In this document: positions 1 to 64,000 of the stretch, one piece after another
How the letters are laid out: every line of letters begins with the position of its first letter
How positions within the stretch are numbered: position 1 is the first letter of the stretch
DNA from: Dyella sp. GSA-30
GTDB taxonomy: Bacteria; Pseudomonadota; Gammaproteobacteria; Xanthomonadales; Rhodanobacteraceae
NCBI RefSeq assembly: GCF_027924605.1
Contig: NZ_AP027042.1
Span: forward strand, 4,627,524-4,691,523
Length of the DNA stretch: 64,000 nucleotides
Direction: 5' to 3'
The notes under the pieces: model-generated
What the model saw: only the letters and a program-made list of their open reading frames with translations
Databases searched by the model: none
What the model was told of the DNA's origin: nothing
Program-made: the position numbers and the translations under genes

Positions 1-65
1 GGTGATGGTGCCGATGAGCCTGGGGCGTGAAAAGAGCACATGATGGAAAATATCCTGGGGAGCCG

Positions 66-1295
66 ATGGCAATGAAACGCGTGGTAGTGACCGGCATCGG
101 CGGTATTACGCCTTTGGGCCATGACTGGGCGCAGATCGAACCGCGCCTGCGCGCGTTTCGCAATGCCGCGCGGCGCATGCCCGAATGGGATTATTTCGAT
201 GCCTTGAACAGCCGCCTGGGCTGCCCTGTCGACGACTTCACGTTGCCGGACTGGCCGCGTCGCCACCTGCGTTCGATGGGCCGCGTGGCGCAGTTGGCGG
301 TCGCCGCCAGCGAGCGTGCACTGCACGATGCCGGACTGCATGGCAACACCGAGATTGCCGACGGTCGCATGGGTGTTGCCTATGGCTCGTCCGGCGGCAG
401 CATCGAGCCGGTGCGCGTGATGGGCCGCATGCTGGAAACGGGCTCGATGCAAGGCGTCACCGCGACCAGCTATATCCAGATGATGGCGCACACCACCGCG
501 GTGAATGTCGGCGTGTTCTTCGGCTTGAAGGGCCGCATCATTCCCACCTCGAGCGCGTGTACCTCGGGTAGCCAGGCAATCGGCTTTGGCTTTGAGGCAA
601 TCCAGCAAGGCAAGCAGCAATTGATGTTGTGCGGCGGCGCGGAAGAACTGTCTGGCCCCGGCGTCGCCGTGTTCGACACCTTGTTCGCCACCAGTACGCG
701 CAACGACGAACCGCAGCTGACGCCGCGCCCGTTCGACCGCGCGCGTGATGGCCTGGTGGTCGGCGAAGGCGCGACCACGTTGGTGCTGGAAGAGTACGAA
801 CACGCCAAGGCACGCGGCGCACGCATCTATGCGGAGATCGTCGGCTTCGGCTGCAATTCGGACGGCAACCACATTACCCAGCCGACCAGCGAAACCATGG
901 CTGCCGCGATGCGCCTGGCCCTGAACGATGCGCAACTCGCACCCGAGGCCATCGGCTATGTCAGCGCGCACGGCACCGCGACCGATCGTGGCGATGTGGC
1001 CGAAAGCCATGCCACCGCCGACGTGCTCGGTACGCGCGTGCCGATCAGTTCGATGAAAAGCTACGTCGGCCACACGCTGGGCGCCTGCGGCGCGCTGGAA
1101 AGCTGGTGGGCGATCGAGATGATGCGCGGCGGCTGGTTTGCGCCGACGATCAATCTCACCGATATCGACCCTGCCTGCGCCGAACTCGACTACGTCGTCG
1201 GCACCGGCCGCGACATCGATACGCCGTATGTGATGAACAACAATTTCGCGTTCGGCGGCATCAACACCTCGCTGATCTTCAAGGCCCACGCCTGA
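66..1295 (+). CDS. Beta-ketoacyl-ACP synthase (aryl polyene cluster, KS 1)
   Basis: FabF-type condensing enzyme of about 409 residues that should elongate an ACP-bound polyene intermediate by decarboxylative Claisen condensation. The full catalytic triad is visible: Cys165 in SSACTSGSQ, His302 in SAHGTATD and His336 in SYVGHTLGACG. The N-terminal VVVTGIGGITPLG strand is typical. A GTG start at 27 would add 13 residues unlike the family; GGGGAG at 57-62 fits ATG 66 or, with better spacing, ATG 72. First complete gene of a long same-strand operon whose beginning lies outside the window. It corresponds to an ApeR/ApeO-type ketosynthase, but which one cannot be settled by eye. Confidence 0.93.
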   Translation: MAMKRVVVTGIGGITPLGHDWAQIEPRLRAFRNAARRMPEWDYFDALNSRLGCPVDDFTLPDWPRRHLRSMGRVAQLAVAASERALHDAGLHGNTEIADGRMGVAYGSSGGSIEPVRVMGRMLETGSMQGVTATSYIQMMAHTTAVNVGVFFGLKGRIIPTSSACTSGSQAIGFGFEAIQQGKQQLMLCGGAEELSGPGVAVFDTLFATSTRNDEPQLTPRPFDRARDGLVVGEGATTLVLEEYEHAKARGARIYAEIVGFGCNSDGNHITQPTSETMAAAMRLALNDAQLAPEAIGYVSAHGTATDRGDVAESHATADVLGTRVPISSMKSYVGHTLGACGALESWWAIEMMRGGWFAPTINLTDIDPACAELDYVVGTGRDIDTPYVMNNNFAFGGINTSLIFKAHA

Positions 1296-2575
1296 TGCCC
1301 ATCGGCATGCGCCCCGATGCGATGCATGCACGCCACAACGCGGCCGGCCTGCCGCGCGTGGTGGTCACCGGCATGGGCGCGGTGAGCTGCCTGGGCATGG
1401 GTACCGATGCCCTGCTCGATGCGATGCGCGAAGGCCGCAGCGGCATTCGACACATGGAAGCGTTTGCCGATCTGGGCATGCGCAGCCGGGTGGGCGGCCC
1501 CGTCGATCCACAGGGTCTGCTCGATCTGCCGCGCAAGCTGCGACGCTTTCTCGCCACGCCGGCGCTTTATGCGTGGTACGCCCTGCATGAAGCCCTGGAG
1601 CAATCAGGCCTGTTGCCGGAGCGCTTGAGCCATGCCGACTGCGGCCTGGTGATGGGCGGCGGCGCGGCGCTTAGCGAACACCAGTTCGCACTGGAAAATT
1701 TCCGCGAGCGCGGTATCGAGCGCATCTCACCGTTCACCGTGCCGCGCGGCATGAGCAGCAACCTGTCGGCCAGCCTCGCGCATATTTTCGGCATCGGCGG
1801 CTACAGCTATACGATGAGCTCGGCCTGCACCAGCGCCACGCACGCGATCGGCCACGCCATGGAGCTGATCCAGCTGGGCAAGCAGAACGTGGTGCTGTGC
1901 GGTGGCAGCGACGAGCTGCACGACACTACCGCGCTGTGGTTCGACGCCATGGACGCTTTGTCCAGCACGAGCAACGCGCACCCCGAGCGCGCATCGCGCC
2001 CATACGACAGTGCACGCGATGGCTTCGTGCTGGCCGCCGGCGCAGGCGTGCTGGTGCTGGAATCGCTCGATCATGCGCAACAGCGCGGCGCACCGATTCT
2101 CGCCGAGATCACCGCTTACGGTACGGGCACCGATGCGACCAGCATGGTCGGCCCCGGTGCCGAAGGCATCGCGCGCGCGATTCGCCAGGCACTGGATCGG
2201 GCCGACGAACTGCCCGACTACATCAACACGCATGCCTGTTCGACGCGACAGGGCGATCTGGCCGAATGGCAGGCCATTGCATCGGTCTTTGGCGAGCATG
2301 GCGCACCAGTGCCACCGATGTCGTCGATCAAGGGACTGAGCGGTCATGCACCGGGCGCGGCCGGCGCGCTGGATGCCATCGCCTGCCTGCTGATGCTCGA
2401 ACACGAATTCCTGGCCGGCCAGGCCATCGGCCATCTCGATGCCGATTTTGCGCAAGCGCCGCTGGTGACCGCGTCGCGTCGCCAGCGTATCGACAGCGTG
2501 CTGTCCAACAGCTTCGGCTTTGGCGGTAGCTGTGCGTCGCTGATGTTCCGCCGCCACGCAGGGTGCAACGCATGA
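1295..2575 (+). CDS. Beta-ketoacyl-ACP synthase (KS 2)
   Basis: Second FabF-type ketosynthase, about 426 residues, starting at ATG 1295 inside the TGA of KS 1 (TGATG), so translation is probably coupled. Cys178 lies in SSACTSATH and the second histidine, His351, in GLSGHAPGAAG. The first histidine, His313, lies in NTHACSTRQGD instead of the usual HGTxTxxGD, so the residues after it are altered while the catalytic atom is kept. A later ATG at 1307 is possible. The protein probably acts with KS 1 or with the short ketosynthase-like protein encoded next, as a heterodimer in the iterative polyene synthase. Confidence 0.92.
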   Translation: MPIGMRPDAMHARHNAAGLPRVVVTGMGAVSCLGMGTDALLDAMREGRSGIRHMEAFADLGMRSRVGGPVDPQGLLDLPRKLRRFLATPALYAWYALHEALEQSGLLPERLSHADCGLVMGGGAALSEHQFALENFRERGIERISPFTVPRGMSSNLSASLAHIFGIGGYSYTMSSACTSATHAIGHAMELIQLGKQNVVLCGGSDELHDTTALWFDAMDALSSTSNAHPERASRPYDSARDGFVLAAGAGVLVLESLDHAQQRGAPILAEITAYGTGTDATSMVGPGAEGIARAIRQALDRADELPDYINTHACSTRQGDLAEWQAIASVFGEHGAPVPPMSSIKGLSGHAPGAAGALDAIACLLMLEHEFLAGQAIGHLDADFAQAPLVTASRRQRIDSVLSNSFGFGGSCASLMFRRHAGCNA

Positions 2576-3315
2576 TCGAATTGCGCATCGAACAGTGGCG
2601 CGCGTGGGCGCCCGGCCTCGAAGACGAAGCCGCCTGGCAAGCATGGGCTCGAAATCCCGCGCTTCCCGATGTCGCAGAGACACAGCCAAGCTGCGATTTC
2701 CTGCCGGCCATGCAGCGTCGCCGGTTGAGCCGGCTGGCGCGCATGACGCTGGATGTGGCCTGGCCGCTTTGTGCCGAGGGCGAACAACTGCCGTTCGTGT
2801 TTGCCTCACGCCATGGCGAGACGCCGCGTACCTTCGCCCTGCTCAGCGACGTGGCGGCCGAACAGCCGCTGTCGCCGACCCAGTTCGGCCTGTCCGTGCA
2901 TAACGCGATTGCCGGTCAATGGTCGATGCTGCGCGGCCAGCGCGGCGAATCGGTGGCGATCGCCGGCGAGGCCGATACCTTCGAACACGCCATGGTCGAG
3001 GCTGCCGGCCTGCTCGGCGACGCCACGCCCTCGGTGCTGGTGGTGATCGCCGAGGAGCGGCCGCCCGCGGCTTACGACACATGGATCGATGATGTGCCGT
3101 TCTCGTATGCTCTGGCTTTGCGCGTGGGGCGAGTCGTTCCCGGGGAGCGCGCGGAGGGAACCGACTGGCGCCTGGAACTGACGACGGGAGATAACCGTCG
3201 CGATACAGGCGCGTGGCCGCATGCACTGGATTTTCTTCGCTCGCAGCTTGGCGAGCGCGCACCGCTGGAGCACCCTTGGAAGAGACGTCGATGGATCTGG
3301 CAACCGCTCCGCTGA
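2572..3315 (+). CDS. Ketosynthase-like chain-length-factor protein (ApeC type)
   Basis: Protein of about 247 residues resembling the short beta-ketoacyl-synthase-like partners of aryl polyene clusters (Ketoacyl-synt_2 type, ApeC). It holds part of the thiolase fold (LPFVFASRHGETPRT, SPTQFGLSVHNAIAGQWSML) but no active-site cysteine motif. A non-condensing chain-length or stabilising role beside a full ketosynthase is therefore inferred, as known for ApeC. ATG 2572 overlaps the preceding stop (ATGA). The last 25 bases overlap the next gene. Family assignment rests on pattern and position. Confidence 0.8.
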   Translation: MIELRIEQWRAWAPGLEDEAAWQAWARNPALPDVAETQPSCDFLPAMQRRRLSRLARMTLDVAWPLCAEGEQLPFVFASRHGETPRTFALLSDVAAEQPLSPTQFGLSVHNAIAGQWSMLRGQRGESVAIAGEADTFEHAMVEAAGLLGDATPSVLVVIAEERPPAAYDTWIDDVPFSYALALRVGRVVPGERAEGTDWRLELTTGDNRRDTGAWPHALDFLRSQLGERAPLEHPWKRRRWIWQPLR

Positions 3316-4085
3316 CACGGCGTCGCACCGACGCGTTCGCGTGGCGTCTGATCGCCACCGGCCTGAGCTTTCTGTTTTTCGGCCTGGGCGGCCTGGTGCT
3401 GCGCGTCCTGATCCTGCCCCTGCTCGGCCTGCTGCCCGGCGATGCGCTGGCACGGCGACGCCGCGCACGCGCAGCGATCCATCGCGCGTTCTATCTGCAT
3501 GTGCAGTTCATGTATCGCACCGGCGTGCTCAACTTCCGTTTCGACGGCGCGGAGCGCCTGGGCCGGCCCGGTCAGCTGATCGTCGCCAACCATCCTTCGT
3601 TGATCGATGTGGTGTTTCTGATCGCGCATATCCGCGACGCCAACTGCATCGTCAAGCAGGGCCTGTGGCACAACCCCTGTACGCGCGGGCCGGTGACCAC
3701 GGCGCAATACATCAGCAACAACGGCAGCCCGGAGATGCTCGAACAAGCCGCCGACGTGTTGCGCGAAGGACAGACGCTGATCGTATTTCCCGAAGGCACG
3801 CGCACCAAGCCCGGTTGCGCGCCGGTGTTTCACCGCGGTGCCGCGGCGATTGCCGTGCGAGGCGCTCAGATGGTGACGCCCGTCTTTATCAGCGTCGTGC
3901 CGACCACCCTGACCAAGGCCGAGCCCTGGTATCGCATCCCCGATCGGCGCATCAATGTGCACATCCATGTCGGTGAAGACATCCCCGTGGATCGTTACGG
4001 TGCCGATACCGCCGCGCCGATCGCGTCGCGTCGGCTCAACGAACATCTGCACGCCCTCTATGCCAAGGAGTTTTCGTTATCGTGA
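3291..4085 (+). CDS. Lysophospholipid-type acyltransferase (LPLAT, PlsC-like)
   Basis: PlsC-like acyltransferase of about 264 residues. The HX4D catalytic motif is NHPSLIDV (His101, Asp106) and the acceptor-binding motif FPEGTR spans 166-171. A hydrophobic N-terminal segment (about 20-48) suggests inner-membrane attachment. In aryl polyene clusters this enzyme (ApeD type) is thought to help transfer or anchor acyl groups on the lipid carrier of the pigment. ATG 3291 was chosen because residues encoded upstream (from 3213) do not resemble the family. It overlaps the preceding gene by 25 bases and ends in GTGA with the ACP gene. Confidence 0.88.
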   Translation: MDLATAPLTRRRTDAFAWRLIATGLSFLFFGLGGLVLRVLILPLLGLLPGDALARRRRARAAIHRAFYLHVQFMYRTGVLNFRFDGAERLGRPGQLIVANHPSLIDVVFLIAHIRDANCIVKQGLWHNPCTRGPVTTAQYISNNGSPEMLEQAADVLREGQTLIVFPEGTRTKPGCAPVFHRGAAAIAVRGAQMVTPVFISVVPTTLTKAEPWYRIPDRRINVHIHVGEDIPVDRYGADTAAPIASRRLNEHLHALYAKEFSLS

Positions 4086-4351
4086 ACGCATTGCAGCAGG
4101 AAATTGCTCAACTGATCGTCGACACGCTCAATCTCGAAGACGTCGATCCCTCGCAAATCCCAGTGGACCAGCCGCTGTTCGGTGAGGGACTGGGGCTCGA
4201 TTCGGTCGATGCGCTGGAGCTCGCGCTCGCCTTGCAGAAGCGCTATGACATCCGGATTGCGTCGGATTCCAAGGACGCACGCCAGCATTTCGCCACCATC
4301 GCCAGCCTTGCGGATTTCGTGACCGCCCAGCGGAACGCATGCGCCGGATAA
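4082..4351 (+). CDS. Acyl carrier protein of the aryl polyene synthase
   Basis: Acidic four-helix carrier protein of 89 residues with the phosphopantetheine attachment serine at Ser41 in GLGLDSVDAL. It would carry the growing aryl-polyene chain between the ketosynthases, ketoreductase and dehydratases of this operon. GTG 4082 overlaps the previous stop and has a good AAGGAG site at 4065-4070, which decides the start. E. coli-type clusters carry two ACPs (ApeE, ApeF); only one lies inside this window, so a second may be upstream of position 1. Confidence 0.95.
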   Translation: MNALQQEIAQLIVDTLNLEDVDPSQIPVDQPLFGEGLGLDSVDALELALALQKRYDIRIASDSKDARQHFATIASLADFVTAQRNACAG

Positions 4352-4884
4352 CGTCCATTTTGCTGCCCGTGATCGGGCTGCTGTATCCATTTGTCGTTTA
4401 CTTCGGCATGGATAAGGTCTCGCCGCCGGTGTTCGCGCTGGTGCTCGGCTCGATCTGGCTGATTCGCGCGCCGGCACTGCTGCGCGAGCCGGGCGGACGC
4501 TGGATGGTGGGCGCCGCGCTGACTTACTGCGCACTGCTGGCCTTGAGCGGCGAGTCGTTCCTGCTGCGCTGGTATCCCACGCTGATCAGTGCGCTCCTGT
4601 TGTGCGCGTTCGGTCTGAGCCTGATCTACGGGCCGCCGATCATCGAGCGCATCGCGCGCGTGCGCGAACCGGACCTGCCGCCCGAAGCGATCCCCTATAC
4701 CCGCAAGGTCACCTGGGTCTGGGTAGGCTTCTTTATTTTTAACGGCGTCGTTTCCGCCGTGCTGACCCTATGGTCGCCGCTGGCGTGGTGGACGCTTTAC
4801 AACGGATTGCTGGTGTACTTCATCATGGGCGTGCTGTTCGGTGGCGAATGGCTGCTGCGACGTCGCCTGCGGAGGGCTGCGTGA
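4339..4884 (+). CDS. COG4648-family inner-membrane protein (ApeG type)
   Basis: Integral membrane protein of 181 residues with about five hydrophobic helices (near 5-22, 28-44, 56-70, 77-100 and 123-165). It matches the COG4648 membrane proteins conserved in aryl polyene clusters (ApeG), whose exact role is unknown; transport or anchoring of the synthase at the inner membrane is usually suggested. ATG 4339 lies 13 bases inside the end of the ACP gene and the stop overlaps the GTG of the next gene, so it is translationally coupled on both sides. Confidence 0.82.
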   Translation: MRRITSILLPVIGLLYPFVVYFGMDKVSPPVFALVLGSIWLIRAPALLREPGGRWMVGAALTYCALLALSGESFLLRWYPTLISALLLCAFGLSLIYGPPIIERIARVREPDLPPEAIPYTRKVTWVWVGFFIFNGVVSAVLTLWSPLAWWTLYNGLLVYFIMGVLFGGEWLLRRRLRRAA

Positions 4885-5480
4885 ACGTGGCCGCGCCCGG
4901 GCTCGCCGCACTGCTGCGCGACCACGCGTGGCTCGCTCAGGCGCACGTGCAGGCTGAAGGTGCGGTGCTGGTGCTGAACCGTGAAGGCGTCGATGCACTG
5001 TGTCGTCGCGGCAAGGCGGCTTTTGTCCAGGCGCTGGCGTTACCCGAATCGCCGCTTGCCGTGCGCCTGCTCGACGAAGCGCGAGCCGCGCAGGGTATCG
5101 ATGTTGCCGCACTGTTGCGCGAGCCGCTACCGCGCGAACCGATCATGGTTGCCGAACACGACGTGGACGATGCGCGTGTCATCGAGCTGCGTATACCGCT
5201 GGACCTGGCGCACTTCCCCGGACATTTCGCCACCGCGCCAGTCGTGCCGGGGGCCGTACAGGTAGCCTGGGCACTGAACCTGGCCGCTTCACGGCTAGGT
5301 ACCGGCGAACGCTGTCACAGCATGGAAGCGTTGAAATTCCAGCAATTGCTGCGGCCAGGCGCGCCGGCCACGCTGACCCTGCGCGTCGACCGGGAGCGCG
5401 GCAAATTGCATTTTTCCTATCGCCATGGCGACGCAAACTATTCATCGGGTCGATTGCTATGGAGCGCCGCGCATGAATGA
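4881..5480 (+). CDS. Hot-dog 3-hydroxyacyl-ACP dehydratase with ligase-tail-like N terminus (ApeI type)
   Basis: Protein of about 199 residues. The C-terminal half is an FabZ/ApeI-like hot-dog dehydratase: HFPGHF at 111-116 with candidate catalytic His115, then VVPGAVQVAW at 121-130. It should remove water from the 3-hydroxyacyl-ACP during polyene elongation. The first about 95 residues are not part of the fold; segments such as RDHAWLAQAHVQAEG and RRGKAAFVQALAL recall the C-terminal region of the aryl-AMP ligase that precedes or is fused to this enzyme in related clusters. GTG 4881 overlaps the stop of the membrane-protein gene. Confidence 0.85.
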   Translation: MNVAAPGLAALLRDHAWLAQAHVQAEGAVLVLNREGVDALCRRGKAAFVQALALPESPLAVRLLDEARAAQGIDVAALLREPLPREPIMVAEHDVDDARVIELRIPLDLAHFPGHFATAPVVPGAVQVAWALNLAASRLGTGERCHSMEALKFQQLLRPGAPATLTLRVDRERGKLHFSYRHGDANYSSGRLLWSAAHE

Positions 5481-6441
5481 GGCTGGCGCCACGAGCAGTC
5501 ACTGGGCGACCCACAAGGAACGCGGCAGCTTCTTCTGGATGAAGCTGACAGCGCGGGCCATTCGCCTGCTGGGCCGCGGTCCGGTCACACCGGTGCTGTA
5601 CCTGATCGTGCTTTATTTCTTTGTCTCCGGCCGCAAGGCGCGGCGCAATGTGCGCCAGTACCAGACCTATCTGGCTGCATGGAGCCGCCGGCCGGAATTG
5701 CAGCCCCATCTGCGCAGCGTGTTCGGGCAATTCATGGCCTATGCGGTTAATCTGCTCGATCGTCTGGATGTGTGGCGCGGCAAGCTGTCCTTGAAGCAAG
5801 TGCAACTGATCGATCCGCATGGCGTGCGCAACAAGTTGTTGCAGAGCCAGCATGGTGGTCGCGGGCAGATCCTGGTCGTGACGCATCTGGGCAATCTGGA
5901 CGTGTGCCGCGCGATGGCGGAACTGGGCGAGCAAGTGCCCTTGAACGTGCTCGTGCATAACCAGCACGTCGCGCATTTCAACAAGCTGCTCGACGAAGCG
6001 GGCGATCGCAGCATGCGTCTGATCCAGGTCAGCGAACTCGATACCGCGATGATGATGGACTTGTCGCAACGGATCGAACGCGGCGAGTGGCTGGCGATTG
6101 CCGGCGACCGGGTACCGTTGCGCGAAGGCCGCCGGGTGGTGGTGAATTTTCTCGGTCATCCCGCGGCGTTTCCCCAAGGCCCGTGGCTGCTGGCCGGCAT
6201 TCTGCGTTGCCCGGTCAATCTGCTGTGCTGCCTGAAGGTAGATGGTCGCTATCGCATCTATCTCGACGCCTTCCTGGAAACGGCGACCTGGGAACGTGGC
6301 CGTCGCGAGGAGGCCATCCACGGCTGGGCGCAGCGCTACGCCGATGCCCTCGCCCAGCGCTGCCTCGAAGCGCCGCTGCAGTGGTTCAATTTCTACGCGT
6401 ACTGGCAGCTACCTGCCGGGGAGGCCGACGATGCGCGCTAA
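5473..6441 (+). CDS. LpxL/HtrB-family acyltransferase (aryl polyene cluster)
   Basis: Acyltransferase of about 322 residues of the lipid A lauroyl/myristoyl transferase fold. Recognisable parts are an N-terminal membrane-associated segment (about 35-55), THLGNLDVCRAMAEL, where a His-X4-Asp motif fits the catalytic site, GDRVPLREGRRVVVNFLG, and FPQGPWLLAGI. In other aryl polyene clusters the equivalent domain is fused to a family 2 glycosyltransferase (ApeJ); here it stands alone. It probably attaches the finished polyene to a lipid or sugar head group at the inner membrane. ATG 5473 overlaps the previous stop by 8 bases. Confidence 0.85.
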   Translation: MNEAGATSSHWATHKERGSFFWMKLTARAIRLLGRGPVTPVLYLIVLYFFVSGRKARRNVRQYQTYLAAWSRRPELQPHLRSVFGQFMAYAVNLLDRLDVWRGKLSLKQVQLIDPHGVRNKLLQSQHGGRGQILVVTHLGNLDVCRAMAELGEQVPLNVLVHNQHVAHFNKLLDEAGDRSMRLIQVSELDTAMMMDLSQRIERGEWLAIAGDRVPLREGRRVVVNFLGHPAAFPQGPWLLAGILRCPVNLLCCLKVDGRYRIYLDAFLETATWERGRREEAIHGWAQRYADALAQRCLEAPLQWFNFYAYWQLPAGEADDAR

Positions 6442-6889
6442 CGGCGTCTTCAAGACCACCACCGAAGTGGTCGTGCCGTTCTTCGACGTCGACTCGATGG
6501 ACGTCGTGTGGCACGGCCACTACGTGAAATACCTGGAGATCGCTCGGTGCGCCCTGCTCGATGCGATCGGCCACAACTACACGCAGATGAAACAGGCTGG
6601 CTATGTCTGGCCGGTGATCGACCTGCAGCTGCGCTACGTGCGCGCGGCACGCTTCGGCCAGCGCCTGCATGTGCACGCCGAACTGGTCGAATGGCAGAAC
6701 CGGCTGAAGCTGCATTACCTCATTTGCGATGCCCATAGCGGTGAACGGCTCACGCGCGCCAGCACCATCCAGGTGGCCGTCAACCTCGCCGATGGCGAGA
6801 TGCAGCTGGTCTCTCCGCAAATCTTTATCGATGCCGTCGAGCATGCATTGCAGCGCGACGCCTCACCTACCTCAGCAGCTTCGTCATGA
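6431..6889 (+). CDS. 4HBT-family thioesterase (ApeK type)
   Basis: Hot-dog thioesterase of about 152 residues. The 4-hydroxybenzoyl-CoA thioesterase signature is seen at VPFFDVDSMDVVWHGHYVKY, with Asp21 in the position of the catalytic aspartate. It should hydrolyse acyl-CoA or acyl-ACP thioesters, for proofreading or release during aryl-polyene synthesis. ATG 6431 lies 10 bases inside the preceding gene; its stop forms ATGA with the methyltransferase gene. Confidence 0.88.
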   Translation: MRANGVFKTTTEVVVPFFDVDSMDVVWHGHYVKYLEIARCALLDAIGHNYTQMKQAGYVWPVIDLQLRYVRAARFGQRLHVHAELVEWQNRLKLHYLICDAHSGERLTRASTIQVAVNLADGEMQLVSPQIFIDAVEHALQRDASPTSAASS

Positions 6890-7608
6890 CCTACGCCAGC
6901 CAGACCTACGTCGAAGAAACCCGCATCGGTTTCTATTTCCTGCGCAGCCATACCTGGCAGCACCATGTATTGCGCGTGGCGATCAACGACCTCAAACGCC
7001 TGATCGGCGAACCGACACCGCATGGCGGCACGCTGCTGGATGTCGGCTGCGGACAGGGCAAATCGTTCCGCCTGCTGCGCGACGCGTTTCAGCCCGCGCG
7101 CATGATCGGTATCGATGCCGATCCGCACAGCATCGAGCTATCGCGGGCCGAGGCGGCGCGCGAAAACATCGCCGTCGACCTGCTGGCCTCCGATTGCGCC
7201 GATATCGCGCTGCCCGATGCCTGCGTGGACATCGTGTTCTGCCATCAGACCTTTCATCACCTGGTCGAGCAGGACAAGGCGCTGGCCGAATTCTGGCGCG
7301 TGCTCAAGCCCGGTGGCCTGTTGCTGTTTGCCGAATCGACCAAGGCTTATATCGATACCTGGGTAATTCGCTGGTTCTTCCGCCACCCTATGGAGGTGCA
7401 GAAGACGGCCGACGAATACCTGGCCATGATTCGCCAGCAAGGCTTCGTCTTCGAACCCGCCAACGTCTCGTTTCCTTACCTGTGGTGGAGCCGCTCGAAG
7501 GATTTCGGCCTGCTTGAGCGCTGGGGCCTGCGCGCACCGCCGCCGCCCGGCCAGCGCGACGAAACCCTGGTCAATGCGGCAGCACGCAAGCCCCTGTCGG
7601 TGTCATGA
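6886..7608 (+). CDS. Class I SAM-dependent methyltransferase (aryl polyene cluster)
   Basis: Methyltransferase of 240 residues with a clear Rossmann-type SAM site: motif I LLDVGCGQGKS (50-60), the acidic ribose-binding loop IGIDAD, and motif IV-like DIVFCHQTFHHL, followed by LKPGGLLLFAES. In aryl polyene and xanthomonadin clusters a methyltransferase decorates the aryl head group, so O- or C-methylation of the aromatic ring is inferred. ATG 6886 overlaps the thioesterase stop and the TGA overlaps the start of KS 3. Confidence 0.88.
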   Translation: MTYASQTYVEETRIGFYFLRSHTWQHHVLRVAINDLKRLIGEPTPHGGTLLDVGCGQGKSFRLLRDAFQPARMIGIDADPHSIELSRAEAARENIAVDLLASDCADIALPDACVDIVFCHQTFHHLVEQDKALAEFWRVLKPGGLLLFAESTKAYIDTWVIRWFFRHPMEVQKTADEYLAMIRQQGFVFEPANVSFPYLWWSRSKDFGLLERWGLRAPPPPGQRDETLVNAAARKPLSVS

Positions 7609-8792
7609 CGTTCTATCTCAACGCCCTCGGTGTGATCTGCAATCTCGGCGCCGGCAAAGGTGCCGTTGCCGATGCGTTGTTCGGTGGCGATGACACGCGA
7701 TTGCCCAGCACGCAAGGCTGGGTGCCCGGGCATGCATTGCCGTTGGGCAACGTGGAGCTCCCCTTGCCGGCCGTACCGGCAACGCTTGCCGACCGCGACA
7801 ACCGCAATAACCGCCTGTTGCTGGCCGCGGCGCAGGAAATCGAAGCCGATATCCGCGCCGCCATCGCGCGCTACGGCCATCACCGCATCGGCGTGGTCAT
7901 CGGTACCAGCACCACCGCGATCGAAGAGGCTACCCATGGCATCAGCGCCTATCAGCGCGATGGCGCATGGCCTGCCGACTATCGCTACGCACACCAGGAG
8001 CTGGGCGCACCTGCCGAGTTTCTTGCCGAATGGCTTGAACTGAGCGGCCCCTGCTTCGGCATCTCCACGGCTTGTACTTCCGGCGCGCGTGCGCTGATGA
8101 GTGCACAACGCATGCTGCGGCTGGGCCTGTGCGATGCCGTGCTGTGCGGCGGCGCCGACACCTTATGTCGTCTGGCGATCAACGGCTTCTTCGCACTGGA
8201 AGCCACCGACCCCGAGCGCTGCAATCCGTTTTCGCAGCATCGCCATGGCATCAATATCGGCGAGGCGGCGGCATTGTTTCTGATGACCCGCGAGGAGGCC
8301 CCCATCCAGTACCTGGGTGGCGGCGCCAGCTCCGATGCCTATCACATGTCCTCGCCCGAACCGCAAGGGCTGGGTGCGCAGCAGGCCATGCGCGCTGCCT
8401 TGCAGGAAGCCGGGCTCGACATCGCGCAGATCGACTATATCAATCTGCACGGCACCGCCACCGAGCACAACGACAGCATGGAAAGCCTGGCGCTCGCAGC
8501 CGTGCTGGCGCAGGACGTGCCGTGTTCTTCGACCAAGTCGTTGACCGGGCATACCCTCGGCGCGGCAGGCGCGCTCGAAGCGGCGTTCTGCTGGCTGGCC
8601 CTTGCCGACGACCGCAGCGAGCGACGCTTGCCGCCGCACATATGGGACGGTGTACCCGATCCGACCCTGCCCGCGCTGCGCTTCACGACACCCGATAGCC
8701 GGCTCCCTGCAGGCAAACCACGCTACGTCATGAGCAACTCCTTTGCATTCGGTGGCAACAACGCCAGCGTGATCCTGGGAGATACGGCATGA
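7605..8792 (+). CDS. Beta-ketoacyl-ACP synthase (KS 3, ApeO type)
   Basis: Third full-length ketosynthase, 395 residues. Catalytic residues are Cys157 in STACTSGAR, His282 in LHGTATEHND and His316 in SLTGHTLGAAG; the C-terminal FAFGGNNASVIL strand is complete. The N terminus is divergent and short compared with FabF, as is usual for ApeO-type enzymes. Its place directly before a dehydratase and a ketoreductase matches the apeO-apeP-apeQ order of the E. coli cluster. The start overlaps the previous stop (ATGA), as does its own stop with the dehydratase start. Confidence 0.92.
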   Translation: MTFYLNALGVICNLGAGKGAVADALFGGDDTRLPSTQGWVPGHALPLGNVELPLPAVPATLADRDNRNNRLLLAAAQEIEADIRAAIARYGHHRIGVVIGTSTTAIEEATHGISAYQRDGAWPADYRYAHQELGAPAEFLAEWLELSGPCFGISTACTSGARALMSAQRMLRLGLCDAVLCGGADTLCRLAINGFFALEATDPERCNPFSQHRHGINIGEAAALFLMTREEAPIQYLGGGASSDAYHMSSPEPQGLGAQQAMRAALQEAGLDIAQIDYINLHGTATEHNDSMESLALAAVLAQDVPCSSTKSLTGHTLGAAGALEAAFCWLALADDRSERRLPPHIWDGVPDPTLPALRFTTPDSRLPAGKPRYVMSNSFAFGGNNASVILGDTA

Positions 8793-9268
8793 CGCTTTGG
8801 CCGATTGCCGACGTTGTGCCGCATAGCGGCGACATGAGCTTGCTCGATCGCATGATCGAACTCGATGCCGAACGGATCGTGTGCACGACGACGATTCGGG
8901 CGGGCGGCCTTTTCAGCGACGCCGATGGAGGCTTCCCAGCCTGGGCCGGTGTCGAATTGATGGCACAAAGCGTTGCTGCCTGGGCCGGTGCACACTCGCT
9001 CAACGAGCAAAAGCCGATCCGCCTGGGCTTTCTCCTGGGTACACGCCACTACAAATGCAATGTCGATCGCTTTCCCGCCGGTTGCACGCTGCGCATCGAG
9101 GCGGAGCGCGTGTTTCACGACGAGAGCGGCATGGGTTCGTTTGCTTGCCGCATCGAGGCGGCGGGGATCGAGGCTAACGCGCGCCTGAGCGTTTTCAGCC
9201 CGCCCGATGCGGATCTCTTTTTCACCCAGACAGCCGCCGTCGGCACGCAAGGAATATCCCATGACTGA
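8789..9268 (+). CDS. 3-hydroxyacyl-ACP dehydratase (ApeP type)
   Basis: Hot-dog dehydratase of 159 residues. The N-terminal VVPHSGDMSLLD places the catalytic histidine at His12, and FPAWAGVELMAQ supplies the acidic partner Glu56 on the central helix. This pattern is characteristic of ApeP-like dehydratases, which pair with the ApeI-like enzyme to form the conjugated double bonds. It is translationally coupled to KS 3 and overlaps the ketoreductase start by 8 bases. Confidence 0.88.
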   Translation: MTLWPIADVVPHSGDMSLLDRMIELDAERIVCTTTIRAGGLFSDADGGFPAWAGVELMAQSVAAWAGAHSLNEQKPIRLGFLLGTRHYKCNVDRFPAGCTLRIEAERVFHDESGMGSFACRIEAAGIEANARLSVFSPPDADLFFTQTAAVGTQGISHD

Positions 9269-9989
9269 CACCGTCCTGGTCACCGGCTCCAGCCGTGGTA
9301 TCGGCCGAGCCATTGCGCTGCGTCTTGCCGACGCGGGTTACGACGTCGTACTGCATTGCCGCTCGCGCCGCGAGGAGGCCGACGGCGTCGCGGCACAGAT
9401 CCATGCCCTGGGGCGCCAAGCGCGCGTGTTGCAGTTCGACATTGCCGACCGCGCTGCTTGCAAGGCGGCGCTGGAGAGCGACGTCGAAGCGCATGGTGCG
9501 TATTACGGTGTGGTCTGCAATGCCGGACTTACGCGCGACGGCGCGTTTCCGGCACTGAGCGACGACGATTGGGACCAGGTTCTGCGCACTAACCTCGACG
9601 GCTTCTACAACGTATTGCATCCCCTGATCATGCCGATGATCCGTCGTCGTGCAGCCGGACGCATCGTTTGCATCACCTCGGTGTCGGGCATGATCGGCAA
9701 CCGCGGCCAGGTCAACTACAGCGCCTCCAAAGCCGGCGTCATCGGCGCGGCCAAGGCACTGGCGGTCGAGCTGGCCAAGCGCAAGATCACCGTCAACTGC
9801 GTCGCACCCGGGCTGATCGATACCGACATGCTCAGCGACGATCTGCCGCTCGAGGAGATTCTCAAGGCGATCCCGATGCAACGCGCGGGCAACGCCGAGG
9901 AAGTCGCCGCCGCCGTGCAGTTTCTGCTCAGCGCGGATGCTGGCTATATCACCCGCCAGGTGCTGGCGGTCAACGGCGGGCTGTGTTGA
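9261..9989 (+). CDS. 3-ketoacyl-ACP reductase, FabG-like (ApeQ type)
   Basis: Classical short-chain dehydrogenase of about 242 residues. It shows the NADP-binding motif TGSSRGIG (8-15), CNAG at 86-89, catalytic Asn111, Ser140, Tyr153 and Lys157 (YSASK), and VAPGLIDT after the active site. It reduces the 3-ketoacyl-ACP made by the ketosynthases. ATG 9261 has AAGGAA upstream at 9249-9254; longer versions starting at 9207 are unlikely. It is the last enzyme of the synthase block, matching ApeQ position. Confidence 0.93.
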   Translation: MTDTVLVTGSSRGIGRAIALRLADAGYDVVLHCRSRREEADGVAAQIHALGRQARVLQFDIADRAACKAALESDVEAHGAYYGVVCNAGLTRDGAFPALSDDDWDQVLRTNLDGFYNVLHPLIMPMIRRRAAGRIVCITSVSGMIGNRGQVNYSASKAGVIGAAKALAVELAKRKITVNCVAPGLIDTDMLSDDLPLEEILKAIPMQRAGNAEEVAAAVQFLLSADAGYITRQVLAVNGGLC

Positions 9990-10032
9990 GCCTGTTGCGC
10001 ACGTTCTTTTCCACCGAAGGAGGTCTATCCGC

Positions 10033-10470
10033 ATGAAAGCTACTTATCTCGTCGCCGCCCTGCTCTTTGCGTTTCCGGCCGTCAGCATGGCCGCCGACAA
10101 AATCGTGCACCTGCCCATCCAGGCGGCGATCGACGGCGCCACCAAGGACGGCAAGCTCGACGGCACGGTGAAGTTCTATCTCGCCGGCAACCATCCGGCC
10201 GGCAAGGCGACGGTGGTCAACGACAACGTCACGCTCAGCCGCAAGACCAATGCGTTCGCCAAGTCCGACGAGGACACCTGCAACCGCGTGATGCAGTCGG
10301 TGCTGATCGCTTTGCAGGACGATGCCAAGCATGCGGGTGCCGATGCGGTGGTAGACATCGTCAGCAACTACAACGACGTGGTTTACAGCGACCCGAACAA
10401 CTACGAATGCCATAAGGGCTTCTTGATGTCGGGTGTAGCGGTGAAGGCGAAGTTTGCCAAGGTGCATTGA
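10033..10470 (+). CDS. Small secreted protein of unknown function at the end of the polyene operon
   Basis: Protein of 145 residues with a Sec signal peptide (hydrophobic ALLFAFPAV core, cleavage after SMA-A near residue 21), so probably periplasmic. The mature part contains the pattern ADAVVDIVSNYN, reminiscent of small beta-rich proteins of the YbjQ/YdgH kind, and two cysteines (in EDTCNRV and YECHKG). GAAGGAGG at 10016-10023 fixes ATG 10033; it follows the ketoreductase by 43 bases and is probably in the same operon. Function unknown; a role at the outer-membrane side of pigment handling is only a guess from position. Confidence 0.72.
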   Translation: MKATYLVAALLFAFPAVSMAADKIVHLPIQAAIDGATKDGKLDGTVKFYLAGNHPAGKATVVNDNVTLSRKTNAFAKSDEDTCNRVMQSVLIALQDDAKHAGADAVVDIVSNYNDVVYSDPNNYECHKGFLMSGVAVKAKFAKVH

Positions 10471-10511
10471 GGGCGGCTGCAGCGTTCGCTTTGCGAACTG
10501 CGGGGAGTAAG

Positions 10512-10615
10512 GAGCGAGGAGTGAGTGAAGAGGAGTGAGGAGTAAGAGTGAAGGGCAAGAGCAAGAGCAAGGGCTCTTCTCTCACTCCTCACTCCTCTTC
10601 ACTCACTCCTCGCTC
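10512..10615. repeat. 32-bp perfect inverted repeat (convergent gene end)
   Basis: Arms 10512-10543 and 10584-10615 are exact reverse complements built from the purine-rich unit GAGTGAGTGAAGAGGAGTGA. They are separated by 40 bases that hold another overlapping pair (GAGCAAGAGC near 10559 and GCTCTTGCTC at 10612-10621). It lies between the convergent ends of the secreted-protein gene and the TonB receptor gene and could end transcription from both sides. No T-run follows either arm, so a classical Rho-independent terminator is uncertain. Confidence 0.85.
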
Positions 10616-10623
10616 TTGCTCTC

Positions 10624-12828
10624 TCACTGCAACGCAACCTCCACACTAGCCCGCAACACCCGCGGCGCCCCCTGATTCATGATGCTCTCCCAACCCACCA
10701 ACCAGTACTTCTCGTTGGTGATGTTGTCGAGATTCAAACGGAACGTCACCGGATACTGCCCCACCCGGGTCGTTACGCGGGTGCCCACGTCGAACGTGTG
10801 GTACGCCCCGGCGATATTGCTGTTGTTCGATTCCAGCGGCCGGTTGCCGACGTAGCGACCGCCGGCCGTGAGCACCCAGCCCGGCATGGTCGGCACGGCA
10901 TATTCGATATAGCTGCTGGCCTGGAAACGCGCCGAACCAAAAGCCCGCTTGCCTTCGACCGTGGGATCGGCGCGCTCATTGGTAGCGTCCAGCCACATCG
11001 CGCTGCCTAGCAACGTCCATTGCGAACCGAGCCGGGTCTGTCCGGAGAGTTCAAAGCCGTCAAAGCGCACCTGGCCATCCTGGGTCATGAAGCGCTGGTT
11101 GTCGCGCACCACCGAATACGCCAGGCCACGTTCGATGCGAAAGACCGCGGCATTGAGGTTCCAGCTATCCTGCGCGAACTTCGCGCCCAGCTCATATTGC
11201 TTGCTGGTCATTGGCGCGAAGACTTCGCCTTCGTTCGCATACCCTTGGCCGGCCGGCACGCTGGTGCCCTCTTCCAGCGACTTGACGTAGCTGGCGTAGA
11301 CCGTCATCCATGCGGCGGGCTTGTACATCAAGGCGACAGTCGGCGTAACGGGTTTGCGCTCGTACAAGGCATTGCGCTTGCCGTCGCCGAAATAGTTGTA
11401 GCCACTTTGCGTGTAGTCGATCGCACGCAGTCCAAGCAATGCCTGCCATTGCTCGCTGAAGGTGACGGTATCACTGGCGAATACCGCGCCCTGTGTTTCG
11501 CTCGATGAATCGCGTACGTGGCGAATCAACGCAATCGGCGATTGCGGGAAGTCGCTCGGGTTATGGATATTGCCGATGCCCAGGTCAGCTTCATCGAAGA
11601 TATTGTCGCCATAGCGTTGCATGTTTTTCTGCCACGCCGCGCCAATAACAACGTCATGCTTGAGTGAGCCTGTTTCGAAATGACCGTTGAGCATCGCCTG
11701 CGCGCTGCGATACAGATAGTCGGTGTAACCCAGGTACTGGTGCTCCAGATACTGCCCCTGGTTGTCGAGCAAGAAAATGGCGCTGTCGCGATTGCTTCGC
11801 CCTTGCAGCGTCATCGCAGCGTCGGCGCTGAGCGTCCAATCCGGCGAGATGTTCCAGGTGACGCCGGTGGTGGCCATGCGCATGCTGGTGCCATAGCCGG
11901 TGTCAGTCGAGCTGATGCGCTGGCTGCCTTTGAGCGGCGACGGGATCGATACGAATTGTGGCCCGTTCGGTTGGCACACACCAAAATCCTGACAGGGGAT
12001 CACACCGTACATCGCACCACGAATGTGGCGGTCCTGGTAAAGACTGTCGAAGTGCCAGGTCAGTTGATCGTTGATACGCCAGTCCAGGCCCAGCGAGACC
12101 GACTTGCGCTTGATGTAGCCGTTGTCGACATAGGTACCGCCCTGCTCGTTCACCGCGTCCAGGCGATAGCCGAACTGGTGATCCTTGCCGAAGCGGCCAC
12201 CCAGATCGGCCTCCTCGGTGATCGAGGAACGGGAGGTATAGCCCAGGCGAAATGTCGCCGTCGGCTGCTCGGTGGGCTTCTTGGTGACGAAATTCAGCAT
12301 GCCGCCCGGCTGCGAGAAGCCATACATGAAACCGGACAGCCCCTTGAGCAGTTCGATCTGCTGGAAATGTTCGACCGGGATATCGGCAGCCCATGCCGGC
12401 ACCGACATGCCGTTGATGCGGTAACCGTTCAATTCGTCGATCTGCAGCCCGCGTACGCTGAAGGCCGAGTTTTCGCCCGAGTAGCCGTTGCTGAAAGGCG
12501 TCGTGCTGGCATCGCCCTTGAACACGTCATTGATGTTGTTGGCTTGGCGGTTCTTGATCAGTTCTTCGGTCACCGCGTCGATCGAGAACGGCGTATCGAG
12601 CAAGGCACGGTTGCCGAGCGCGCCGGCCGACGCGTTATCGGTGCGGTACGCATCGACCGCCGTCGCATTGACCCGAATGCCTTCGAGTACCGTCGCCTTG
12701 CGCGGGTCCGTGGTCGCACCGGTGTCGTCGGCATGGACGGAGGTGGCGCAGGCCAGGGCCAGCGGCAAGAGCTTCAAGGAAAACGACACGGATTTCCGCG
12801 ACGCGGAAGGCGACAGAATGGAGTTCAA
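10624..12828 (-). CDS. TonB-dependent siderophore receptor
   Basis: Outer-membrane receptor of 734 residues. A signal peptide (SLKLLPLALACATSVHA) precedes a plug domain with LLDTPFSIDAVTEELI, FSVRGLQIDELNGYRINGM, IELLKGLSGFMYG and PGGMLNFVTKKP; the rest is a beta barrel with alternating aromatic strands. This is the ferric-siderophore class that imports iron chelates with energy from TonB-ExbBD. No ATG exists in the signal region; TTG at 12828 is the likely start because it keeps the basic N-terminal part. The C-terminal residue is Gln rather than the usual aromatic. A Fur-like box lies about 70 bases upstream. Confidence 0.92.
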   Translation of the reverse strand: MNSILSPSASRKSVSFSLKLLPLALACATSVHADDTGATTDPRKATVLEGIRVNATAVDAYRTDNASAGALGNRALLDTPFSIDAVTEELIKNRQANNINDVFKGDASTTPFSNGYSGENSAFSVRGLQIDELNGYRINGMSVPAWAADIPVEHFQQIELLKGLSGFMYGFSQPGGMLNFVTKKPTEQPTATFRLGYTSRSSITEEADLGGRFGKDHQFGYRLDAVNEQGGTYVDNGYIKRKSVSLGLDWRINDQLTWHFDSLYQDRHIRGAMYGVIPCQDFGVCQPNGPQFVSIPSPLKGSQRISSTDTGYGTSMRMATTGVTWNISPDWTLSADAAMTLQGRSNRDSAIFLLDNQGQYLEHQYLGYTDYLYRSAQAMLNGHFETGSLKHDVVIGAAWQKNMQRYGDNIFDEADLGIGNIHNPSDFPQSPIALIRHVRDSSSETQGAVFASDTVTFSEQWQALLGLRAIDYTQSGYNYFGDGKRNALYERKPVTPTVALMYKPAAWMTVYASYVKSLEEGTSVPAGQGYANEGEVFAPMTSKQYELGAKFAQDSWNLNAAVFRIERGLAYSVVRDNQRFMTQDGQVRFDGFELSGQTRLGSQWTLLGSAMWLDATNERADPTVEGKRAFGSARFQASSYIEYAVPTMPGWVLTAGGRYVGNRPLESNNSNIAGAYHTFDVGTRVTTRVGQYPVTFRLNLDNITNEKYWLVGWESIMNQGAPRVLRASVEVALQ

Positions 12829-12895
12829 AGTGGTAGCCCGCTATGTGGAAGTCGGCGTCTACCCCTCTGATGGGTACGTCCAGGCAGCAATTTTA

Positions 12896-12916
12896 ATTGA
12901 TAGTGATTCTTATTTG
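12896..12916 (-). promoter_or_regulatory. Candidate Fur box upstream of the TonB receptor
   Basis: Read on the minus strand the site is close to AATAAGAATCACTATCAATT, which matches the classical Fur core (GATAATGATAATCATTATC) in spacing and in most positions. It lies 70-90 bases before the receptor start in an AT-rich stretch unlike its surroundings. Iron-dependent repression is inferred. Confidence 0.65.
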
Positions 12917-13035
12917 CAACAATTTAACCTCAGGCTGGGCCTCGATCTGGTGCGGTGCGCCAAGGTCAACATAGCGGAGCCGGCTATCATCTAATGGTTT
13001 GCGCGATACAACGAAAGAACAGGAGAAGTTGCACC

Positions 13036-14193
13036 ATGCGTCCCTTCCCGCTTGGAGAAGACATCGACATGCTGCGCGAAAGCGTGCATGCGTTTGCCGA
13101 AAAAGAGATCGCGCCGCGCGCCGATCACATCGACCGCGACAATCTGTTCCCGGCCGACCTATGGAAGAAGTTCGGCGATATGGGCCTGCTGGGCATGACC
13201 ATTCCCGAGGAATACGGCGGCACCGGCATGGGCTTCCTCGCGCATATGGTGGCGATGGAAGAAATCTCGCGTGCATCGGGTTCGGTCGGCTTGTCGTACG
13301 GCGCGCACTCGAACCTGGCCGTGCAGAACATTTTTCATAACGGCAATGAAGCCCAGCGCCGCAAGTACATCCCCAAGATGTGCTCAGGCGAATACATCGG
13401 CGCGCTGGCGATGAGCGAGCCCGGCGCGGGTTCGGACGTGGTCGGCTCGATGAGCTGCAAGGCCGAACTGAAGGGTGACGTCTGGGTCGCCAACGGTTCG
13501 AAGATGTGGATCACCAACGGTCCCGATGCCGACGTGCTGCTGGTCTACATGCGCACGGCACCGCGCGTGGCCGGTAGCCGATGCATGACGGCGTTCATCG
13601 TCGAAAAAGGCATGAAGGGTTTTTCGACCGCGCAGAAGCTGGACAAGCTGGGCATGCGTGGTTCGAACACCTGCGAGCTGGTGTTCGAAGATTGCGAAAT
13701 CCCCGCCGAAAATATCGTCGGCGAAGTGAACGAAGGCGTGCGCGTGCTGATGAGCGGCCTGGATACCGAGCGCCTGGTGCTGTCGGGTGGCCCGATCGGT
13801 TTGATGCAGGCGGCGATGGACCTGGTCATTCCGTATGTGCGCGAGCGCAAGCAGTTCAACGCACCGATCGGTACGTTCGGGGTGATGCAGGCGAAAGTCG
13901 CCGATATGTACACCTCGCTGCAATCGTCGCGCGGCTTTGCGTACATGGTGGCGCAGCAGTTCGACAGTGGCTTGAAGTCGCGTATCGATCCGGCGGCGTG
14001 CTTGCTCAATGCCTCGGAGAAGGCGGTGCATGTCGCGCTGGAAGCGATCCAGGCCTTGGGCGGCAACGGCTATATCAACGAGTTCCCGGCCGGGCGCTTG
14101 CTGCGCGACGCCAAGCTTTATGAGATCGGCGCCGGGACGAACGAGATCCGTCGGATGTTGATTGGGCGTGAGTTGTTTCACGGCAAGGCGTAG
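13036..14193 (+). CDS. Acyl-CoA dehydrogenase, isovaleryl-CoA dehydrogenase type
   Basis: FAD-dependent dehydrogenase of about 385 residues. Domains appear in the usual order: helical N-terminal domain, beta domain with [13 protein letters not shown] (124-135) and WITNG, and C-terminal helical domain. Glu245 in [14 protein letters not shown] sits where isovaleryl-CoA dehydrogenase places its catalytic base, unlike most acyl-CoA dehydrogenases, so leucine catabolism (isovaleryl-CoA to 3-methylcrotonyl-CoA) is likely. QALGGNGY and [14 protein letters not shown] complete the family signatures. AGGAGA at 13020-13026 supports ATG 13036. The other leucine-degradation genes are not adjacent. Confidence 0.9.
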
Positions 14194-14196
14194 GTA

Positions 14197-14336
14197 AGAG
14201 CGCCCCCTCACCCCAACCCTCTCCCCCGACAAAGCCAGGGGAGAGGGAGCCAAAAGCGCGCATGATTCAAACTTGCCTCACTGCGCTCCCTCTCCCCTGG
14301 CTTCGCCGGGGGAGAGGGCTGGGGTGAGGGGGCTCT
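14197..14336. repeat. Long near-perfect inverted repeat between convergent genes
   Basis: Arms at about 14197-14249 and 14286-14336 are reverse complements with only a few mismatches; they contain the CCCTCACCCCAACCCTCTCC motif common as a dispersed intergenic repeat in Xanthomonadales. It separates the convergent acyl-CoA dehydrogenase and methyltransferase genes, so it may act as a bidirectional terminator or mRNA-end stabiliser. Confidence 0.85.
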
Positions 14337-14945
14337 TCACTCAACCCACTGCGCCCGCTCCAACGCAGCAATATGTCGATCCAACCGCGGCCCCAGATAA
14401 CAATGCGAGCCGCACGACAGCAGCCCCACCTCGCGGAACGCCTTCAGATACCACCCCGGGGAACGCTTGTAGAACCCCACATGATCGCCGTCGACATCAT
14501 CGCGACTGGTAAACAATTCAAGAAACGCGACGCCTTCGAGCATCTCGCCGATCCCAAGCAGGCCCGCGCGAATCTCGGTCGGCTTCAGGTAATGCAGCAC
14601 ATCGGAACAGACGATCAAGTCGAAGCGCTGATCGAACCGTAGTTGTCCCAACTGCCCGAAGGTGGCCAAGCCGATATTGCGCGACCGCCCGTATCGCTCC
14701 ACCACGTACTCGCTGGCATCGAGCCCGCGATAGTGAACACCTGGCCGTAGCGCGCGCAGCGGTGCGCGCCACACGCCCTCGCCACAGCCCACGTCCAGCA
14801 CGTTGCGGATCGGGCGCCCCAGGTAATACTCCGCCTGTGCGACCACCATCGCCACTTTGCGTTTGAGCTCGGCAGCCGACCCGACGGCATGCGCCGGATC
14901 GCGGTACCACTTGTCGAAATAGGCTCGGTCGTAATGCTTGGTCAT
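14337..14945 (-). CDS. Class I SAM-dependent methyltransferase
   Basis: Methyltransferase of 202 residues with motif I VLDVGCGEGVW, an acidic loop YRGLDASEYV and motif IV-like FDLIVCSDVLHYL. The N-terminal MTKHYDRAYFDKWYRDP is shared with a group of stand-alone small-molecule methyltransferases. Its substrate cannot be inferred; it stands alone, convergent with the acyl-CoA dehydrogenase gene across the inverted repeat. Confidence 0.85.
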   Translation of the reverse strand: MTKHYDRAYFDKWYRDPAHAVGSAAELKRKVAMVVAQAEYYLGRPIRNVLDVGCGEGVWRAPLRALRPGVHYRGLDASEYVVERYGRSRNIGLATFGQLGQLRFDQRFDLIVCSDVLHYLKPTEIRAGLLGIGEMLEGVAFLELFTSRDDVDGDHVGFYKRSPGWYLKAFREVGLLSCGSHCYLGPRLDRHIAALERAQWVE

Positions 14946-15030
14946 GCGCGCATGGTAACGGCATCACCTGCCCCACACACCCCTGGCGCGAGCATGCAAC
15001 ACAGGTTTCCCGACCCATGGAGCCCTAGCC

Positions 15031-15318
15031 ATGCCCTTGATCCGTGTCCGCCTGTTCGGCACCCGCGCCAATGCCGATACGCTCATTTCCACGCTGCACA
15101 GCATCGAGGGAATCGAACGCGTCGAAGAACTCGACGACCCGGCGCAGTACACCCGCGACGACTCGAGCTCCAGCGAATCGATCGAAGACAGCAGCAGCGA
15201 TATGTTCTTTATCGAAGTGGAAGCGCACAACAGCAAACGAGCCAGCGTCGTACGCAATGTGATCGAGCTGGAAGCCGCCCGGCTCGACACCGTGGCCGAG
15301 GTTGTCGACGAGTTTTAG
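15031..15318 (+). CDS. Small acidic protein of unknown function
   Basis: Protein of 95 residues, not recognised. It begins MPLIRVRLFGTRANADTLI and could form a ferredoxin-like beta-alpha-beta fold (first strand, helix ADTLISTLHSI, strand VEELD). The middle is a serine- and acid-rich linker (DDSSSSESIEDSSSD, about 44-58), and the C-terminal half FFIEVEAHNSKRA...VIELEAARL could be another strand and helix. It lies upstream of the DUF1800/DUF1501 pair on the same strand but 136 bases away, so a link is not established. Confidence 0.65.
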   Translation: MPLIRVRLFGTRANADTLISTLHSIEGIERVEELDDPAQYTRDDSSSSESIEDSSSDMFFIEVEAHNSKRASVVRNVIELEAARLDTVAEVVDEF

Positions 15319-15454
15319 TTATCGCAAATTCCTGCGCCCAACCCAGGAATGAATCGCCACCGAATGCGGCCCGCCGATTTCGCGAAACCTGTCGGCGACA
15401 ACACAGGCTTTTGCGTTGAAGCTTGCAACGTCCTCAAAGCCGGTGCTCTTTCGC

Positions 15455-16999
15455 ATGGAAATTCCGACCGCCCGACGCTCAGCTTACGTGTGGCTTGCTT
15501 TTGCCTTGACCTGCGTAGCCGCTACGCCTGCCCTGGCCCGTGAAGAAACCCTTAGTCAGGACGATATCGCCTGGCTGCGCCGCGACAGTTTCGATTTGAA
15601 CAGCGCCACCGTCGCCCGCTATCGCGAACTCGGCCGCTCCCGCTTTCTCGACGAGCAACTGACCGACCGCGGCACCGACAACCTGCCGCCGGAAATCACT
15701 CAGCTGCTCGGCAGCTACGAGGTCAACAGTACGCCCAACGACGAAATGCTGGTGCGGCTCCAGGAAGAACAACAAAAAATTAAGGACATGCCGGACGGCG
15801 ACGCCAAGAACGACGCGCGCAAATTCCAGCAACAACATGCCAACGATTTACTGCAGCAGTCACAGGAGACCGTCATGTTGCGCGCCGTCTACGGCAGCAA
15901 CCAGTTGAAGGAACAGATGGTCTGGTTCTGGCTCAACCATTTCAGTGTCTATGGCGCCAAGGGGCGGGTTCGCTGGGTCGTCTCCGACTATGCGCAGAAC
16001 ACGATCCGCGCGCATGCGCTGGGCAAGTTCCGCGACCTGGTGATGGCGACACTGGAAAGCCCCGCCATGCTGGAGTTTCTGGACAATGCGCAGAACGCCA
16101 AGGGCCATGTCAACGAGAACTACGCTCGCGAACTGATGGAGCTGCACACGCTGGGCGTCCATGGCGGCTATACGCAGCAGGACGTGCAGCAGCTCGCTCT
16201 GATCCTTACCGGCGCCGGCATCGTGCCACCCAAGCGCGGTGGCGAACCGCCCAAGCTCAACCCTCAGATGCAGCCGCTCTACATTCGCCAGGGCGCTTTC
16301 GAGTTCAACCCGGCGCGCCACGATTTCAGCGATAAAACGCTGCTCGGCCAGACCATCAAGGGCAGCGGCTTCAAGGAGATTGAGCAGGCCGTCGACCTGA
16401 TTACGCGCCAGCCCGCCTGCGCGCAGTTCGTCTCGCGCAAGCTTGCCGAGTACTTTGTCGCCGACCAGCCACCGCAGACGCTGATCGACAAGATGGCTCG
16501 CACCTTCCGCCGCAGCGACGGCGATATCGGCAAGGTATTGCGCACGCTGTTCGAATCGAAGGAACTGCTGGCATCGCGCGGAAAGAAGTTCAAGGACCCG
16601 ACGCAGTTCGTCGTCTCCTCGGTGCGGCTTGCCTATGACGGCAAACCGCTCGTCAACGCCAAGCCGCTGCTCAACTGGCTCAATCAATTGGGCGAACCAG
16701 CATTCGGCCGCCTCACTCCCGATGGCTGGCCACTCGATTCCGTCGGCTGGTCGAGTTCCGGACAGATGTCCAAACGCTTTGAAATCGCGCGCGCCATCGG
16801 CACCGGCGACAACCGCCTGTTCACTCCCGAAGGCAGTCCGAAAGTCGGTGCCGGTTTCCCGATGCTGACCACGCGGCTGTTCTACGACGCGATCGAACCG
16901 AACCTTTCCGCTGCCACGCGCGATGCGCTCGGCAAGGCGGCCAGTCAGCAGGAATGGAACACCTTCCTGCTCTCCTCGCCCGATTTCAATTTCCGCTAA
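15455..16999 (+). CDS. DUF1800-family secreted protein
   Basis: DUF1800 protein of about 514 residues with a signal peptide (RRSAYVWLAFALTCVAATPALA). Family hallmarks are MVWFWLNHFSVY, ENYARELMELHTLGV, YTQQDVQQLALILTG, FEFNPARHDFSDKTLLG and GWPLDSVGW. The function of this family is unknown; it is almost always paired with a DUF1501 protein, as here. ATG 15455 is preferred over TTG 15416 because the signal peptide then begins normally. The gene ends 18 bases before the DUF1501 gene, so the two are an operon. Confidence 0.9.
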   Translation: MEIPTARRSAYVWLAFALTCVAATPALAREETLSQDDIAWLRRDSFDLNSATVARYRELGRSRFLDEQLTDRGTDNLPPEITQLLGSYEVNSTPNDEMLVRLQEEQQKIKDMPDGDAKNDARKFQQQHANDLLQQSQETVMLRAVYGSNQLKEQMVWFWLNHFSVYGAKGRVRWVVSDYAQNTIRAHALGKFRDLVMATLESPAMLEFLDNAQNAKGHVNENYARELMELHTLGVHGGYTQQDVQQLALILTGAGIVPPKRGGEPPKLNPQMQPLYIRQGAFEFNPARHDFSDKTLLGQTIKGSGFKEIEQAVDLITRQPACAQFVSRKLAEYFVADQPPQTLIDKMARTFRRSDGDIGKVLRTLFESKELLASRGKKFKDPTQFVVSSVRLAYDGKPLVNAKPLLNWLNQLGEPAFGRLTPDGWPLDSVGWSSSGQMSKRFEIARAIGTGDNRLFTPEGSPKVGAGFPMLTTRLFYDAIEPNLSAATRDALGKAASQQEWNTFLLSSPDFNFR

Positions 17000-17017
17000 G
17001 CGATATCGAGGTCAACC

Positions 17018-18220
17018 ATGGATCGCCGCCAATTCCTGTTCACCGCCGCCACTGCCGCCCTCGCAGCACCCGCACTGAGCTTTTCGGGCAAGCTGTTTGC
17101 CGCACCCGCGACAACGCCGCGTTTTCTGCTGGTCTTTCTACGTGGCGGCTACGACTGCAACAACCTGCTGGTGCCCTACAGTAGCGACTTCTATTACCAG
17201 TCCCGCCCCACGCTGGCGATCGCCAAACCCGATCCGAACAATCCCAATAGTGCGATTGCACTGGATGGCAACTGGGGACTCAACCCCGTACTGCGCGATT
17301 CGATCTATCCACTATGGCAACGCAAACAGATCGCCTTCGTACCGTTCGCCGGTACCGACGATATGTCGCGCAGCCATTTCGAGACGCAGGACAACATCGA
17401 ATCGGGCGAGCCGAGCAACCAGCGCAACGACTATCGCTCAGGCTTCATGGCGCGGCTCTCTGGCGCCATGACCACGGTGCCGTCGATCGCCTTTACCGAT
17501 GCCCTGCCGTTGAGCTTCCAAGGCAGCAAGCGCGATATCCCCAACATCTCGCTACGCGGTGTCGGCAAGCCCGCCTTCGACGAACGGCAGTCCGCGATTC
17601 TTTCGGGCATGTACCAGGGTACGGCGTTGGCTGCCGCCGCCAGCGACGGCCTTGACCTGCGTCAGCGCGTATCGAAAGAGCTGCAGGACGAAATGATGAA
17701 GGCGAACCGCGGCGCGCCCACAGCCAAGAACTTCGCCGACGAAACCCAGCGCATCGCCACGCTGATGCGCGACCAATATCGACTCGGCTTTGTCGACGTC
17801 GGCGGCTGGGATACCCACGTCAACCAGGGCAACACCACCGGCCAGCTCGCCAACAACCTGAGCAATCTTGGCCAGGGACTCGCCGCGTATGCCAATGCGC
17901 TAGGCGACGAATGGAACAACACCATCGTCGTTGTCGTCTCCGAGTTCGGCCGCACGTTCCGCGAGAACGGCAACAAAGGCACCGACCATGGCCACGGTAC
18001 GGTGTATTGGGTGTTGGGCGGCAAGGTCAACGGCGGTCGTATTGCCGGCGAACAAGTTGCGGTCAATCAGCAGAGCTTGCTGCAGAACCGCGACTATCCG
18101 GTGCTGACCAATTATCGCGACATGCTCGGTGGATTGTTGGCGCGTACATGGGGTTTGTCGGGCAGCCAGTTGCAGAGCGTTTTCCCCGGTGCAAAACCCA
18201 GGGACCTGCAACTCGTCTAA
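17018..18220 (+). CDS. DUF1501-family protein with Tat signal
   Basis: Protein of 400 residues. The N terminus MDRRQFLFTAATAALAAPA has a twin-arginine-type signal, followed by FLLVFLRGGYDCNNLLVPY and, near the C-terminal third, VVVVSEFGRTFRENGNKGTDHGHG, the signature of DUF1501 (a sulfatase/phosphatase-like fold with metal-ligand residues). The partner DUF1800 gene lies immediately upstream. The substrate of the pair is unknown; periplasmic location is inferred from the signals. Confidence 0.9.
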   Translation: MDRRQFLFTAATAALAAPALSFSGKLFAAPATTPRFLLVFLRGGYDCNNLLVPYSSDFYYQSRPTLAIAKPDPNNPNSAIALDGNWGLNPVLRDSIYPLWQRKQIAFVPFAGTDDMSRSHFETQDNIESGEPSNQRNDYRSGFMARLSGAMTTVPSIAFTDALPLSFQGSKRDIPNISLRGVGKPAFDERQSAILSGMYQGTALAAAASDGLDLRQRVSKELQDEMMKANRGAPTAKNFADETQRIATLMRDQYRLGFVDVGGWDTHVNQGNTTGQLANNLSNLGQGLAAYANALGDEWNNTIVVVVSEFGRTFRENGNKGTDHGHGTVYWVLGGKVNGGRIAGEQVAVNQQSLLQNRDYPVLTNYRDMLGGLLARTWGLSGSQLQSVFPGAKPRDLQLV

Positions 18221-18269
18221 CTCGTCCCTCCCTTCCGGAGCGACTTCAGGGAACCTCGACCCTCCCTAC

Positions 18270-18398
18270 TCGTCATTCCGGCGCAGGCCGGAACCCAGTG
18301 GCTTTGTGATCGGCTATCGCGAGAGCCTGCAAAAGTCAGCTCTATCGCGAAAGCTAAAAACTGACGCTACTGGGTCCCGGCCTGCGCCGGGATGACGA
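18270..18398. repeat. Dispersed inverted repeat (CGTCATTCCGGCGCAGGCCGG family)
   Basis: Arms 18270-18299 and 18369-18398 are reverse complements over 30 bases with two mismatches. The unit resembles a widespread proteobacterial intergenic repeat. The 69 bases between the arms show no open frame of note. The rest of 18221-18486 holds nothing else I recognise. Confidence 0.8.
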
Positions 18399-18486
18399 TA
18401 GGAAAACTGAGGTCATTCAAGGCTACTTTCAGCGACAACAGGCCTCAAGGTAACTATGGGTCGCGACTGAAGGTGCTCCTACAAGA

Positions 18487-18933
18487 CTAGGCGGTCTTTC
18501 GTCGATACTCCCCACGCATCACCGACTCCCAACTCAAACCACCATCGAACGAACTCTCCAGCGCCAAGCTATACCCGCCATCATCCTTGAACACATACAC
18601 ATGCCGCGTCTGCCCACGCGACGAACTGCGCACAAAGCTCAGCTTGTTCCCATCCCAAAGCCCCTGCGCCGGCGACGACGGCACAAAGCCATAACTGTCG
18701 AACCAGAACAACTGAAACTGATCGTGCTCGGGACCGGCAACAAAGACCGCATGCACAGCCAGCGAAGGCTTCCCATCGCGCGTCTCGCGATAATCGAGTA
18801 TCAACGCCTTCCCACCTAGATCGAACCGCGCATCGATTTCCGCCGTGGCCGGGCCACCCTCGCCCCAACGCGTCGTCGCAATCTGTTCCTCGCCCACCCA
18901 CTGACCGACCAGCTTATGCAGAACCTCGGACAT
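18487..18933 (-). CDS. DUF1579-like protein
   Basis: Protein of about 148 residues beginning MSEVLHKLVGQWVGEEQI, with LDYRETRDGKPSLAVHAVF, FQLFWFDSYGF and SLALESSFDGGLSWESVMRGEYRR. This fits the small lipocalin-like DUF1579 proteins, whose function is unknown. ATG 18933 is chosen because residues encoded upstream of it resemble antisense of the neighbouring gene. It follows the membrane-protein gene by 19 bases on the same strand and may be the third gene of the padR operon. Confidence 0.75.
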   Translation of the reverse strand: MSEVLHKLVGQWVGEEQIATTRWGEGGPATAEIDARFDLGGKALILDYRETRDGKPSLAVHAVFVAGPEHDQFQLFWFDSYGFVPSSPAQGLWDGNKLSFVRSSSRGQTRHVYVFKDDGGYSLALESSFDGGLSWESVMRGEYRRKTA

Positions 18934-18952
18934 GCTTTGCGTCTCCCAGGAA

Positions 18953-19846
18953 TCAGTTGCTCGAACGCGGTACCAGCAGATGCTTGGCGATATGCCCATG
19001 CATCTGACCCAGCGCGCGCACCAGATGCATCGTGGTGAACAGCAGGACAACGCCGATTACGAACAGGAGCACCACCGACCAGGGCCCGGCGAACCGGACA
19101 TCGTCGAAATGCACATCGAAGCCCAGCGTGTCGGTCCAATAACCCAACGGCGCGCCGATAAACGCCACCGATACCGCCAGCAAGGTAATCGTGAGCGTGA
19201 AATAGATGATCCCCAGCGGCAGCATCAGGACCATGTAGAACAACGTCGTCCAGGTATGCCCATCGGTAAACAAGGCACCGATGCGCTTCATCAGCGATAA
19301 CCCCTGCGTCGGATACGGCGGTCGGCGCGGCATGCGCACCCCGAGCATCGCCTCGACGATGCGACCTTCGATCAACGACAAGGCGCGCACCGTGCCCAGG
19401 AACAGGATGATGAAGGGAATGCCGACGATCAGCACCGACAAGCCCGCCGACAGCGACGTACCCGTCACTGCCCAGACAAAATAGAAAATACCCGTGGCCA
19501 GCGCCAACACCATGTAGAACATCGAGCCCCACATGCGCGGATCGGTGGCGACACCAAAGAAGCGCCCCGCCCAGGTCCGGCGTTTCGGCTGCGGCGGCGG
19601 CCGCAACGCGCGCTGGATCTTGATCTCCTGGTCGCGATAGATATCGGCCACCTCTTCGGGCGCACCGTACGTACTGACCACGTGCTCAAGCATGTCCTTC
19701 TCACTGCGGCCGGGCTGCTCGGCCAGTTCGGCGCGCAGGTGTTCCTCCGCGTCGTACAAGGCATCCTGGATCAGCGCCGGATCGGCGCCGCGCAAAGCGG
19801 CACGCAATTGATCGAGATATTCGGCGATCGTGCGCGGCGTATTCAT
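18953..19846 (-). CDS. Multipass sensor-type membrane protein
   Basis: Protein of about 297 residues. The N-terminal about 85 residues are a soluble helical region (RTIAEYLDQLRAALRGAD...ALYDAEEHLRAELAEQ) of the DUF1700 kind, followed by PKRRTWAGRFFG and four to six membrane helices (about 107-128, 130-155, 200-245, 268-287). Such proteins commonly pair with PadR regulators, as here, and are thought to act in envelope stress sensing or membrane homeostasis; the ligand is unknown. ATG 19846 overlaps the padR stop (ATGA). Confidence 0.82.
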   Translation of the reverse strand: MNTPRTIAEYLDQLRAALRGADPALIQDALYDAEEHLRAELAEQPGRSEKDMLEHVVSTYGAPEEVADIYRDQEIKIQRALRPPPQPKRRTWAGRFFGVATDPRMWGSMFYMVLALATGIFYFVWAVTGTSLSAGLSVLIVGIPFIILFLGTVRALSLIEGRIVEAMLGVRMPRRPPYPTQGLSLMKRIGALFTDGHTWTTLFYMVLMLPLGIIYFTLTITLLAVSVAFIGAPLGYWTDTLGFDVHFDDVRFAGPWSVVLLFVIGVVLLFTTMHLVRALGQMHGHIAKHLLVPRSSN

Positions 19847-20208
19847 GCAACACCTCCCTGCAAAACGGATTCGACGGAATCGCGCGTGGCACTCCACGCG
19901 GCAACCCACTCGCGCAAGACTTCGCGCCCCAGCTTGGTAATACGGTAATAGCGACGCGGCGGCCCACTCACCGAAGGCTCGACCTCGCTAGCCAGCAAAC
20001 CGGCCCCCTCGAGGTTGCGCAGCACCGGATACAAGGCACTCTGCTTCCCCGCCAACACGCCCTCGCCCACCTCTTCCAGCCGCTTGGCGATCTGGTAGCC
20101 ATACAACGCCTGGCGCGACTGCCCCAGCACCGCCAACAGCACCAGCGACACCGTCCCGGAGGCCAGTTCCTTCTGAAACTTCTTCAAATGGCTGGCGATG
20201 TCTTCCAC
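19843..20208 (-). CDS. PadR-family transcriptional regulator
   Basis: Winged-helix repressor of 121 residues: LVLLAVLGQSRQALYGYQIAKRL is the DNA-binding helix region and SALYPVLRNLEGAGLLASEV, GPPRRYYRITKLGREVL the wing and following helix. It heads the operon with the membrane protein and the DUF1579-like gene. A 19-bp palindrome at 20246-20264 overlapping a likely promoter suggests autoregulation. Confidence 0.92.
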   Translation of the reverse strand: MEDIASHLKKFQKELASGTVSLVLLAVLGQSRQALYGYQIAKRLEEVGEGVLAGKQSALYPVLRNLEGAGLLASEVEPSVSGPPRRYYRITKLGREVLREWVAAWSATRDSVESVLQGGVA

Positions 20209-20245
20209 GACTCACCTGCAGGGCGACTTATCTATGACTCCATCA

Positions 20246-20264
20246 TAGTGTGAAGTTCACACTA
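20246..20264 (-). promoter_or_regulatory. Palindromic operator of the padR promoter
   Basis: TAGTGTGAA-G-TTCACACTA is a perfect inverted repeat of 9-bp arms, 38-56 bases before the padR start. On the minus strand TATGAT directly follows it as a possible -10 element, so a bound repressor would cover the promoter. Binding by this PadR is inferred. Confidence 0.7.
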
Positions 20265-20307
20265 GAGCATGGGCTGGAGGTCATGGGGGGATTTACGGCC
20301 AGACTTT

Positions 20308-20379
20308 GGGCATGACACCAAAGTATGTACGGGATGTACAAACATTGGTGTCACGAAGCATGTACAGACATTGGTTTCA
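20308..20379. repeat. Left end of the transposon with three TnsB-type sites
   Basis: The inward-reading tip TGACACCAAAGTATGTAC (20313-20330) is followed by two sites in the opposite orientation: GTACAAACATTGGTGTCA (20336-20353) and TGTACAGACATTGGTTTCA (20361-20379). The first two form a 41-bp palindromic pair (20313-20353) that recurs outside the right end at 41652-41692. Confidence 0.8.
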
Positions 20380-20428
20380 GCAGGATCGGGGCGAATTGAG
20401 ATTTGGCGATGAAGAAAGAGCTTAGTTC

Positions 20429-20461
20429 GACACAATAGACAAAATTTTGTCGATTATTGTG
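20429..20461. promoter_or_regulatory. Bulged palindrome before the AAA ATPase gene
   Basis: GACAAAATTTTGTC (20438-20451) is a perfect 14-bp palindrome, and the flanking CACAATA (20431-20437) and TATTGTG (20455-20461) pair as well with a 3-base bulge. It sits 40 bases before the start at 20501 and may be an operator or a 5' hairpin of the cargo pair. Confidence 0.5.
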
Positions 20462-20500
20462 TTTTATGGCAGGCTAAGCCTATCTAGAGAAGGCACTGCC

Positions 20501-21718
20501 ATGCTGCATAGGTATTCAATAAAGAATTTTCTCAGCTTCGCCGAACACACTGAGGTTTCGCTGAGAATGACCGAGAAGGTCGGGAACACGCCCTGGGCTG
20601 CACGCTCACCGTCTGGTCAACGGCTTGCCACAGCAATGGCCGTGATCGGTCCCAATGGCGGCGGCAAGACGTCGTTGCTGAAGCCTCTAGCTTTCCTGAA
20701 TTGGTTCATCGCCGACTCGTTCCATACAACGCCACCCGGCGAACCAATACCGATCAAGCCTCACTTCACCAGGCCGAACGAACCCGTCGAATTCGAACTC
20801 GACGCCGACGACGGCGAGGGTACTTTGTGGCGCTACGTCCTGAAGGCAACGCGACAGCGAGTTCTACACGAGGCCGTCTATCAGAAGCCAAAGAAAAAAA
20901 AGGCCTTTTCATACGTGTTCCTGAGAGATTGGGACGAATCAACTGACACGTATGCCATCAAGCAAAAGGGTTACGGCTTTTTGTCGAAAGAAGCAAAAAG
21001 GGTACGACCCAATGCGTCACTAATCTCGACTGGAGCTCAATACGGCGTGCAGATGGCTCAAGCGTTGGCCGGCGCAAACTTGTGCACCAACATCAACGTA
21101 ATGGGTAGGATTTATGGTGAGCAGTTCGGCGCTCTTGCCTCTGCAGACTTCCATCACAACCCCGACTTGCGTACTCAGATGGAACAGTTGTTGAGATCTT
21201 GGGATTTGGGCCTGTCTGGTGTCGATATACGCGAATTGCCTGCGACAAATTCTCCCCAGGAGGCGGAATCTACACAGGGTAATGAAGCGAAACCGCGATA
21301 TATCGCTTATGGCATACATAAGCTCAAGGACGGCTCGACTCACGAGCTTCCGATGTTCGAGGAATCAAATGGAACTAGGGCCGCTTTTGTCAATTTGTGG
21401 ATGCTTCTCGATGTGTTGTCCGCGGGCGGAATAGCCGTAATCGATGAACTCGAGAGCGATATGCACCCCCACATGCTTGAGCCGCTGCTAGGGCTTTTCG
21501 CGAACCCGAGAACGAACCCCTACCAAGCTCAGATTATTTTTACTTGCCACGCCGCGGAGGTTTTAAACCTACTCAATAAATCGCAGGTCATGCTGGTCGA
21601 AAAATCAAACTGTGAAAGCCAAGCATGGCGTTTGGATTCAATGGCAGGGGTGCGCAGCCAGGACAACCTATACGCCAAATACATGAGCGGCGCATACGGA
21701 GCAGTACCGAAACTATGA
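20501..21718 (+). CDS. AAA-type (SMC/ABC-like) ATPase, RloA/AbiL-like defence protein
   Basis: ATPase of about 405 residues. Walker A is GPNGGGKT (50-57); the signature-like EESNGTRAAF lies at 287-296, Walker B IAVIDELE at 311-318 and the switch TCHAAEVL near 350. The start MLHRYSIKNFLSFAEHTEVS is typical of the AAA_15/AAA_21 group found in phage-defence ATPases. With the overlapping RloB-like gene it forms a two-gene system like AbiL or RloAB, in which the ATPase probably senses infection and licenses the TOPRIM partner. ATG 20501 was preferred to a start at 20447 because of AGAGAAGG upstream. Confidence 0.85.
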   Translation: MLHRYSIKNFLSFAEHTEVSLRMTEKVGNTPWAARSPSGQRLATAMAVIGPNGGGKTSLLKPLAFLNWFIADSFHTTPPGEPIPIKPHFTRPNEPVEFELDADDGEGTLWRYVLKATRQRVLHEAVYQKPKKKKAFSYVFLRDWDESTDTYAIKQKGYGFLSKEAKRVRPNASLISTGAQYGVQMAQALAGANLCTNINVMGRIYGEQFGALASADFHHNPDLRTQMEQLLRSWDLGLSGVDIRELPATNSPQEAESTQGNEAKPRYIAYGIHKLKDGSTHELPMFEESNGTRAAFVNLWMLLDVLSAGGIAVIDELESDMHPHMLEPLLGLFANPRTNPYQAQIIFTCHAAEVLNLLNKSQVMLVEKSNCESQAWRLDSMAGVRSQDNLYAKYMSGAYGAVPKL

Positions 21719-22242
21719 CTCCGCCGAAAAAGAGAGCGGTACGTGTCACACTCCTGATTGTTGGCGAGGGAGACGCCGAGGTTACTTTTTTGCGGCATCT
21801 TCGCGCTCTTTATGGGGCAGAATTAGGAAGGTCTGTCACGATCAAAAATGCCTTTGGGGGCGGTGGTCATCAAGCACTTCAGCAAGCTATACGGGAAGTG
21901 CGCTTTCTGGCCTACGACAGAGTAGTCCTGATGATCGACAACGATACCCACTGGACCGATGCAGATCGAAGACAAGCAGAGAAAGCAAAAATTAGGGTGA
22001 TCGAATCCTCACCCTGCATTGAGGCGACTCTCTTGAAAATCGCCGGGCATAGACCGAAAGAATTAACTGCAGACTTGAAGAAACAGTTCGCGAACATATT
22101 CGGTTGCGAAGCACATGAGACCGATTACTTAGACAAACATTTCGGGCGCGTCGTTGTAGATCGCGCGAGAGACAGCGTACTTGAACTCCATGACTTAATG
22201 AACCACATGGGTATCGCCAAGCAAAGGAACATGACACTGTAG
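21715..22242 (+). CDS. RloB-like TOPRIM-fold protein
   Basis: Protein of 175 residues beginning with basic MTPPKKRAVR and then LLIVGEGDAEVTFL, where Glu18 fits the TOPRIM glutamate; VLMIDNDTHW supplies the DxD pair (Asp75, Asp77). This is the RloB/AbiLii pattern, a presumed metal-dependent nuclease acting with its ATPase partner. ATG 21715 overlaps the ATPase stop (ATGA), showing translational coupling. Cargo of the transposon's left arm. Confidence 0.8.
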   Translation: MTPPKKRAVRVTLLIVGEGDAEVTFLRHLRALYGAELGRSVTIKNAFGGGGHQALQQAIREVRFLAYDRVVLMIDNDTHWTDADRRQAEKAKIRVIESSPCIEATLLKIAGHRPKELTADLKKQFANIFGCEAHETDYLDKHFGRVVVDRARDSVLELHDLMNHMGIAKQRNMTL

Positions 22243-22418
22243 GCGCCAGTGCGAAAGATATTTCAGCAGGATCGAATAGTACTCATGAAAGACTTGCAGA
22301 AGTATCAATAATGCCCAGACAATCTTGCAGATCTAACCGGGATTTCATCATATACGCATCATGCGTCGAAGCTGGCATCTTCAAAACCTCACAGAGGTCG
22401 CTGGAGCATCTGCACTGA

Positions 22419-22679
22419 CTAACTTGAGTGCTCCTTCAGAACAATCTCGAGCTCTTTCAGGACATCTCCTGCAGCCACATAGCCTCCCTTAGCCCTGGCT
22501 TCATCGCGCGATACTATTGCGCGGTCAACAAAATTGTTCATCGATTGTCGCCGAGCCACTGAGCCGCCCAAAGCCGCCTCTATAAATTCAGCAAGCGTTT
22601 CGCTTGGCCCGAGCACCTCGCCGATGGCTTTCAGAAGAACAGGACTGATCAATTGGGGCATATCTTTTTCACTCATCAT
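22419..22679 (-). CDS. YlcI/YnfO-like small protein (antitoxin-like), orphan
   Basis: Protein of about 86 residues with ISPVLLKAIGEVLGPSETLAEFIEAAL and FVDRAIVSRDEARAKGGYV, a pattern of YlcI/YnfO-type and ParD-like antitoxins that combine a ribbon-helix-helix-like start with a helical toxin-binding tail. The GAGGA site just upstream points to ATG 22679 or 22676 rather than TTG 22694. It follows tniQ by about 50 bases on the same strand and may be the fourth gene of the transposition operon. No toxin gene follows; 22243-22418 holds no open frame I can support. Confidence 0.6.
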   Translation of the reverse strand: MMSEKDMPQLISPVLLKAIGEVLGPSETLAEFIEAALGGSVARRQSMNNFVDRAIVSRDEARAKGGYVAAGDVLKELEIVLKEHSS

Positions 22680-22727
22680 GTGGTCCTCGTTCAAAATGTT
22701 GAAAACTTACCACCCACCTAGTTGCTT

Positions 22728-24113
22728 CTACTGCCCATAGATGTGCTCACCCCACTTACCAACCACCCATTCTACTGCGCTTCGAATTGGAAGCTCTTTT
22801 TCGTAGCTTTCGATGCGATATTGGGCATAGGCGTCGGTCGCGGCGCTGGCACCATCCAGAACCTTGATCGCATCAGTAATGTCCAGCTTCGCGACATCCA
22901 CAACTATATCCAAGAGCGAGCCAGATTCGTGCCCGCGGTCACGCGCATTGAGAACGTGTCTTGCAGCCAAGTACGATCGTCTTAGATCACCTAGATGACG
23001 AGGATCGCCCTGCTTCGAGTAGAGGGTCTCGTAGTCTCGATAGGCTCCGGGCGAAGAATCCCTCACGGTTATCTCCGCCACCCTGAGAGGTTTCAAAAGT
23101 AGATCTAGAGGAGGCAAGTACGGTGGATTCCTATCAACCATGTATCCGATCAGTCGAGTCGCTACGTAGATCCGCTGAGCCCGGTAGGCCGATGGAAGCG
23201 GAAGATAGGACAGTCCTGGCCACTGACCGAATAGCTTTGGACCGGATGACTCATCGGGCGCATTGAGAAACTCGCTCATCGAGATACCTTGCACGGCGCA
23301 CAAATTAATTAGTGATCGGATCGTTGGCCGCCATGACTTGCGGACTGCTCTCATGTAAAAATCACGAAAAATAGGGCGCCCAGGCGCTTGTGCGCATCCA
23401 TCATCTCGAGCATTCATCTGAAGCCTACGGATGAAACGCTCGTATTCTGACCAGGCCATCGGACAGGCTCGCGGCGTCGCACAATACTCAACTAGCTCCA
23501 AAACCTGTTTGTCCACCCACATGAGGAAACTCGGCAACCGGCTGCTCTTTACCTGATGCCCTAAGCGCTTGCCGCATGCGGAACACAGCCTTCGTCGTTC
23601 TAAGTCATGGACCCGCGCTTGAACTGCACCACATCTGAAGCACATATATTCAAGCTTGCACTCATGCACCGGACAGCACCCAATAAGATCGATACTCCAC
23701 ACCAATGGCTCGTAGGATGCTTCGTCCCAGTACTCGAAACACATAGGACACCAACGCCTCCGCTGTCTTCCATACAAATCGCCTTTACCTGAAAGGATCT
23801 CCGATAGGGACCACAGAGTGCCAAACCGCAAGTTACCTTGACCTGTCAACGCCTCCAACTCAATTATCTCCTCGAACACAGGGTCAGTAGTTCGAAAATC
23901 AAACTTCTTTATCCTTGAAGATACTGACTGAGGTCTAATCAACTTGATCATCTCTCCGCTGGCAAGTCCTGTGGTCCACATCAGACGATCAAAGTAATAC
24001 GAAAGCGATTCAACCAAGGGAGTCTGAATTCCACGAAGGGCAAGCGGTGGGAGAACTGTCCAACATTCGAGCAATGTAATCCCAAGATGTTGAGACCCTT
24101 CCTTTGCCATCAC
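22728..24113 (-). CDS. tniQ: TniQ/TnsD-family target-selection protein
   Basis: Protein of 461 residues. The family zinc-binding pattern is clear: WCPMC (Cys122, Cys125), CCPVHECKLEYMCFRCG (Cys147, His150, Cys158, Cys161) and LCSACG (Cys177, Cys180). TniQ/TnsD proteins bind a target DNA, or in CRISPR-associated relatives a Cascade complex, and recruit TnsC. The length is between short CAST TniQ and full TnsD, with a long C-terminal part that could recognise DNA. The start (GTG 24113 or ATG 24110) overlaps the tnsC stop. Confidence 0.88.
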   Translation of the reverse strand: MMAKEGSQHLGITLLECWTVLPPLALRGIQTPLVESLSYYFDRLMWTTGLASGEMIKLIRPQSVSSRIKKFDFRTTDPVFEEIIELEALTGQGNLRFGTLWSLSEILSGKGDLYGRQRRRWCPMCFEYWDEASYEPLVWSIDLIGCCPVHECKLEYMCFRCGAVQARVHDLERRRLCSACGKRLGHQVKSSRLPSFLMWVDKQVLELVEYCATPRACPMAWSEYERFIRRLQMNARDDGCAQAPGRPIFRDFYMRAVRKSWRPTIRSLINLCAVQGISMSEFLNAPDESSGPKLFGQWPGLSYLPLPSAYRAQRIYVATRLIGYMVDRNPPYLPPLDLLLKPLRVAEITVRDSSPGAYRDYETLYSKQGDPRHLGDLRRSYLAARHVLNARDRGHESGSLLDIVVDVAKLDITDAIKVLDGASAATDAYAQYRIESYEKELPIRSAVEWVVGKWGEHIYGQ

Positions 24114-25090
24114 TGAAGAATCCGCTGAATGGCAACTGCGTCTGCCGGCGCCCTAAGAAAGTCAAACAGTGCCGCTTCGGCATGGAGCGTAGCCAACGTA
24201 GCTCCTCCGCTTACGGCGCCTTCCAAGTGCCGTTTACATATAGCCGAGCATCCTTCAAGAAATCGTAGGTCATCGGCGCGCCAATAAAACGCCTCAACCT
24301 CTCCGAAGACCCCAGCGCTGGATGCATAAGCTAAATCGAGAGTGTCACGCACAAGTCTCGTACGACTGAATTGATAAGACCTTGAAATCGTCGTCGCCAA
24401 CCGTTCGAAGTTGTTCCTATCATCCGGTTTGTCATGACGATAGCGATCGATGAAGACAAACCTCGATCGTCTGAGAACCTCGGCATTCCCTTCCCACAAC
24501 GAAGCCACCTTCGGCACACCAAAAAGCACCAGGGTCAGTCCTATCTCCTCCGCCAAGCACATGTAGTTCACCATGTGGTCTACAGGACGCTTTGACTGGT
24601 GCGTGTAGGTAAGTGATGCAGCTTCCTCTATAAATATTGCCTTCACACTTCGAGCGATCGCCATACGTTCTACGTATGTCCGCATCTGATGTTCTGTGAG
24701 GCTTTTTTTCAATCCAAGGCCAAGTGGCCCCTTCAGCTTCTCGTCCATTCGCATGTGGGGGCCATCAGGACTTTCAACGTCAGATCTGCTCAGAGCCCAG
24801 CTGATGTCGGGCTCCAAAAGCGCTAGGTACAAACGGGCCGTGAACTCCTTGGGATTAAAAGTAGATCTGTCTGTTGGCGTGGCACGCACCGGTACAACCG
24901 GAAGCTTCCCTATGCCCCAAGTTTCGGGGGAACCAGCTGACGACCGCATGACGCTATAGCGAATCTCAGACTTTCCCACCCCAGACATTCCGACCACAAA
25001 GACGATCTGCCCCCGCATCCGCGTATCAAGGGCTCGCATAAGTGCATGCCGCCCTTGCTCGAAGGCGGGATGCTTGATGATGGTCCTCAT
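24110..25090 (-). CDS. tnsC: TnsC/TniB-family transposition AAA+ ATPase
   Basis: AAA+ ATPase of 326 residues: Walker A GMSGVGKS (34-41), Walker B AIFIEE (151-156), and VLFGVPKVASLW as the sensor region. TnsC-type proteins form ATP-dependent filaments that connect the target selector (TniQ) to the transposase. It sits between tnsAB and tniQ with ATGA overlaps on both sides, the usual order tnsA-tnsB-tnsC-tniQ. Confidence 0.92.
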   Translation of the reverse strand: MRTIIKHPAFEQGRHALMRALDTRMRGQIVFVVGMSGVGKSEIRYSVMRSSAGSPETWGIGKLPVVPVRATPTDRSTFNPKEFTARLYLALLEPDISWALSRSDVESPDGPHMRMDEKLKGPLGLGLKKSLTEHQMRTYVERMAIARSVKAIFIEEAASLTYTHQSKRPVDHMVNYMCLAEEIGLTLVLFGVPKVASLWEGNAEVLRRSRFVFIDRYRHDKPDDRNNFERLATTISRSYQFSRTRLVRDTLDLAYASSAGVFGEVEAFYWRADDLRFLEGCSAICKRHLEGAVSGGATLATLHAEAALFDFLRAPADAVAIQRILQ

Positions 25091-27489
25091 TCTGAATCCT
25101 CGGTAACAAAGGGCTGGGTCGACTGATCAGGCGACGACCATCTTCTCTTTCGTCGCTTCGTGACCGAGATTGTCTCGATTGTCTTGTTATCGGCTGGCAT
25201 CAAGTGCTCTGCACTTCCCGCCGTGGCATTTGCCTCGGCCGTTCGAATAGCACGATCTATCCTCGCAGCGCGGCGAATCCGGGCGTTCTCGCCGCGAATA
25301 TCTCGATCAAACAGAGCCTCGGATAGCTTATCCATGTCGCCACGCCCCTCATTCCTGAGGCTATCTGCCGTTGTCGCCAGTACCCATCCGGAAGAGAACT
25401 TGACGTACATCCGACGACTATCGACACAGTCCAGCCGCTTTTCCAAAGCCGGCGAAGTGCCAATCCGATGCAAGAGTTCACCGCTCGTGTAGGTTCGCTG
25501 TAGATGCCTAATGCCACGCCCTCTTTCTACTTTGATATCACGTTCGATAGGAACAGATGTAGCAATGAGAAAATCATCTCGACCGGTCACTCGAACGACA
25601 CCGGCCGCCCCGAACAGTTCTGACAAGACTTCGCTCTTCTCTTTCGGGCTTAAGCGATTCGCACCATGTGGCACCGATGACATATCTGAGAATAGGTATA
25701 TATCCAGCAGATCAACGATCGTCTTGTAGTTGTGTACTGCCGTTACCCGACTCTTCTGGCGAGCAGTCACGGAGCGGCCACACTGATCGGGAGCCGTGCT
25801 ACCAAGGAACTTATGGGCATGCTCCGCATTGATCCTACCCAAGGCATTTTCGGCTAAAGAGTTCTTTCTAGGATTCCCAGGAGGCGGCTGCACCCTTGTG
25901 GCACCGTACACAGAACAGAATGATTCAAACCACTCACCGGTGTATTCAGAACCGCCATCGGCCACCCAGTAGCGCGGAAGAAATCCCTGACGATGAAGGA
26001 CGTCCCGAATCAAAACGGCAAGAGCATTCCTACAAGCATGGCCAAACATCACGGCTCGGCCAAGCGGGCGACCGGTGGCTGAATCCATCGCGATATAGAC
26101 TGTTGGACACTCGAAGCCGAGATTCGCGATCAGGTCGGGACTACAACGGACGTCGAATTTCGTTGCATCAACGTGGGCCATGAGCCCGGGAATCAGACAT
26201 CTCAACGTTCGGTCCGATGGATCGATGGCCGGCTCAGCGGCGTGGTATGCCCTATAGCCGCCCTCCGTGTACGCTCGGACCAGATGATTGACCCCGCGAA
26301 GTCGGTTATGAAATGTGGTCCTGCTGGGCGTTCGAATCCCTTCGCGTTCGCAATGGATACGTAATGCATCGTGGGCCTGAACCTTAGTGCGAAGTAGCGC
26401 ATCAGTCCGGAATTGCTTTATTGCCCAGGCAAGTGCCTTCTCCTGATCGTTGGTTAGCTGCTCAACCCTCCGGCCAGACTGGCCGTAGCGGGTTACGCAA
26501 ACCGCTAAGGCGCTGTCTCCTGATTTTCGCGCTTCAGCAACCCGCCTAACCAGTGGCGCGTATCGACGAGTAAGCCTTTCCTTACCCTCCAACATTCGAA
26601 GAGCCCTCTCCAAACGCATAACACCGCGCTCGTGATCTACCGGGCGGGCCATTAGGACGGCTGAACTAAGGTTTGGTTGCGCCAGGCCGGACCGTAAGTC
26701 TGCAAGCATCTGATCATCGTACTCACGTGCACGACTCTCTGATCCGTAGAGCGTGAACCGCTCTGCGGCGTCTATCGGAATCGATTTTATCGGGCTATGT
26801 AGGTACCCCTTTGCCATGGCAGCGAGAACATGTGCTCCCGTAAGACCTTTGATTTGGTCAAGCGCCTCCCTTAGCGTTACAACCCTGGTCGTCAGAATCT
26901 TTCGTAGATGGCAAATGCAGCGGTCATTCGCGGCATCTATGCAGTTGGAAGTAACGACGCCATAAAGGGCCAAAAGATTGGCCTGATAAATACCGTGCGG
27001 CTCGGGCGGCGACCAGATCTCATAGCTGAGTCCTCTGTGTTCAGCCCACTCCATGACAGCAGGCCTCAACCATCGATCGTTGCTTAAAACCCACTCACCA
27101 GGGTGTTCCAAAGCTAGCTTCTCAAGTCTTCGACGTGGCTTGCATTCGATGAGACGAATGTGGTCTTTGTCGAGAACCATGAAGTCGATTGTCATTGAGG
27201 ATGTCTTACCATAGCGCTCGATGTTCTTGGGACTGACTTGTACCCAGTACTCGTGGCTACAGCCAAAGACCTCGAGCTCAAGCCCGAAAAGGAACTCACC
27301 GGTATAACTCTCAAAACGCCGTCGCGCGCCATTTCTGGCGGAATAGAAGTCGACGAGGATGTTCTTCAGTCCTCTCTGCGAGAGCTTTCTCGACGGACTA
27401 TTTAGGCGCATCTCCTCCACCTCGCGTATGACAGTGGGGGGCAGTTGTAAAGCTTGATAGTAAGCGGCTCGATTTGCCTCAGACAGCAT
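25087..27489 (-). CDS. tnsAB: TnsA-TnsB fusion transposase (endonuclease plus DDE integrase)
   Basis: Protein of 800 residues joining both catalytic subunits of Tn7-like transposition. Residues about 50-165 form a TnsA-like restriction-fold nuclease: Glu60 (or Glu65), Asp102 in MTIDFMV and the ECK pair Glu115/Lys117. After a helix-turn-helix region (about 340-410) comes an rve-type core with Asp441 (AHVDATKF), Asp511 (VADGGSEY) and Glu547 (LAENALGRIN), a DD(35)E triad. Both nucleolytic activities mean full cut-and-paste excision. The C-terminal tail with basic KRRKRRW probably contacts TnsC. ATG 27489 has a weak GAGGG site. Confidence 0.9.
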   Translation of the reverse strand: MLSEANRAAYYQALQLPPTVIREVEEMRLNSPSRKLSQRGLKNILVDFYSARNGARRRFESYTGEFLFGLELEVFGCSHEYWVQVSPKNIERYGKTSSMTIDFMVLDKDHIRLIECKPRRRLEKLALEHPGEWVLSNDRWLRPAVMEWAEHRGLSYEIWSPPEPHGIYQANLLALYGVVTSNCIDAANDRCICHLRKILTTRVVTLREALDQIKGLTGAHVLAAMAKGYLHSPIKSIPIDAAERFTLYGSESRAREYDDQMLADLRSGLAQPNLSSAVLMARPVDHERGVMRLERALRMLEGKERLTRRYAPLVRRVAEARKSGDSALAVCVTRYGQSGRRVEQLTNDQEKALAWAIKQFRTDALLRTKVQAHDALRIHCEREGIRTPSRTTFHNRLRGVNHLVRAYTEGGYRAYHAAEPAIDPSDRTLRCLIPGLMAHVDATKFDVRCSPDLIANLGFECPTVYIAMDSATGRPLGRAVMFGHACRNALAVLIRDVLHRQGFLPRYWVADGGSEYTGEWFESFCSVYGATRVQPPPGNPRKNSLAENALGRINAEHAHKFLGSTAPDQCGRSVTARQKSRVTAVHNYKTIVDLLDIYLFSDMSSVPHGANRLSPKEKSEVLSELFGAAGVVRVTGRDDFLIATSVPIERDIKVERGRGIRHLQRTYTSGELLHRIGTSPALEKRLDCVDSRRMYVKFSSGWVLATTADSLRNEGRGDMDKLSEALFDRDIRGENARIRRAARIDRAIRTAEANATAGSAEHLMPADNKTIETISVTKRRKRRWSSPDQSTQPFVTEDSE

Positions 27490-27700
27490 GGGTAGGCCCT
27501 CTTACAAGGCGCACGGAACCCTAACGGCGACGGACCGTCGCTGAGTTCGTGGCACACGGGAACGGACTCGCACCACAAAGTGGCGAAAGTGCTTGACGTG
27601 TTCCTGGGAAGGCACTAAAACTGGAAGGGAAGCAGGCCACTCAAAAGCCTCGCCTTCACTTTCGAGCCTCGCGTCTAGTACACGCGGGGCTCGAGCGTTT

Positions 27701-27724
27701 ATAGCGCCCCATAAAAAGCGCTAT
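27701..27724. repeat. Short hairpin between the HTH gene and tnsAB
   Basis: ATAGCGC (27701-27707) and GCGCTAT (27718-27724) form a 7-bp perfect stem with a 10-base A/C loop just after the stop of the HTH gene. It could attenuate read-through into tnsAB. The other bases between 27490 and 27728 hold nothing I can name. Confidence 0.4.
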
Positions 27725-27728
27725 CTGC

Positions 27729-28001
27729 TCATGGCTTACCCTCCGTCGATGTATTGGTCGCGGGACTGGCTCCACGGGTAATGGCCTGCAGCCAGTTTCG
27801 AACAGCAGGTGTCGCGGCAAACCAACCCCTGCGACCGGGAACCTGAAACATCTCTATAGGGAGCCGGCCCGCCTGCCTAGCCTTCGCTAGCGCGCCAGTC
27901 GACGGGTATCCGAGTAGCCGCGCGGTCTCCGAAGCCGTAAGAATGGGCACGTTCGGAAGGTAGCTATCCAGATCCACGTGCATGTGTGCGCTGGCAATCA
28001 T
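27729..28001 (-). CDS. MerR/excisionase-type helix-turn-helix protein
   Basis: DNA-binding protein of 90 residues. LTASETARLLGYPSTGALAKARQAGRLPIEMF reads as a winged helix of the MerR/AlpA/excisionase kind, and the following GRRGWFAATPAVRNWLQAI completes the domain. It lies 240 bases upstream of tnsAB on the same strand and has a good AGGAG site before ATG 28001. By analogy with regulators of Tn7-like and CAST elements it may control transposition or act as a directionality factor; this is inferred. Confidence 0.72.
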   Translation of the reverse strand: MIASAHMHVDLDSYLPNVPILTASETARLLGYPSTGALAKARQAGRLPIEMFQVPGRRGWFAATPAVRNWLQAITRGASPATNTSTEGKP

Positions 28002-28508
28002 TAGGACTCCTCTTGATCGAAGCGTGATGCTTGGTCGTGCTCAGGCTAGCTCCATCGCGAGGATTCAACACCTGCGCGCCTGGATGGGGCATTCGGGCCG
28101 AACCTTGTCCGGCCGGACACACCTCTCGTACGCGACACTGCTACCAGCCGGCACCGATGTCAACCTAACTCATTGATACATATGGGAAGACATATAGCTC
28201 TACATATAGCTTCGCTTATAGTTCATGGCGCCATGAAGTGTATCGAGGCCATTCCTTCAAACCTAGATTCATACCCATCTAGAGGGGAAAATTTAAAAAC
28301 ACTTTCCAATGCTAGCTCGCGATCTAAAAACCCGCATTGCTGAGTGCGATGTGCAGACAACGGTTCCCCCGTAAGTGGCGCTTTGTTCCTATGCGTTCGC
28401 ACCAGCGGTCACTAAAGCACTTCCAGACTGAAGCAAAGTTCGGAACGCTTTATAAAACGCTGTAAAAAATACGACTCTCCTGAACAGAAAAAAAAGAAAT
28501 CATCGACC
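28002..28508. promoter_or_regulatory. Intergenic region with a 16-bp palindrome
   Basis: About 500 bases without a convincing gene. It contains AT-rich ACATATAGC repeats near 28190-28220 and a perfect palindrome TTCATGGCGCCATGAA at 28222-28237, a candidate operator for the HTH protein. It probably holds the promoters for the leftward transposition genes and the rightward PIN-like gene. Confidence 0.45.
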
Positions 28509-29663
28509 TTGACCGCTTCCGCGCTGATTACACAACCACGCCTCGTTGTCCTCGATACGTCGCACATAGTGGGACTCGCAGCCGACTGGGCTTCGGCTGA
28601 TTGTGAACGACGCGGTGCCGCCCAAAGGTTCATTCCCCACTTGATCGAACAAGGTTGGTTGCCGGCGCTTTGCTGGCACCAAGTAGAGGAACTGCTACAA
28701 CACCAGGACGACGAACTGGTTGATGCGCGGCTTCGTTATCTCCGGAGTTGGCCGCTGACAGCATGGATTAAAGCATCGGATCCTGATGCCGGCCCTGGGT
28801 CTGTTCTCGATGTGCTAAAAGCTGAGGTTGCTGTTGCTTATGCACAACCGCATGCAGACGCGCTCCAAGTTCGTGAACTCGTGCGCACTAACCTATTTGC
28901 GTTTGGCAGAGCAACTGAGGCAATTCCTGATCTGTTTCAAAACTGGCGGCTCCTGCGCACTGCACTTGTTGACCGGCAGGAAAGCGCCCGCAAAACCGCA
29001 GCGATCTCTCGTTGGCGCCCAGAAAAAATTGAAAGTACGCGGATCACTGACTGGATGAACAAACCGTTGCGCGATCTAGGAGAAGCCATTCGCAAACTCG
29101 AGCATCTCCAAAATAACCTGGCCAACGAGATTGCAGCGCGCGGCGATAAGCGCATAGTAGAACCTACGGCAATGGCGGAAGCATTCTTTTCCGAGATTAT
29201 CCGTAGCGGGCAAGCGATCTCCGCTGAGCACGCGCTCCCGCCTGCAATCCAAATTCTGGTGAACGCAGGCCTAGAACCCGACGATATCGATCTGTCAGCC
29301 ACGTTCACCGAAACCCTGGATCGCCTCATCTTTTACAAACGCTTGCGGATTGTCGCAGAGGCAAATGGACTGCCCTTTCCTGATCTGAAACGGATCGTGA
29401 CCCGAGATCGGCTTCCAGTCTCTATAGTTGAGGAAAGCATGCGGCTCCACGCCCATGACCAACCGGAACGCAAGGGTAGTGATCTGAATGACGTCCACCT
29501 GCTGTGCCTGGCCCCCTACGCCCATGTGACCTACGTGGACAAGCGAACGCTAGAGAGCGTTCGTCGGGCACGAAGCAAGGACTTCGTTTTCGCAAAGCTC
29601 ATTGGACAAGTCAGCAAAGCAAGTAACTACCGTAACATTTCCACCGAGCTCACAGCACTGTGA
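28509..29663 (+). CDS. PIN-like nuclease domain protein
   Basis: Protein of about 384 residues. LVVLDTSHIVGLAADW gives the first PIN aspartate (Asp16), WHQVEELLQH the conserved acidic residue near 60, and GSDLNDVHLLCLAPYAHVTYVDKRT (about 325-350) the remaining acidic positions followed by the core strand. The middle is a helical insertion including a likely coiled coil (EAIRKLEHLQNNLANEI). PIN domains cut RNA in toxins and defence systems; that role is inferred here. The TTG start has no clear Shine-Dalgarno site and no ATG is available upstream. Cargo of the transposon. Confidence 0.62.
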   Translation: MTASALITQPRLVVLDTSHIVGLAADWASADCERRGAAQRFIPHLIEQGWLPALCWHQVEELLQHQDDELVDARLRYLRSWPLTAWIKASDPDAGPGSVLDVLKAEVAVAYAQPHADALQVRELVRTNLFAFGRATEAIPDLFQNWRLLRTALVDRQESARKTAAISRWRPEKIESTRITDWMNKPLRDLGEAIRKLEHLQNNLANEIAARGDKRIVEPTAMAEAFFSEIIRSGQAISAEHALPPAIQILVNAGLEPDDIDLSATFTETLDRLIFYKRLRIVAEANGLPFPDLKRIVTRDRLPVSIVEESMRLHAHDQPERKGSDLNDVHLLCLAPYAHVTYVDKRTLESVRRARSKDFVFAKLIGQVSKASNYRNISTELTAL

Positions 29664-29866
29664 TGTGCAATTTTGAGATCCTCCGTAACTAGCAAGTCAG
29701 GAGCCGATCAGCCTTCTGTTACAGAATGGAGTCAAAAATCCTTTCCCCGCGGAACAATTAGTTTCTTTATTCACTGATCAAGATCTGAAAGAAAGGCAGA
29801 CTCTATATAGTACTTGCGGCATTTTCCCCGAAGCAGCATGCAAATCTGGATTCGCGCGCACGGCAT

Positions 29867-32800
29867 TTATGATTCCGTGGATTCGACAGCAAGGGTCGGT
29901 TCAAGCACGAAAAGCTCATCAACCGCACCTAGACCTGAACGTTGTCGATAGCAGTAAAAACTTGTATTTAAGGGCACTCGCTTGAATGCATCTGTCTCAT
30001 AACGGCGCATCATAAGCTTAGCAAGCTCGCTGTCATTGGAGACTAAGTGCTGCCCAGTATCGGGAGGAAAGGCGGGCCCCGCATGACCGCCTGTTGCGGC
30101 AATGACAGCAGCCACTCTTATACATTCGTCGATAACACTCTCCCGAACGTACGCCTCACGTAACAGGAGCGGCAGATTGATTGCCCGCATCACCAATGTG
30201 GTGCGACGCGCATCAACTTCAGGGATTTTCTGTACATAAAGCATGGCCATTCCGGCCAGTGTTCTGGTGTTTGGATCGAAGATCACTAGATGGGCATGGC
30301 GAGACTCCTCCCACATATCCACATCATCGGAAGTGCATAGAGCTGTCGCCTTACGGGCGAAAAATGCTGCAGGAGCCTTAGATACTGATGCAATCAACTC
30401 CGTCTGACCTTCCGCGTCTCGAAATGCTGAGCGGCGTACTTCCGAAAGCCAGCGGGTTAGCACCGGAGAAAGACAATCAAGCAAGATTTTGGCCGCAACA
30501 CCCGGCGTCGTTGCCGTCTGACCCACGGCGCGTGGAAGCGCTTCTACGATAAAAGCTGGGCTAGTAGCTTGCTGATCACACGCTTGTACGGCAACCGGCA
30601 ATCGTTCGTGAATCCAATCATTTAGCGCAGCCATATCGGCAGGAGCTGTAACAGGATCTCGGAATATCTCGCCCAGCTGTGCGAACCAAGGTCGTACATT
30701 TTGGTCTTCTGCCAATAGCGCCAGAAGAAGAGCCCAATGCCCAGCTAGTGACTCTAAGCTGGCAGCCGGATCTGTCAGCCGTTGCTGATTAAGAACCGAG
30801 AGTGCGTGTACCTCATTTCCGAGAGTCCAGGCTTCCGCCCATCTTCCGACTTGCGCCAACGCGTCTAGTTGACTATCCGGCAACGCCGCCACACTTACCA
30901 AGTGCCGTCGAGTCCAGCGCATCACATGATGTCTTGCTCCCAAAGGCGCAAATGCGCGTACTTGGCGCTGCAGTCCGGCCACCTTGGGCCAAAGTGTTCT
31001 CACATCCTCATGGGCCACGACATATACGTATGCGACGGCCTCCATCTGAGAGGGCTCCAGCTCTCGACCGACCGGCCCGAGTCCACCAAGTAAGCCTGCA
31101 TGTGCGCGGGCAATGCCACGGCGTGCGGCGCGCAGATCAAGATTGGAAGCTAATCCTGCGCGAATGAGGCTTGGAACCAAAACACCCTCGCCCGCGGCAT
31201 AAAGCTTTGGTAAACGCGCAAGCAAGATCTCAATCAGATCTTCCTTCGTGTGCTTAGTAGTTCTAGCAGCATCCGCCAACTCCATGAACAACATATCAAG
31301 GGTGCCGGCGACGGTGTAAAAGGTGTCGCGGCGCCACGCTTCGTTAAGGATGGCCTCCTCCAAAGATGCAGAAGGCCCACCCCTTAACCTGATCGCCTCG
31401 CTGCCCCAACCATGGTCATAGTGCCAACGGGTTAGTTGTCTCCAACTACGAAGCTTGCGCTTATCGTGGAGATAAGCGAGAAATCCGTCATCTAACCGGC
31501 ACAACTGCATAAGTTGTCCACGTTTAGACAGGTCTTTGATACCGTAGGCTTTCTGCAAATAGCGAACGCTAGCGCTTCTCCCACCTTTTAGTGCTATCTC
31601 CGCAACAAAATCACTCCACTCCCCCAGTGGAGGGCGCCCAAAAGCAGCATGCAACGGCAGAAGTTCCAATACCTTTCTGCGGTCACGAGCTACAAATGCT
31701 GAGTGCAAGGCAAGCATATCTGCACTAGTCGACGCTCCGATGGAGCGTGCAGCATCTGCGAACGGCGCGAATGAGTCGGCGGTACCAGCGGCTAGGTATC
31801 CTGGTCCAGAGGGAAGATCGGAAAGTGACAAACCTGAAGCTAGAAGCAAATCAAGATGAGTAGACGTTGGCACCGTATGTCGATAGTCGTAGGCGGAGAT
31901 CCAGCGCTGCCAAGCTATAAGGTCCGCAAGGGTAGCGCCACGTTGACGCAGATACTCGACTAAAGAAGTCGAAAGATCACCACTACTGTTGAGCAAATCA
32001 TTGAAGGCAGCACAATCATCTGCATTTTTTGCCCCGACTGTATTGAGAACAAAATGCCATCTCGTCGGCGATACTAACCATACTGAGGAACCGCAGGCGA
32101 CAATGGCTTCGTCTAGAGAAATTTCTTTCTGCCGTAGCAGGCTCACCACAGCGAGTAGTAATTTTGGTGTGATCTCATAACGATCATATGTCTGATGCAC
32201 TGTTCGAAGAGCTTCGATTCCAGCACCCGCCTTCTTCAGTTGCTCAAGGCAGCGCCAAAAAGCGATGCCAAATCGACGCTCATCCGCGCCTGCAAGGTAC
32301 ATGTAAATGGAGGGAAGGTTTGGAAGATCTAGGTCTTCTTTACTTACTAACAACCCGTGCTGTTGCCAAGACACCAAAAAAGAGGCCGGTAACTTGAGAA
32401 GCGCGTCGGTCAGCTTCGCTAACTCCGCCCCAGTTCGCACACCGAGGTGTCGTGCCACGCGCATTCGAGCGATACCTAATGTACGCGCCTCCACGACCTG
32501 ACTCCGGTTAGGCGCACCGTCAAAATGACGAAGGCGATAGTCCAAAGAGAGATCTAACGAAAAAAGAGAACGCCCTTTACCGTCATCGGTCATCTGAGCG
32601 ACGACCATAGCGCGCCCCTCATAGGTCGTCACACCAATGATCCGGTTCCGAATCCGTCTCATCGTGACCTGAGTATCAACAGCCCACCAAAGCCATTGAG
32701 GACGGCGAAAGAGCCGGCGCGGCAACGCGGCATCAGCATTGGGCAATCCCAACGCGCGACACGCCAGATCGAGCCGATCAGGTGTAAGTCGATCGAGAGA

Positions 32801-33064
32801 ATTGGCTACTCTATCGCGAAAATATCGGATAACGTCTTTGCCGCGCCTGCGAGATAGACCGTCAACTAGTACATCCTCACGTTGCCTCCATTCTCTTCGC
32901 ATATCGGATGGACAGCCCTCCAAGACTTCACGACGGAAATCCCGATAACGCTGGCGAAATGATTGAGCCTCAGATGGATCGGTTTTGTGACCCCCAAACC
33001 GGATTGGCATCTCGATGGCAGGTTTATAGACACGCGACTGACGTTCCAAGACACCCTCGGACAT
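29867..33064 (-). CDS. Unrecognised 1065-residue protein
   Basis: Very large protein with no family I can name. Most of it (about 30-860) reads as alpha-helical repeats rich in Leu, Ala and Arg (LSLDEAIVACGSSVWLVSP, LRQRGATLADLIAWQRWIS). The last about 190 residues differ: LVIFDPNTRTLAGMAMLYV, MRAINLPLLLREAYV and VIDECIRVAAVIAATGG look like a mixed alpha/beta domain, possibly GNAT-like, though uncertain. No signal peptide or membrane segment. ATG 33064. It is convergent with the PIN-like gene and divergent from the small membrane-protein gene. A defence or sensor role is suggested only by context. Confidence 0.8.
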   Translation of the reverse strand: MSEGVLERQSRVYKPAIEMPIRFGGHKTDPSEAQSFRQRYRDFRREVLEGCPSDMRREWRQREDVLVDGLSRRRGKDVIRYFRDRVANSLDRLTPDRLDLACRALGLPNADAALPRRLFRRPQWLWWAVDTQVTMRRIRNRIIGVTTYEGRAMVVAQMTDDGKGRSLFSLDLSLDYRLRHFDGAPNRSQVVEARTLGIARMRVARHLGVRTGAELAKLTDALLKLPASFLVSWQQHGLLVSKEDLDLPNLPSIYMYLAGADERRFGIAFWRCLEQLKKAGAGIEALRTVHQTYDRYEITPKLLLAVVSLLRQKEISLDEAIVACGSSVWLVSPTRWHFVLNTVGAKNADDCAAFNDLLNSSGDLSTSLVEYLRQRGATLADLIAWQRWISAYDYRHTVPTSTHLDLLLASGLSLSDLPSGPGYLAAGTADSFAPFADAARSIGASTSADMLALHSAFVARDRRKVLELLPLHAAFGRPPLGEWSDFVAEIALKGGRSASVRYLQKAYGIKDLSKRGQLMQLCRLDDGFLAYLHDKRKLRSWRQLTRWHYDHGWGSEAIRLRGGPSASLEEAILNEAWRRDTFYTVAGTLDMLFMELADAARTTKHTKEDLIEILLARLPKLYAAGEGVLVPSLIRAGLASNLDLRAARRGIARAHAGLLGGLGPVGRELEPSQMEAVAYVYVVAHEDVRTLWPKVAGLQRQVRAFAPLGARHHVMRWTRRHLVSVAALPDSQLDALAQVGRWAEAWTLGNEVHALSVLNQQRLTDPAASLESLAGHWALLLALLAEDQNVRPWFAQLGEIFRDPVTAPADMAALNDWIHERLPVAVQACDQQATSPAFIVEALPRAVGQTATTPGVAAKILLDCLSPVLTRWLSEVRRSAFRDAEGQTELIASVSKAPAAFFARKATALCTSDDVDMWEESRHAHLVIFDPNTRTLAGMAMLYVQKIPEVDARRTTLVMRAINLPLLLREAYVRESVIDECIRVAAVIAATGGHAGPAFPPDTGQHLVSNDSELAKLMMRRYETDAFKRVPLNTSFYCYRQRSGLGAVDELFVLEPTLAVESTES

Positions 33065-33208
33065 AGCTTCATCTCGGATTTATCGGCCAGCGCCGATAAA
33101 AATGAAGCCCAATGCGCAGATTTGGGTAGGCCCAGACGGCGTTGCCGACCTCCCTGGAACATCACTATGATTGGGTTAGGGGCTATGCCGGTTACAACGA
33201 GCTGGAAT

Positions 33209-33607
33209 ATGGAAGATACAGACGTCGACGCAAAAACAGTCATTAAGGCCCATCAGGACCGTTCCGAAAAGGAATTCAAGAAAGCCAAGTTGGAATGCAT
33301 GCGAAACATGGCAACTATGACTGCATACAGTTTCGGCTCCAGCTATCTGTTCTTCCAGCGACCCAAAGTCTTGGGTTCGCCACTCATCAGTGTGGCACTC
33401 GGTGGGATTCTGTTCTTTATCACGCTTTGGGGCGTAGCGAGTACCGCCGAGATCTTCCTTGATGCTGCCATAGAGCGCCATATCGACATCCGTAATCCCA
33501 AGTGGCAAAGCGGGCGGCGCAAAGTCCTCCTTTTTTGCATCCTTATGGCCATCTTTCTGTGTTTTGCAACAGTCCCTTACTTGGTTATGGAACTACCTCG
33601 AAAGTGA
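33209..33607 (+). CDS. Small membrane protein of unknown function
   Basis: Protein of about 132 residues with an acidic and charged cytoplasmic start (MEDTDVDAKTVIKAHQDRSE) and two strong membrane segments, ISVALGGILFFITLWGVA and VLLFCILMAIFLCFATVPY. Not recognised. Starts at 33185 or 33209 are both possible. It is divergent from the 1065-residue gene, with the starts only about 145 bases apart, and precedes the DUF4238 gene by 22 bases, so it may share an operon with it. A membrane effector would fit the cargo theme but is a guess. Confidence 0.62.
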   Translation: MEDTDVDAKTVIKAHQDRSEKEFKKAKLECMRNMATMTAYSFGSSYLFFQRPKVLGSPLISVALGGILFFITLWGVASTAEIFLDAAIERHIDIRNPKWQSGRRKVLLFCILMAIFLCFATVPYLVMELPRK

Positions 33608-33629
33608 CCGACCAAGTAGAGACAATGCC

Positions 33630-34652
33630 ATGCAGCAACTACGCAAAGACAATCACTACGTGCCGCAGCTATATTTAAAGCAATGGTCGCGCAACGGCAA
33701 AATACCTACGTATAGGCTACTAGTACCAAACGATAACTGCGATCATTGGAAAGAACACTCGGCCAAGAGCATAGCCTTTCACCAACACCTCTACACGTAC
33801 GTAGTCGGTCAGGGAGAGACGGATGAATTCGAGCGCTGGCTTGATCGAGAATTCGAAAATCCAGCTGAGGAGGCAATCAACCGAGCGATCAACGGTGAAC
33901 GGCTCAGCCGCGACAATTGGAGCCAGCTAATTAGGTTTCTTGCCGCCCAAGACGTACGGACTCCAGTACGCCTAAAAGAATTTCTCACGCGACAGAATGA
34001 GACATTTCAATCCTTCATAGATGCAACGCTAGCCAACTCTGTCGCAGAGCTCGAAAAGGCAGCAAGACTCGGAATCCGTCTACAGACGCCCAAAAGAGAT
34101 CCAAACGACATATTCCCGGTTAAGGTCACCGTCGCACGTAGTACAGAGGGCGGAGGAATCATTCAAGCCAAAGGCATTGTGGGTCGACGCCTGTGGCTCG
34201 CGTGTTCCCGGCATATGTTGACTAGCACCATATCGTATTTGATGGCGCACCGATGGACCATCCTTCATGCTCCGGAAGGTGTGACTTGGCCAACTAGTGA
34301 CAACCCTGTCATTCGGCTTAATTTCGTAGACGCCAATAATTACGACTTTCGGGGCGGCTGGGGGCGTAAGAACGGAGAAATCCTCCTTCCTCTGAGCTCT
34401 ACACATCTCCTCTATACGAAAATTGGAAATCGCACCTTTAGTCGAGGCACGGTTTTGGATGAGGGCACGGCGCGCATGATACGGCGAATGCTCATCGAGC
34501 ACGCGGATCGGTTCGTTTTCGCTCTGGATAAAGGCGACATTCATCTGATCCGCCCACGCAAGGTTTGCTCGGAAACCTATAAACGCGAACAACTCGGTTG
34601 GAAAAACTGGCACCATGAGCAGAGCCAAGCAGAAGCAGGCCTTTCACTCTAG
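33630..34652 (+). CDS. DUF4238 domain protein
   Basis: Protein of about 340 residues starting with the family hallmark KDNHYVPQLYLKQW, followed by NPAEEAINRAINGERLSRDNW and, in the second half, TWPTSDNPVI and ILLPLSSTHLLYT. DUF4238 proteins are frequent in mobile islands; a nuclease or defence-related role has been suggested but is not established. ATG 33630 was chosen because the family begins here. It follows the small membrane-protein gene closely on the same strand. Confidence 0.82.
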   Translation: MQQLRKDNHYVPQLYLKQWSRNGKIPTYRLLVPNDNCDHWKEHSAKSIAFHQHLYTYVVGQGETDEFERWLDREFENPAEEAINRAINGERLSRDNWSQLIRFLAAQDVRTPVRLKEFLTRQNETFQSFIDATLANSVAELEKAARLGIRLQTPKRDPNDIFPVKVTVARSTEGGGIIQAKGIVGRRLWLACSRHMLTSTISYLMAHRWTILHAPEGVTWPTSDNPVIRLNFVDANNYDFRGGWGRKNGEILLPLSSTHLLYTKIGNRTFSRGTVLDEGTARMIRRMLIEHADRFVFALDKGDIHLIRPRKVCSETYKREQLGWKNWHHEQSQAEAGLSL

Positions 34653-34800
34653 GTAGCCACTCAGAATGTGCTTGTACCCCCGGAGTTCAAGCGGCATCTC
34701 TAAGGCAGACATCCAAGTAGACATTTGGAAGGCGTGTCAGCTTGCTATGCCCATAAGTACAGCGTAGCGTGCTTAATCGCCGACTAACCTCTTCCATCCC

Positions 34801-36363
34801 ATGCCTACTGAAACTCAACACAGGGGACCGAGCTCGGCCACTCCTGTGGCTGAGTATGTGAGGATGTCCACGGACAAGCAGGACACCTCGGTAGCGAATC
34901 AACGAACTGCCATTGCTGCGTACGCTAGTACCCATCACATGGTCGTGGCACAGAGCTATGTGGATAAAGGGCGTAGCGGACTGGACCTTGAAGGCCGCCC
35001 GGCGCTTCAGCGTCTCCTGGATGACGTCCAAAAGCACTGTACGGGGTGCACCGCCATCCTCGTCCTAGATGTCAGTCGTTGGGGACGCTTTCAGAACGTG
35101 GATGAGTCCGCCTTCTACGAGTTTCTCTGCACCCAACACGGTCTGCGCGTCATCTATGTCGCCGAGCCCTTTACAGGAGGCGAAGGGCCACTGCATGCGG
35201 TCCTCAAAAGTCTAAAGCGATCCATGGCCGCTGAATACAGCCGTGAGCTGTCGGCCAAGGTCTTCGCTGGCCAAGCTCGATTGGTTCGCGCAGGTTTCGC
35301 CATGGGTGGTCCTGCTGCCTATGGGCTGAGCAGGATGCTGGTCGATGCATCGGGTAAGCCTCGGTGCATCTTGAAGCCTGGTGAACGCAAAAGCATCGCC
35401 ACGGATCGCGTTCGCCTGGTGCTCGGGCCGCGTGATGAGGTGGCCGTCGTACGCTGGATGTTTAAGCAGTCTGCCGCCGGCGTCAGCATGAATGACATCG
35501 CAAAGCAGCTCAATCAGAAAGGGAAGCGTCCGGCGAGAGGTGGCGCGTCTTGGAGTGCATCCACGATCAAAGGCATGCTTGATGACGAACGCTACTTGGG
35601 CAAACTCGTCTTCGGGCGAGACCCGTCACGGAGACTCTCTCAGCCCGATCCATCGCAGCCAGAGCCCGAGCCTATTCGTATGGATCATGCGTTCCCTGCC
35701 ATTGTCACGCAGGAGTTGTTTGATGCTGCCCGGGAACAGCGCGAGCTAAGATCTAGAAGGCTTACGGACGATGAGATGCTGGAAGCCTTGCGAGAGCTTT
35801 GGCAGCGCGAGGGCCGTATCAATTTCCATCTGATGGCCACCGATCCAAATACACCTACCTCGCAAGCCTACCTTCACCGCTTCGGAAGCTTGCGAGCAGC
35901 CTACAAACGCATTGGCTACATCCAGGAGCGGGACCTAAATTACGGAGACATACGCGATCGGATTCGGGTATGGCTTCCCAGTGTGATGGGATGCGTACGA
36001 GAAGCCCTTGAAGACGATGGCTCAACGGTGACTCAGGAAGGGCGCATGCTCCGTATTGACGAGACGTGGTCCATATCGTTCCATTTGATGCAATCGTCCC
36101 AGGTGGGTCACGGGAACATCCGATGGATCGTGCCACGCTTTCGTAGCACCGCGGACATTCTGGTTGGCATTCGCATGGACGTGAGAGGGGAGCGACCCCT
36201 GGACTATCTGATTCTTCCGGCCGTTAGCGCGAAAACGTGGCCGGACGTGATTCAGAACAGTCCCGATGCGGGTGCTCGCTTCTATCTGTTCGACTCGCTT
36301 TGCATCCTTCGCGAACTGGCCACCCTTTCCATGGGAGTTCCGGATCATGCATGCGACGGATAA
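34801..36363 (+). CDS. Large serine recombinase
   Basis: Recombinase of 520 residues. The resolvase domain shows EYVRMSTDKQDTSVANQ with the nucleophilic serine in RMSTDKQ, VLDVSRWGRF and VLKSLKRSMAAEYSRELS; the recombinase domain follows (GPAAYGLSRM, SMNDIAKQLNQKG, WSASTIKGMLDDERYLGKL). Such enzymes catalyse site-specific integration or inversion. The region after residue 320 lacks an obvious zinc ribbon and is followed by an unfamiliar about 150-residue tail. It lies inside the Tn7-like element and may be cargo or the mark of an older nested element. It overlaps the next gene by 17 bases. Confidence 0.88.
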   Translation: MPTETQHRGPSSATPVAEYVRMSTDKQDTSVANQRTAIAAYASTHHMVVAQSYVDKGRSGLDLEGRPALQRLLDDVQKHCTGCTAILVLDVSRWGRFQNVDESAFYEFLCTQHGLRVIYVAEPFTGGEGPLHAVLKSLKRSMAAEYSRELSAKVFAGQARLVRAGFAMGGPAAYGLSRMLVDASGKPRCILKPGERKSIATDRVRLVLGPRDEVAVVRWMFKQSAAGVSMNDIAKQLNQKGKRPARGGASWSASTIKGMLDDERYLGKLVFGRDPSRRLSQPDPSQPEPEPIRMDHAFPAIVTQELFDAAREQRELRSRRLTDDEMLEALRELWQREGRINFHLMATDPNTPTSQAYLHRFGSLRAAYKRIGYIQERDLNYGDIRDRIRVWLPSVMGCVREALEDDGSTVTQEGRMLRIDETWSISFHLMQSSQVGHGNIRWIVPRFRSTADILVGIRMDVRGERPLDYLILPAVSAKTWPDVIQNSPDAGARFYLFDSLCILRELATLSMGVPDHACDG

Positions 36364-36784
36364 AAGACGTTGGATACGCGAACAGCAGATGATCGCGTCG
36401 CTGGATATGGTTTACCACCTTTGCGCGCGTCATTGTCGATCCATCGCAGCAGCCTGCCTGCGCTTGCGCGACGACCCCATTTATGAAGATGTCTTGGGGC
36501 GTGATGGATACCGGCTGTCTTCGGTTGCCACAAAGCTCCTTGAAGAACCTGCGCACGCTCAAGGCACTCCCATGTTGCGCCTCGCGATAACCCGGCGTTT
36601 GCTGCTTCAAGTGATGGATCGTAAGGAGGTCGTCGTATGGCTGGCACGCGATCATCCAGAAACGTTGTCCATTCTGCTCAATGCGGCCGATTTCGATGGA
36701 CTGGGCGTGGGTGATTTTGAAGAAGACCCTTTGCCTGTAGCGAAACCATGGAGGAGACGCATCAAAGCTAGCAACTTTCGTTGA
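36347..36784 (+). CDS. Unknown protein coupled to the serine recombinase
   Basis: Helical, basic protein of 145 residues beginning MHATDKRRWIREQQMIASLD. No known domain recognised. Its start lies 17 bases inside the recombinase gene, which indicates translational coupling and a shared function, perhaps as an accessory or directionality factor. The last about 130 bases are antisense to the end of the following minus-strand gene. Confidence 0.6.
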   Translation: MHATDKRRWIREQQMIASLDMVYHLCARHCRSIAAACLRLRDDPIYEDVLGRDGYRLSSVATKLLEEPAHAQGTPMLRLAITRRLLLQVMDRKEVVVWLARDHPETLSILLNAADFDGLGVGDFEEDPLPVAKPWRRRIKASNFR

Positions 36785-37053
36785 ATCCAGCCGAGACGTC
36801 GCTGCCGGACCAATACCGCCATGTTCAGCTCATGCAGGAAGCTGCTTGATGTCGCCCTGATGGCTACTTGAAGTCCGGACTTGATGGCAAATTCTAGATT
36901 AAGGGCTGCCGCAGTAAGACCGGTCATTCCCAACCTCTCGGCACGTTTAGCGACCTCCCGTGATCTGAAGCATGCTTCAACATGCTTTTCTTCGAGGAGA
37001 GATGTCACTGTCGAGATGCCGCCACTCAGCAGCAATTGAACATCTTCCGTCAT
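36652..37053 (-). CDS. Unknown small protein, tail antisense to its neighbour
   Basis: Protein of about 133 residues, MTEDVQLLLSGGISTVTSLL then a helical region with AKRAERLGMTGLTAAALNLEFAI and a basic, serine-rich C-terminal tail. Not recognised. AAGGAAG shortly before ATG 37053 supports translation. The 3' third overlaps the recombinase-linked gene on the other strand, which is unusual, and the low-complexity tail suggests that the true gene or its end has drifted. Reality is moderately uncertain. Confidence 0.45.
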   Translation of the reverse strand: MTEDVQLLLSGGISTVTSLLEEKHVEACFRSREVAKRAERLGMTGLTAAALNLEFAIKSGLQVAIRATSSSFLHELNMAVLVRQRRLGWIQRKLLALMRLLHGFATGKGSSSKSPTPSPSKSAALSRMDNVSG

Positions 37054-37174
37054 GTTGGCTTCCTTTCTTCCGTACAAGGAAGCCTATGAGACCGATCTGG
37101 CGTCGCCCATAGAAATGTTCCGAAATTTGAACTGGCGTTGGCTCACAAGTTCACGCACCTACCATGCCACGTGT

Positions 37175-37714
37175 CTATCGCTGATCCGCTGCGGCTTCCT
37201 TGATGCGTTCGATCAGCGTGCGCTCTGGCTTAATTACCACCGTCTGATTCACCGACGTATTGATATGCAGGCGTAACCGCTTCAGCCACCGCTCGCTGGT
37301 CGCCTCAGGATAATCAGCGAGTAGCCACTTGGACCACTTAAAGTCCTCATCGGAATAAGTGAACGTCGCGCGTTCTCCATGTGTTACCTCTTTGGGCATC
37401 GTCTCGGAATAAGGGCCACCGAAATTTTGCATGCCAAACTTGTATCCGCTCTTGGCCGGCGGGAACTTCCAAGACACGGAGTCCACTCGCACAGGCCGCT
37501 CGCCCAAGTTCGTTATCGAAAGCGTTATCAGATTCCGTATATGCTCACCGTTGCCTACGATTGATCGGACTCCGATGGTGGCATAGAGCTTGACCCGACT
37601 TTGTCGGCTCGCCAGCCACAAGGAGACGATCACGGCGCCGGTCGTGGCGAGCCCAGCCACCCAAGTGCCCACCGCGTTCCAGACGTTGATTACCTGATCA
37701 GTGCTGAGACTCAT
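37175..37714 (-). CDS. Membrane-anchored protein of unknown function
   Basis: Protein of about 179 residues with one N-terminal membrane helix (AVGTWVAGLATTGAVIVSLWLA) and a soluble domain of predicted beta strands: NLITLSITNLGERPVRVDSVSWKF is typical of an immunoglobulin-like fold. No catalytic motif. ATG 37714 is chosen since the hydrophobic segment then sits near the N terminus. Similar one-helix proteins are common in accessory regions; the function is unknown. Confidence 0.65.
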   Translation of the reverse strand: MSLSTDQVINVWNAVGTWVAGLATTGAVIVSLWLASRQSRVKLYATIGVRSIVGNGEHIRNLITLSITNLGERPVRVDSVSWKFPPAKSGYKFGMQNFGGPYSETMPKEVTHGERATFTYSDEDFKWSKWLLADYPEATSERWLKRLRLHINTSVNQTVVIKPERTLIERIKEAAADQR

Positions 37715-37747
37715 AGCATCCCCTGTTTGGCGGCCTGATGTTACCAA

Positions 37748-38044
37748 TACCCACCCGGCCGCCCATGAGGCAACCTTTTCATGCCCAATATCAGTGGGCG
37801 CTCTTACCGGCTACGGTACCCAAGAACAGGAAAGTCAATAAATAGACGATAACCCCCAACCTCTTGATACAAATTGAAAATTTTGTCCACACATATTGAA
37901 CATTTGCTAAAGCGAACTTCGAATTTGTAGGATAATGAAACATTATAGGGCTCCACTCAAAAGGTACTTGGCTCCTCGCAACATACAGCGTCGCAGCCAG
38001 ATCTTAGCCAGTGGGCACAAGGATCAAGGGCGTTTAGGATTAAC
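37748..38044. promoter_or_regulatory. AT-rich intergenic region before the HEPN-like gene
   Basis: About 300 bases without a gene. The stretch 37830-37950 is markedly AT-rich and probably holds the promoter of the rightward HEPN-like gene at 38045. I see no specific operator. Confidence 0.35.
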
Positions 38045-39220
38045 ATGAAATCTCAAGTCATGCCGAAAGAAATGCACAAAACGCTCCGTAAACAGAAGCC
38101 CCTGAGGCCTTACCGCCTTCTCCGTATCGAACTGAGACGAATGCGACACCTGTACGACGCGTGCCTATATACGTTCTCCACCACCAACTCGTACTTAGAT
38201 GCACAACTAAAAGCGGGAACAATTTTACCTAGCTCAAAGATAGTCGTACCAGACACGGAGCGAGTGCTTGCATGGTCTCCAATTGAGCTGCTTGAACGAA
38301 TGAAACGTACCTATCCAGAGATGCTTAGAGCTTCGCTGCTCGTCCGAGCTGTCTCACACATGGAAAATTACCTCGTAGACTTGTTAAATGAAGTGGCAGC
38401 TCGGAGCCTCACTCCATTCAAGTCTCAAGACAAGATTGTGTCGTTCTCCCAGGCTCACTTATTGTCATTTGATAGTGCAGATCAGCTTCGATCCCATCTT
38501 ATTAAATCGGAATGCAGAGCACTAAGCGGCAAAGGATTCAGAGATTTCGAAAAGTACTACAAGAGACATTTCAATGTCATATTCTCGCAAGCCAAGGTAT
38601 CTATCGAAGAAATTGATGGTGTCTATGCTCGAAGGCACTTACTCGTACACGCAGGCGGCGTAATCGATAAGCAATTTCAAAAAAAATTTGCACCAAATGC
38701 TCACCCTGGTCAGAGCCTTGAAATACCCGAAGACTACTTTCTGCAATCCTTGACTAACCTTGAAATTTTGGCCGAATACTGCTCTGCACGTATTGAGGTG
38801 CTTTTTCCAAAAAAAGATGATCCTGAACCACCAGCAATTGCGCAATTCATTGATGAATTTTTAGAACAACTCTCTAAGGCAGCAAAAAAGGTCAGTTCTG
38901 AATCCCCCATGCTTATTAGCTGGTTCGGGGGCGTGTTTCGAACAAGAGAGCTTCTAGACGCTCACTTTGGCGATAACTCATCCTTCCACATTGATGAGGT
39001 ATCACATTCCTTGAATGAAATACTGGTGGGGAAAAAACGCACTGGAGAGCGAGCAATACAATGGCTTGTTTGCGGCGAAAAGGCGGTCGTAGGACCATAC
39101 ATTGCTTACTTGGAATACCTGTCACGCAGAGGAATGCTAGAAGAGTTCGAAAAACACACCGTACAAAAACAAACGACGCTTCTTAAGCTCCTAAGTGCAG
39201 ACCGTTCAGCGACAACATAG
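38045..39220 (+). CDS. HEPN-like protein of unknown function
   Basis: Protein of 391 residues, lysine- and glutamate-rich and helical. The region ARRHLLVHAGGVIDKQF (about residue 197-213) contains R-X4-6-H, the RNase motif of HEPN domains, on a helix flanked by others (VSHMENYLVDLLNEVAAR). The C-terminal third is distinct (EKAVVGPYIAYLEYLSRRG). HEPN proteins are frequent toxin or abortive-infection RNases, so this is a candidate defence gene, but the domain call is from a short motif only. Base composition is clearly more AT-rich than the chromosome. Confidence 0.6.
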   Translation: MKSQVMPKEMHKTLRKQKPLRPYRLLRIELRRMRHLYDACLYTFSTTNSYLDAQLKAGTILPSSKIVVPDTERVLAWSPIELLERMKRTYPEMLRASLLVRAVSHMENYLVDLLNEVAARSLTPFKSQDKIVSFSQAHLLSFDSADQLRSHLIKSECRALSGKGFRDFEKYYKRHFNVIFSQAKVSIEEIDGVYARRHLLVHAGGVIDKQFQKKFAPNAHPGQSLEIPEDYFLQSLTNLEILAEYCSARIEVLFPKKDDPEPPAIAQFIDEFLEQLSKAAKKVSSESPMLISWFGGVFRTRELLDAHFGDNSSFHIDEVSHSLNEILVGKKRTGERAIQWLVCGEKAVVGPYIAYLEYLSRRGMLEEFEKHTVQKQTTLLKLLSADRSATT

Positions 39221-39360
39221 AACATCGTGGCCTCAAAGATCGGCCCGGCCACTGCAGATCAGTTTGGCACACTGATAGTAACTTTCGCCAATGATGTTGC
39301 CGATATCCACATCTTTTTGAACCAAGCGACAACCGTCTACTTACTACACAAACATCAGAG

Positions 39361-40254
39361 ATGGACAAGCCTGTGGAATTCAACTTGCATCAACCGCCAC
39401 GAAATAGTTCAGCTCACGCCGCTATGCATCCACCCTGGAGGCTAGCGAGGCAGTCAGCGGTATTCTTCGGCGAACGGCCAGTTAGTCCCAACATTGTGCC
39501 CGTCGCACAAGAAATGTGTAGCTGGCTGCAACAGAAAGGGCATGTCACTCTGATCACAGAGAAAGAGCGGGAAAGTCCACTTGGCTTAACTAATCCATAC
39601 TCTTATTCGGCGTCGTCCCTCGCCGCTCAGCTCTGCTCTGCCATTAACGAGATGTCGGACTTTATAAATGATGACCGAGAGACCCCATCCATCGAGACGG
39701 AATTACGGCGCATTCGGCTAGAAAGCGAACTAATCCTCCAATTTGCTCGCTTCTGCGAGGCCGCGATTAAACAGATGCTCTACTGCACAGCAATGGATGC
39801 CGATATTTATAATCGAGCGACTATGGGACGCCTTCTTGCCTTCGATTGCCTAGATTGTCGGAAGAGCGGAAAGCCGCATCTCGTCTCTTTGCTGGGGGCG
39901 CTTGCTCATCACTATCACAATTGCATCACGCTTGAAACGTGCCTTTTCGATCATTTAGCTTTTATAGGAACACGTCGGAACAAAGAGGCGGCTCACTCAG
40001 AGGCCGCAACGCCACGCTACTCTCAAGCTAGTGAATCACGTATTGCAGCGAAGGAGTACTTAGACATGGTAGGCCATGAACTGGGACACATGTGCCAGCA
40101 CATCGGCGAGATTGAAACGAAGATGATCGAGGAAATTAAGCTCTGGATCCTTCACTTTCCTAACGCTCCCTCGCCCGAAGCTCTCATGCGGATCCCTGTT
40201 CGTGTCAGGGACGTTTTGGACAATCTCGACGGCTCTAGATCGGGTGAGTCATGA
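39361..40254 (+). CDS. Unknown protein with a HEPN-like RX5H motif
   Basis: Protein of 297 residues, not recognised. TRRNKEAAHSEAAT (about residue 203-216) again carries an R-X5-H pattern within helical surroundings (RLESELILQFARFCEAAIKQML, EYLDMVGHELGHMCQHI). HELGH resembles a zinc-binding HExxH motif, but it lies in a helix with a further HxxxIGE, so a metalloprotease is an alternative. It follows the first HEPN-like gene by 140 bases on the same strand and may form a unit with it. Confidence 0.5.
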   Translation: MDKPVEFNLHQPPRNSSAHAAMHPPWRLARQSAVFFGERPVSPNIVPVAQEMCSWLQQKGHVTLITEKERESPLGLTNPYSYSASSLAAQLCSAINEMSDFINDDRETPSIETELRRIRLESELILQFARFCEAAIKQMLYCTAMDADIYNRATMGRLLAFDCLDCRKSGKPHLVSLLGALAHHYHNCITLETCLFDHLAFIGTRRNKEAAHSEAATPRYSQASESRIAAKEYLDMVGHELGHMCQHIGEIETKMIEEIKLWILHFPNAPSPEALMRIPVRVRDVLDNLDGSRSGES

Positions 40255-40411
40255 GCGAGATATGCTCGGCATATTGTCCAAAATGGATGCTCTTACCGCG
40301 AGGCTATGAACTATACCCATGACCAACGATAGCAGTACTCCATGCTGAAGCATCAGAAGTAAGTTAGCCTGATTTCGAACGATCAAGTGGTACAGGGACA
40401 TCGAGCCGAAA

Positions 40412-41404
40412 ATGCACATCTACCTGGATGAGTCAGGTTCGTTTGGAGCGGCGACCCATCTAGGGTCTTGGTGCGTGGTTGCCGCCTATGTCGTTCCAGA
40501 AGCCGCCATTGATGGCATGTCTTTTACCCTACGGGAATACAAGCGTATGGCAGGCTTCCCGCCGACTTCTGAAGTGAAGCGACGTCATGCGCCAATAGCA
40601 GCCTATCTTCGCCTTCTTAATAACTTGGCCTCCAACGATGGATTTCTTGTAGCAGTTGCCACTGATGCAGGCGCTAACGGCGACGTGCTTGCCAATCAGC
40701 GGTTGCAGGTTCATGAAATTCGGTCAGCTATTGGGCTCCATACTGAAGCCGAGCGATGCGCTGCATCGGACTTAGCTTATGCAGTTGAGCGCTTATCGCC
40801 GCAACTCTATGTCGAGCTGATATGTAGGCTTTTGCTCATTTGGCGGGTGATCAAACTCAGCACGCTACGCTTCGGTCTCTCCTACCCTGAGGCACTGCAT
40901 GCTTTCCGCTGGCGATTTGACGCGAAGAATACCCAGATAACGCAGTTTGAACAGGCCTTCGGACCGACTTTCATTGGCCTAGCTTTGAATATGTCTCGAA
41001 AAGATCCTCTATTGTTACTGCCTGGCGGCGATCGGAGTTGGCTAGATAGATACCGTCGCACGCCCCCGGACCCTCTTCCCGCCCATGCTGCAGACGCAGT
41101 GTGGCTAGACCCCACAACACTCATTACTGACGATCTTCAATTCGTCGATTCTCGCGAAAGCGAAGGAGTACAGGTCGCAGACCTTCTTGCATCGGGAATT
41201 GGTAGCTGTCTCCGTCAGCGCTCTGCCACCCCACGCCGTCAGGGTCGCCTGTTGGGCCGCTTGATGCTCCGGCTCGACGACATCGATGATGCCGTTGTCC
41301 TTGTCGGCTTCGACTCTTCCCAGAAAACTTCAATCTCGACAGAAACTCTGTCAGCTCTCCACAGAATGAAGCTTGCGAGCCACGCGCTGCTTCGCCATAG
41401 GTAA
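40412..41404 (+). CDS. DUF3800 domain protein
   Basis: Protein of 330 residues. MHIYLDESGSFG and, near the C terminus, LQFVDSRESEGVQVADLLASGI are the two defining motifs of DUF3800, which has an RNase H-like fold with conserved acidic residues; nuclease activity is suspected and the family is common on mobile elements and near defence genes. Last cargo gene, 60 bases before the first right-end repeat. Confidence 0.85.
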   Translation: MHIYLDESGSFGAATHLGSWCVVAAYVVPEAAIDGMSFTLREYKRMAGFPPTSEVKRRHAPIAAYLRLLNNLASNDGFLVAVATDAGANGDVLANQRLQVHEIRSAIGLHTEAERCAASDLAYAVERLSPQLYVELICRLLLIWRVIKLSTLRFGLSYPEALHAFRWRFDAKNTQITQFEQAFGPTFIGLALNMSRKDPLLLLPGGDRSWLDRYRRTPPDPLPAHAADAVWLDPTTLITDDLQFVDSRESEGVQVADLLASGIGSCLRQRSATPRRQGRLLGRLMLRLDDIDDAVVLVGFDSSQKTSISTETLSALHRMKLASHALLRHR

Positions 41405-41464
41405 CACTACCCCTTCTAGAAGAGATTGGCTGACCGAAGGCGGAAATTTAACTGGATATGTCCA

Positions 41465-41692
41465 GCACATACTTTGGTTGTCAAAGTATCGCCGCCCGCC
41501 CTAGCTGACACCATCTAACTAGTTGTTTTTTTATATCCATGTACGTACTTTCCCCTCAGCTGACAAGCAAAGTACGTACATAACAGCTCCCAGGTACACA
41601 TACTTTGGTTATCGCACCTGCACAGACTTTGGTGTCATGCCCACTTGGGCATGACACCAATGTACGTACCGGTTGTACAAACATTGGTGTCA
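41465..41692. repeat. Right end of the transposon and adjoining extra end copy
   Basis: Related sites, reading toward the right tip: GCACATACTTTGGTTGTCA (41465-41483), GTACGTACTTT (41541-41551), inverted CAAAGTACGTAC (41568-41579), GTACACATACTTTGGTTATC (41594-41613) and the tip TGCACAGACTTTGGTGTCA (41619-41637) with TGCCC to 41642. After ACTT (41643-41646) a second copy of the left tip begins, GGGCATGACACC (41647-41658), and closes as a 41-bp palindromic pair at 41652-41692. The span 41693-41930 shows no gene. Confidence 0.78.
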
Positions 41693-41930
41693 ACCTGCTC
41701 AGCAGGCAATGAGACAGACAGTCTGCCCTGAGCCACTCCCCATCCCTCTAAGCAAATTTGATCCTTGGTTGAGAGCGTTCGGCCCTTCTAGTCCGTTGCC
41801 AGCTTTACTGGACGACAGCAACCTGGATGGATTACCCGGAACGTCTGCGCCCTCAGCCCAAGGCCACGATTTGCCGTGACCTCAAACCCATCCGTAGTTA
41901 GTTGCGTGCCGTTCCGGTAGGCGGTCCGGG

Positions 41931-42485
41931 TCAATTCAACTTGAGCCCAATCTCACTCACGAGAATTAAATTTTGGTTGCTCAATAGCTTCCCACTATCA
42001 TCCCAATTCTGAATTTTTACCGACTTTAAAATACCTGCCGGACTAACTTCATATTGATAAGCCACAACTAGCTTGTTTACGTCAATATGCCGTGCGCAAC
42101 CTGATCGAGTAATCATTGAGCACGTCGCAGAGCCACGCCATCCGCCATTTGAAAGTCGCTTAATTAATATCCTTGGTCCAACTGTATATTCTGCAGAATG
42201 GCGCCTGCCATTTTGGATGGCGAATACCAAGTAACCGATGGATCGACATCTGAACCCGCGGGAGGAGCAATCTTCAACAGGCCCATCGACCTGCGGCAAA
42301 TCGTTGGACGATTTCTTTATGTCATCGATTGCTGTACCTATTGTAAACTTATTTTTTTCTATACCAATAAAATAGCCCTGTTGCTTGTCAACATATCGTA
42401 CTGGGCTAGTAAGGCCATTAATCGAATAAATGGTATCGCAACACAAAGCACTGGCAACGATCAGAACCGCTATCATGGGATTCAT
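41931..42485 (-). CDS. Possible periplasmic immunity protein next to RHS toxin
   Basis: Protein of 184 residues with a hydrophobic N terminus (MIAVLIVASALCCDTI) that may be a signal peptide or lipoprotein signal with cysteine near 15-16. The body is beta-rich with PQVDGPVEDCSSRGFRC, ATCSMITRSGCARHI and VAYQYEVSPAGILKSVKI. Not recognised. Its start overlaps the stop of the RHS-core gene (ATGA), the usual place for a cognate immunity gene, so protection against that toxin in the periplasm is inferred. Confidence 0.6.
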   Translation of the reverse strand: MNPMIAVLIVASALCCDTIYSINGLTSPVRYVDKQQGYFIGIEKNKFTIGTAIDDIKKSSNDLPQVDGPVEDCSSRGFRCRSIGYLVFAIQNGRRHSAEYTVGPRILIKRLSNGGWRGSATCSMITRSGCARHIDVNKLVVAYQYEVSPAGILKSVKIQNWDDSGKLLSNQNLILVSEIGLKLN

Positions 42486-43432
42486 TGATTGGGCTCCAAA
42501 AAAGAATTCGCTGCATCATTATAAGAATCTTGGTGAGCGGCTTGATCGTTGCCCATCCGGATCGCCCCGGATATTCCAAGAGCTTTCGATTCTTCGTGAC
42601 TTTGATGAATTCCCTCGTGTAAAAACTCCTCTTCCTGGGTCCTTTCTGCATCCCCAAATACCGTATGTCCCGGCTGCAAGCCATACTTACCGACAGTGGT
42701 CGTGTTGTGCGATGTAATCATCGCCCAATTATCAGCGGGATTGCTGGGATTGAAGGGATCCGCTCTTATTACGCGCCCTACCAAGTTCTGGGCAACCGAA
42801 CTTCCCGCAATAGAAAATGAGTAGGTCGTGTCGCCGCTCTTAAACGATATATCCGCGGTCTTTCCGGAACTGGCTACCGCATTGACCGCGGTTGTCAGAG
42901 CCTTTTCTAATCCCGCATACGTTTTATGGTCTTCTGCGGTTGCATTCCTGGTTACGGCCTTTCCATTCACCTGCGTGACTACTTTGTCGATCTGACAGGT
43001 GTACGTCTTATTAGTTTCCGTACAGGTACGGCCGTCAGGATCGATATATCGAGCAGGATTGTCATTGGCATAGTCATACCGATTGAAGGTAAAGATATTC
43101 GCCGCTGTCGGCGAAACGGGGTCCACGCTTACGAAGCGCCCTGTCGCAGCGTCGTAGTATCTGTGTTGCATGTAGATGAGATTGGTCTCAGGGTCATCCA
43201 CATGCCCCGTGTATCCAGGCCCATTGGGTGGCGTACCTAACGTGATCGTTCCATAGGGCGCATAGTCGAACGTAGCGGTGATGTTGCCTTGGGCATCTGC
43301 TTCCGCCAAGGGAGTTCCTTGGGGATCGGTATAGACGTAGGTGAGGGTGCCGTTTTGCTGGGCATGAGCGAACCCACTAACCCAAAGCGCTAGCATGCAA
43401 CCGGCGACGACGACTGCTCGACTGATAACCAT
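42482..43432 (-). CDS. Small secreted RHS-core protein with HEGIH toxin-like C terminus
   Basis: Protein of 316 residues with a Sec signal (AVVVAGCMLALWVSGFAHA). It has only one RHS-core unit: LTYVYTDPQGTPLAEAD, FDYAPYG, GYTGHVDDPETNLIYMQHRYYDA, GRFVSVDPV and YANDNPARYIDPDG (about 30-135). The variable C-terminal domain (about 136-316) ends with FLHEGIHQSHEES, where HEGIH at 272-276 is an HExxH zinc-metallopeptidase motif. A full RHS shell of a thousand residues or more is missing, so it is either a remnant or a minimal secreted toxin. It overlaps the downstream putative immunity gene. Confidence 0.75.
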   Translation of the reverse strand: MVISRAVVVAGCMLALWVSGFAHAQQNGTLTYVYTDPQGTPLAEADAQGNITATFDYAPYGTITLGTPPNGPGYTGHVDDPETNLIYMQHRYYDAATGRFVSVDPVSPTAANIFTFNRYDYANDNPARYIDPDGRTCTETNKTYTCQIDKVVTQVNGKAVTRNATAEDHKTYAGLEKALTTAVNAVASSGKTADISFKSGDTTYSFSIAGSSVAQNLVGRVIRADPFNPSNPADNWAMITSHNTTTVGKYGLQPGHTVFGDAERTQEEEFLHEGIHQSHEESKALGISGAIRMGNDQAAHQDSYNDAANSFLEPNQ

Positions 43433-43860
43433 CCATTGCTCCCCTGTCCGTTACCCGCTCCGACATGACGGGCGTGTCTTCATGATGAGAACAACAAGGG
43501 GGGAGGCGTCAAGCTCCTGTGGGTCAGCATCACACGCAGATTGTCCTTATGCTACTTGGCGGCGGGCCGACGCACTCAAAGCGGCACGTAACTCTTTGTC
43601 TTACATTGGGAAACTGGCATGATCACGGTTGCGCGTAGCAGTATGCGCCCGCCCCTTCAGGCACCGCTGGTGGCTTGCGTCATGACTCTGAGCTCCGGTG
43701 TCTGGTACGCCCCCGATTCCGTAGCCATAAGCCCCCTGTCTGGCCCTTCAGCGCATCCTAGCTAATGTCCGCTTTGGGTTGCCAGCTGAGTTGCCTGATC
43801 GTCTATGCTCTTCCTCTCGATGCCCACTTTAGGTCCGTTTTGGGTCGAAAGCGAACAGTG
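43433..43860. other. Intergenic region with degraded repeats
   Basis: About 430 bases without a gene I can support. It contains GTCCGCTTTGGGTTG (from 43766) and GTCCGTTTTGGGTCGAAAGCGAAC (43833-43856), copies of a hairpin repeat seen again near 50847 and 62816. It probably marks old rearrangement next to the RHS remnant. Confidence 0.5.
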
Positions 43861-44160
43861 TCATTCGTAGATTTTTCCCAGGAACAGAAACTTGGCAAGG
43901 TCTCGCCATGTCGGTGCATCTGATTGCCGCTCCGGCCAGTTCGGACTCTGCGCATAGGCCAGCGCACCATCCAAGAATGTGGCAATAGTTCCGTTCTGCC
44001 ATCCCTTTGCCCCTGTCCAGCGATAGCGCTGAGGATCACTCGCCTCCGCCATCCGTCTCACGGCGGTCTTCGATCAAGGCGCTCACAAACGCGAGAAACG
44101 TCTCTCTACTATCGACCTTGTTCAGCAATTCTTCTGGTGACCGTCCGTTCAACACACTCC
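43861..44160 (-). pseudogene. DUF7660-like gene with a frameshift
   Basis: The minus strand encodes NKVDSRETFLAFVSALIEDRR in one frame, ending at a stop near 44040, and DPQRYRWTGAKGWQNGTIATF through DAPTWRDLAKFLFLGKIYE in another. Together they read as one DUF7660 protein of about 100 residues. The shift lies near the G-rich GGCGGAGGCGAG around 44045. Either the gene is broken or one base is wrong in the sequence. The function of the family is unknown, though related proteins often sit beside RHS or polymorphic toxin genes, as here. Confidence 0.6.
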
Positions 44161-44198
44161 CCCTGTTGTCTTGTCCAGATGTCCGCCTTACCGATCAA

Positions 44199-45182
44199 CT
44201 AGCGCCGCCTCGACCCGCGGCGCGTCTTCCGACACCCCTTGGCTTGCGCCATGGCCAGCTCGCGGGCATCGAGCACATATTCTGACGATTGCCCCAACCG
44301 TTCCACAGCGAGGTCGATGAACGAGCGGACGCGTGACGGCTGTGCCGCCCGGCTTCCGTAGTAAACATACATGCCCATGTGGTCAGCGATGTGCTCCGTC
44401 AGCAATGGCACAAGCTGCCCCGAACGGATCAACGGCGCAACCGACAGACTCGACAACAGGCCGATCACATGGCCGGACAGCACGGCATCGATCTCCAGGC
44501 CGGCGTCGTTCGTCGATAGTGAGGGCGGGAGATCGACGGAAAGCACTTCGCCATCCTTCTTCAGGAGCCAAGGCAACACGCGCCCCGTCGCCGAATGCCG
44601 CAGCACGCTGCAACGATGCGAGGTCAACTGCTCGATCGAATCTGGCGCACCATAGGTCGCGATATACGCAGGTGCCGCGCAAACGATCAGCTGCATGCTG
44701 GAGAGGCGACGAGCCGCGACGCCATCCTCCGGCGCCGACCCAATGCGAAAACCGATGTCGGCGCGATCGTGCACCCACTCGCCGATGCGGTCGTCGAGTT
44801 TAAGGTGCGGCTCGATCTTCGGATGGAGACGGCAGAACTCGTCGACCAGCGGCCAGAGCAATCGCCCAAAGGCGTACCGCGGAGCGACGATGCGCAACGG
44901 CCCAGCGATCTCGTCCTTGGCCGTGCGAACACCATCGATGGCACGCTCCAACGCCGCCAGCGCGGGTTGGGCGCCCTCCAGAAACTGCTGCCCCTCAAAG
45001 GTCAGCGCGATGCTGCGCGTCGTCCGATGCAACAGCCGCACACCCAGTCGTTGCTCCAGCATCGCCAGCGCCTTGCTCGCCGCTTGGGCGCTCACGCCCT
45101 GAACCGCCGCCGCGCGCCGGATACTGCCCAACTCGACCGCCTTGGTGAACAGGTCAATCGCGCGAATGTCATGGATGGGCAT
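44199..45182 (-). CDS. LysR-family transcriptional regulator
   Basis: Regulator of about 327 residues. The N-terminal helix-turn-helix (DLFTKAVELGSIRRAAAVQGVSAQAASKALAMLEQRLG) is followed by the usual linker and substrate-binding domain (AGPLRIVAPRYAFGRLLWPLV, GFRIGSAPEDGVAARRL). The C terminus is basic (KGCRKTRRGSRRR). GAGGAG before ATG 45182 decides the start. It is divergent from the SDR gene at 45314 and probably controls it, as is typical for this arrangement. Confidence 0.92.
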   Translation of the reverse strand: MPIHDIRAIDLFTKAVELGSIRRAAAVQGVSAQAASKALAMLEQRLGVRLLHRTTRSIALTFEGQQFLEGAQPALAALERAIDGVRTAKDEIAGPLRIVAPRYAFGRLLWPLVDEFCRLHPKIEPHLKLDDRIGEWVHDRADIGFRIGSAPEDGVAARRLSSMQLIVCAAPAYIATYGAPDSIEQLTSHRCSVLRHSATGRVLPWLLKKDGEVLSVDLPPSLSTNDAGLEIDAVLSGHVIGLLSSLSVAPLIRSGQLVPLLTEHIADHMGMYVYYGSRAAQPSRVRSFIDLAVERLGQSSEYVLDARELAMAQAKGCRKTRRGSRRR

Positions 45183-45313
45183 CGGCCGCTCCTCGTTGAG
45201 AGTCTGCAAGCATCAGTATCAATCCAAGGTTGCTACTGAATCAACTTCAGAGCCGCTACCGGGTTGATAAATCGCCACCTAAAGTGGGCGCCAGTCCATC
45301 ACAGGAAAGCGTT

Positions 45314-46060
45314 ATGAGCGACAACATCAACGGCAAGGTCATCGTCATCACCGGTGCGAGCAGCGGACTCGGTTTGGCGGCCGCGCGCCTGCTGGGCGCA
45401 CAGGGTGCGCGTGTCGTATTGGGCGCGCGGCGTATCGATCGCCTGCAGCTACTGGCCGATGAATTGAACGGCTCGGGGCAGCGTGCACTGGCCGTCGCAA
45501 CCAACGTCACTGTGCGCAACGACGTGAAGCGGCTTGTCGACGCTGCCGTAGAGACCTTCGGACGCGTTGACGTCATGGTCAACAACGCAGGGATCATGCC
45601 CCAGTCGCCGTTGGAGCGACTGCGGATCGACGAGTGGGATCAGACGATCGACGTCAATCTGAAGGGCGTGTTGTATGGCATCGCGGCAGCGCTGCCCCAC
45701 ATGCAACGCCAGATGTCTGGGCAAATCGTGAACGTATCGTCTACCGCCGGCCACAAGATCATGCTCAATGGCGCCGTCTACAGCGCAACCAAGCACGCGG
45801 TACGGGCGTTGTCCGAAGGACTGCGACAGGAGGTCAAGCACTGGAATATTCGCACCACAGTTATTTCGCCGGGCGCTGTCGACAGCGAGCTTCCTGGCAG
45901 CTCCTCGGAAGCGGATATGAAAGCGCGCCTGGACGATTTCTATCAGTCCGTTGCCATCCCCGCCGATTCGTTTGCTCGTGCCCTGGCCTTTGCCATTGCC
46001 CAGCCCGAAGACATGGACGTCAACGAGATCGTGTTCCGCCCTACCCGCCAGGTTCCTTAA
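45314..46060 (+). CDS. Short-chain dehydrogenase (YdfG/SDR type)
   Basis: Classical SDR of about 248 residues: [14 protein letters not shown] (NADP site), [36 protein letters not shown] (Ser-Tyr-Lys active site) and [10 protein letters not shown]. Substrate unknown; oxidoreduction of aldehydes or ketones is typical. ATG 45314 follows GGAAAGCG. Divergently transcribed from the LysR gene, 131 bases apart. Confidence 0.9.
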
Positions 46061-46169
46061 GGCAACTCTCAGCTCGAAGTACCGCCCGCCCTGATCAGCC
46101 CACCTTTCGTCCCCGAAACAAGCCAATCCGTCCCAATGCATCTAGCCCGACAGTGGCTGACCGGGGAGT

Positions 46170-47729
46170 ATGGGGAGTCAACGACTCCAGGGGAACCCGA
46201 ACGTGCACAGCCACGACCTGCCACAACCGCCGGCGACCACTCCTCTGCAGCACGGGAGTACGGCACCAGTGCTCGTCATTGCCGTGCTGTTTGGCGTGGC
46301 CCACATGTTGACCAACGGGCAATACGGCTTTCACCGGGATGAGCTGCAATTCCTGAGCGATGCCCAGCATCTGGATTGGGGCTTCGTACCCTACCCGCCG
46401 CTGACAGCAGCGTTGGAGCATGTGGGGTTGGAGATCTTTGGCCTGTCGCTGGTGTGGCTGAGGCTGTTCTCGGTGCTGGCCCAAGCCGTGGTGATTCTGG
46501 CCAGCGGCCTTATGGCGCGCGACCTGGGTGGCGGTCGTCTGGCCCAGATCTTCGCGGCGATCGCCGTTGGGCTGTCGCCAGCCCCCATGGGCAATGCCAC
46601 CATGTTCCAGTACTCCTCGTTCGACATGTTGTGGTGGGTGCTTATCGCCTGGAGTGCGATCCGCCTGCTGCGCGACGACGACCCGCGCTGGTGGGTAGCG
46701 ATCGGCCTGTTTGCCGGGCTTGGACTGCAGACCAAGTACTCGATAGCGTTCGAGCTGCTGGGCGTGTTGGTGGGCGTGCTTCTGACCGATGCACGGCGAT
46801 ACCTCATGAACCGTTGGTTCTGGGCCGGCGGCGCTGTCGCGCTACTCGTGTTTGCTCCGAACCTCGTCTGGCTCGTGAGGCACGACTTCATTTCCTATCG
46901 GTTCCTGCAGGGTATCCACGCCCGCGACGTCAATGAAGGACGTGCGGATGGTTTTCTGCGCGATCAGTTCCTTATCAACGCCAACCTGTTTGCGGCACCG
47001 GTCTGGATCGCAGGCCTGGTGGGTTATTTGCGAGCACGACGTTACCGGATGCTTGCCTGGATGTACGTCGTCCCGCTGCTGTTGTTCATGCTTTTACGGG
47101 GTCGCTTTTACTACGTCAGCGCGGCGTACCCCATGCTGCTGGCGATGGGTTCAGTGATCACAGAGCGATGGCTGAGCACCTTGCGTCCTGCATGGCGGGC
47201 CGGGACAGCGACCTTGCTGTTCAGTAGCGTTGTCGCTATCGGCATCTACGCTGCGTTGATCATCATGCCGATCACATCAAGCGGTCCGCTGCGGGACTTC
47301 GCGTTGAAGAGAAACAACGACCTGCGCGAGAAGGTCGGTTGGAACGAGCTCGTCACGCAGGTTGCCGCCATTCGCGATGCCCTTCCTGCCGAACAGCAAG
47401 CCGATCTGGGCATCGTGGTAGGTAATTACGGCGAGCAAGGGGCTATCGCCCTGCTCGGGAAAGCCTATGGCCTGCCATCGCCGATCACAGCGGTGAATTC
47501 CGGTTGGCTGCGTGGCTATCCACAAACACCGCCACACACCGTGATCGTGCTGGGAAGTTCACGCGAACGCGCCGATGAACTCTTCACCGATTGCCGTCTG
47601 GCCGGGCACTCGGGTAATGCGTGGGGCGTCGTCAATGAAGAAAGCCGGGATCATCCCGACATCTTTGTTTGTGGCCCCATGCGCAAACCGTGGAGCGAAC
47701 TATGGAGCCATGGGCCCGAGTTTGGGTAG
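46170..47729 (+). CDS. GT39/ArnT-like membrane glycosyltransferase
   Basis: Membrane protein of 519 residues with about 9-11 helices. Near the N terminus GFHRDELQFLSDAQHLDWGFVPYPPL carries the acidic catalytic motif of PMT/ArnT-type GT-C glycosyltransferases, which use a lipid-linked sugar in the periplasmic leaflet. The C-terminal periplasmic domain (about 390-519) follows DFALKRNNDLREKVGWNELV. Acceptor unknown. ATG 46170 is preceded by GGGGAG at a short distance. It stands alone between an SDR and a LysR gene. Confidence 0.87.
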   Translation: MGSQRLQGNPNVHSHDLPQPPATTPLQHGSTAPVLVIAVLFGVAHMLTNGQYGFHRDELQFLSDAQHLDWGFVPYPPLTAALEHVGLEIFGLSLVWLRLFSVLAQAVVILASGLMARDLGGGRLAQIFAAIAVGLSPAPMGNATMFQYSSFDMLWWVLIAWSAIRLLRDDDPRWWVAIGLFAGLGLQTKYSIAFELLGVLVGVLLTDARRYLMNRWFWAGGAVALLVFAPNLVWLVRHDFISYRFLQGIHARDVNEGRADGFLRDQFLINANLFAAPVWIAGLVGYLRARRYRMLAWMYVVPLLLFMLLRGRFYYVSAAYPMLLAMGSVITERWLSTLRPAWRAGTATLLFSSVVAIGIYAALIIMPITSSGPLRDFALKRNNDLREKVGWNELVTQVAAIRDALPAEQQADLGIVVGNYGEQGAIALLGKAYGLPSPITAVNSGWLRGYPQTPPHTVIVLGSSRERADELFTDCRLAGHSGNAWGVVNEESRDHPDIFVCGPMRKPWSELWSHGPEFG

Positions 47730-47747
47730 CACGTGAGCCAGTGGCCC

Positions 47748-47824
47748 GTCCGGCAAGAAAACGAAAAGGTCAGAGCAAACTCTTTATAGGATCACGGGCC
47801 GGCGGCCCAGGAAAATCAGCTTGT
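47748..47824. repeat. Dispersed hairpin repeat, copy C (diverged)
   Basis: Shares GTCCGGCA.GAAAAC, GGTCAGAGC, ACGGGCC.GCGGCCC and GAAAATCA blocks with the copies at 50206-50286 and 50909-50979. Confidence 0.6.
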
Positions 47825-47880
47825 CCACGTACTGAGCGAACCGCTTGCCGCCGTCGCCCGGTCTAAGACACACTTCGCCA

Positions 47881-48765
47881 ATGAACGACAAGCTACAGGC
47901 GCTCCGACTTTTCGTGCGCGTTGCCCGCACCGGAAGCTTTTCCGCGGCGGCGCGGGAGCTTGATGTTTCACAACCGTCAGTATCGCGGATCATCGCGGCG
48001 TTGGAAGAAGATGTCGGCGCGGCCTTAGTCACCCGCACGACGCGCGCAGTCACGCTGACCGACGCCGGCAGCGACTATCTGACCCGTGTCGAAGCGATCC
48101 TGTCGTCGCTCGAGGAAGCCGATCACTCTGCGCGTGGATCGCAGGAGCTACGCGGGTCATTGCGCGTTGCCATGCCTGCAAGCTTTGGTGTGCGCGAAAT
48201 CATTCCCTTGATGCCGGGCTTTCTTACGCGCCACCCTTCGCTAAACGTCAGCTTGTTGATGAGCGATCAACGGCAAGACACCATCAAGGAAGGTGCCGAT
48301 GTCGCACTCCGACTCGGTGACCTGGACGATTCAAGCGCCACCGCTCGCATCATCGGTCGGACGCCGCGATTGATTGCGGCGTCGCCGAGTTATCTGGAAA
48401 CGCATGGTGCGCCCGAAGTACCCGCCGATCTGGCCGACCACGCGGCTATCGTCGGGCCTGCAGGGACCAGCTCCGGAACATGGTCCTTCCAGAAGGGTGG
48501 CCAAAGCGTGTCGGCCCGCATCAATCCTCGGCTGACCGTGTCCTATAACGAAGCCGCGGTAGCCGCCGCCGTCGCGGGGATCGGCGTTGTAAATACATCG
48601 CTATGGGGCTGCCGCGCCGAACTCGCCAGCGGCGCGTTGATTCAGCTTTTTCCCGACTGGAAGATGGGCGAGGTTGAAGCCCACGGCATGTTCACGCCAG
48701 GCCGACGACCAAAGCCCTCGGCACGCGCGCTCGTCGAGTATCTGATCGCGGAGCTTCGCCGCTAA
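47881..48765 (+). CDS. LysR-family transcriptional regulator
   Basis: Regulator of about 294 residues. LQALRLFVRVARTGSFSAAARELDVSQPSVSRIIAALEEDVG is the helix-turn-helix; the ligand domain begins LRGSLRVAMPASFGVREIIPLMPGFL. The CrgA/DsdC-like class commonly represses or activates nearby oxidoreductase genes; the ABM and SDR genes downstream are candidate targets. ATG 47881 is chosen over 47845 because the family starts there. Confidence 0.9.
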   Translation: MNDKLQALRLFVRVARTGSFSAAARELDVSQPSVSRIIAALEEDVGAALVTRTTRAVTLTDAGSDYLTRVEAILSSLEEADHSARGSQELRGSLRVAMPASFGVREIIPLMPGFLTRHPSLNVSLLMSDQRQDTIKEGADVALRLGDLDDSSATARIIGRTPRLIAASPSYLETHGAPEVPADLADHAAIVGPAGTSSGTWSFQKGGQSVSARINPRLTVSYNEAAVAAAVAGIGVVNTSLWGCRAELASGALIQLFPDWKMGEVEAHGMFTPGRRPKPSARALVEYLIAELRR

Positions 48766-48858
48766 GCTTCGAGCTTTGCATCACGCACTCGTAGCGTTTC
48801 GATCGACGCATGCCGCGAATGCACCCTAGCTGTTCGCATCAATGCGGCGCGCCGTCCG

Positions 48859-49161
48859 CTAGCCGGGCAGTTTGGCCGCAAGCAGATCGATCTGCTCGAT
48901 GCTCGGTGGTGCGCTGAGCAAGTCAGCCGCGTTAGCCATCAACGCAGCCGCGATCGGGCCTCGCAGATGGGCCTGGCGACCTTCTTCGTCAGCGAAGGCG
49001 TCAAAAACGCCGAACGTCGAAGGGCCAAACTGCAACGCAAACCAGACGACGGTGCCCAGCTCTGCATTGGCAAGCGGCAGTGCGCTGGCCAGGAAGGCGG
49101 CGACGGCGGCCTCTCGGCCGGGCTTGGCTTCGAGACGGACAAACAACGCATATTTGGTCAT
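48859..49161 (-). CDS. Antibiotic biosynthesis monooxygenase (ABM)-family protein
   Basis: Protein of 100 residues, MTKYALFVRLEAKPGREAAVAAFLASAL..., with VVWFALQFGPSTFGVFDAFADEEGRQAHL, the dimeric alpha/beta barrel fold of YgiN-like quinol monooxygenases. Such proteins oxidise quinols or act without cofactor on aromatic substrates. It lies between the LysR gene and the SDR gene at 49406, divergent from the latter. Confidence 0.82.
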   Translation of the reverse strand: MTKYALFVRLEAKPGREAAVAAFLASALPLANAELGTVVWFALQFGPSTFGVFDAFADEEGRQAHLRGPIAAALMANAADLLSAPPSIEQIDLLAAKLPG

Positions 49162-49405
49162 GTAGTGCTTCTCTTGAAATGAAGGTCACGGTTCTGCGAA
49201 TCCGTGGGGATAGGGCCTGCTCGGATGTGGACGATTCATCCATTTCATCGACGGCCCTGTTTGACATGTTCGCCCAGTTTGAGCGCAGGAAGGCATTCAT
49301 CTGACGAATAAGTCTTAGTCGTCGGCGCGCCTACTCACGCCCCCATCGATCGACGACAGTTCATCCAGACGCCAATGAGGCGCCATCAAACCGGGATACA
49401 AATCC

Positions 49406-50155
49406 ATGACTTCACTTACTGGCAAGGTCGCCATTGTTACAGGCGCATCGAAGGGTATCGGTGCCGGAATCGCCAAGTTGTTCGCCAAGTCCGGCGCATC
49501 GGTCGTTGTGAACTACTCGACCAGCAAAGACGCCGCGAACGCGTTGGTCGCCGAGATCAAGAATTCCGGCGGCAAGGCCGTGGCCATCCATGCCGACTTC
49601 TCCAAGACCACCGATATCCAGCGATTGTTCGAAGAGTCGAAGCGCGCCTTCGGCACGCTGGACATCCTGGTAAACAATGCGGGTGTTTTCGCCTTCAGCC
49701 CCTTGCAGGACGCGACGGAGCAGGAATTCCATCGTGAGTTCAACACCAACGTGCTCGGCCTCATCACTGCGACACAAGAGGCGGCGAAGTACTTCGGCCC
49801 GAACGGCGGCAGCATCATCAACATCAGTTCCATCGCCAGCGTCGGCTTCATGCCCAACTCGGTCATCTATGCTGCGTCCAAGAGCGCCGTCGACTCTGTT
49901 ACGCGCGTGACTTCGGTAGAGCTCGCGCCGAAGAAGATTCGCGTCAACAGCATCGCACCGGGGGCCACCATCACCGAAGGCATCGCAGCTCTGGGTTGGC
50001 CACAGGAAGCCGTCGAAGCTGTCGTCGCCACCATCCCGTTCGGTCGCCCAGGCATGCCGGAAGATATCGCGCGCGTCGCTCTGTTTCTGGCCTCTGACGA
50101 CTCCGCTTGGGTGACCGGCGAACGGATCACAGCGTCTGGCGGCCAGCGCGCCTGA
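49406..50155 (+). CDS. Short-chain dehydrogenase/3-oxoacyl reductase-like
   Basis: SDR of 249 residues: VTGASKGIGAGIAK, NNAGVFAFSPL, INISSIASVGFMPNSVIYAASKSAV (catalytic Ser, Tyr, Lys) and SIAPGATITEG. A C-terminal SDDSAWVTGERITASGGQRA is typical of glucose-dehydrogenase-like or FabG-like SDRs. Substrate unknown. It is divergent from the ABM gene; the preceding LysR may control both. Confidence 0.9.
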   Translation: MTSLTGKVAIVTGASKGIGAGIAKLFAKSGASVVVNYSTSKDAANALVAEIKNSGGKAVAIHADFSKTTDIQRLFEESKRAFGTLDILVNNAGVFAFSPLQDATEQEFHREFNTNVLGLITATQEAAKYFGPNGGSIINISSIASVGFMPNSVIYAASKSAVDSVTRVTSVELAPKKIRVNSIAPGATITEGIAALGWPQEAVEAVVATIPFGRPGMPEDIARVALFLASDDSAWVTGERITASGGQRA

Positions 50156-50205
50156 TCCGCGTTCTGTCCCGGCGGTTGCAACAGGTAACGCGCGAGGCAG
50201 CGGTA

Positions 50206-50286
50206 GGTCCGGCAGGAAAACAAACGGGTCAGAGCGAATTTTCAGGGGTCGACCGGAGGTCGGCCTGGAAAATCAATCCGACCCGT
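50206..50286. repeat. Dispersed hairpin repeat, copy A
   Basis: CGGGTC (50225-50230) pairs with GACCCG (50280-50285), and ATTTTC with GAAAAT inside, giving an imperfect hairpin. Copies occur at 50909-50979 and, diverged, at 47748-47824; a fragment GGGGCAGAGCGAATTTTTA lies near 60418. Confidence 0.7.
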
Positions 50287-50313
50287 CTATTTCGACCCGT
50301 CTATTTTCAACGA

Positions 50314-50817
50314 CTAACGCCTCTTTCCGACGCCAGGCACCGCGGTGGCTTGCTTCATCCAGGCGACGATCTGGCGCTCGTCGAGATCACTCAATGATTT
50401 GGGCTCGACGCCCCTCGTAGCCTTGCCCATGCCGATGGGAGTTACGGGCGGCACGGGCACGAGCATCGTGCCGTTCACGAACATCAGCTTGACGTGGCCA
50501 GCGAAGGCGCCACAACAGAAGCACCAGCCATCGCCAACGCCGTACCACGATATGCCCCATTTGACAGAGCGCTTAAGCCCCTGCAACGTCTTGGCCGCCA
50601 ACGCATCCACTCGTTCGGCGATCTCACGCTGGGGTTGCGGCAGGCTGGCGATGTATGCGAATACCGGCTTGTCGCCGTCCGCGGCTTTTGCGGGACTGGC
50701 CCGGCCGGTCATCGCTTCAGGCAATGGCGTGGCGCTTTTATTTTTTGCGGCGGCTCGTTTGGCCGGATGGCGTACGACGGCCTTGCGATCCTTGTCAGTC
50801 TCGGAAGTCGGCATCAT
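50314..50817 (-). CDS. DUF1801 (YdhG/YjbR-like) protein
   Basis: Protein of about 167 residues. The N-terminal 50 residues are basic and alanine-rich (AKRAAAKNKSATPLP), the C-terminal part is the DUF1801 fold with VFAYIASLPQPQREIAERVDAL, VKWGISWYGVGDG and VKLMFVNGTML. Its role is unknown; some members are annotated as iron-chaperone-like (frataxin-fold). CGAGGAGACG before ATG 50817 settles the start. It lies alone between repeat copies A and B. Confidence 0.8.
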   Translation of the reverse strand: MMPTSETDKDRKAVVRHPAKRAAAKNKSATPLPEAMTGRASPAKAADGDKPVFAYIASLPQPQREIAERVDALAAKTLQGLKRSVKWGISWYGVGDGWCFCCGAFAGHVKLMFVNGTMLVPVPPVTPIGMGKATRGVEPKSLSDLDERQIVAWMKQATAVPGVGKRR

Positions 50818-50846
50818 CGTCTCCTCGTGGTAACTATGCCGTGCCC

Positions 50847-50866
50847 GTTCTGGGTCGAAAGCGGAC
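50847..50866. repeat. GTCCGCTTT-type hairpin repeat remnant
   Basis: GTTCTGGGTCGAAAGCGGAC is the right part of the stem GTCCGCTTT-GGGTCG-AAAGCGGAC, found more completely at 43833-43856 and 62816-62838. Confidence 0.5.
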
Positions 50867-50908
50867 CTTCGAAGCTTGGCTATACAGAAGCCAAACTGCA
50901 ATCGCAAA

Positions 50909-50979
50909 AACAAACGGATCAGAGCAAATTCTCAGAGGTCTACGGGCCGTCGGCCCTGCAAAATCAATCCGACTCGCTT
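50909..50979. repeat. Dispersed hairpin repeat, copy B
   Basis: Matches copy A over AAACGGATCAGAGCAAATTCTCAG and TGCAAAATCAATCCGACTCG with several changes; orientation is the same as copy A. It lies between the DUF1801 and GST genes. Confidence 0.65.
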
Positions 50980-51005
50980 ATTCAACCCGCTTAATTCAGT
51001 GATTA

Positions 51006-51701
51006 CTAGGCCGCCGTCACCAGCAGCCCGCGTTGTACTCCCGGGCGCGCGAGCCCGCGATCGAGCCACGCCTGCACATGATGAAAACGGTCGAAACCGA
51101 CAAGTTCACGCGCTTCGTAAAAACCGATCAGATTGCGCACCCAGCCGATCAATGAAATATCGGCAATGCTGTACTCCGCCCCCATCACCCAATCCCGGCC
51201 GGCGAGGCGTTCATCGAGAACACCGAGCAATCGTGCCGATTCGGTGGCGTAGCGTTCCAGCGGTCGCTTGTCTTCATAGGCTTTGCCGGCAAATTTGTTG
51301 AAGAAACCGACCTGGCCGAACATGGGCCCGACGCCACCCATCTGCCACATCACCCACTGGATCGTTTCATACCGGGTGCTGAGATCGTTGGATAGGAACT
51401 GTCCCGTCTTGTCCGCCAGGTAGATCAGGATCGCCCCTGATTCAAACAACGCCAGAGGCCGACCGCCCGGGCCATCGGGATCGTAGATTGCCGGGATCTT
51501 GCCATTCGGGTTGAGTGCGATGAAGGCAGGGTCACGATTCTCGTTCGCCATGATATCGATGCGATGCGGCTCATAAGCCAAGCCCGTTTCTTCAAGCATG
51601 ATGCCGATCTTCACGCCGTTAGGCGTCGGCAGCGAGAAAAGCTGAAGTCGCTCAGGATGCTGCGCCGGCCAGCGCGCAAAGATGGGATGGTTCACTGTCA
51701 T
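51006..51701 (-). CDS. Glutathione S-transferase, Nu-class (YfcG/YghU-like)
   Basis: GST of about 231 residues. LQLFSLPTPNGVKIGIMLEETGLAYE and NPNGKIPAIYDPDG, LALFESGAILIYLADKTG form the thioredoxin-like domain; Thr-Pro-Asn-Gly near the start is the disulfide-bond reductase type site of YfcG/YghU. The helical C-terminal domain has WVMGAEYSIADISLIGWVRN. It is expected to use glutathione against peroxides or electrophiles. It belongs to a run of minus-strand redox genes (51.0-53.9 kb). Confidence 0.9.
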   Translation of the reverse strand: MTVNHPIFARWPAQHPERLQLFSLPTPNGVKIGIMLEETGLAYEPHRIDIMANENRDPAFIALNPNGKIPAIYDPDGPGGRPLALFESGAILIYLADKTGQFLSNDLSTRYETIQWVMWQMGGVGPMFGQVGFFNKFAGKAYEDKRPLERYATESARLLGVLDERLAGRDWVMGAEYSIADISLIGWVRNLIGFYEARELVGFDRFHHVQAWLDRGLARPGVQRGLLVTAA

Positions 51702-51835
51702 TTTTCTTCTCCCGGGTTCGTCGGCTCGCACACAAAGCCCGGGCATGTTACCAAGAGTTCTTCCTGGTTACCGCCGGGCTTTGGCACTGCGACCGCGTCG
51801 ATTACCACTCCAAGGTCGACGCGATCGCTCGGAGT

Positions 51836-52381
51836 TTAAATCGTCCCCGCCGGCGCAACTGCGGGAAAGTCTTTCTCCGGATCAAACACGTTATTGAAAA
51901 AATTGGTCAGCGTGTACATGGCCACCAGAGCGACGATCTCGATGATGTTCGCTTCCGTGTAACCGGCATCACGAACGGCTTTCAGATCGGCATCACTGAC
52001 CTGGCCGCGGGTTTCGATGACCTTGCGCGCAAATTGGATAGCGGCGTCGCGCTTTGTATCACTTGCACGACCCTTTCGCGCAAGGATGATTTCATCGGCG
52101 GGGAGTTTCGCCATGTGCTCGGCCGTGAAGCTATGAACCGTGAGGCAGTAGTTGCAGCCGTTTACTTCGGACACAGCAAGGCCGATACTGTCGCGCGTTT
52201 TTACATCAAGCGACTTGCTCAGCGCCCCAAGCAGATTGGCCCATGCATTGAACGCAATCGGGCTCTGCGCAAAGGCCGCCATCATGTTTGGAGTGAAACC
52301 GATATTCTTGGTGAACGTCTCGAGTGTCGGCTTTGAAGCGTCTGGCACCTGGTCCAGGGTCAGGGGGATGGTTCTTGTCAT
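51836..52381 (-). CDS. AhpD-like carboxymuconolactone decarboxylase family protein
   Basis: Protein of 181 residues. VNGCNYCLTVHSFTAEHM carries the CxxC-His motif (Cys-Asn-Tyr-Cys) of alkylhydroperoxidase AhpD, and FTPNMMAAFAQSP is the typical N-terminal helix. Peroxide or other thiol-based reduction is inferred. Its stop is about 130 bases from the GST start and the gene is in the same orientation; a second family member lies at 53332. Confidence 0.88.
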   Translation of the reverse strand: MTRTIPLTLDQVPDASKPTLETFTKNIGFTPNMMAAFAQSPIAFNAWANLLGALSKSLDVKTRDSIGLAVSEVNGCNYCLTVHSFTAEHMAKLPADEIILARKGRASDTKRDAAIQFARKVIETRGQVSDADLKAVRDAGYTEANIIEIVALVAMYTLTNFFNNVFDPEKDFPAVAPAGTI

Positions 52382-52561
52382 CGTAGTATTCCTTAAGTGG
52401 CTTGTTTGACTGAAAGGGAAAAGTCCGCAATGGCCTATTCCCTTGATTTACTTCGCGGCCAAGTGTTGGAGCGAAGTGGTTCGGGCTTTCAGGTAGCACG
52501 TACCTTGGGGTTTCATCAGAATCGGAGGCTCGCTCGGCGAGATCACTTCGCCCTGGCGCGC

Positions 52562-53197
52562 TTATACGAAATCCAACACCTCGGCCACAGGTCGGCGCGG
52601 CTTCTGCGCCCAGTTGCCCTGGCGTTCCGGTCCGATCGACAACAGCATGACCGGCACTTCGTCTGCGGCCAGCCCGAATTCGCGGTGTACGGCGTCTGCA
52701 TCGAATCCGATCATCGGCGTCGAACCCAGGCCCAGCGAACGGGCCGCATAGATCATGGCCGCTGCGCCGAAGGTGCCGGTACGCACAGCTTCATCCCGCT
52801 GGCGCTGCGGGTAGTCCATGTAAAGATCGCGCGCAGGCATTTCCCATTCCCGCACCATCGTCGCCGGCATCACACCCGCTGCGACCAATGGCGCCAGACG
52901 ATCCGGTATGACACTGGAATCGGCTAACTGGCCGCAGACAATGAAGGTGACGGCCGCGTCGGTGATCGCCGGCTGATTCCAGGCGATCGGACTTAGTCGC
53001 GCCTTGGCTTCCGGGGTACGCACGGCGATAAAGCGCCAGTTCTGCAAGTGGAAGGATGTCGGCGCACTGGTGCCGATTCGCACCAGATCGCGGATCTGGT
53101 CGTCGCTCAACGTGGCGGTAGGATCGTAATACTTCGCAGCACTGCGGCTTAGAATGCATTCGATGACGGCGTTAGTCTTACTTGTTTCGATGCTCAT
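52562..53197 (-). CDS. Nitroreductase-family protein (copy 1)
   Basis: FMN-dependent nitroreductase of about 211 residues: ILSRSAAKYYDPTATLSD, RDLVRIGTSAPTSFHLQNWRFIAV (FMN-binding region), and AAAMIYAARSLGLGSTPMIGFDADAV (dimer and FMN contact). It probably reduces nitroaromatics or quinones with NAD(P)H. It is almost identical to the gene at 58320 on the other strand; this copy has five extra residues (MSIET) at the start, and its last third is more diverged. ATG 53197. Confidence 0.9.
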   Translation of the reverse strand: MSIETSKTNAVIECILSRSAAKYYDPTATLSDDQIRDLVRIGTSAPTSFHLQNWRFIAVRTPEAKARLSPIAWNQPAITDAAVTFIVCGQLADSSVIPDRLAPLVAAGVMPATMVREWEMPARDLYMDYPQRQRDEAVRTGTFGAAAMIYAARSLGLGSTPMIGFDADAVHREFGLAADEVPVMLLSIGPERQGNWAQKPRRPVAEVLDFV

Positions 53198-53331
53198 GAT
53201 TGCTCTCGGTATGGGAAGACGGATTCGTGCACCCGCGTGGCTCCGCTCCATGCATAGCCATCGCCATGCAAGGCCTGGGGAAATCGGGCGAAACCTGGAT
53301 GCCTGACGCGATGCTCAAGCGGCAACGCGGT

Positions 53332-53871
53332 TCACTCCATAGGTGGAAAGTCGACGTCGGTGTCGTTGATGCGATTGAAGGTGTTGGTGAAAGTGATGAG
53401 ACCGATGGCTAGCGAGATCTCTGCGAGCTGGGTATCGGTGTAGCCAACCGCACGAATGGCCGCGAACTCGCCTTGGCTGATCGAGCCGCTGCTGGTCTGC
53501 AGAACCGACACAAAACGCACCAGGGCATCACGCCTGGCGTCACCTGTAGGCGTTCCCGCGCGAATGGCTCGCAAGGCATCGACCGACAAGCCAGCCATCC
53601 TGCCCAGCAAGCTATGGGCGGCTACGCAGACATCGCAACCCGCTATGACGCTGACCAACAACTTGATGGTTTGAAGTTCCTGCTGACTCAGACTGCCCTG
53701 TGCCAAAGCGGCGTGCGCATCGAGAAACACCTCAAAAGAGGACGGAGCGACATAGCCAAGCGCTGCATATGTGTTCGGGACACGACCACCAGCGATCTTC
53801 TTGACGCGAGCGTAGACATCGGCTGTGGCACCGGTGGCGGACTCGATGGCGGGAATAGCGATACGGCTCAT
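53332..53871 (-). CDS. AhpD-like carboxymuconolactone decarboxylase family protein (second)
   Basis: Protein of 179 residues with GCDVCVAAHSLLGRMAG (Cys-Asp-Val-Cys-X3-His), the AhpD-type redox site, and FTNTFNRINDTDVDFP at the C terminus. It is about 130 bases downstream-facing from the nitroreductase gene and in the same direction, suggesting co-expression in oxidative or electrophile stress. It differs clearly in sequence from the other family member at 51836. Confidence 0.87.
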   Translation of the reverse strand: MSRIAIPAIESATGATADVYARVKKIAGGRVPNTYAALGYVAPSSFEVFLDAHAALAQGSLSQQELQTIKLLVSVIAGCDVCVAAHSLLGRMAGLSVDALRAIRAGTPTGDARRDALVRFVSVLQTSSGSISQGEFAAIRAVGYTDTQLAEISLAIGLITFTNTFNRINDTDVDFPPME

Positions 53872-54036
53872 GTTGCGGCCCTTTCATCAGGTGGCTTTGA
53901 TAGGTCGCTACGTTAGGCTTGGCCATTACCGTTTTCGAGACTGTCGCAGCTCAATAAAATGCGAGATAGGATCAGGCCAGATAAGATCAGGCTGAAAAGG
54001 ATCACGACGACGAGGGCGCATCTGGCGTTGTCTTAT

Positions 54037-55011
54037 TCAGACCGTCACGCCGAGTTGCTCGCTGCCGCGGGCGAGGCGACGCCACTGCCCTGGCGTCATC
54101 CCCATCTTGTCGGCGAATGCACGGCGGAAAGCCGCTACGGATCGGTAACCAACCGTGTCAGCCACGGCCTCGGTAGTCATCGCTGGTTTTTTTAGCTCGT
54201 TGGCCGCCATGCTCATCCGAATATCGGTCAGCAGCTCCATGGCCGAGCGACCGAGCTTGTCTTGAAAATGCCGCATGAAGGTCGCGCGTGACATGCTGCA
54301 CAAATCAGCCAGATCAGGCAGGGTCCAGGCTCGAATCGGATCGGCGAACATGGCTGAAATGGCAGGCGCCAGACGTGGATGACCAGCAAGCGATAACAAG
54401 CCCGCTGGCACTTGCTCGGATTCGCTGGCCGCACGAAGTGCCAGCGTGAACAGCGCCAAGCTAAGCGAGTTGAAGATCACTTGCCCGCCGAGCTTGTCGC
54501 CCTCCGATTCCAGACGCATCAGTCCCACGAGACTGGCCAGATGGTTGGACGTAGACATGACGCCTGCTTCGTCATGGCTGTCCGTGGCTCGTACCGTCAG
54601 GGATCGGGGCAGATAGTTGCGGATCAACCGGTCGTGGGGTGGTTCGATGAAGAATCGCCCGCACAACATATCCAGGCTCTCGCCCTGCCCGTCATTTTCG
54701 CTCCGCGTCCATCCGCCGGAACTGCGATGTCTATGGGTGGGACGCGGCGCATGTCCGCTGCCATCGTGCAGCACGTGCGCCGCCCCATGAGGCAACAGCA
54801 CGATCTCTCCACCCGCCAGTTCCCTGGTCGTTCCGGTCTCTGGATCCTCAATGATGGCCCGACCCTTGAGAACGACGTGGTAGGGAATCTCATGCATCGC
54901 AGACTGCGGCCAGACGACGCGCCAGGGTGCACCGTAGACGCAGTGAACCTCCAACTGACCAGTGAGGGTGATCATTCGCAAAAAATGACTCAGCCAGTCG
55001 ACTTGGTGCAC
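54037..55011 (-). CDS. AraC-family regulator with cupin sensor
   Basis: Regulator of 324 residues. The N-terminal part is a cupin (VVLKGRAIIEDPETGTTRELAGGEIVLLPHGAAHVLHDGSG); the C-terminal part (about 215-324) has two helix-turn-helix units, WTLPDLADLCSMSRATFMRHFQDKLG and MTTEAVADTVGYRSVAAFRRAFADKMG. This cupin_6/AraC class regulates nearby detoxification genes. Start is GTG 55011. It lies next to the leftward redox genes (51.0-53.9 kb) and may control them. Confidence 0.9.
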   Translation of the reverse strand: MHQVDWLSHFLRMITLTGQLEVHCVYGAPWRVVWPQSAMHEIPYHVVLKGRAIIEDPETGTTRELAGGEIVLLPHGAAHVLHDGSGHAPRPTHRHRSSGGWTRSENDGQGESLDMLCGRFFIEPPHDRLIRNYLPRSLTVRATDSHDEAGVMSTSNHLASLVGLMRLESEGDKLGGQVIFNSLSLALFTLALRAASESEQVPAGLLSLAGHPRLAPAISAMFADPIRAWTLPDLADLCSMSRATFMRHFQDKLGRSAMELLTDIRMSMAANELKKPAMTTEAVADTVGYRSVAAFRRAFADKMGMTPGQWRRLARGSEQLGVTV

Positions 55012-55096
55012 GATAAATAAACCTGCGTTGTCGCTTCAGGTAAAAAGTTTTCAGCCGCGGATGAAAAGCGAGCGAGACGCGACCAACACGTGATAT

Positions 55097-55552
55097 TCAA
55101 TGACGAGACGTTGGCGGGCGCTTCATGCTCAAAAGATCCGTCACATCATGCCGATCGGCTGCAGACGAGATCGCGAGCGTCAGCCATTTCCCGTCAGGGT
55201 ATGCGGGAGCTTCGTCATAATGCTTGACCAACTGTGGGCGCCACGCATAACGCCGCTCCTCGAACTTTTCTCTCTCCGCGCCACCCAGAACCACGAGAAC
55301 CGAGAGCCGCCGGTATTCCGGCAGGAGCGTACAGAACGCCCTGGTCTTCTTGTAGCGCAGAGACCAACCGCGTTTCTTGCCGCCATACAGCCAATCGGGC
55401 GAAAAAACGCCGGGGTAGAACGCCTCTATCCAGTTGCGCAACTCGGTCCAATGCGCGAACGCTTTCGGCCCAGTCCAGTGGCGGACGGCGCTGTCATCAG
55501 GCACGGTTGATTTGTCGGTGATCCTGTCGCCGATCTGCAGAGAGGGTTCCAT
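55097..55552 (-). CDS. DUF3788-domain protein
   Basis: Protein of 151 residues with KAFAHWTELRNWIEAFYPGVF, PDWLYGGKKRGWSLRYKK and FCTLLPEYRRLSVLVVLG, which fits DUF3788. Function unknown. Positioned upstream of the AraC gene on the same strand but about 85 bases apart. Confidence 0.75.
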   Translation of the reverse strand: MEPSLQIGDRITDKSTVPDDSAVRHWTGPKAFAHWTELRNWIEAFYPGVFSPDWLYGGKKRGWSLRYKKTRAFCTLLPEYRRLSVLVVLGGAEREKFEERRYAWRPQLVKHYDEAPAYPDGKWLTLAISSAADRHDVTDLLSMKRPPTSRH

Positions 55553-55752
55553 GTCGATCTTCTTGCACCTGAACTTTAGCGCGTGAACTTCGAAGGCTTG
55601 GCGGACCGCAACTCGATTTCACGCAAAGATGTTTTGATCTCAGCGCAATGTCATTGCTGTCGACGACGAGTACGGCGGCAATATTCCACCGGCTCGGACG
55701 CAAAAAAAGAACCAAGAACGTCAATCTTCGATGTACCAGGATTTGCCAAACG

Positions 55753-57159
55753 CTATGCGGATGTACGGATCAGCTTATCGAGCTGTTCGCAGGCGGCTGG
55801 AATCTGGTCTTCGCTGACCGTGGCAACGCCAAGCAACAATCCCGACTCTGCATTTGTACCCGGAGCGAACCAGGCCGACAGCGGCGACGGTGCCATGCCG
55901 AGTTCAAGCGCCTTGCGGCATACCGCCGTGTCGGACACGCCACTAGGCAGATACATGACCACGGCCAGGCCGCCGATGTGCACGCGATATCCCATCCGTC
56001 CCAAGACGGTTCTCAGCATCTCGCCTCTCGCGGCGCAGATTCGCTTCAACCGGCCCAGATGCCTCATGTAATGCCCGTCCTGCATGAACTGCGCAGTCGC
56101 CCGTTGTACGGCCGGGCCTGGTGCCGATCCAAAGTACAGGGTTGCCTGGGCAAATTGAGCTACCAGGGCTGGCGGAGCCACGACGAAACCAAGCCTGAGT
56201 GCAGGGCTTATGGTCTTGCTGAAGGATCCGATATGGATCACCCGCCCAGTACGATCCAACGATGCCAATGCCGGGGCGGCCCGCCGCGTGAGCTGAAGCT
56301 CGCCGAGGTAGTCATCCTCGATAATCCATGCCCCGGTACGCGCGGCCCACGCGATCAACTCGTGTCGCCGGTTGAGCGATAACGTTCCACCCAGAGGCGC
56401 CTGCTGTCCCGCCGTCACCAGTGCGAGGGCTGCGTCGGGCGATAGCTCGATGCCACGACGAACATCCATCCCTTCGTTGTCTACCGGAATACCGACAGGG
56501 ACGAGGCCGGCGAACTCGAGCGCCATGCGGCTCTGAAAGAAACCGGGGTCTTCAACCCAGGCTTGACGACCTTTCGCGTCGAGTACGCGCAAGGTCATGC
56601 CCAAGGCACCGGCGAAACCCGCGGTAATGAATATCTGGGATGGACTGCACTCGAGACCACGCGCGAGCGCAACATGCGCAGCAATGGCTCGCCGGAGAAC
56701 CGCTTCCCCGCGCGGATCCGGATACACCGCAGGCGCATCCACTTCCATCCGCGCGGCCTGCATACGCAAGCGCGCCAGGACGCTCGCGGGAAGACCGGCC
56801 GAAGGCGGCACTCCCATCCGAAAGATGCCAGGGCCGCCGAGCAAGTGATCGTACAGCGCAGGCGGCGTGTCTGTTTCTTGCGAGGACATCGCCTGAGCGG
56901 CAACGGCGGGGTGTGGGGCCACCCGGGTGCCACCCGATCGTGAAGTGACGACGATCTGCTCGTCGATGAGGCGCTCATAAGCGGCCTTGACCGTACCCCT
57001 GGCCACGCCCAATTGCGCAGCCAGTGTTATCCACGACGGCAGTCTTGCGCCCGGGCCAAGCACGCCGCTCCTGATCGATGCAATGACACCCCGGCAGATC
57101 TGCTCTGCCAAAGTGGTTTTGGCGGACCGGTCGATCCTGATGTGCAGCGCGTATCCCAT
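55753..57159 (-). CDS. MocR/PdxR-type GntR regulator with aminotransferase domain
   Basis: Protein of 468 residues. Residues about 1-75 form a GntR winged helix (LAEQICRGVIASIRSGVLGPGARLPSWITLAAQLGVARGTVKAAYERL), and the rest a fold-type I PLP aminotransferase-like domain: FITAGFAGALGM, WVEDPGFFQS, EDDYLGEL and GSFSKTISPALRLGF with the PLP lysine. Such MocR regulators often sense PLP or amino acid derivatives. Divergent from the MDR gene at 57329, which it probably regulates. Confidence 0.9.
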   Translation of the reverse strand: MGYALHIRIDRSAKTTLAEQICRGVIASIRSGVLGPGARLPSWITLAAQLGVARGTVKAAYERLIDEQIVVTSRSGGTRVAPHPAVAAQAMSSQETDTPPALYDHLLGGPGIFRMGVPPSAGLPASVLARLRMQAARMEVDAPAVYPDPRGEAVLRRAIAAHVALARGLECSPSQIFITAGFAGALGMTLRVLDAKGRQAWVEDPGFFQSRMALEFAGLVPVGIPVDNEGMDVRRGIELSPDAALALVTAGQQAPLGGTLSLNRRHELIAWAARTGAWIIEDDYLGELQLTRRAAPALASLDRTGRVIHIGSFSKTISPALRLGFVVAPPALVAQFAQATLYFGSAPGPAVQRATAQFMQDGHYMRHLGRLKRICAARGEMLRTVLGRMGYRVHIGGLAVVMYLPSGVSDTAVCRKALELGMAPSPLSAWFAPGTNAESGLLLGVATVSEDQIPAACEQLDKLIRTSA

Positions 57160-57328
57160 GCCTCATGGTACATCCGCCGATCATCTTTTTGGTTCTTCTC
57201 AATGTACCTGCAGTGACGCAGCATGCGCTCTCAACGTGACTGACCACCTCCGTTTTTAAGAGGTTTTTTTAACTGCGCTGGCATCCGCTGTGCTGACACC
57301 TGGGCCAGCCTGACGGGAGGCAATGTCT

Positions 57329-58246
57329 ATGAAAGCAATCGTGGTAACCGATCAGGCTGCGGGAACGGCCGGAATGAAACTGGTGGAACGGCCGCAGCCA
57401 CAGGCAGCGATAAACGATGTCATCGTGCAGGTGCACGCATCGGGATTTACCGCAGACGAGCTGACATGGCCCCCGACCTGGACCGATCGTCTCGACCGTG
57501 ACCGGACACCGTCCATCCCTGGCCATGAGCTGGCCGGCGTGGTCACTGCGCTTGGTTACGGGACGACGGGGCTGTCGGTAGGACAGCGCGTGTTCGGCCT
57601 CACGGATTGGACTCGCGACGGAACGCTGGCGGAGTACATCGCCATCGAAGCACGCAATCTCGCCCCGTTGCCTGGGGATGTCGACTTTACGGTGGGCGCT
57701 GCGCTCGTGATGCCCGGGCTCACCGCATGGCAAGGGCTGTTCGAACACGGTCGCCTCGGTATGGGGCAGACCGTTCTTGTGCATGGCGCCGCCGGCGTGG
57801 TCGGCTCGATGGCTGTCCAGCTCGCTCGCGAAGCCGGCGCGTATGTCATCGGCACTGGGCGCGGCGCAAGTAGACAGGCAGCGCTCGAATTCGGTGCCCA
57901 GGAGTTCGTCGACCTCGATAACGACGCACTGGAAGATATCGGTCGCGTCGATCTGGTTTTCGATGTTCTCGGCGGCGACATCGCGAAGCGGTCCGTGAGC
58001 GTGATCCGAACCGGAGGAACGCTGGTGACTATCGCCGGCCCGATCGAAGCGCGCCCCGTCAATGGCCGGACGATCGACTTCGTTGTCGAGTCCGATCGCG
58101 CCCAACTGAGTCAGCTGGCACAGCGCGTACGTGACGGACGACTGCGCATGAATATCGGCAACGTCGCGACGCTCGACGACGCAGTCGCCGCCTTCAACCT
58201 GGCCGAGCGCCCCAAGGGCAAGACGATCATCCGTATTCGTCCATGA
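57329..58246 (+). CDS. Medium-chain (quinone oxidoreductase-like) NADP-dependent dehydrogenase
   Basis: MDR enzyme of about 305 residues without zinc-binding cysteines. PGHELAGVV, GQTVLVHGAAGVVGSMAVQLAREAGAYVIGTGRGA (Rossmann fold) and GGTLVTIAGP are typical of quinone oxidoreductases and zeta-crystallin relatives. GGGAGG at 57315-57320 gives better spacing for ATG 57329 than for ATG 57323. Divergent from the MocR gene and followed by the nitroreductase copy 2, azoreductase and GNAT genes in the same direction. Confidence 0.9.
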   Translation: MKAIVVTDQAAGTAGMKLVERPQPQAAINDVIVQVHASGFTADELTWPPTWTDRLDRDRTPSIPGHELAGVVTALGYGTTGLSVGQRVFGLTDWTRDGTLAEYIAIEARNLAPLPGDVDFTVGAALVMPGLTAWQGLFEHGRLGMGQTVLVHGAAGVVGSMAVQLAREAGAYVIGTGRGASRQAALEFGAQEFVDLDNDALEDIGRVDLVFDVLGGDIAKRSVSVIRTGGTLVTIAGPIEARPVNGRTIDFVVESDRAQLSQLAQRVRDGRLRMNIGNVATLDDAVAAFNLAERPKGKTIIRIRP

Positions 58247-58319
58247 AAGCTTGAGAGTGCGGGTAAAGCTGCCCCCTCCGCCGATTCCATAACCTGCTTT
58301 TTCACACATAGGCACCACC

Positions 58320-58937
58320 ATGACCAACGCCGTCATCGAATGCATCCTGAGCCGCAGTGCTGCGAAGTATTACGATCCTACCGCCGCGTTGAGCGACGAC
58401 CAGATCCGTGATCTGGTGCGAATCGGCACCAGTGCGCCGACATCCTTCCACTTGCAGAACTGGCGCTTTATCGCCGTGCGTACCCCGGAAGCCAAGGCGC
58501 GACTGAGTCCGATCGCCTGGAACCAGCCGGCGATCACCGACGCGGCTGTCACCTTCATTGTCTGCGGTCAGTTAGCCGATTCCAGTGTCATACCGGATCG
58601 CCTGGCGCCGTTGGTGGCAGCGGGTGTGATGCCGGAAAAGATGGTGCCGGAATGGGAAATACCCGCGCGTGATCTATACATGGCCTACCCGCAGCGCCAG
58701 CGGGACGAAGCCGTACGTACCGGCACCTTCGGCGCAGCGGCCATGATCTATGCGGCCCGCTCGCTGGGTCTGGGTTCGACGCCGATGATCGGATTCGATG
58801 CCGAAGCGGTGCACCAGCAGTTTGGGCTGAGCAGCGACGAAGTGCCGATCATGTTGTTGTCCATTGGGCCGGAACGCCCAGGGAATTGGGCGCAGAAGCC
58901 GCGCCGACCGGTGGACGATGTTCTGGACTTTATTTGA
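58320..58937 (+). CDS. Nitroreductase-family protein (copy 2)
   Basis: Protein of 205 residues, near-identical to copy 1 at 52562-53197: the same ILSRSAAKYYDPTA, RDLVRIGTSAPTSFHLQNWRF and AAAMIYAARSLGLGSTPMIGFDAE blocks with a handful of changes. It keeps the FMN and dimer features, so it should be functional. Its stop overlaps the azoreductase region closely (next ATG 58940). It is inverted relative to copy 1, about 5 kb apart. Confidence 0.9.
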   Translation: MTNAVIECILSRSAAKYYDPTAALSDDQIRDLVRIGTSAPTSFHLQNWRFIAVRTPEAKARLSPIAWNQPAITDAAVTFIVCGQLADSSVIPDRLAPLVAAGVMPEKMVPEWEIPARDLYMAYPQRQRDEAVRTGTFGAAAMIYAARSLGLGSTPMIGFDAEAVHQQFGLSSDEVPIMLLSIGPERPGNWAQKPRRPVDDVLDFI

Positions 58938-58939
58938 GC

Positions 58940-59599
58940 ATGAATATCCTCCACATTGACTGCAGTCCACGTCCGGAATCGCACAGTCGCCAGCTTTCAG
59001 CGGCGATTGTCGGAAAGATTCTTGAGGCTGCACCCGGCGCGAATATCACGCGGCGAGACTTTGCCTCAGCTCCGCTGCCGCACGCTTCGCCCGACTACGC
59101 GACGACCTTGTCGTCGCCAGCTACCTTGGCGTCCCCGTTGAAGGGCGCGCTGGAGCTTTCCGAGATGCTTATCCAGGAAGTCGAGGCGGCCGATGTGATT
59201 GTCATTGGAACGCCCATGAACAACCTCACCGTTCCGTCGGTCCTCAAGGCGTGGATCGACCAGATCCTTCGCGCCGGTCGCACATTCATGTCGACGCCCG
59301 CCGGGAAGGTAGGAATGCTCAAGGATCGCCCCGTGTTTGTCGGCATCGCTTCCGGCGGTGTGTTTAGCGGTGATCGGGCTAATCAGCCCGATTTTCTCAC
59401 GCCCTACCTGGCAGTCGTACTCGCAAGCATCGGGCTGAAGACCCTGCAATTTCTTTCCGTGCAGGCCACTGCATTTCTCGACACGGACCAGGCGGTCCTG
59501 GCAAGGGACAAAGCACTCGCGACGATGAACTTCAGCGGCGTGGGATATGCCTCCATGATCCGCGAAACGCACGAGCGAGTTGAAGAGCATCTGCCCTAA
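58940..59599 (+). CDS. azoR: FMN-dependent NADH-azoreductase
   Basis: Flavodoxin-like reductase of about 219 residues: ILHIDCSPRPESHSRQLSAAIV (FMN phosphate loop), IVIGTPMNNLTVPSVLKAWIDQI and GVFSGDRANQPDFLTPYLAVVL. AzoR-type enzymes reduce quinones and azo dyes with NADH. ATG 58940 lies 2 bases after the nitroreductase stop, so the two are surely cotranscribed. Confidence 0.9.
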   Translation: MNILHIDCSPRPESHSRQLSAAIVGKILEAAPGANITRRDFASAPLPHASPDYATTLSSPATLASPLKGALELSEMLIQEVEAADVIVIGTPMNNLTVPSVLKAWIDQILRAGRTFMSTPAGKVGMLKDRPVFVGIASGGVFSGDRANQPDFLTPYLAVVLASIGLKTLQFLSVQATAFLDTDQAVLARDKALATMNFSGVGYASMIRETHERVEEHLP

Positions 59600-59614
59600 C
59601 TTCAGGAGCGTGCC

Positions 59615-60064
59615 ATGAGACCCATCAAGATCAAAGCCATCGATGTCTGCGACTTTGATATTTGGCTTCCGCTTTGGAAAGGGTATCAGCGATTTTATGA
59701 CGTCGACATCCAGGAGTCCGTGACTCACCAGACCTGGGCGCGGTTCCTGGACCCGATGGAACCGATGCATGCAGCGCTCGCCATGGTGAATGACCGAGCA
59801 TCAGGACTTGTGCATTCGATCTACCATCGATCGACGTGGACCGCGGGTGACGACTGCTATCTTCAGGACCTGTTTGTGGCTGAGGATGCGCGGGGCGACG
59901 GCATTGGTCGCGCACTGATCGAACATGTCTATGAAGATGCCAAGCGTCGTGGAGCGCCCCGTGTGTACTGGCAGACGCACGAATCCAACCACAACGCCAT
60001 GCAACTGTATGACCGCATGGCTGATCGCTCACCTTTTATCCAGTATCGAAAACTACTTGCCTGA
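59615..60064 (+). CDS. GNAT-family N-acetyltransferase
   Basis: Acetyltransferase of 149 residues. CYLQDLFVAEDARGDGIGRALIEHVYEDAKRRGAPRVYWQTHESNHNAMQLYDRMAD contains the acetyl-CoA loop RGDGIGRAL and the C-terminal strand-helix pattern. Substrate unknown. It follows azoR by 15 bases in the same direction. Confidence 0.9.
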   Translation: MRPIKIKAIDVCDFDIWLPLWKGYQRFYDVDIQESVTHQTWARFLDPMEPMHAALAMVNDRASGLVHSIYHRSTWTAGDDCYLQDLFVAEDARGDGIGRALIEHVYEDAKRRGAPRVYWQTHESNHNAMQLYDRMADRSPFIQYRKLLA

Positions 60065-60132
60065 CGCGCTGGGATAGATCTTTTTTCACTACCCGAGCGG
60101 CGCATCGCCACGTGAATTCATTGAAATTGAAC

Positions 60133-60396
60133 ATGGGCAAGAGGAACGATGGCATGCAGCGATCGTCACAGCCAGTCAACAGCTTATTCGAGCGACGACC
60201 GCCCGACCTCGCCTCGATCCACATATGGCGACTGGCTTTGTCCATCGAAAACGACACCGCTTGTATCGAAGCGTGGTATCGGTCCGTGCCTATTCGAGAA
60301 CTCGGAGGCTTAACCGCACAGCAGTTGGTTTCGCAAGGTAATTCCACGTTGGTGATCGGCTTTCTTAGGTCAATCAGGAGTGGCGAACGCGACTGA
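60133..60396 (+). CDS. Small DUF2384/Xre-MbcA-ParS-like protein (possible remnant)
   Basis: Protein of about 87 residues (or 94 from GTG 60112). The C-terminal half SWYRSVPIRELGGLTAQQLV...VIGFLRSI has the character of the antitoxin DUF2384 domain (W...P...LGG.TP..LL). No RES or other toxin gene accompanies it and there is no clear helix-turn-helix half, so it may be an orphan or a truncated antitoxin. Confidence 0.45.
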   Translation: MGKRNDGMQRSSQPVNSLFERRPPDLASIHIWRLALSIENDTACIEAWYRSVPIRELGGLTAQQLVSQGNSTLVIGFLRSIRSGERD

Positions 60397-60530
60397 AATC
60401 TCAGTTGAAATCCATAGGGGCAGAGCGAATTTTTAGAGAAACCACCGATCCGCATTCCGACGGCGCATTGAGGCCGCGGTGAGGCAAGCGAACTCCTCGC
60501 TCAATGCGTAGCCACGACATCTCGCACTTT

Positions 60531-61163
60531 TCAGCTCATTTCTTCGGCATGGATCCAGTGACACCCAGTCTTTGCCGCGATGGCCGCATTGAGCAACGAA
60601 CCCGCGATGACCTGGGCCGGATTGACGCGAAACTTCTTTGGAAGAATCGGAGCCAAAACTCCGGCCAAAGCGAGCGCAGCACTCTCGAGGCGTCGTGTCT
60701 CCTTGCGTTCTCCGCCAATAAGGCTGGGCCTGCAGATTGTCAGAGACCGGAAGCCGATTTTCTGGATGTCCCGTTCCACCTCTCCTTTGGTCCGGTAATA
60801 GAAGCTCCTTGAACCGAACGACGCACCCATGGCGGTCACCATGGCGTATGTTTCCACGCCCTCCGCGTATGCTGCCTTGCCGAAGGCAATGGGCAGATCG
60901 TGGTCGACATATCGAAACGCTTGCTTCGACCCTGCTTTCGCCTGAGTTGTCCCCAAGGCACAGATGACGGCGTCGGGCGGATGGGACATCAATGCCGGCA
61001 ACAGCGTCTCCAACCGTGACGCGATGGGGTTTACCAGTTTGTCGTTCGGTTCAAGCGGCTGCCGAGTCGGCGCCACGACCTCGGAAAAGGTGCTGCCTGA
61101 CAATGCCAGAGTCAGTACATGACTCCCCACGAGACCTGTAGCGCCCAGCAGCAGAAGCTTCAT
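60531..61163 (-). CDS. NAD(P)H-binding Rossmann-fold protein (YwnB/SDR-atypical)
   Basis: Protein of about 210 residues: MKLLLLGATGLVGSHVL is the dinucleotide site, followed by DAVICALGTT and FYYRTKGEVERDIQKIGFRSLTICRPSLIGGER, which is the atypical SDR (HTATIP2/YwnB-like) pattern with the Tyr-X3-Lys (YYRTK). Oxidoreductase of unknown substrate. GGAG at about 61170 supports ATG 61163. It is about 40 bases downstream of the SDR at 61202 in the same direction, so an operon is likely. Confidence 0.85.
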   Translation of the reverse strand: MKLLLLGATGLVGSHVLTLALSGSTFSEVVAPTRQPLEPNDKLVNPIASRLETLLPALMSHPPDAVICALGTTQAKAGSKQAFRYVDHDLPIAFGKAAYAEGVETYAMVTAMGASFGSRSFYYRTKGEVERDIQKIGFRSLTICRPSLIGGERKETRRLESAALALAGVLAPILPKKFRVNPAQVIAGSLLNAAIAAKTGCHWIHAEEMS

Positions 61164-61201
61164 CTGAAAAATCTCCATGGGATCGTTTCGGACATGTCGA
61201 C

Positions 61202-62032
61202 TTACGCGTGCTGGCGTCCCTGGGCCGCATTGGATACGGCTTCCCATTTTTCCCAGTTGCTCAGGCGCGACTGGTAGACCGCCTTGAATTTCGCGATCGT
61301 GGTCGAGCCGAGTGCCAGGCGAAGCGGTGGCTCATCGGCATCCACGGCTTTGAAGATCGCCGCGGCAGTAGCCGCCGGATCGCCGAAGTCTTCGGGCTTG
61401 AATGACGAACGAATCGCCTGACGTATCGCGTTGTAAGCATCGATGGGCGGTGGCGATTGCACCGCTGCGCGAAATCCGGTGGTGAAATGACCCGGCTCGA
61501 TGATGGTGACTTTGATGCCGAATGCGGCCACTTCAGCAGCGAGCGCTTCGGACATTGCCTCGACCGCGAATTTGGTAGCGGTGTACGTGCCGCCGGTTGG
61601 AAAACCGATGATGCCACCAATGCTCGATACGGTCAGAATATGGCCGCTGCCCTGCGCCCGCAGGATCGGCAGCGCCGCCTGGAGCACCGAAAGTGTGCCA
61701 AAGACATTGGTATCGAAGCTGGCCTTGATCTGCTCCGGCTGCAATTCTTCGATCGCGCCCATATAGCCATAGCCGGCGTTGCTCAGGACGACATCGAGGC
61801 GGCCGAAGTGCCGTTGTGCCTGTCCGATGCTCTGGAACACCGCATCGCGGTCAGTCACGTCCAACGGAAGCACCAGGACGGCATCCCCATAAGTCCCTGC
61901 AACTTCATCCAGCGCTCGCGGGTTTCGCGCGGTAGCGACCACCCTGTCCCCGCGTTTCAACGCAGCCTCGGTCCAGACCCGACCGAAACCCTGCGATGCC
62001 CCCGTAATGAACCAGACCTTCGATGTTGCCAT
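61202..62032 (-). CDS. Short-chain dehydrogenase
   Basis: SDR of about 276 residues: VWFITGASQGFGRVWTEAAL, LSNAGYGYMGAIEEL, ILTVSSIGGIIGFPTGGTYTATKFAVEAMSE (Ser-Tyr-Lys site) and IEPGHFTTGF. This retinol-dehydrogenase-like subgroup reduces carbonyls. ATG 62032 has GGAGAG upstream. It is divergent from the TetR gene across three palindromic operators and is probably its main target. Confidence 0.9.
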   Translation of the reverse strand: MATSKVWFITGASQGFGRVWTEAALKRGDRVVATARNPRALDEVAGTYGDAVLVLPLDVTDRDAVFQSIGQAQRHFGRLDVVLSNAGYGYMGAIEELQPEQIKASFDTNVFGTLSVLQAALPILRAQGSGHILTVSSIGGIIGFPTGGTYTATKFAVEAMSEALAAEVAAFGIKVTIIEPGHFTTGFRAAVQSPPPIDAYNAIRQAIRSSFKPEDFGDPAATAAAIFKAVDADEPPLRLALGSTTIAKFKAVYQSRLSNWEKWEAVSNAAQGRQHA

Positions 62033-62048
62033 GGAGCTCTCCAATGGA

Positions 62049-62099
62049 TTGCACTGAGTGCACAGTATTGCACTTAGTGCATTTATTGCACCCAGTGCA
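62049..62099. promoter_or_regulatory. Three tandem palindromic operators (TTGCACNNAGTGCA)
   Basis: TTGCACTGAGTGCA (62049-62062), TTGCACTTAGTGCA (62068-62081) and TTGCACCCAGTGCA (62086-62099) are copies of one 14-bp inverted repeat with start spacings of 19 and 18 bases. They fill the gap between the SDR gene and the TetR gene and are the likely binding sites of that repressor, covering both promoters. Confidence 0.8.
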
Positions 62100-62158
62100 A
62101 TTCATGTCAAGAGCAAGATAAACTGGGGACGAAACTCACCATCGCCGAAGTCACGACT

Positions 62159-62752
62159 ATGCCCAGCCTGGAAAAGGCCCCCAACGACCTGCGTGAACGC
62201 AAACGACAGTTGATGCTCGATCGGATCGCCGACACCGGCCTGAAGCTTTTTGCCGAAAACGGTTATGAGGCAACGACGCTCGACGCGATCGCGGCGGCAT
62301 CGGGTATCTCGCGGCGCACCTTCTTCTCCTATCTGAAGTCGAAGGAGGATGTGCTCATGGCGCACGAGAGCGGCAAGTTCCCGATCGCTTTGCGACCCAC
62401 ATTCCTGAAGCAGTCGCCCAAGCTGTCGCCTATGAATGCCGCGCGAAAAACGTTCCTGTCGCTTGCCTCGGCATACGAGACCAAGGAGTCCATCGTAGCG
62501 GACCGCATCCTGCGTTCCATCGAAACGCTTCGGCTGCGTAAAGAGGCACTGCTGGTGCAAATGGAAGAGTTGCTGGCAGATGCCATGTACGAGAAGTGGC
62601 CCGACCCGACTCGGCGTCCCACGCTGCGCCTTGCCGCGATGATCGCCATCGGCGCGCTAAGGATCGCCAAAGACAACTGGCGACAGGATGAAGCCGCACA
62701 TCCATTGACTTACCACATCGACAAGGCTTTCGACCTTCTCGATCAAGTGTGA
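62159..62752 (+). CDS. TetR-family transcriptional regulator
   Basis: Repressor of 197 residues: RIADTGLKLFAENGYEATTLDAIAAASGISRRTFFSYLKSKEDVL is the helix-turn-helix region, and the C-terminal part is a helical ligand domain with no recognised family specificity. It probably represses the divergent SDR operon and itself through the TTGCACNNAGTGCA sites. Inducer unknown. Confidence 0.92.
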   Translation: MPSLEKAPNDLRERKRQLMLDRIADTGLKLFAENGYEATTLDAIAAASGISRRTFFSYLKSKEDVLMAHESGKFPIALRPTFLKQSPKLSPMNAARKTFLSLASAYETKESIVADRILRSIETLRLRKEALLVQMEELLADAMYEKWPDPTRRPTLRLAAMIAIGALRIAKDNWRQDEAAHPLTYHIDKAFDLLDQV

Positions 62753-62815
62753 TCTCAAGCTGATCGACAATGCCGGCCTCTTGAGCGTATGGCTTCCATT
62801 TCTGTTTGGAACATA

Positions 62816-62838
62816 TCCGCCCTGGGTCGAAAGCGGAC
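62816..62838. repeat. GTCCGCTTT-type hairpin repeat copy
   Basis: TCCGCCCTGGGTCGAAAGCGGAC contains the stem TCCGC/GCGGA around CCTGGGTCGAAA, the same unit as at 43833 and 50847. It lies in the 320-base gap between the TetR and CPBP genes, which otherwise shows no gene. Confidence 0.55.
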
Positions 62839-63076
62839 AACCACACGTACAGACGTTGGACCGAGTGCGCGAATATCATCCACCGATCACGATCATCTAA
62901 CCGCAAAAAATTTCGACACCTGTCCACGCAGAAACCGCGATCTCGCTCACACCGCCCCTGAGCCACTGCGACCGTGCCAAAACGGCCATGGCGTCACCAT
63001 CGACAAGCGAGTATTCATTGGGCCATCTCAAACAGATCTTGACTGCTTTTATTGTCACGAGAAGAGGGATAGCGTC

Positions 63077-63886
63077 ATGCGAAACTCGCGATCCATCACG
63101 CTTTATCTGGCCGTTGCCTTCGGGTTCGCATGGGCGTTCTGGCTGGTCGCCTGGCTGATCAGTAAGAAGCTCATTTCGTTTCCCCTGATCCCCATGTTGT
63201 TCATTGGCTCATTCGGCCCGTTCATAAGCGCAGCCGTGACGACATACAGCGATGGCGGCTTGCACCGAATGACCGGCTTTTTCCGTCGCGGTTTCGACCC
63301 GCGAATGGGGTGGAGCGTCTTTCTGGTTTCCTTCTTCCTGATGCCGATACTGGCGATCATTGTCGAGCTCACCCATGCACGACTTATCGGTCAGGCACCG
63401 CACTTCACCATGACCCTGGCGGACTTCCCGCTGAGCTATCTGTTTCTGTTCGTGCTGGGCGGGACGCTGGCCGAGGAGTATGGGTGGACACTGCTGTCGG
63501 ATAAGCTCGATGCGTTTCTGCCACTGAAGACTTCAACCGCGATCCTCGGCTCGATCTGGGCACTGTGGCACGTGCCCTTGTTCTTCATCGTGACCAAGGG
63601 CGCCATCCAGGGGTATACGCCGTTCTATATCTTCTTCATCGCCACGGTCGCCATGCGCTTTCTGTTTTCCTGGGCGTACCACCGCGGCGGCCGAAGTATC
63701 TTGTCCAATATGCTCTTCCACACGGCATCGAACCTCGCCTACAGCCTGGCGGCGATTGCCCCAGCGCCCGAAGATCTCTCAACGTGTCGTTTGTGGATGT
63801 TCACCCTTCTTACTTTGGTTTCGGCCGTCGTCATCTGGATTGTGGCGCCACCTCGCAAGGAGACTCCTGCTCCCATCGCTACTTAG
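63077..63886 (+). CDS. CPBP-family (CAAX-like) intramembrane protease
   Basis: Membrane protein of about 269 residues with about eight helices. GGTLAEEYGWTLL carries the EExxxW/R-type motif of the ABI/CPBP family (with Trp where Arg is more usual), and SIWALWHVPLFF supplies the second motif with the conserved histidine; RGGRSILSNMLFHTASN carries the third. Intramembrane proteolysis in stress or bacteriocin self-immunity is typical, here only inferred. GAGAAGAGGG precedes ATG 63077. Confidence 0.85.
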   Translation: MRNSRSITLYLAVAFGFAWAFWLVAWLISKKLISFPLIPMLFIGSFGPFISAAVTTYSDGGLHRMTGFFRRGFDPRMGWSVFLVSFFLMPILAIIVELTHARLIGQAPHFTMTLADFPLSYLFLFVLGGTLAEEYGWTLLSDKLDAFLPLKTSTAILGSIWALWHVPLFFIVTKGAIQGYTPFYIFFIATVAMRFLFSWAYHRGGRSILSNMLFHTASNLAYSLAAIAPAPEDLSTCRLWMFTLLTLVSAVVIWIVAPPRKETPAPIAT

Positions 63887-63910
63887 CTCACCATCACATG
63901 GCCATGCGGT

Positions 63911-64000
63911 TCAGAACCCAAGGCTCCATTGATCCAGAGTCCCTGTGTTTCCCTTGAACGAATCGTCCACCCATAGCTGCCATTTGCCATTGGCTGGAAA
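63911..64000 (-). CDS. C-terminal fragment of a P-domain (proprotein-convertase-type) protein
   Basis: The minus strand reads ANGKWQLWVDDSFKGNTGTL then DQWSLGF and a stop at 63911-63913. This is the end of the P/Homo B domain that follows subtilisin-like or metalloprotease domains in secreted enzymes. The rest of the gene lies beyond the window, so only about 29 residues are seen. Confidence 0.75.
   Translation of the reverse strand, partial: FPANGKWQLWVDDSFKGNTGTLDQWSLGF

Follow-up and report, generated by a model that had tools for sequence, protein, structure and literature searches.

Introduction

Tn7 carries separate tnsA, tnsB, tnsD and tnsE genes, is targeted to glmS and produces a 5-bp duplication of its target, and the Tn5053/Tn402 elements encode TniA, TniB and TniQ, with a transposase devoid of TnsA and with res sites as targets. 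In a further branch of the Tn7-like elements, TnsA and TnsB are fused in a single protein, and the structures 9bw1 and 8v32 of this branch (PDB) correspond to what we take to be the type I-B2 CAST. According to PMC11406308, insertion of a second copy close by is strongly inhibited by Tn7 and by some other transposons, which is known as target immunity. The ends and att sites of Tn7-like elements, as well as TnsAB fusions, are treated in PMC8649781 and PMC10293859, and neither a padR target nor stacking is described in the portions of these two papers considered here. Likewise, no description of the family studied here was met among the papers looked at, which lay mostly outside subscription journals.

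Here, we analyze a stretch of 64,000 nucleotides of Dyella sp. GSA-30 (contig NZ_AP027042.1), hereafter called the window, that contains a Tn7-like element of 21.3 kb (element 1, 20307-41643). Just outside its right end (RE1) there is a second left end (LE2), in addition to the one that belongs to the element (LE1). We consider it very probable that this arrangement is the product of the head-to-tail serial stacking of Tn7-like elements at one padR attachment site, LE2 being the left end of an older element.

The element and its transposition genes

The family of element 1 is Tn7-like as judged from its predicted transposition proteins, namely a TnsAB fusion, TnsC and TniQ (Table 1). None of the three has a match in NCBIfam. 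A profile of seven TnsAB members matches both halves of the 898-aa chain of 9bw1 (E 3.4e-55), and the residues D102/E115/K117 and D441/D511/E547, which are presumably catalytic, are invariant. The fusion is predicted to join a TnsB-type DDE transposase to a TnsA nuclease. A four-member TniQ profile finds the TnsD of 8v32/9bw1 (E 7.6e-22), and a TnsC AAA ATPase accompanies this TniQ/TnsD protein, as in Tn7-like elements. Other characteristics of this class are also found, such as several candidate transposase-binding repeats at both ends, deduced from the repeats themselves and from the LE and RE profiles, and insertions that keep an almost constant distance (17-22 bp, with a mode of 20) to a conserved site.

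Two other assignments were considered and rejected. With regard to the type I-B2 CAST, no Cas family was matched among the 14 longer ORFs of the element that were scanned, and element 1 has no clustered direct repeats of at least 22 bp within 120 bp. Membership in Tn5053/Tn402 was discarded on account of the TnsA-like half of the transposase and of the insertion at the padR locus.

As for the cargo, the pair of genes closest to the left end also matches Pfam, with AAA_21 at E 6.9e-31 and RloB at E 9.5e-7, the latter just short of its cut-off. For the proteins encoded at 29867-33064 (1065 aa) and 28509-29663 (384 aa), searches of Pfam, NCBIfam and PADLOC at E 0.001 gave no match. The DUF4238 gene (33564-34652) has a counterpart with 75% protein identity in the stack of one relative (G039), and the remaining queried cargo proteins of element 1 have no match in that stack.

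Table 1. Features of the locus, with positions in the window (LE, left end; RE, right end)
Feature	Position	Strand	Evidence or remark
padR-family regulator gene, adjoining the attachment site	19843..20208	-	Pfam PadR E 3.1e-20; left flank conserved up to the core in many fetched relatives
Attachment core CATGGGCTGGAGGTCATG (family type CATGGGCCTGAAGTCATG)	20268..20285	+	Tip 21 bp past the core here
ACTT, probable target-site duplication (left copy)	20303..20306	.	Exact match on the right side only CTT (3 bp)
LE1, with L1 toward the tip and L2 and L3 inward	20307..20380	+	Repeats and LE profile
Cargo: AbiLi/AbiLii-like ATPase and RloB-like pair	20447..22242	+	PADLOC AbiLi E 3.3e-69, AbiLii E 6.1e-13
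Predicted TniQ/TnsD-type target selector, 461 aa	22728..24113	-	Pfam TniQ E 3.7e-7
Predicted TnsC-type AAA ATPase, 326 aa	24110..25090	-	PDB TnsC 8fcu E 1.4e-10
Predicted TnsA-TnsB fusion transposase, 800 aa	25087..27489	-	Seven-member profile matches the 9bw1 chain
Further cargo: DUF4238, large serine recombinase, weak HEPN match, DUF3800, unknowns	28509..41404	.	HEPN match below its cut-off
RE1	41467..41643	+	RE profile 136.8 bits; RE1 among the profile seeds
Spacer between RE1 and the next left tip: CT (ACTT if the ends are CCC/GGG)	41644..41645	.	
LE2, two-site type, very probably of an older stacked element	41646..41721	+	LE profile 57.1 bits; LE2 among the profile seeds

The junction at the right end of the element

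The right tip of element 1 (...GTCATGCCCA) ends at 41643 and, after two bases (CT), a left tip (TGGGCATGACACC...) starts at 41646. The initial annotation had proposed that a second transposon tip lies just outside the right end, separated from it by ACTT; the tip is confirmed, and the spacer is right when the ends are read as CCC/GGG, which makes it 4 bp long. The two tips had also been described as head to head and they do face each other, but both elements run in the same direction and RE1 meets LE2, so that the arrangement is head-to-tail.

The 41-bp unit at 41652-41692 is identical to the one at 20313-20353 in 37 of its 41 bases. In both LE1 and LE2 it consists of an 18-bp inverted pair with a 5-bp spacer, which would be the pair of transposase sites of the left end, that is, an outer L1 and an inward-pointing L2. 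Chance may be excluded as the origin of the junction, since its 22 bp were not matched in any of 100 shuffles of the window and a search of the whole 5.5-Mb genome with the junction as query found LE1 with an E value of 8.6e-13. Besides LE1, the only sequences that this search matched at E ≤ 0.001 were the junction and its own palindrome, three matches in all, and no third copy of the left-end pair was found in the genome.

The likeness of LE2 to other left ends goes beyond 41692, to about 41721; for instance, it amounts to 87% over 76 bp with the left end of G139 and to 83% over 82 bp with the junction of G136. A second left end in direct orientation could also have been made by a tandem duplication, or by unequal recombination, of element 1, but there are 4 differences in 47 bp between LE1 and LE2, and the part of LE2 past bp 47 has no L3 and is similar to left ends found in other genomes. 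Additionally, neither a copy of the DNA of element 1 (blastn) nor a copy of 12 of its proteins used as queries (tblastn) is found in 20 kb on the left or in 102 kb to the right of 41721, and TnsAB has a single match in the genome. Such a duplication is, consequently, very improbable.

The padR core as a probable docking site

A core of the type CATGGGCCTGAAGTCATG is located about 60 bp upstream of the padR start, and the left flanks of the fetched relatives are alike as far as this core, where similarity ends. In these relatives, a transposon tip (a 10-mer with up to 2 mismatches) lies 17-22 bp beyond the core, with a mode of 20, at 40 of 49 core sites, and the other nine have no tip; as the loci were fetched by their match to the ends or to the core, the fractions given here and below are not unbiased frequencies. 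The 49 cores are those that passed a filter for the upstream operator, which leaves out some loci with a left end, such as G159, G160 and G157, where this end is located at 20-21 bp from the core, and the 40 tips include two weak ones with 2 mismatches (G211 and G134) and two right ends. The latter correspond to G057 (L049:365) and G152 (L196:5425), which hold the element in reverse, with its right end toward the padR core; a left end toward padR is the usual orientation, not an absolute one. Left-end-like sequences away from the padR core were also observed in G013 (L047:9958) and G016 (L048:10033), possibly at other targets or as old remnants.

The core remains intact after insertion, and it is also present without a tip. 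For instance, in G214 only a short gap, in which a tipless core is found, separates padR (Pfam E 9.9e-21) from a cyclophilin-type isomerase gene (E 1.2e-19). Because tips are found 17-22 bp from the core and the core is also found at tipless sites, the 41-bp unit need not attract insertion, and the sequences favor the padR core over this unit as the likely docking signal. The serial insertion at one hotspot that had been suggested for this locus is supported, although its signal is more simply the padR core than the 41-bp unit. In G138, a left tip occupies the att position and no right end is found in the fetched stretch (about 5.8 kb downstream are covered), so that the same sequence at a locus with no element, which had been named as evidence against the original proposal, does occur in part. 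We read this lone tip as a scar of the same stacking process.

Alternatively, the left end itself, with its 41-bp site pair, might be the target, the bound transposase or TnsC drawing the next element. In fact, newcomers have landed on an older left tip or 1-3 bp within it, as in G039 and G132, where reading of the junctions places them 3 and 1 bp inside it, respectively. However, such landings are also expected if the distance to the core sets the position, the innermost element lies 17-22 bp from the core with or without a left end beyond it, and tipless cores exist. As the distance to the core explains the position of the insertions, an attraction by the left end is unneeded, and we regard it as quite unlikely.

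Stacked elements in related genomes

The tandem copies whose search in related genomes had been recommended were found, in the form of stacked elements with the same RE-LE junction. The junction query matches 48 of the 233 genomes of the family of the window, and a query with the core plus LE matches 71; TnsAB at no less than 54% identity is found in six genomes, including that of the window (in G224 only as fragments), and any TnsAB match at E ≤ 0.001 in 32, counts that may be low, as few candidates were scored per genome (three for the junction query and four for TnsAB). A scan of contigs gave one relative only, Rhodanobacter sp. A1T4. The short pattern TGGGCATGACACC with one mismatch was uninformative, as it matches 226 of the 233 genomes, the places listed being mostly those with one mismatch.

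Right-end matches amounted to 37, eight of which were dropped because they lack an intact tip. After the 29 intact right tips, a left tip starts within 0-6 bp in 15 cases, compared with 93 of 18,328 control windows (0.5%). G052 is a weak case among these 15 RE-LE junctions and, beyond them, a further left tip with a small deletion can be seen by eye after the right end in G039, at 9749. In the window, RE and LE abut with a short spacer, as they would in an excised circle or a transposition intermediate, with a functional RE-LE junction, frozen in the assembly; such an origin is scarcely credible, however, as many genomes have the same arrangement with different elements and LE2 is distinct from the left end of element 1.

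Two other kinds of objects were observed in these loci. In G028 (L039:7246), G037 (L042:10060) and G002 (L041:14643), the left tip that follows a right end is reduced to about 7-15 bp; these short remnants look frequent for random deletion, and an erosion up to the padR promoter behind them is only a guess. In G157 (L152:4286-5174), an element of 889 bp has both of its ends complete and a single kept ORF, with a product of 142 aa (DUF6632); another left end is found after the element, whose flanks have no matching duplication.

Target duplications were studied in 20 LE/RE pairs, since nine of the 29 intact tips had no usable left-end partner. With the ends read as TGGG..CCCA, an exact duplication of 4 bp, instead of the 5 bp of Tn7, is found in 11 of the 20 pairs, compared with 6 of 376 mismatched pairs. 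The duplication is of 3 bp in two pairs (the window and G147), and the remaining seven have no match of at least 2 bp, so some of them are not one insertion or have changed since. A 5-bp duplication was rejected, as it fits at most six of the 20 pairs and only with the asymmetric ends GGGC..CCCA, and other boundaries of the ends fit fewer pairs. In G220, CGGT is found before the first element, between the first and the second, and after the second, apparently as a consequence of two successive insertions at one site (the first element spans a contig gap, its ends being on different contigs).

A model of serial insertion and the possible fate of the older element

We infer that the TniQ/TnsD-type protein of this family recognizes the conserved core upstream of padR and that, via TnsC, TnsAB would be directed to insert about 20 bp from it. 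As a rule, the left end would face padR and 4 bp of the target would be duplicated. As the core survives, a later element would land at the same spot, by then occupied by the tip of the resident left end, and would push the resident outward. The model rests on features of the sequence, namely the ends, the near-fixed distance, the 4-bp duplications, the stacked junctions of relatives and the transposition genes. As for what happened in the window, the newcomer would be the intact element of 21.3 kb, and 41646-41721 would be the left end of an older element whose recognizable right end has presumably been lost.

Some observations count against this model: the seven pairs with no duplication match, the reversed elements of G057 and G152, the duplication of the window, of which only 3 bp (CTT) are exact, the lack of a right end for LE2 and the host-like G+C to the right of it. 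LE1 lies 21 bp from its core, and the 3-bp match would best be read as an ACTT duplication that has lost one A at the right tip, LE2 having originally been 20 bp from the core. With regard to the right end, a canonical one for LE2 was not found in the genome or in the 80 kb to the right of the window. Thus, from the options initially raised for the second tip, the end of a related element is supported, as to its kind, by the left end itself and by the same RE-LE junctions in relatives, and a solo remnant is not separable from the end of a decayed element; LE2 would be a scar, or else the tip of an old element that has decayed.

To the right of LE2, the G+C is similar to that of the host, with values of 0.588 up to 67.7 kb and 0.608 up to 128 kb (left flank, 0.624; element 1, 0.525), and the scanned genes of this part have an ordinary appearance, so that little of the old element may remain. 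The cyclophilin-type isomerase gene that borders the core in G214 is found at window coordinate 128,077, about 108 kb to the right of LE1; for the same two reasons this gap need not be all island, and the host-like G+C makes it uncertain that it is one large island. Additionally, a diverged RE-LE-like junction is found at 67,727-67,913 (L217:3727-3913), 3.7 kb beyond the window and 26 kb to the right of LE2, with 21.8 bits for RE and 10.6 bits (E 0.066) for the weak LE half, the best scores in the reversed sequence being 7.5 and 5.8; it possibly belongs to an older subfamily stacked at the same locus.

LE2 might then be only a tip that was left after the deletion of the older element, with nothing of this element beyond it, a reading that we hold as tentative and that is a version of the stacking model, not its opposite. 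It agrees with the lack of a canonical RE2 and with the G+C, as well as with the shortened left tips of G028, G037 and G002 and the lone tip at the att of G138. By contrast, the continuation of the left-end similarity to 41721 does not favor it, and the diverged junction 26 kb further right suggests that older material may be decayed, not gone.

Elements without transposase and target immunity

The length of the element is known for 10 of the 11 pairs with a 4-bp duplication, and TnsAB is present in two of these (G039 and G028). The other eight (G002, G160, G136, element 2 of G220, G132, G242, G226 and G052) measure 2.5 to 21.2 kb; no TnsAB, TnsC or TniQ match at E ≤ 1e-5 was found in their fetched loci, nor any TnsAB match at E ≤ 0.001 in their genomes (that of G160 is 86% complete). 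For instance, the 2.5-kb element of G160 has one kept ORF of at least 90 aa, which codes for a beta-helix protein, and the transposase-less 8.9-kb element of G136 (L138:6982-15361) carries an RND efflux set and a TetR regulator, with the 4-bp duplication in its flanks. The simple reading is that these elements were moved in trans; alternatively, their transposase was lost after insertion. With less than even confidence, we suggest that they form a cassette system, in which small transposase-less elements of one or a few genes with full Tn7-like ends, which rare autonomous relatives would mobilize in trans, accumulate at a single padR dock in the order of their insertion, free of target immunity.

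Stacked left ends are alike at 41.4 of 47 bp and random pairs at 42.0 (seven stacked and 140 cross pairs), with a lower value for the stacked pair of G160 (34 of 47). The idea that stacking requires diverged ends has no support in these values; to judge from the sequences, stacking does not appear to need such divergence, and its occurrence with similar ends would speak against a strict target immunity.

Comparison with known systems

If stacking is true, these loci would lend themselves to the study of how target immunity is avoided or lost in Tn7-like elements, as a natural system with several stacks whose insertion order could be read from the 4-bp duplications. The results also point to a docking site upstream of padR and to a 4-bp duplication in a TnsAB branch, as well as to a transposase-less set (an efflux set, single genes) with the ends of rare autonomous relatives.

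The closest system is the TnsAB-fusion branch of 9bw1/8v32, as the TnsAB, TnsC and TniQ/TnsD of the window match those chains and both have several transposase-site repeats per end and a near-fixed distance from a conserved locus. Unlike that branch, element 1 has no Cas match among the ORFs scanned and no clustered direct repeats, and its family has a target upstream of padR, a 4-bp duplication and, in the fetched loci, frequent stacking. With Tn7 at attTn7 (glmS) it shares an att that lies away from the insertion point and remains unaltered, which makes re-insertion possible, and it differs from Tn7 in its TnsAB fusion, its padR target and its 4-bp duplication. Tn5053/Tn402 likewise have a three-gene transposition operon with TniQ, whereas the transposase described here has a TnsA-like N-terminal half. 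Finally, integrons also collect cassettes, as these elements would do if the cassette reading is correct, but here the collection would be carried out by a DDE transposase.
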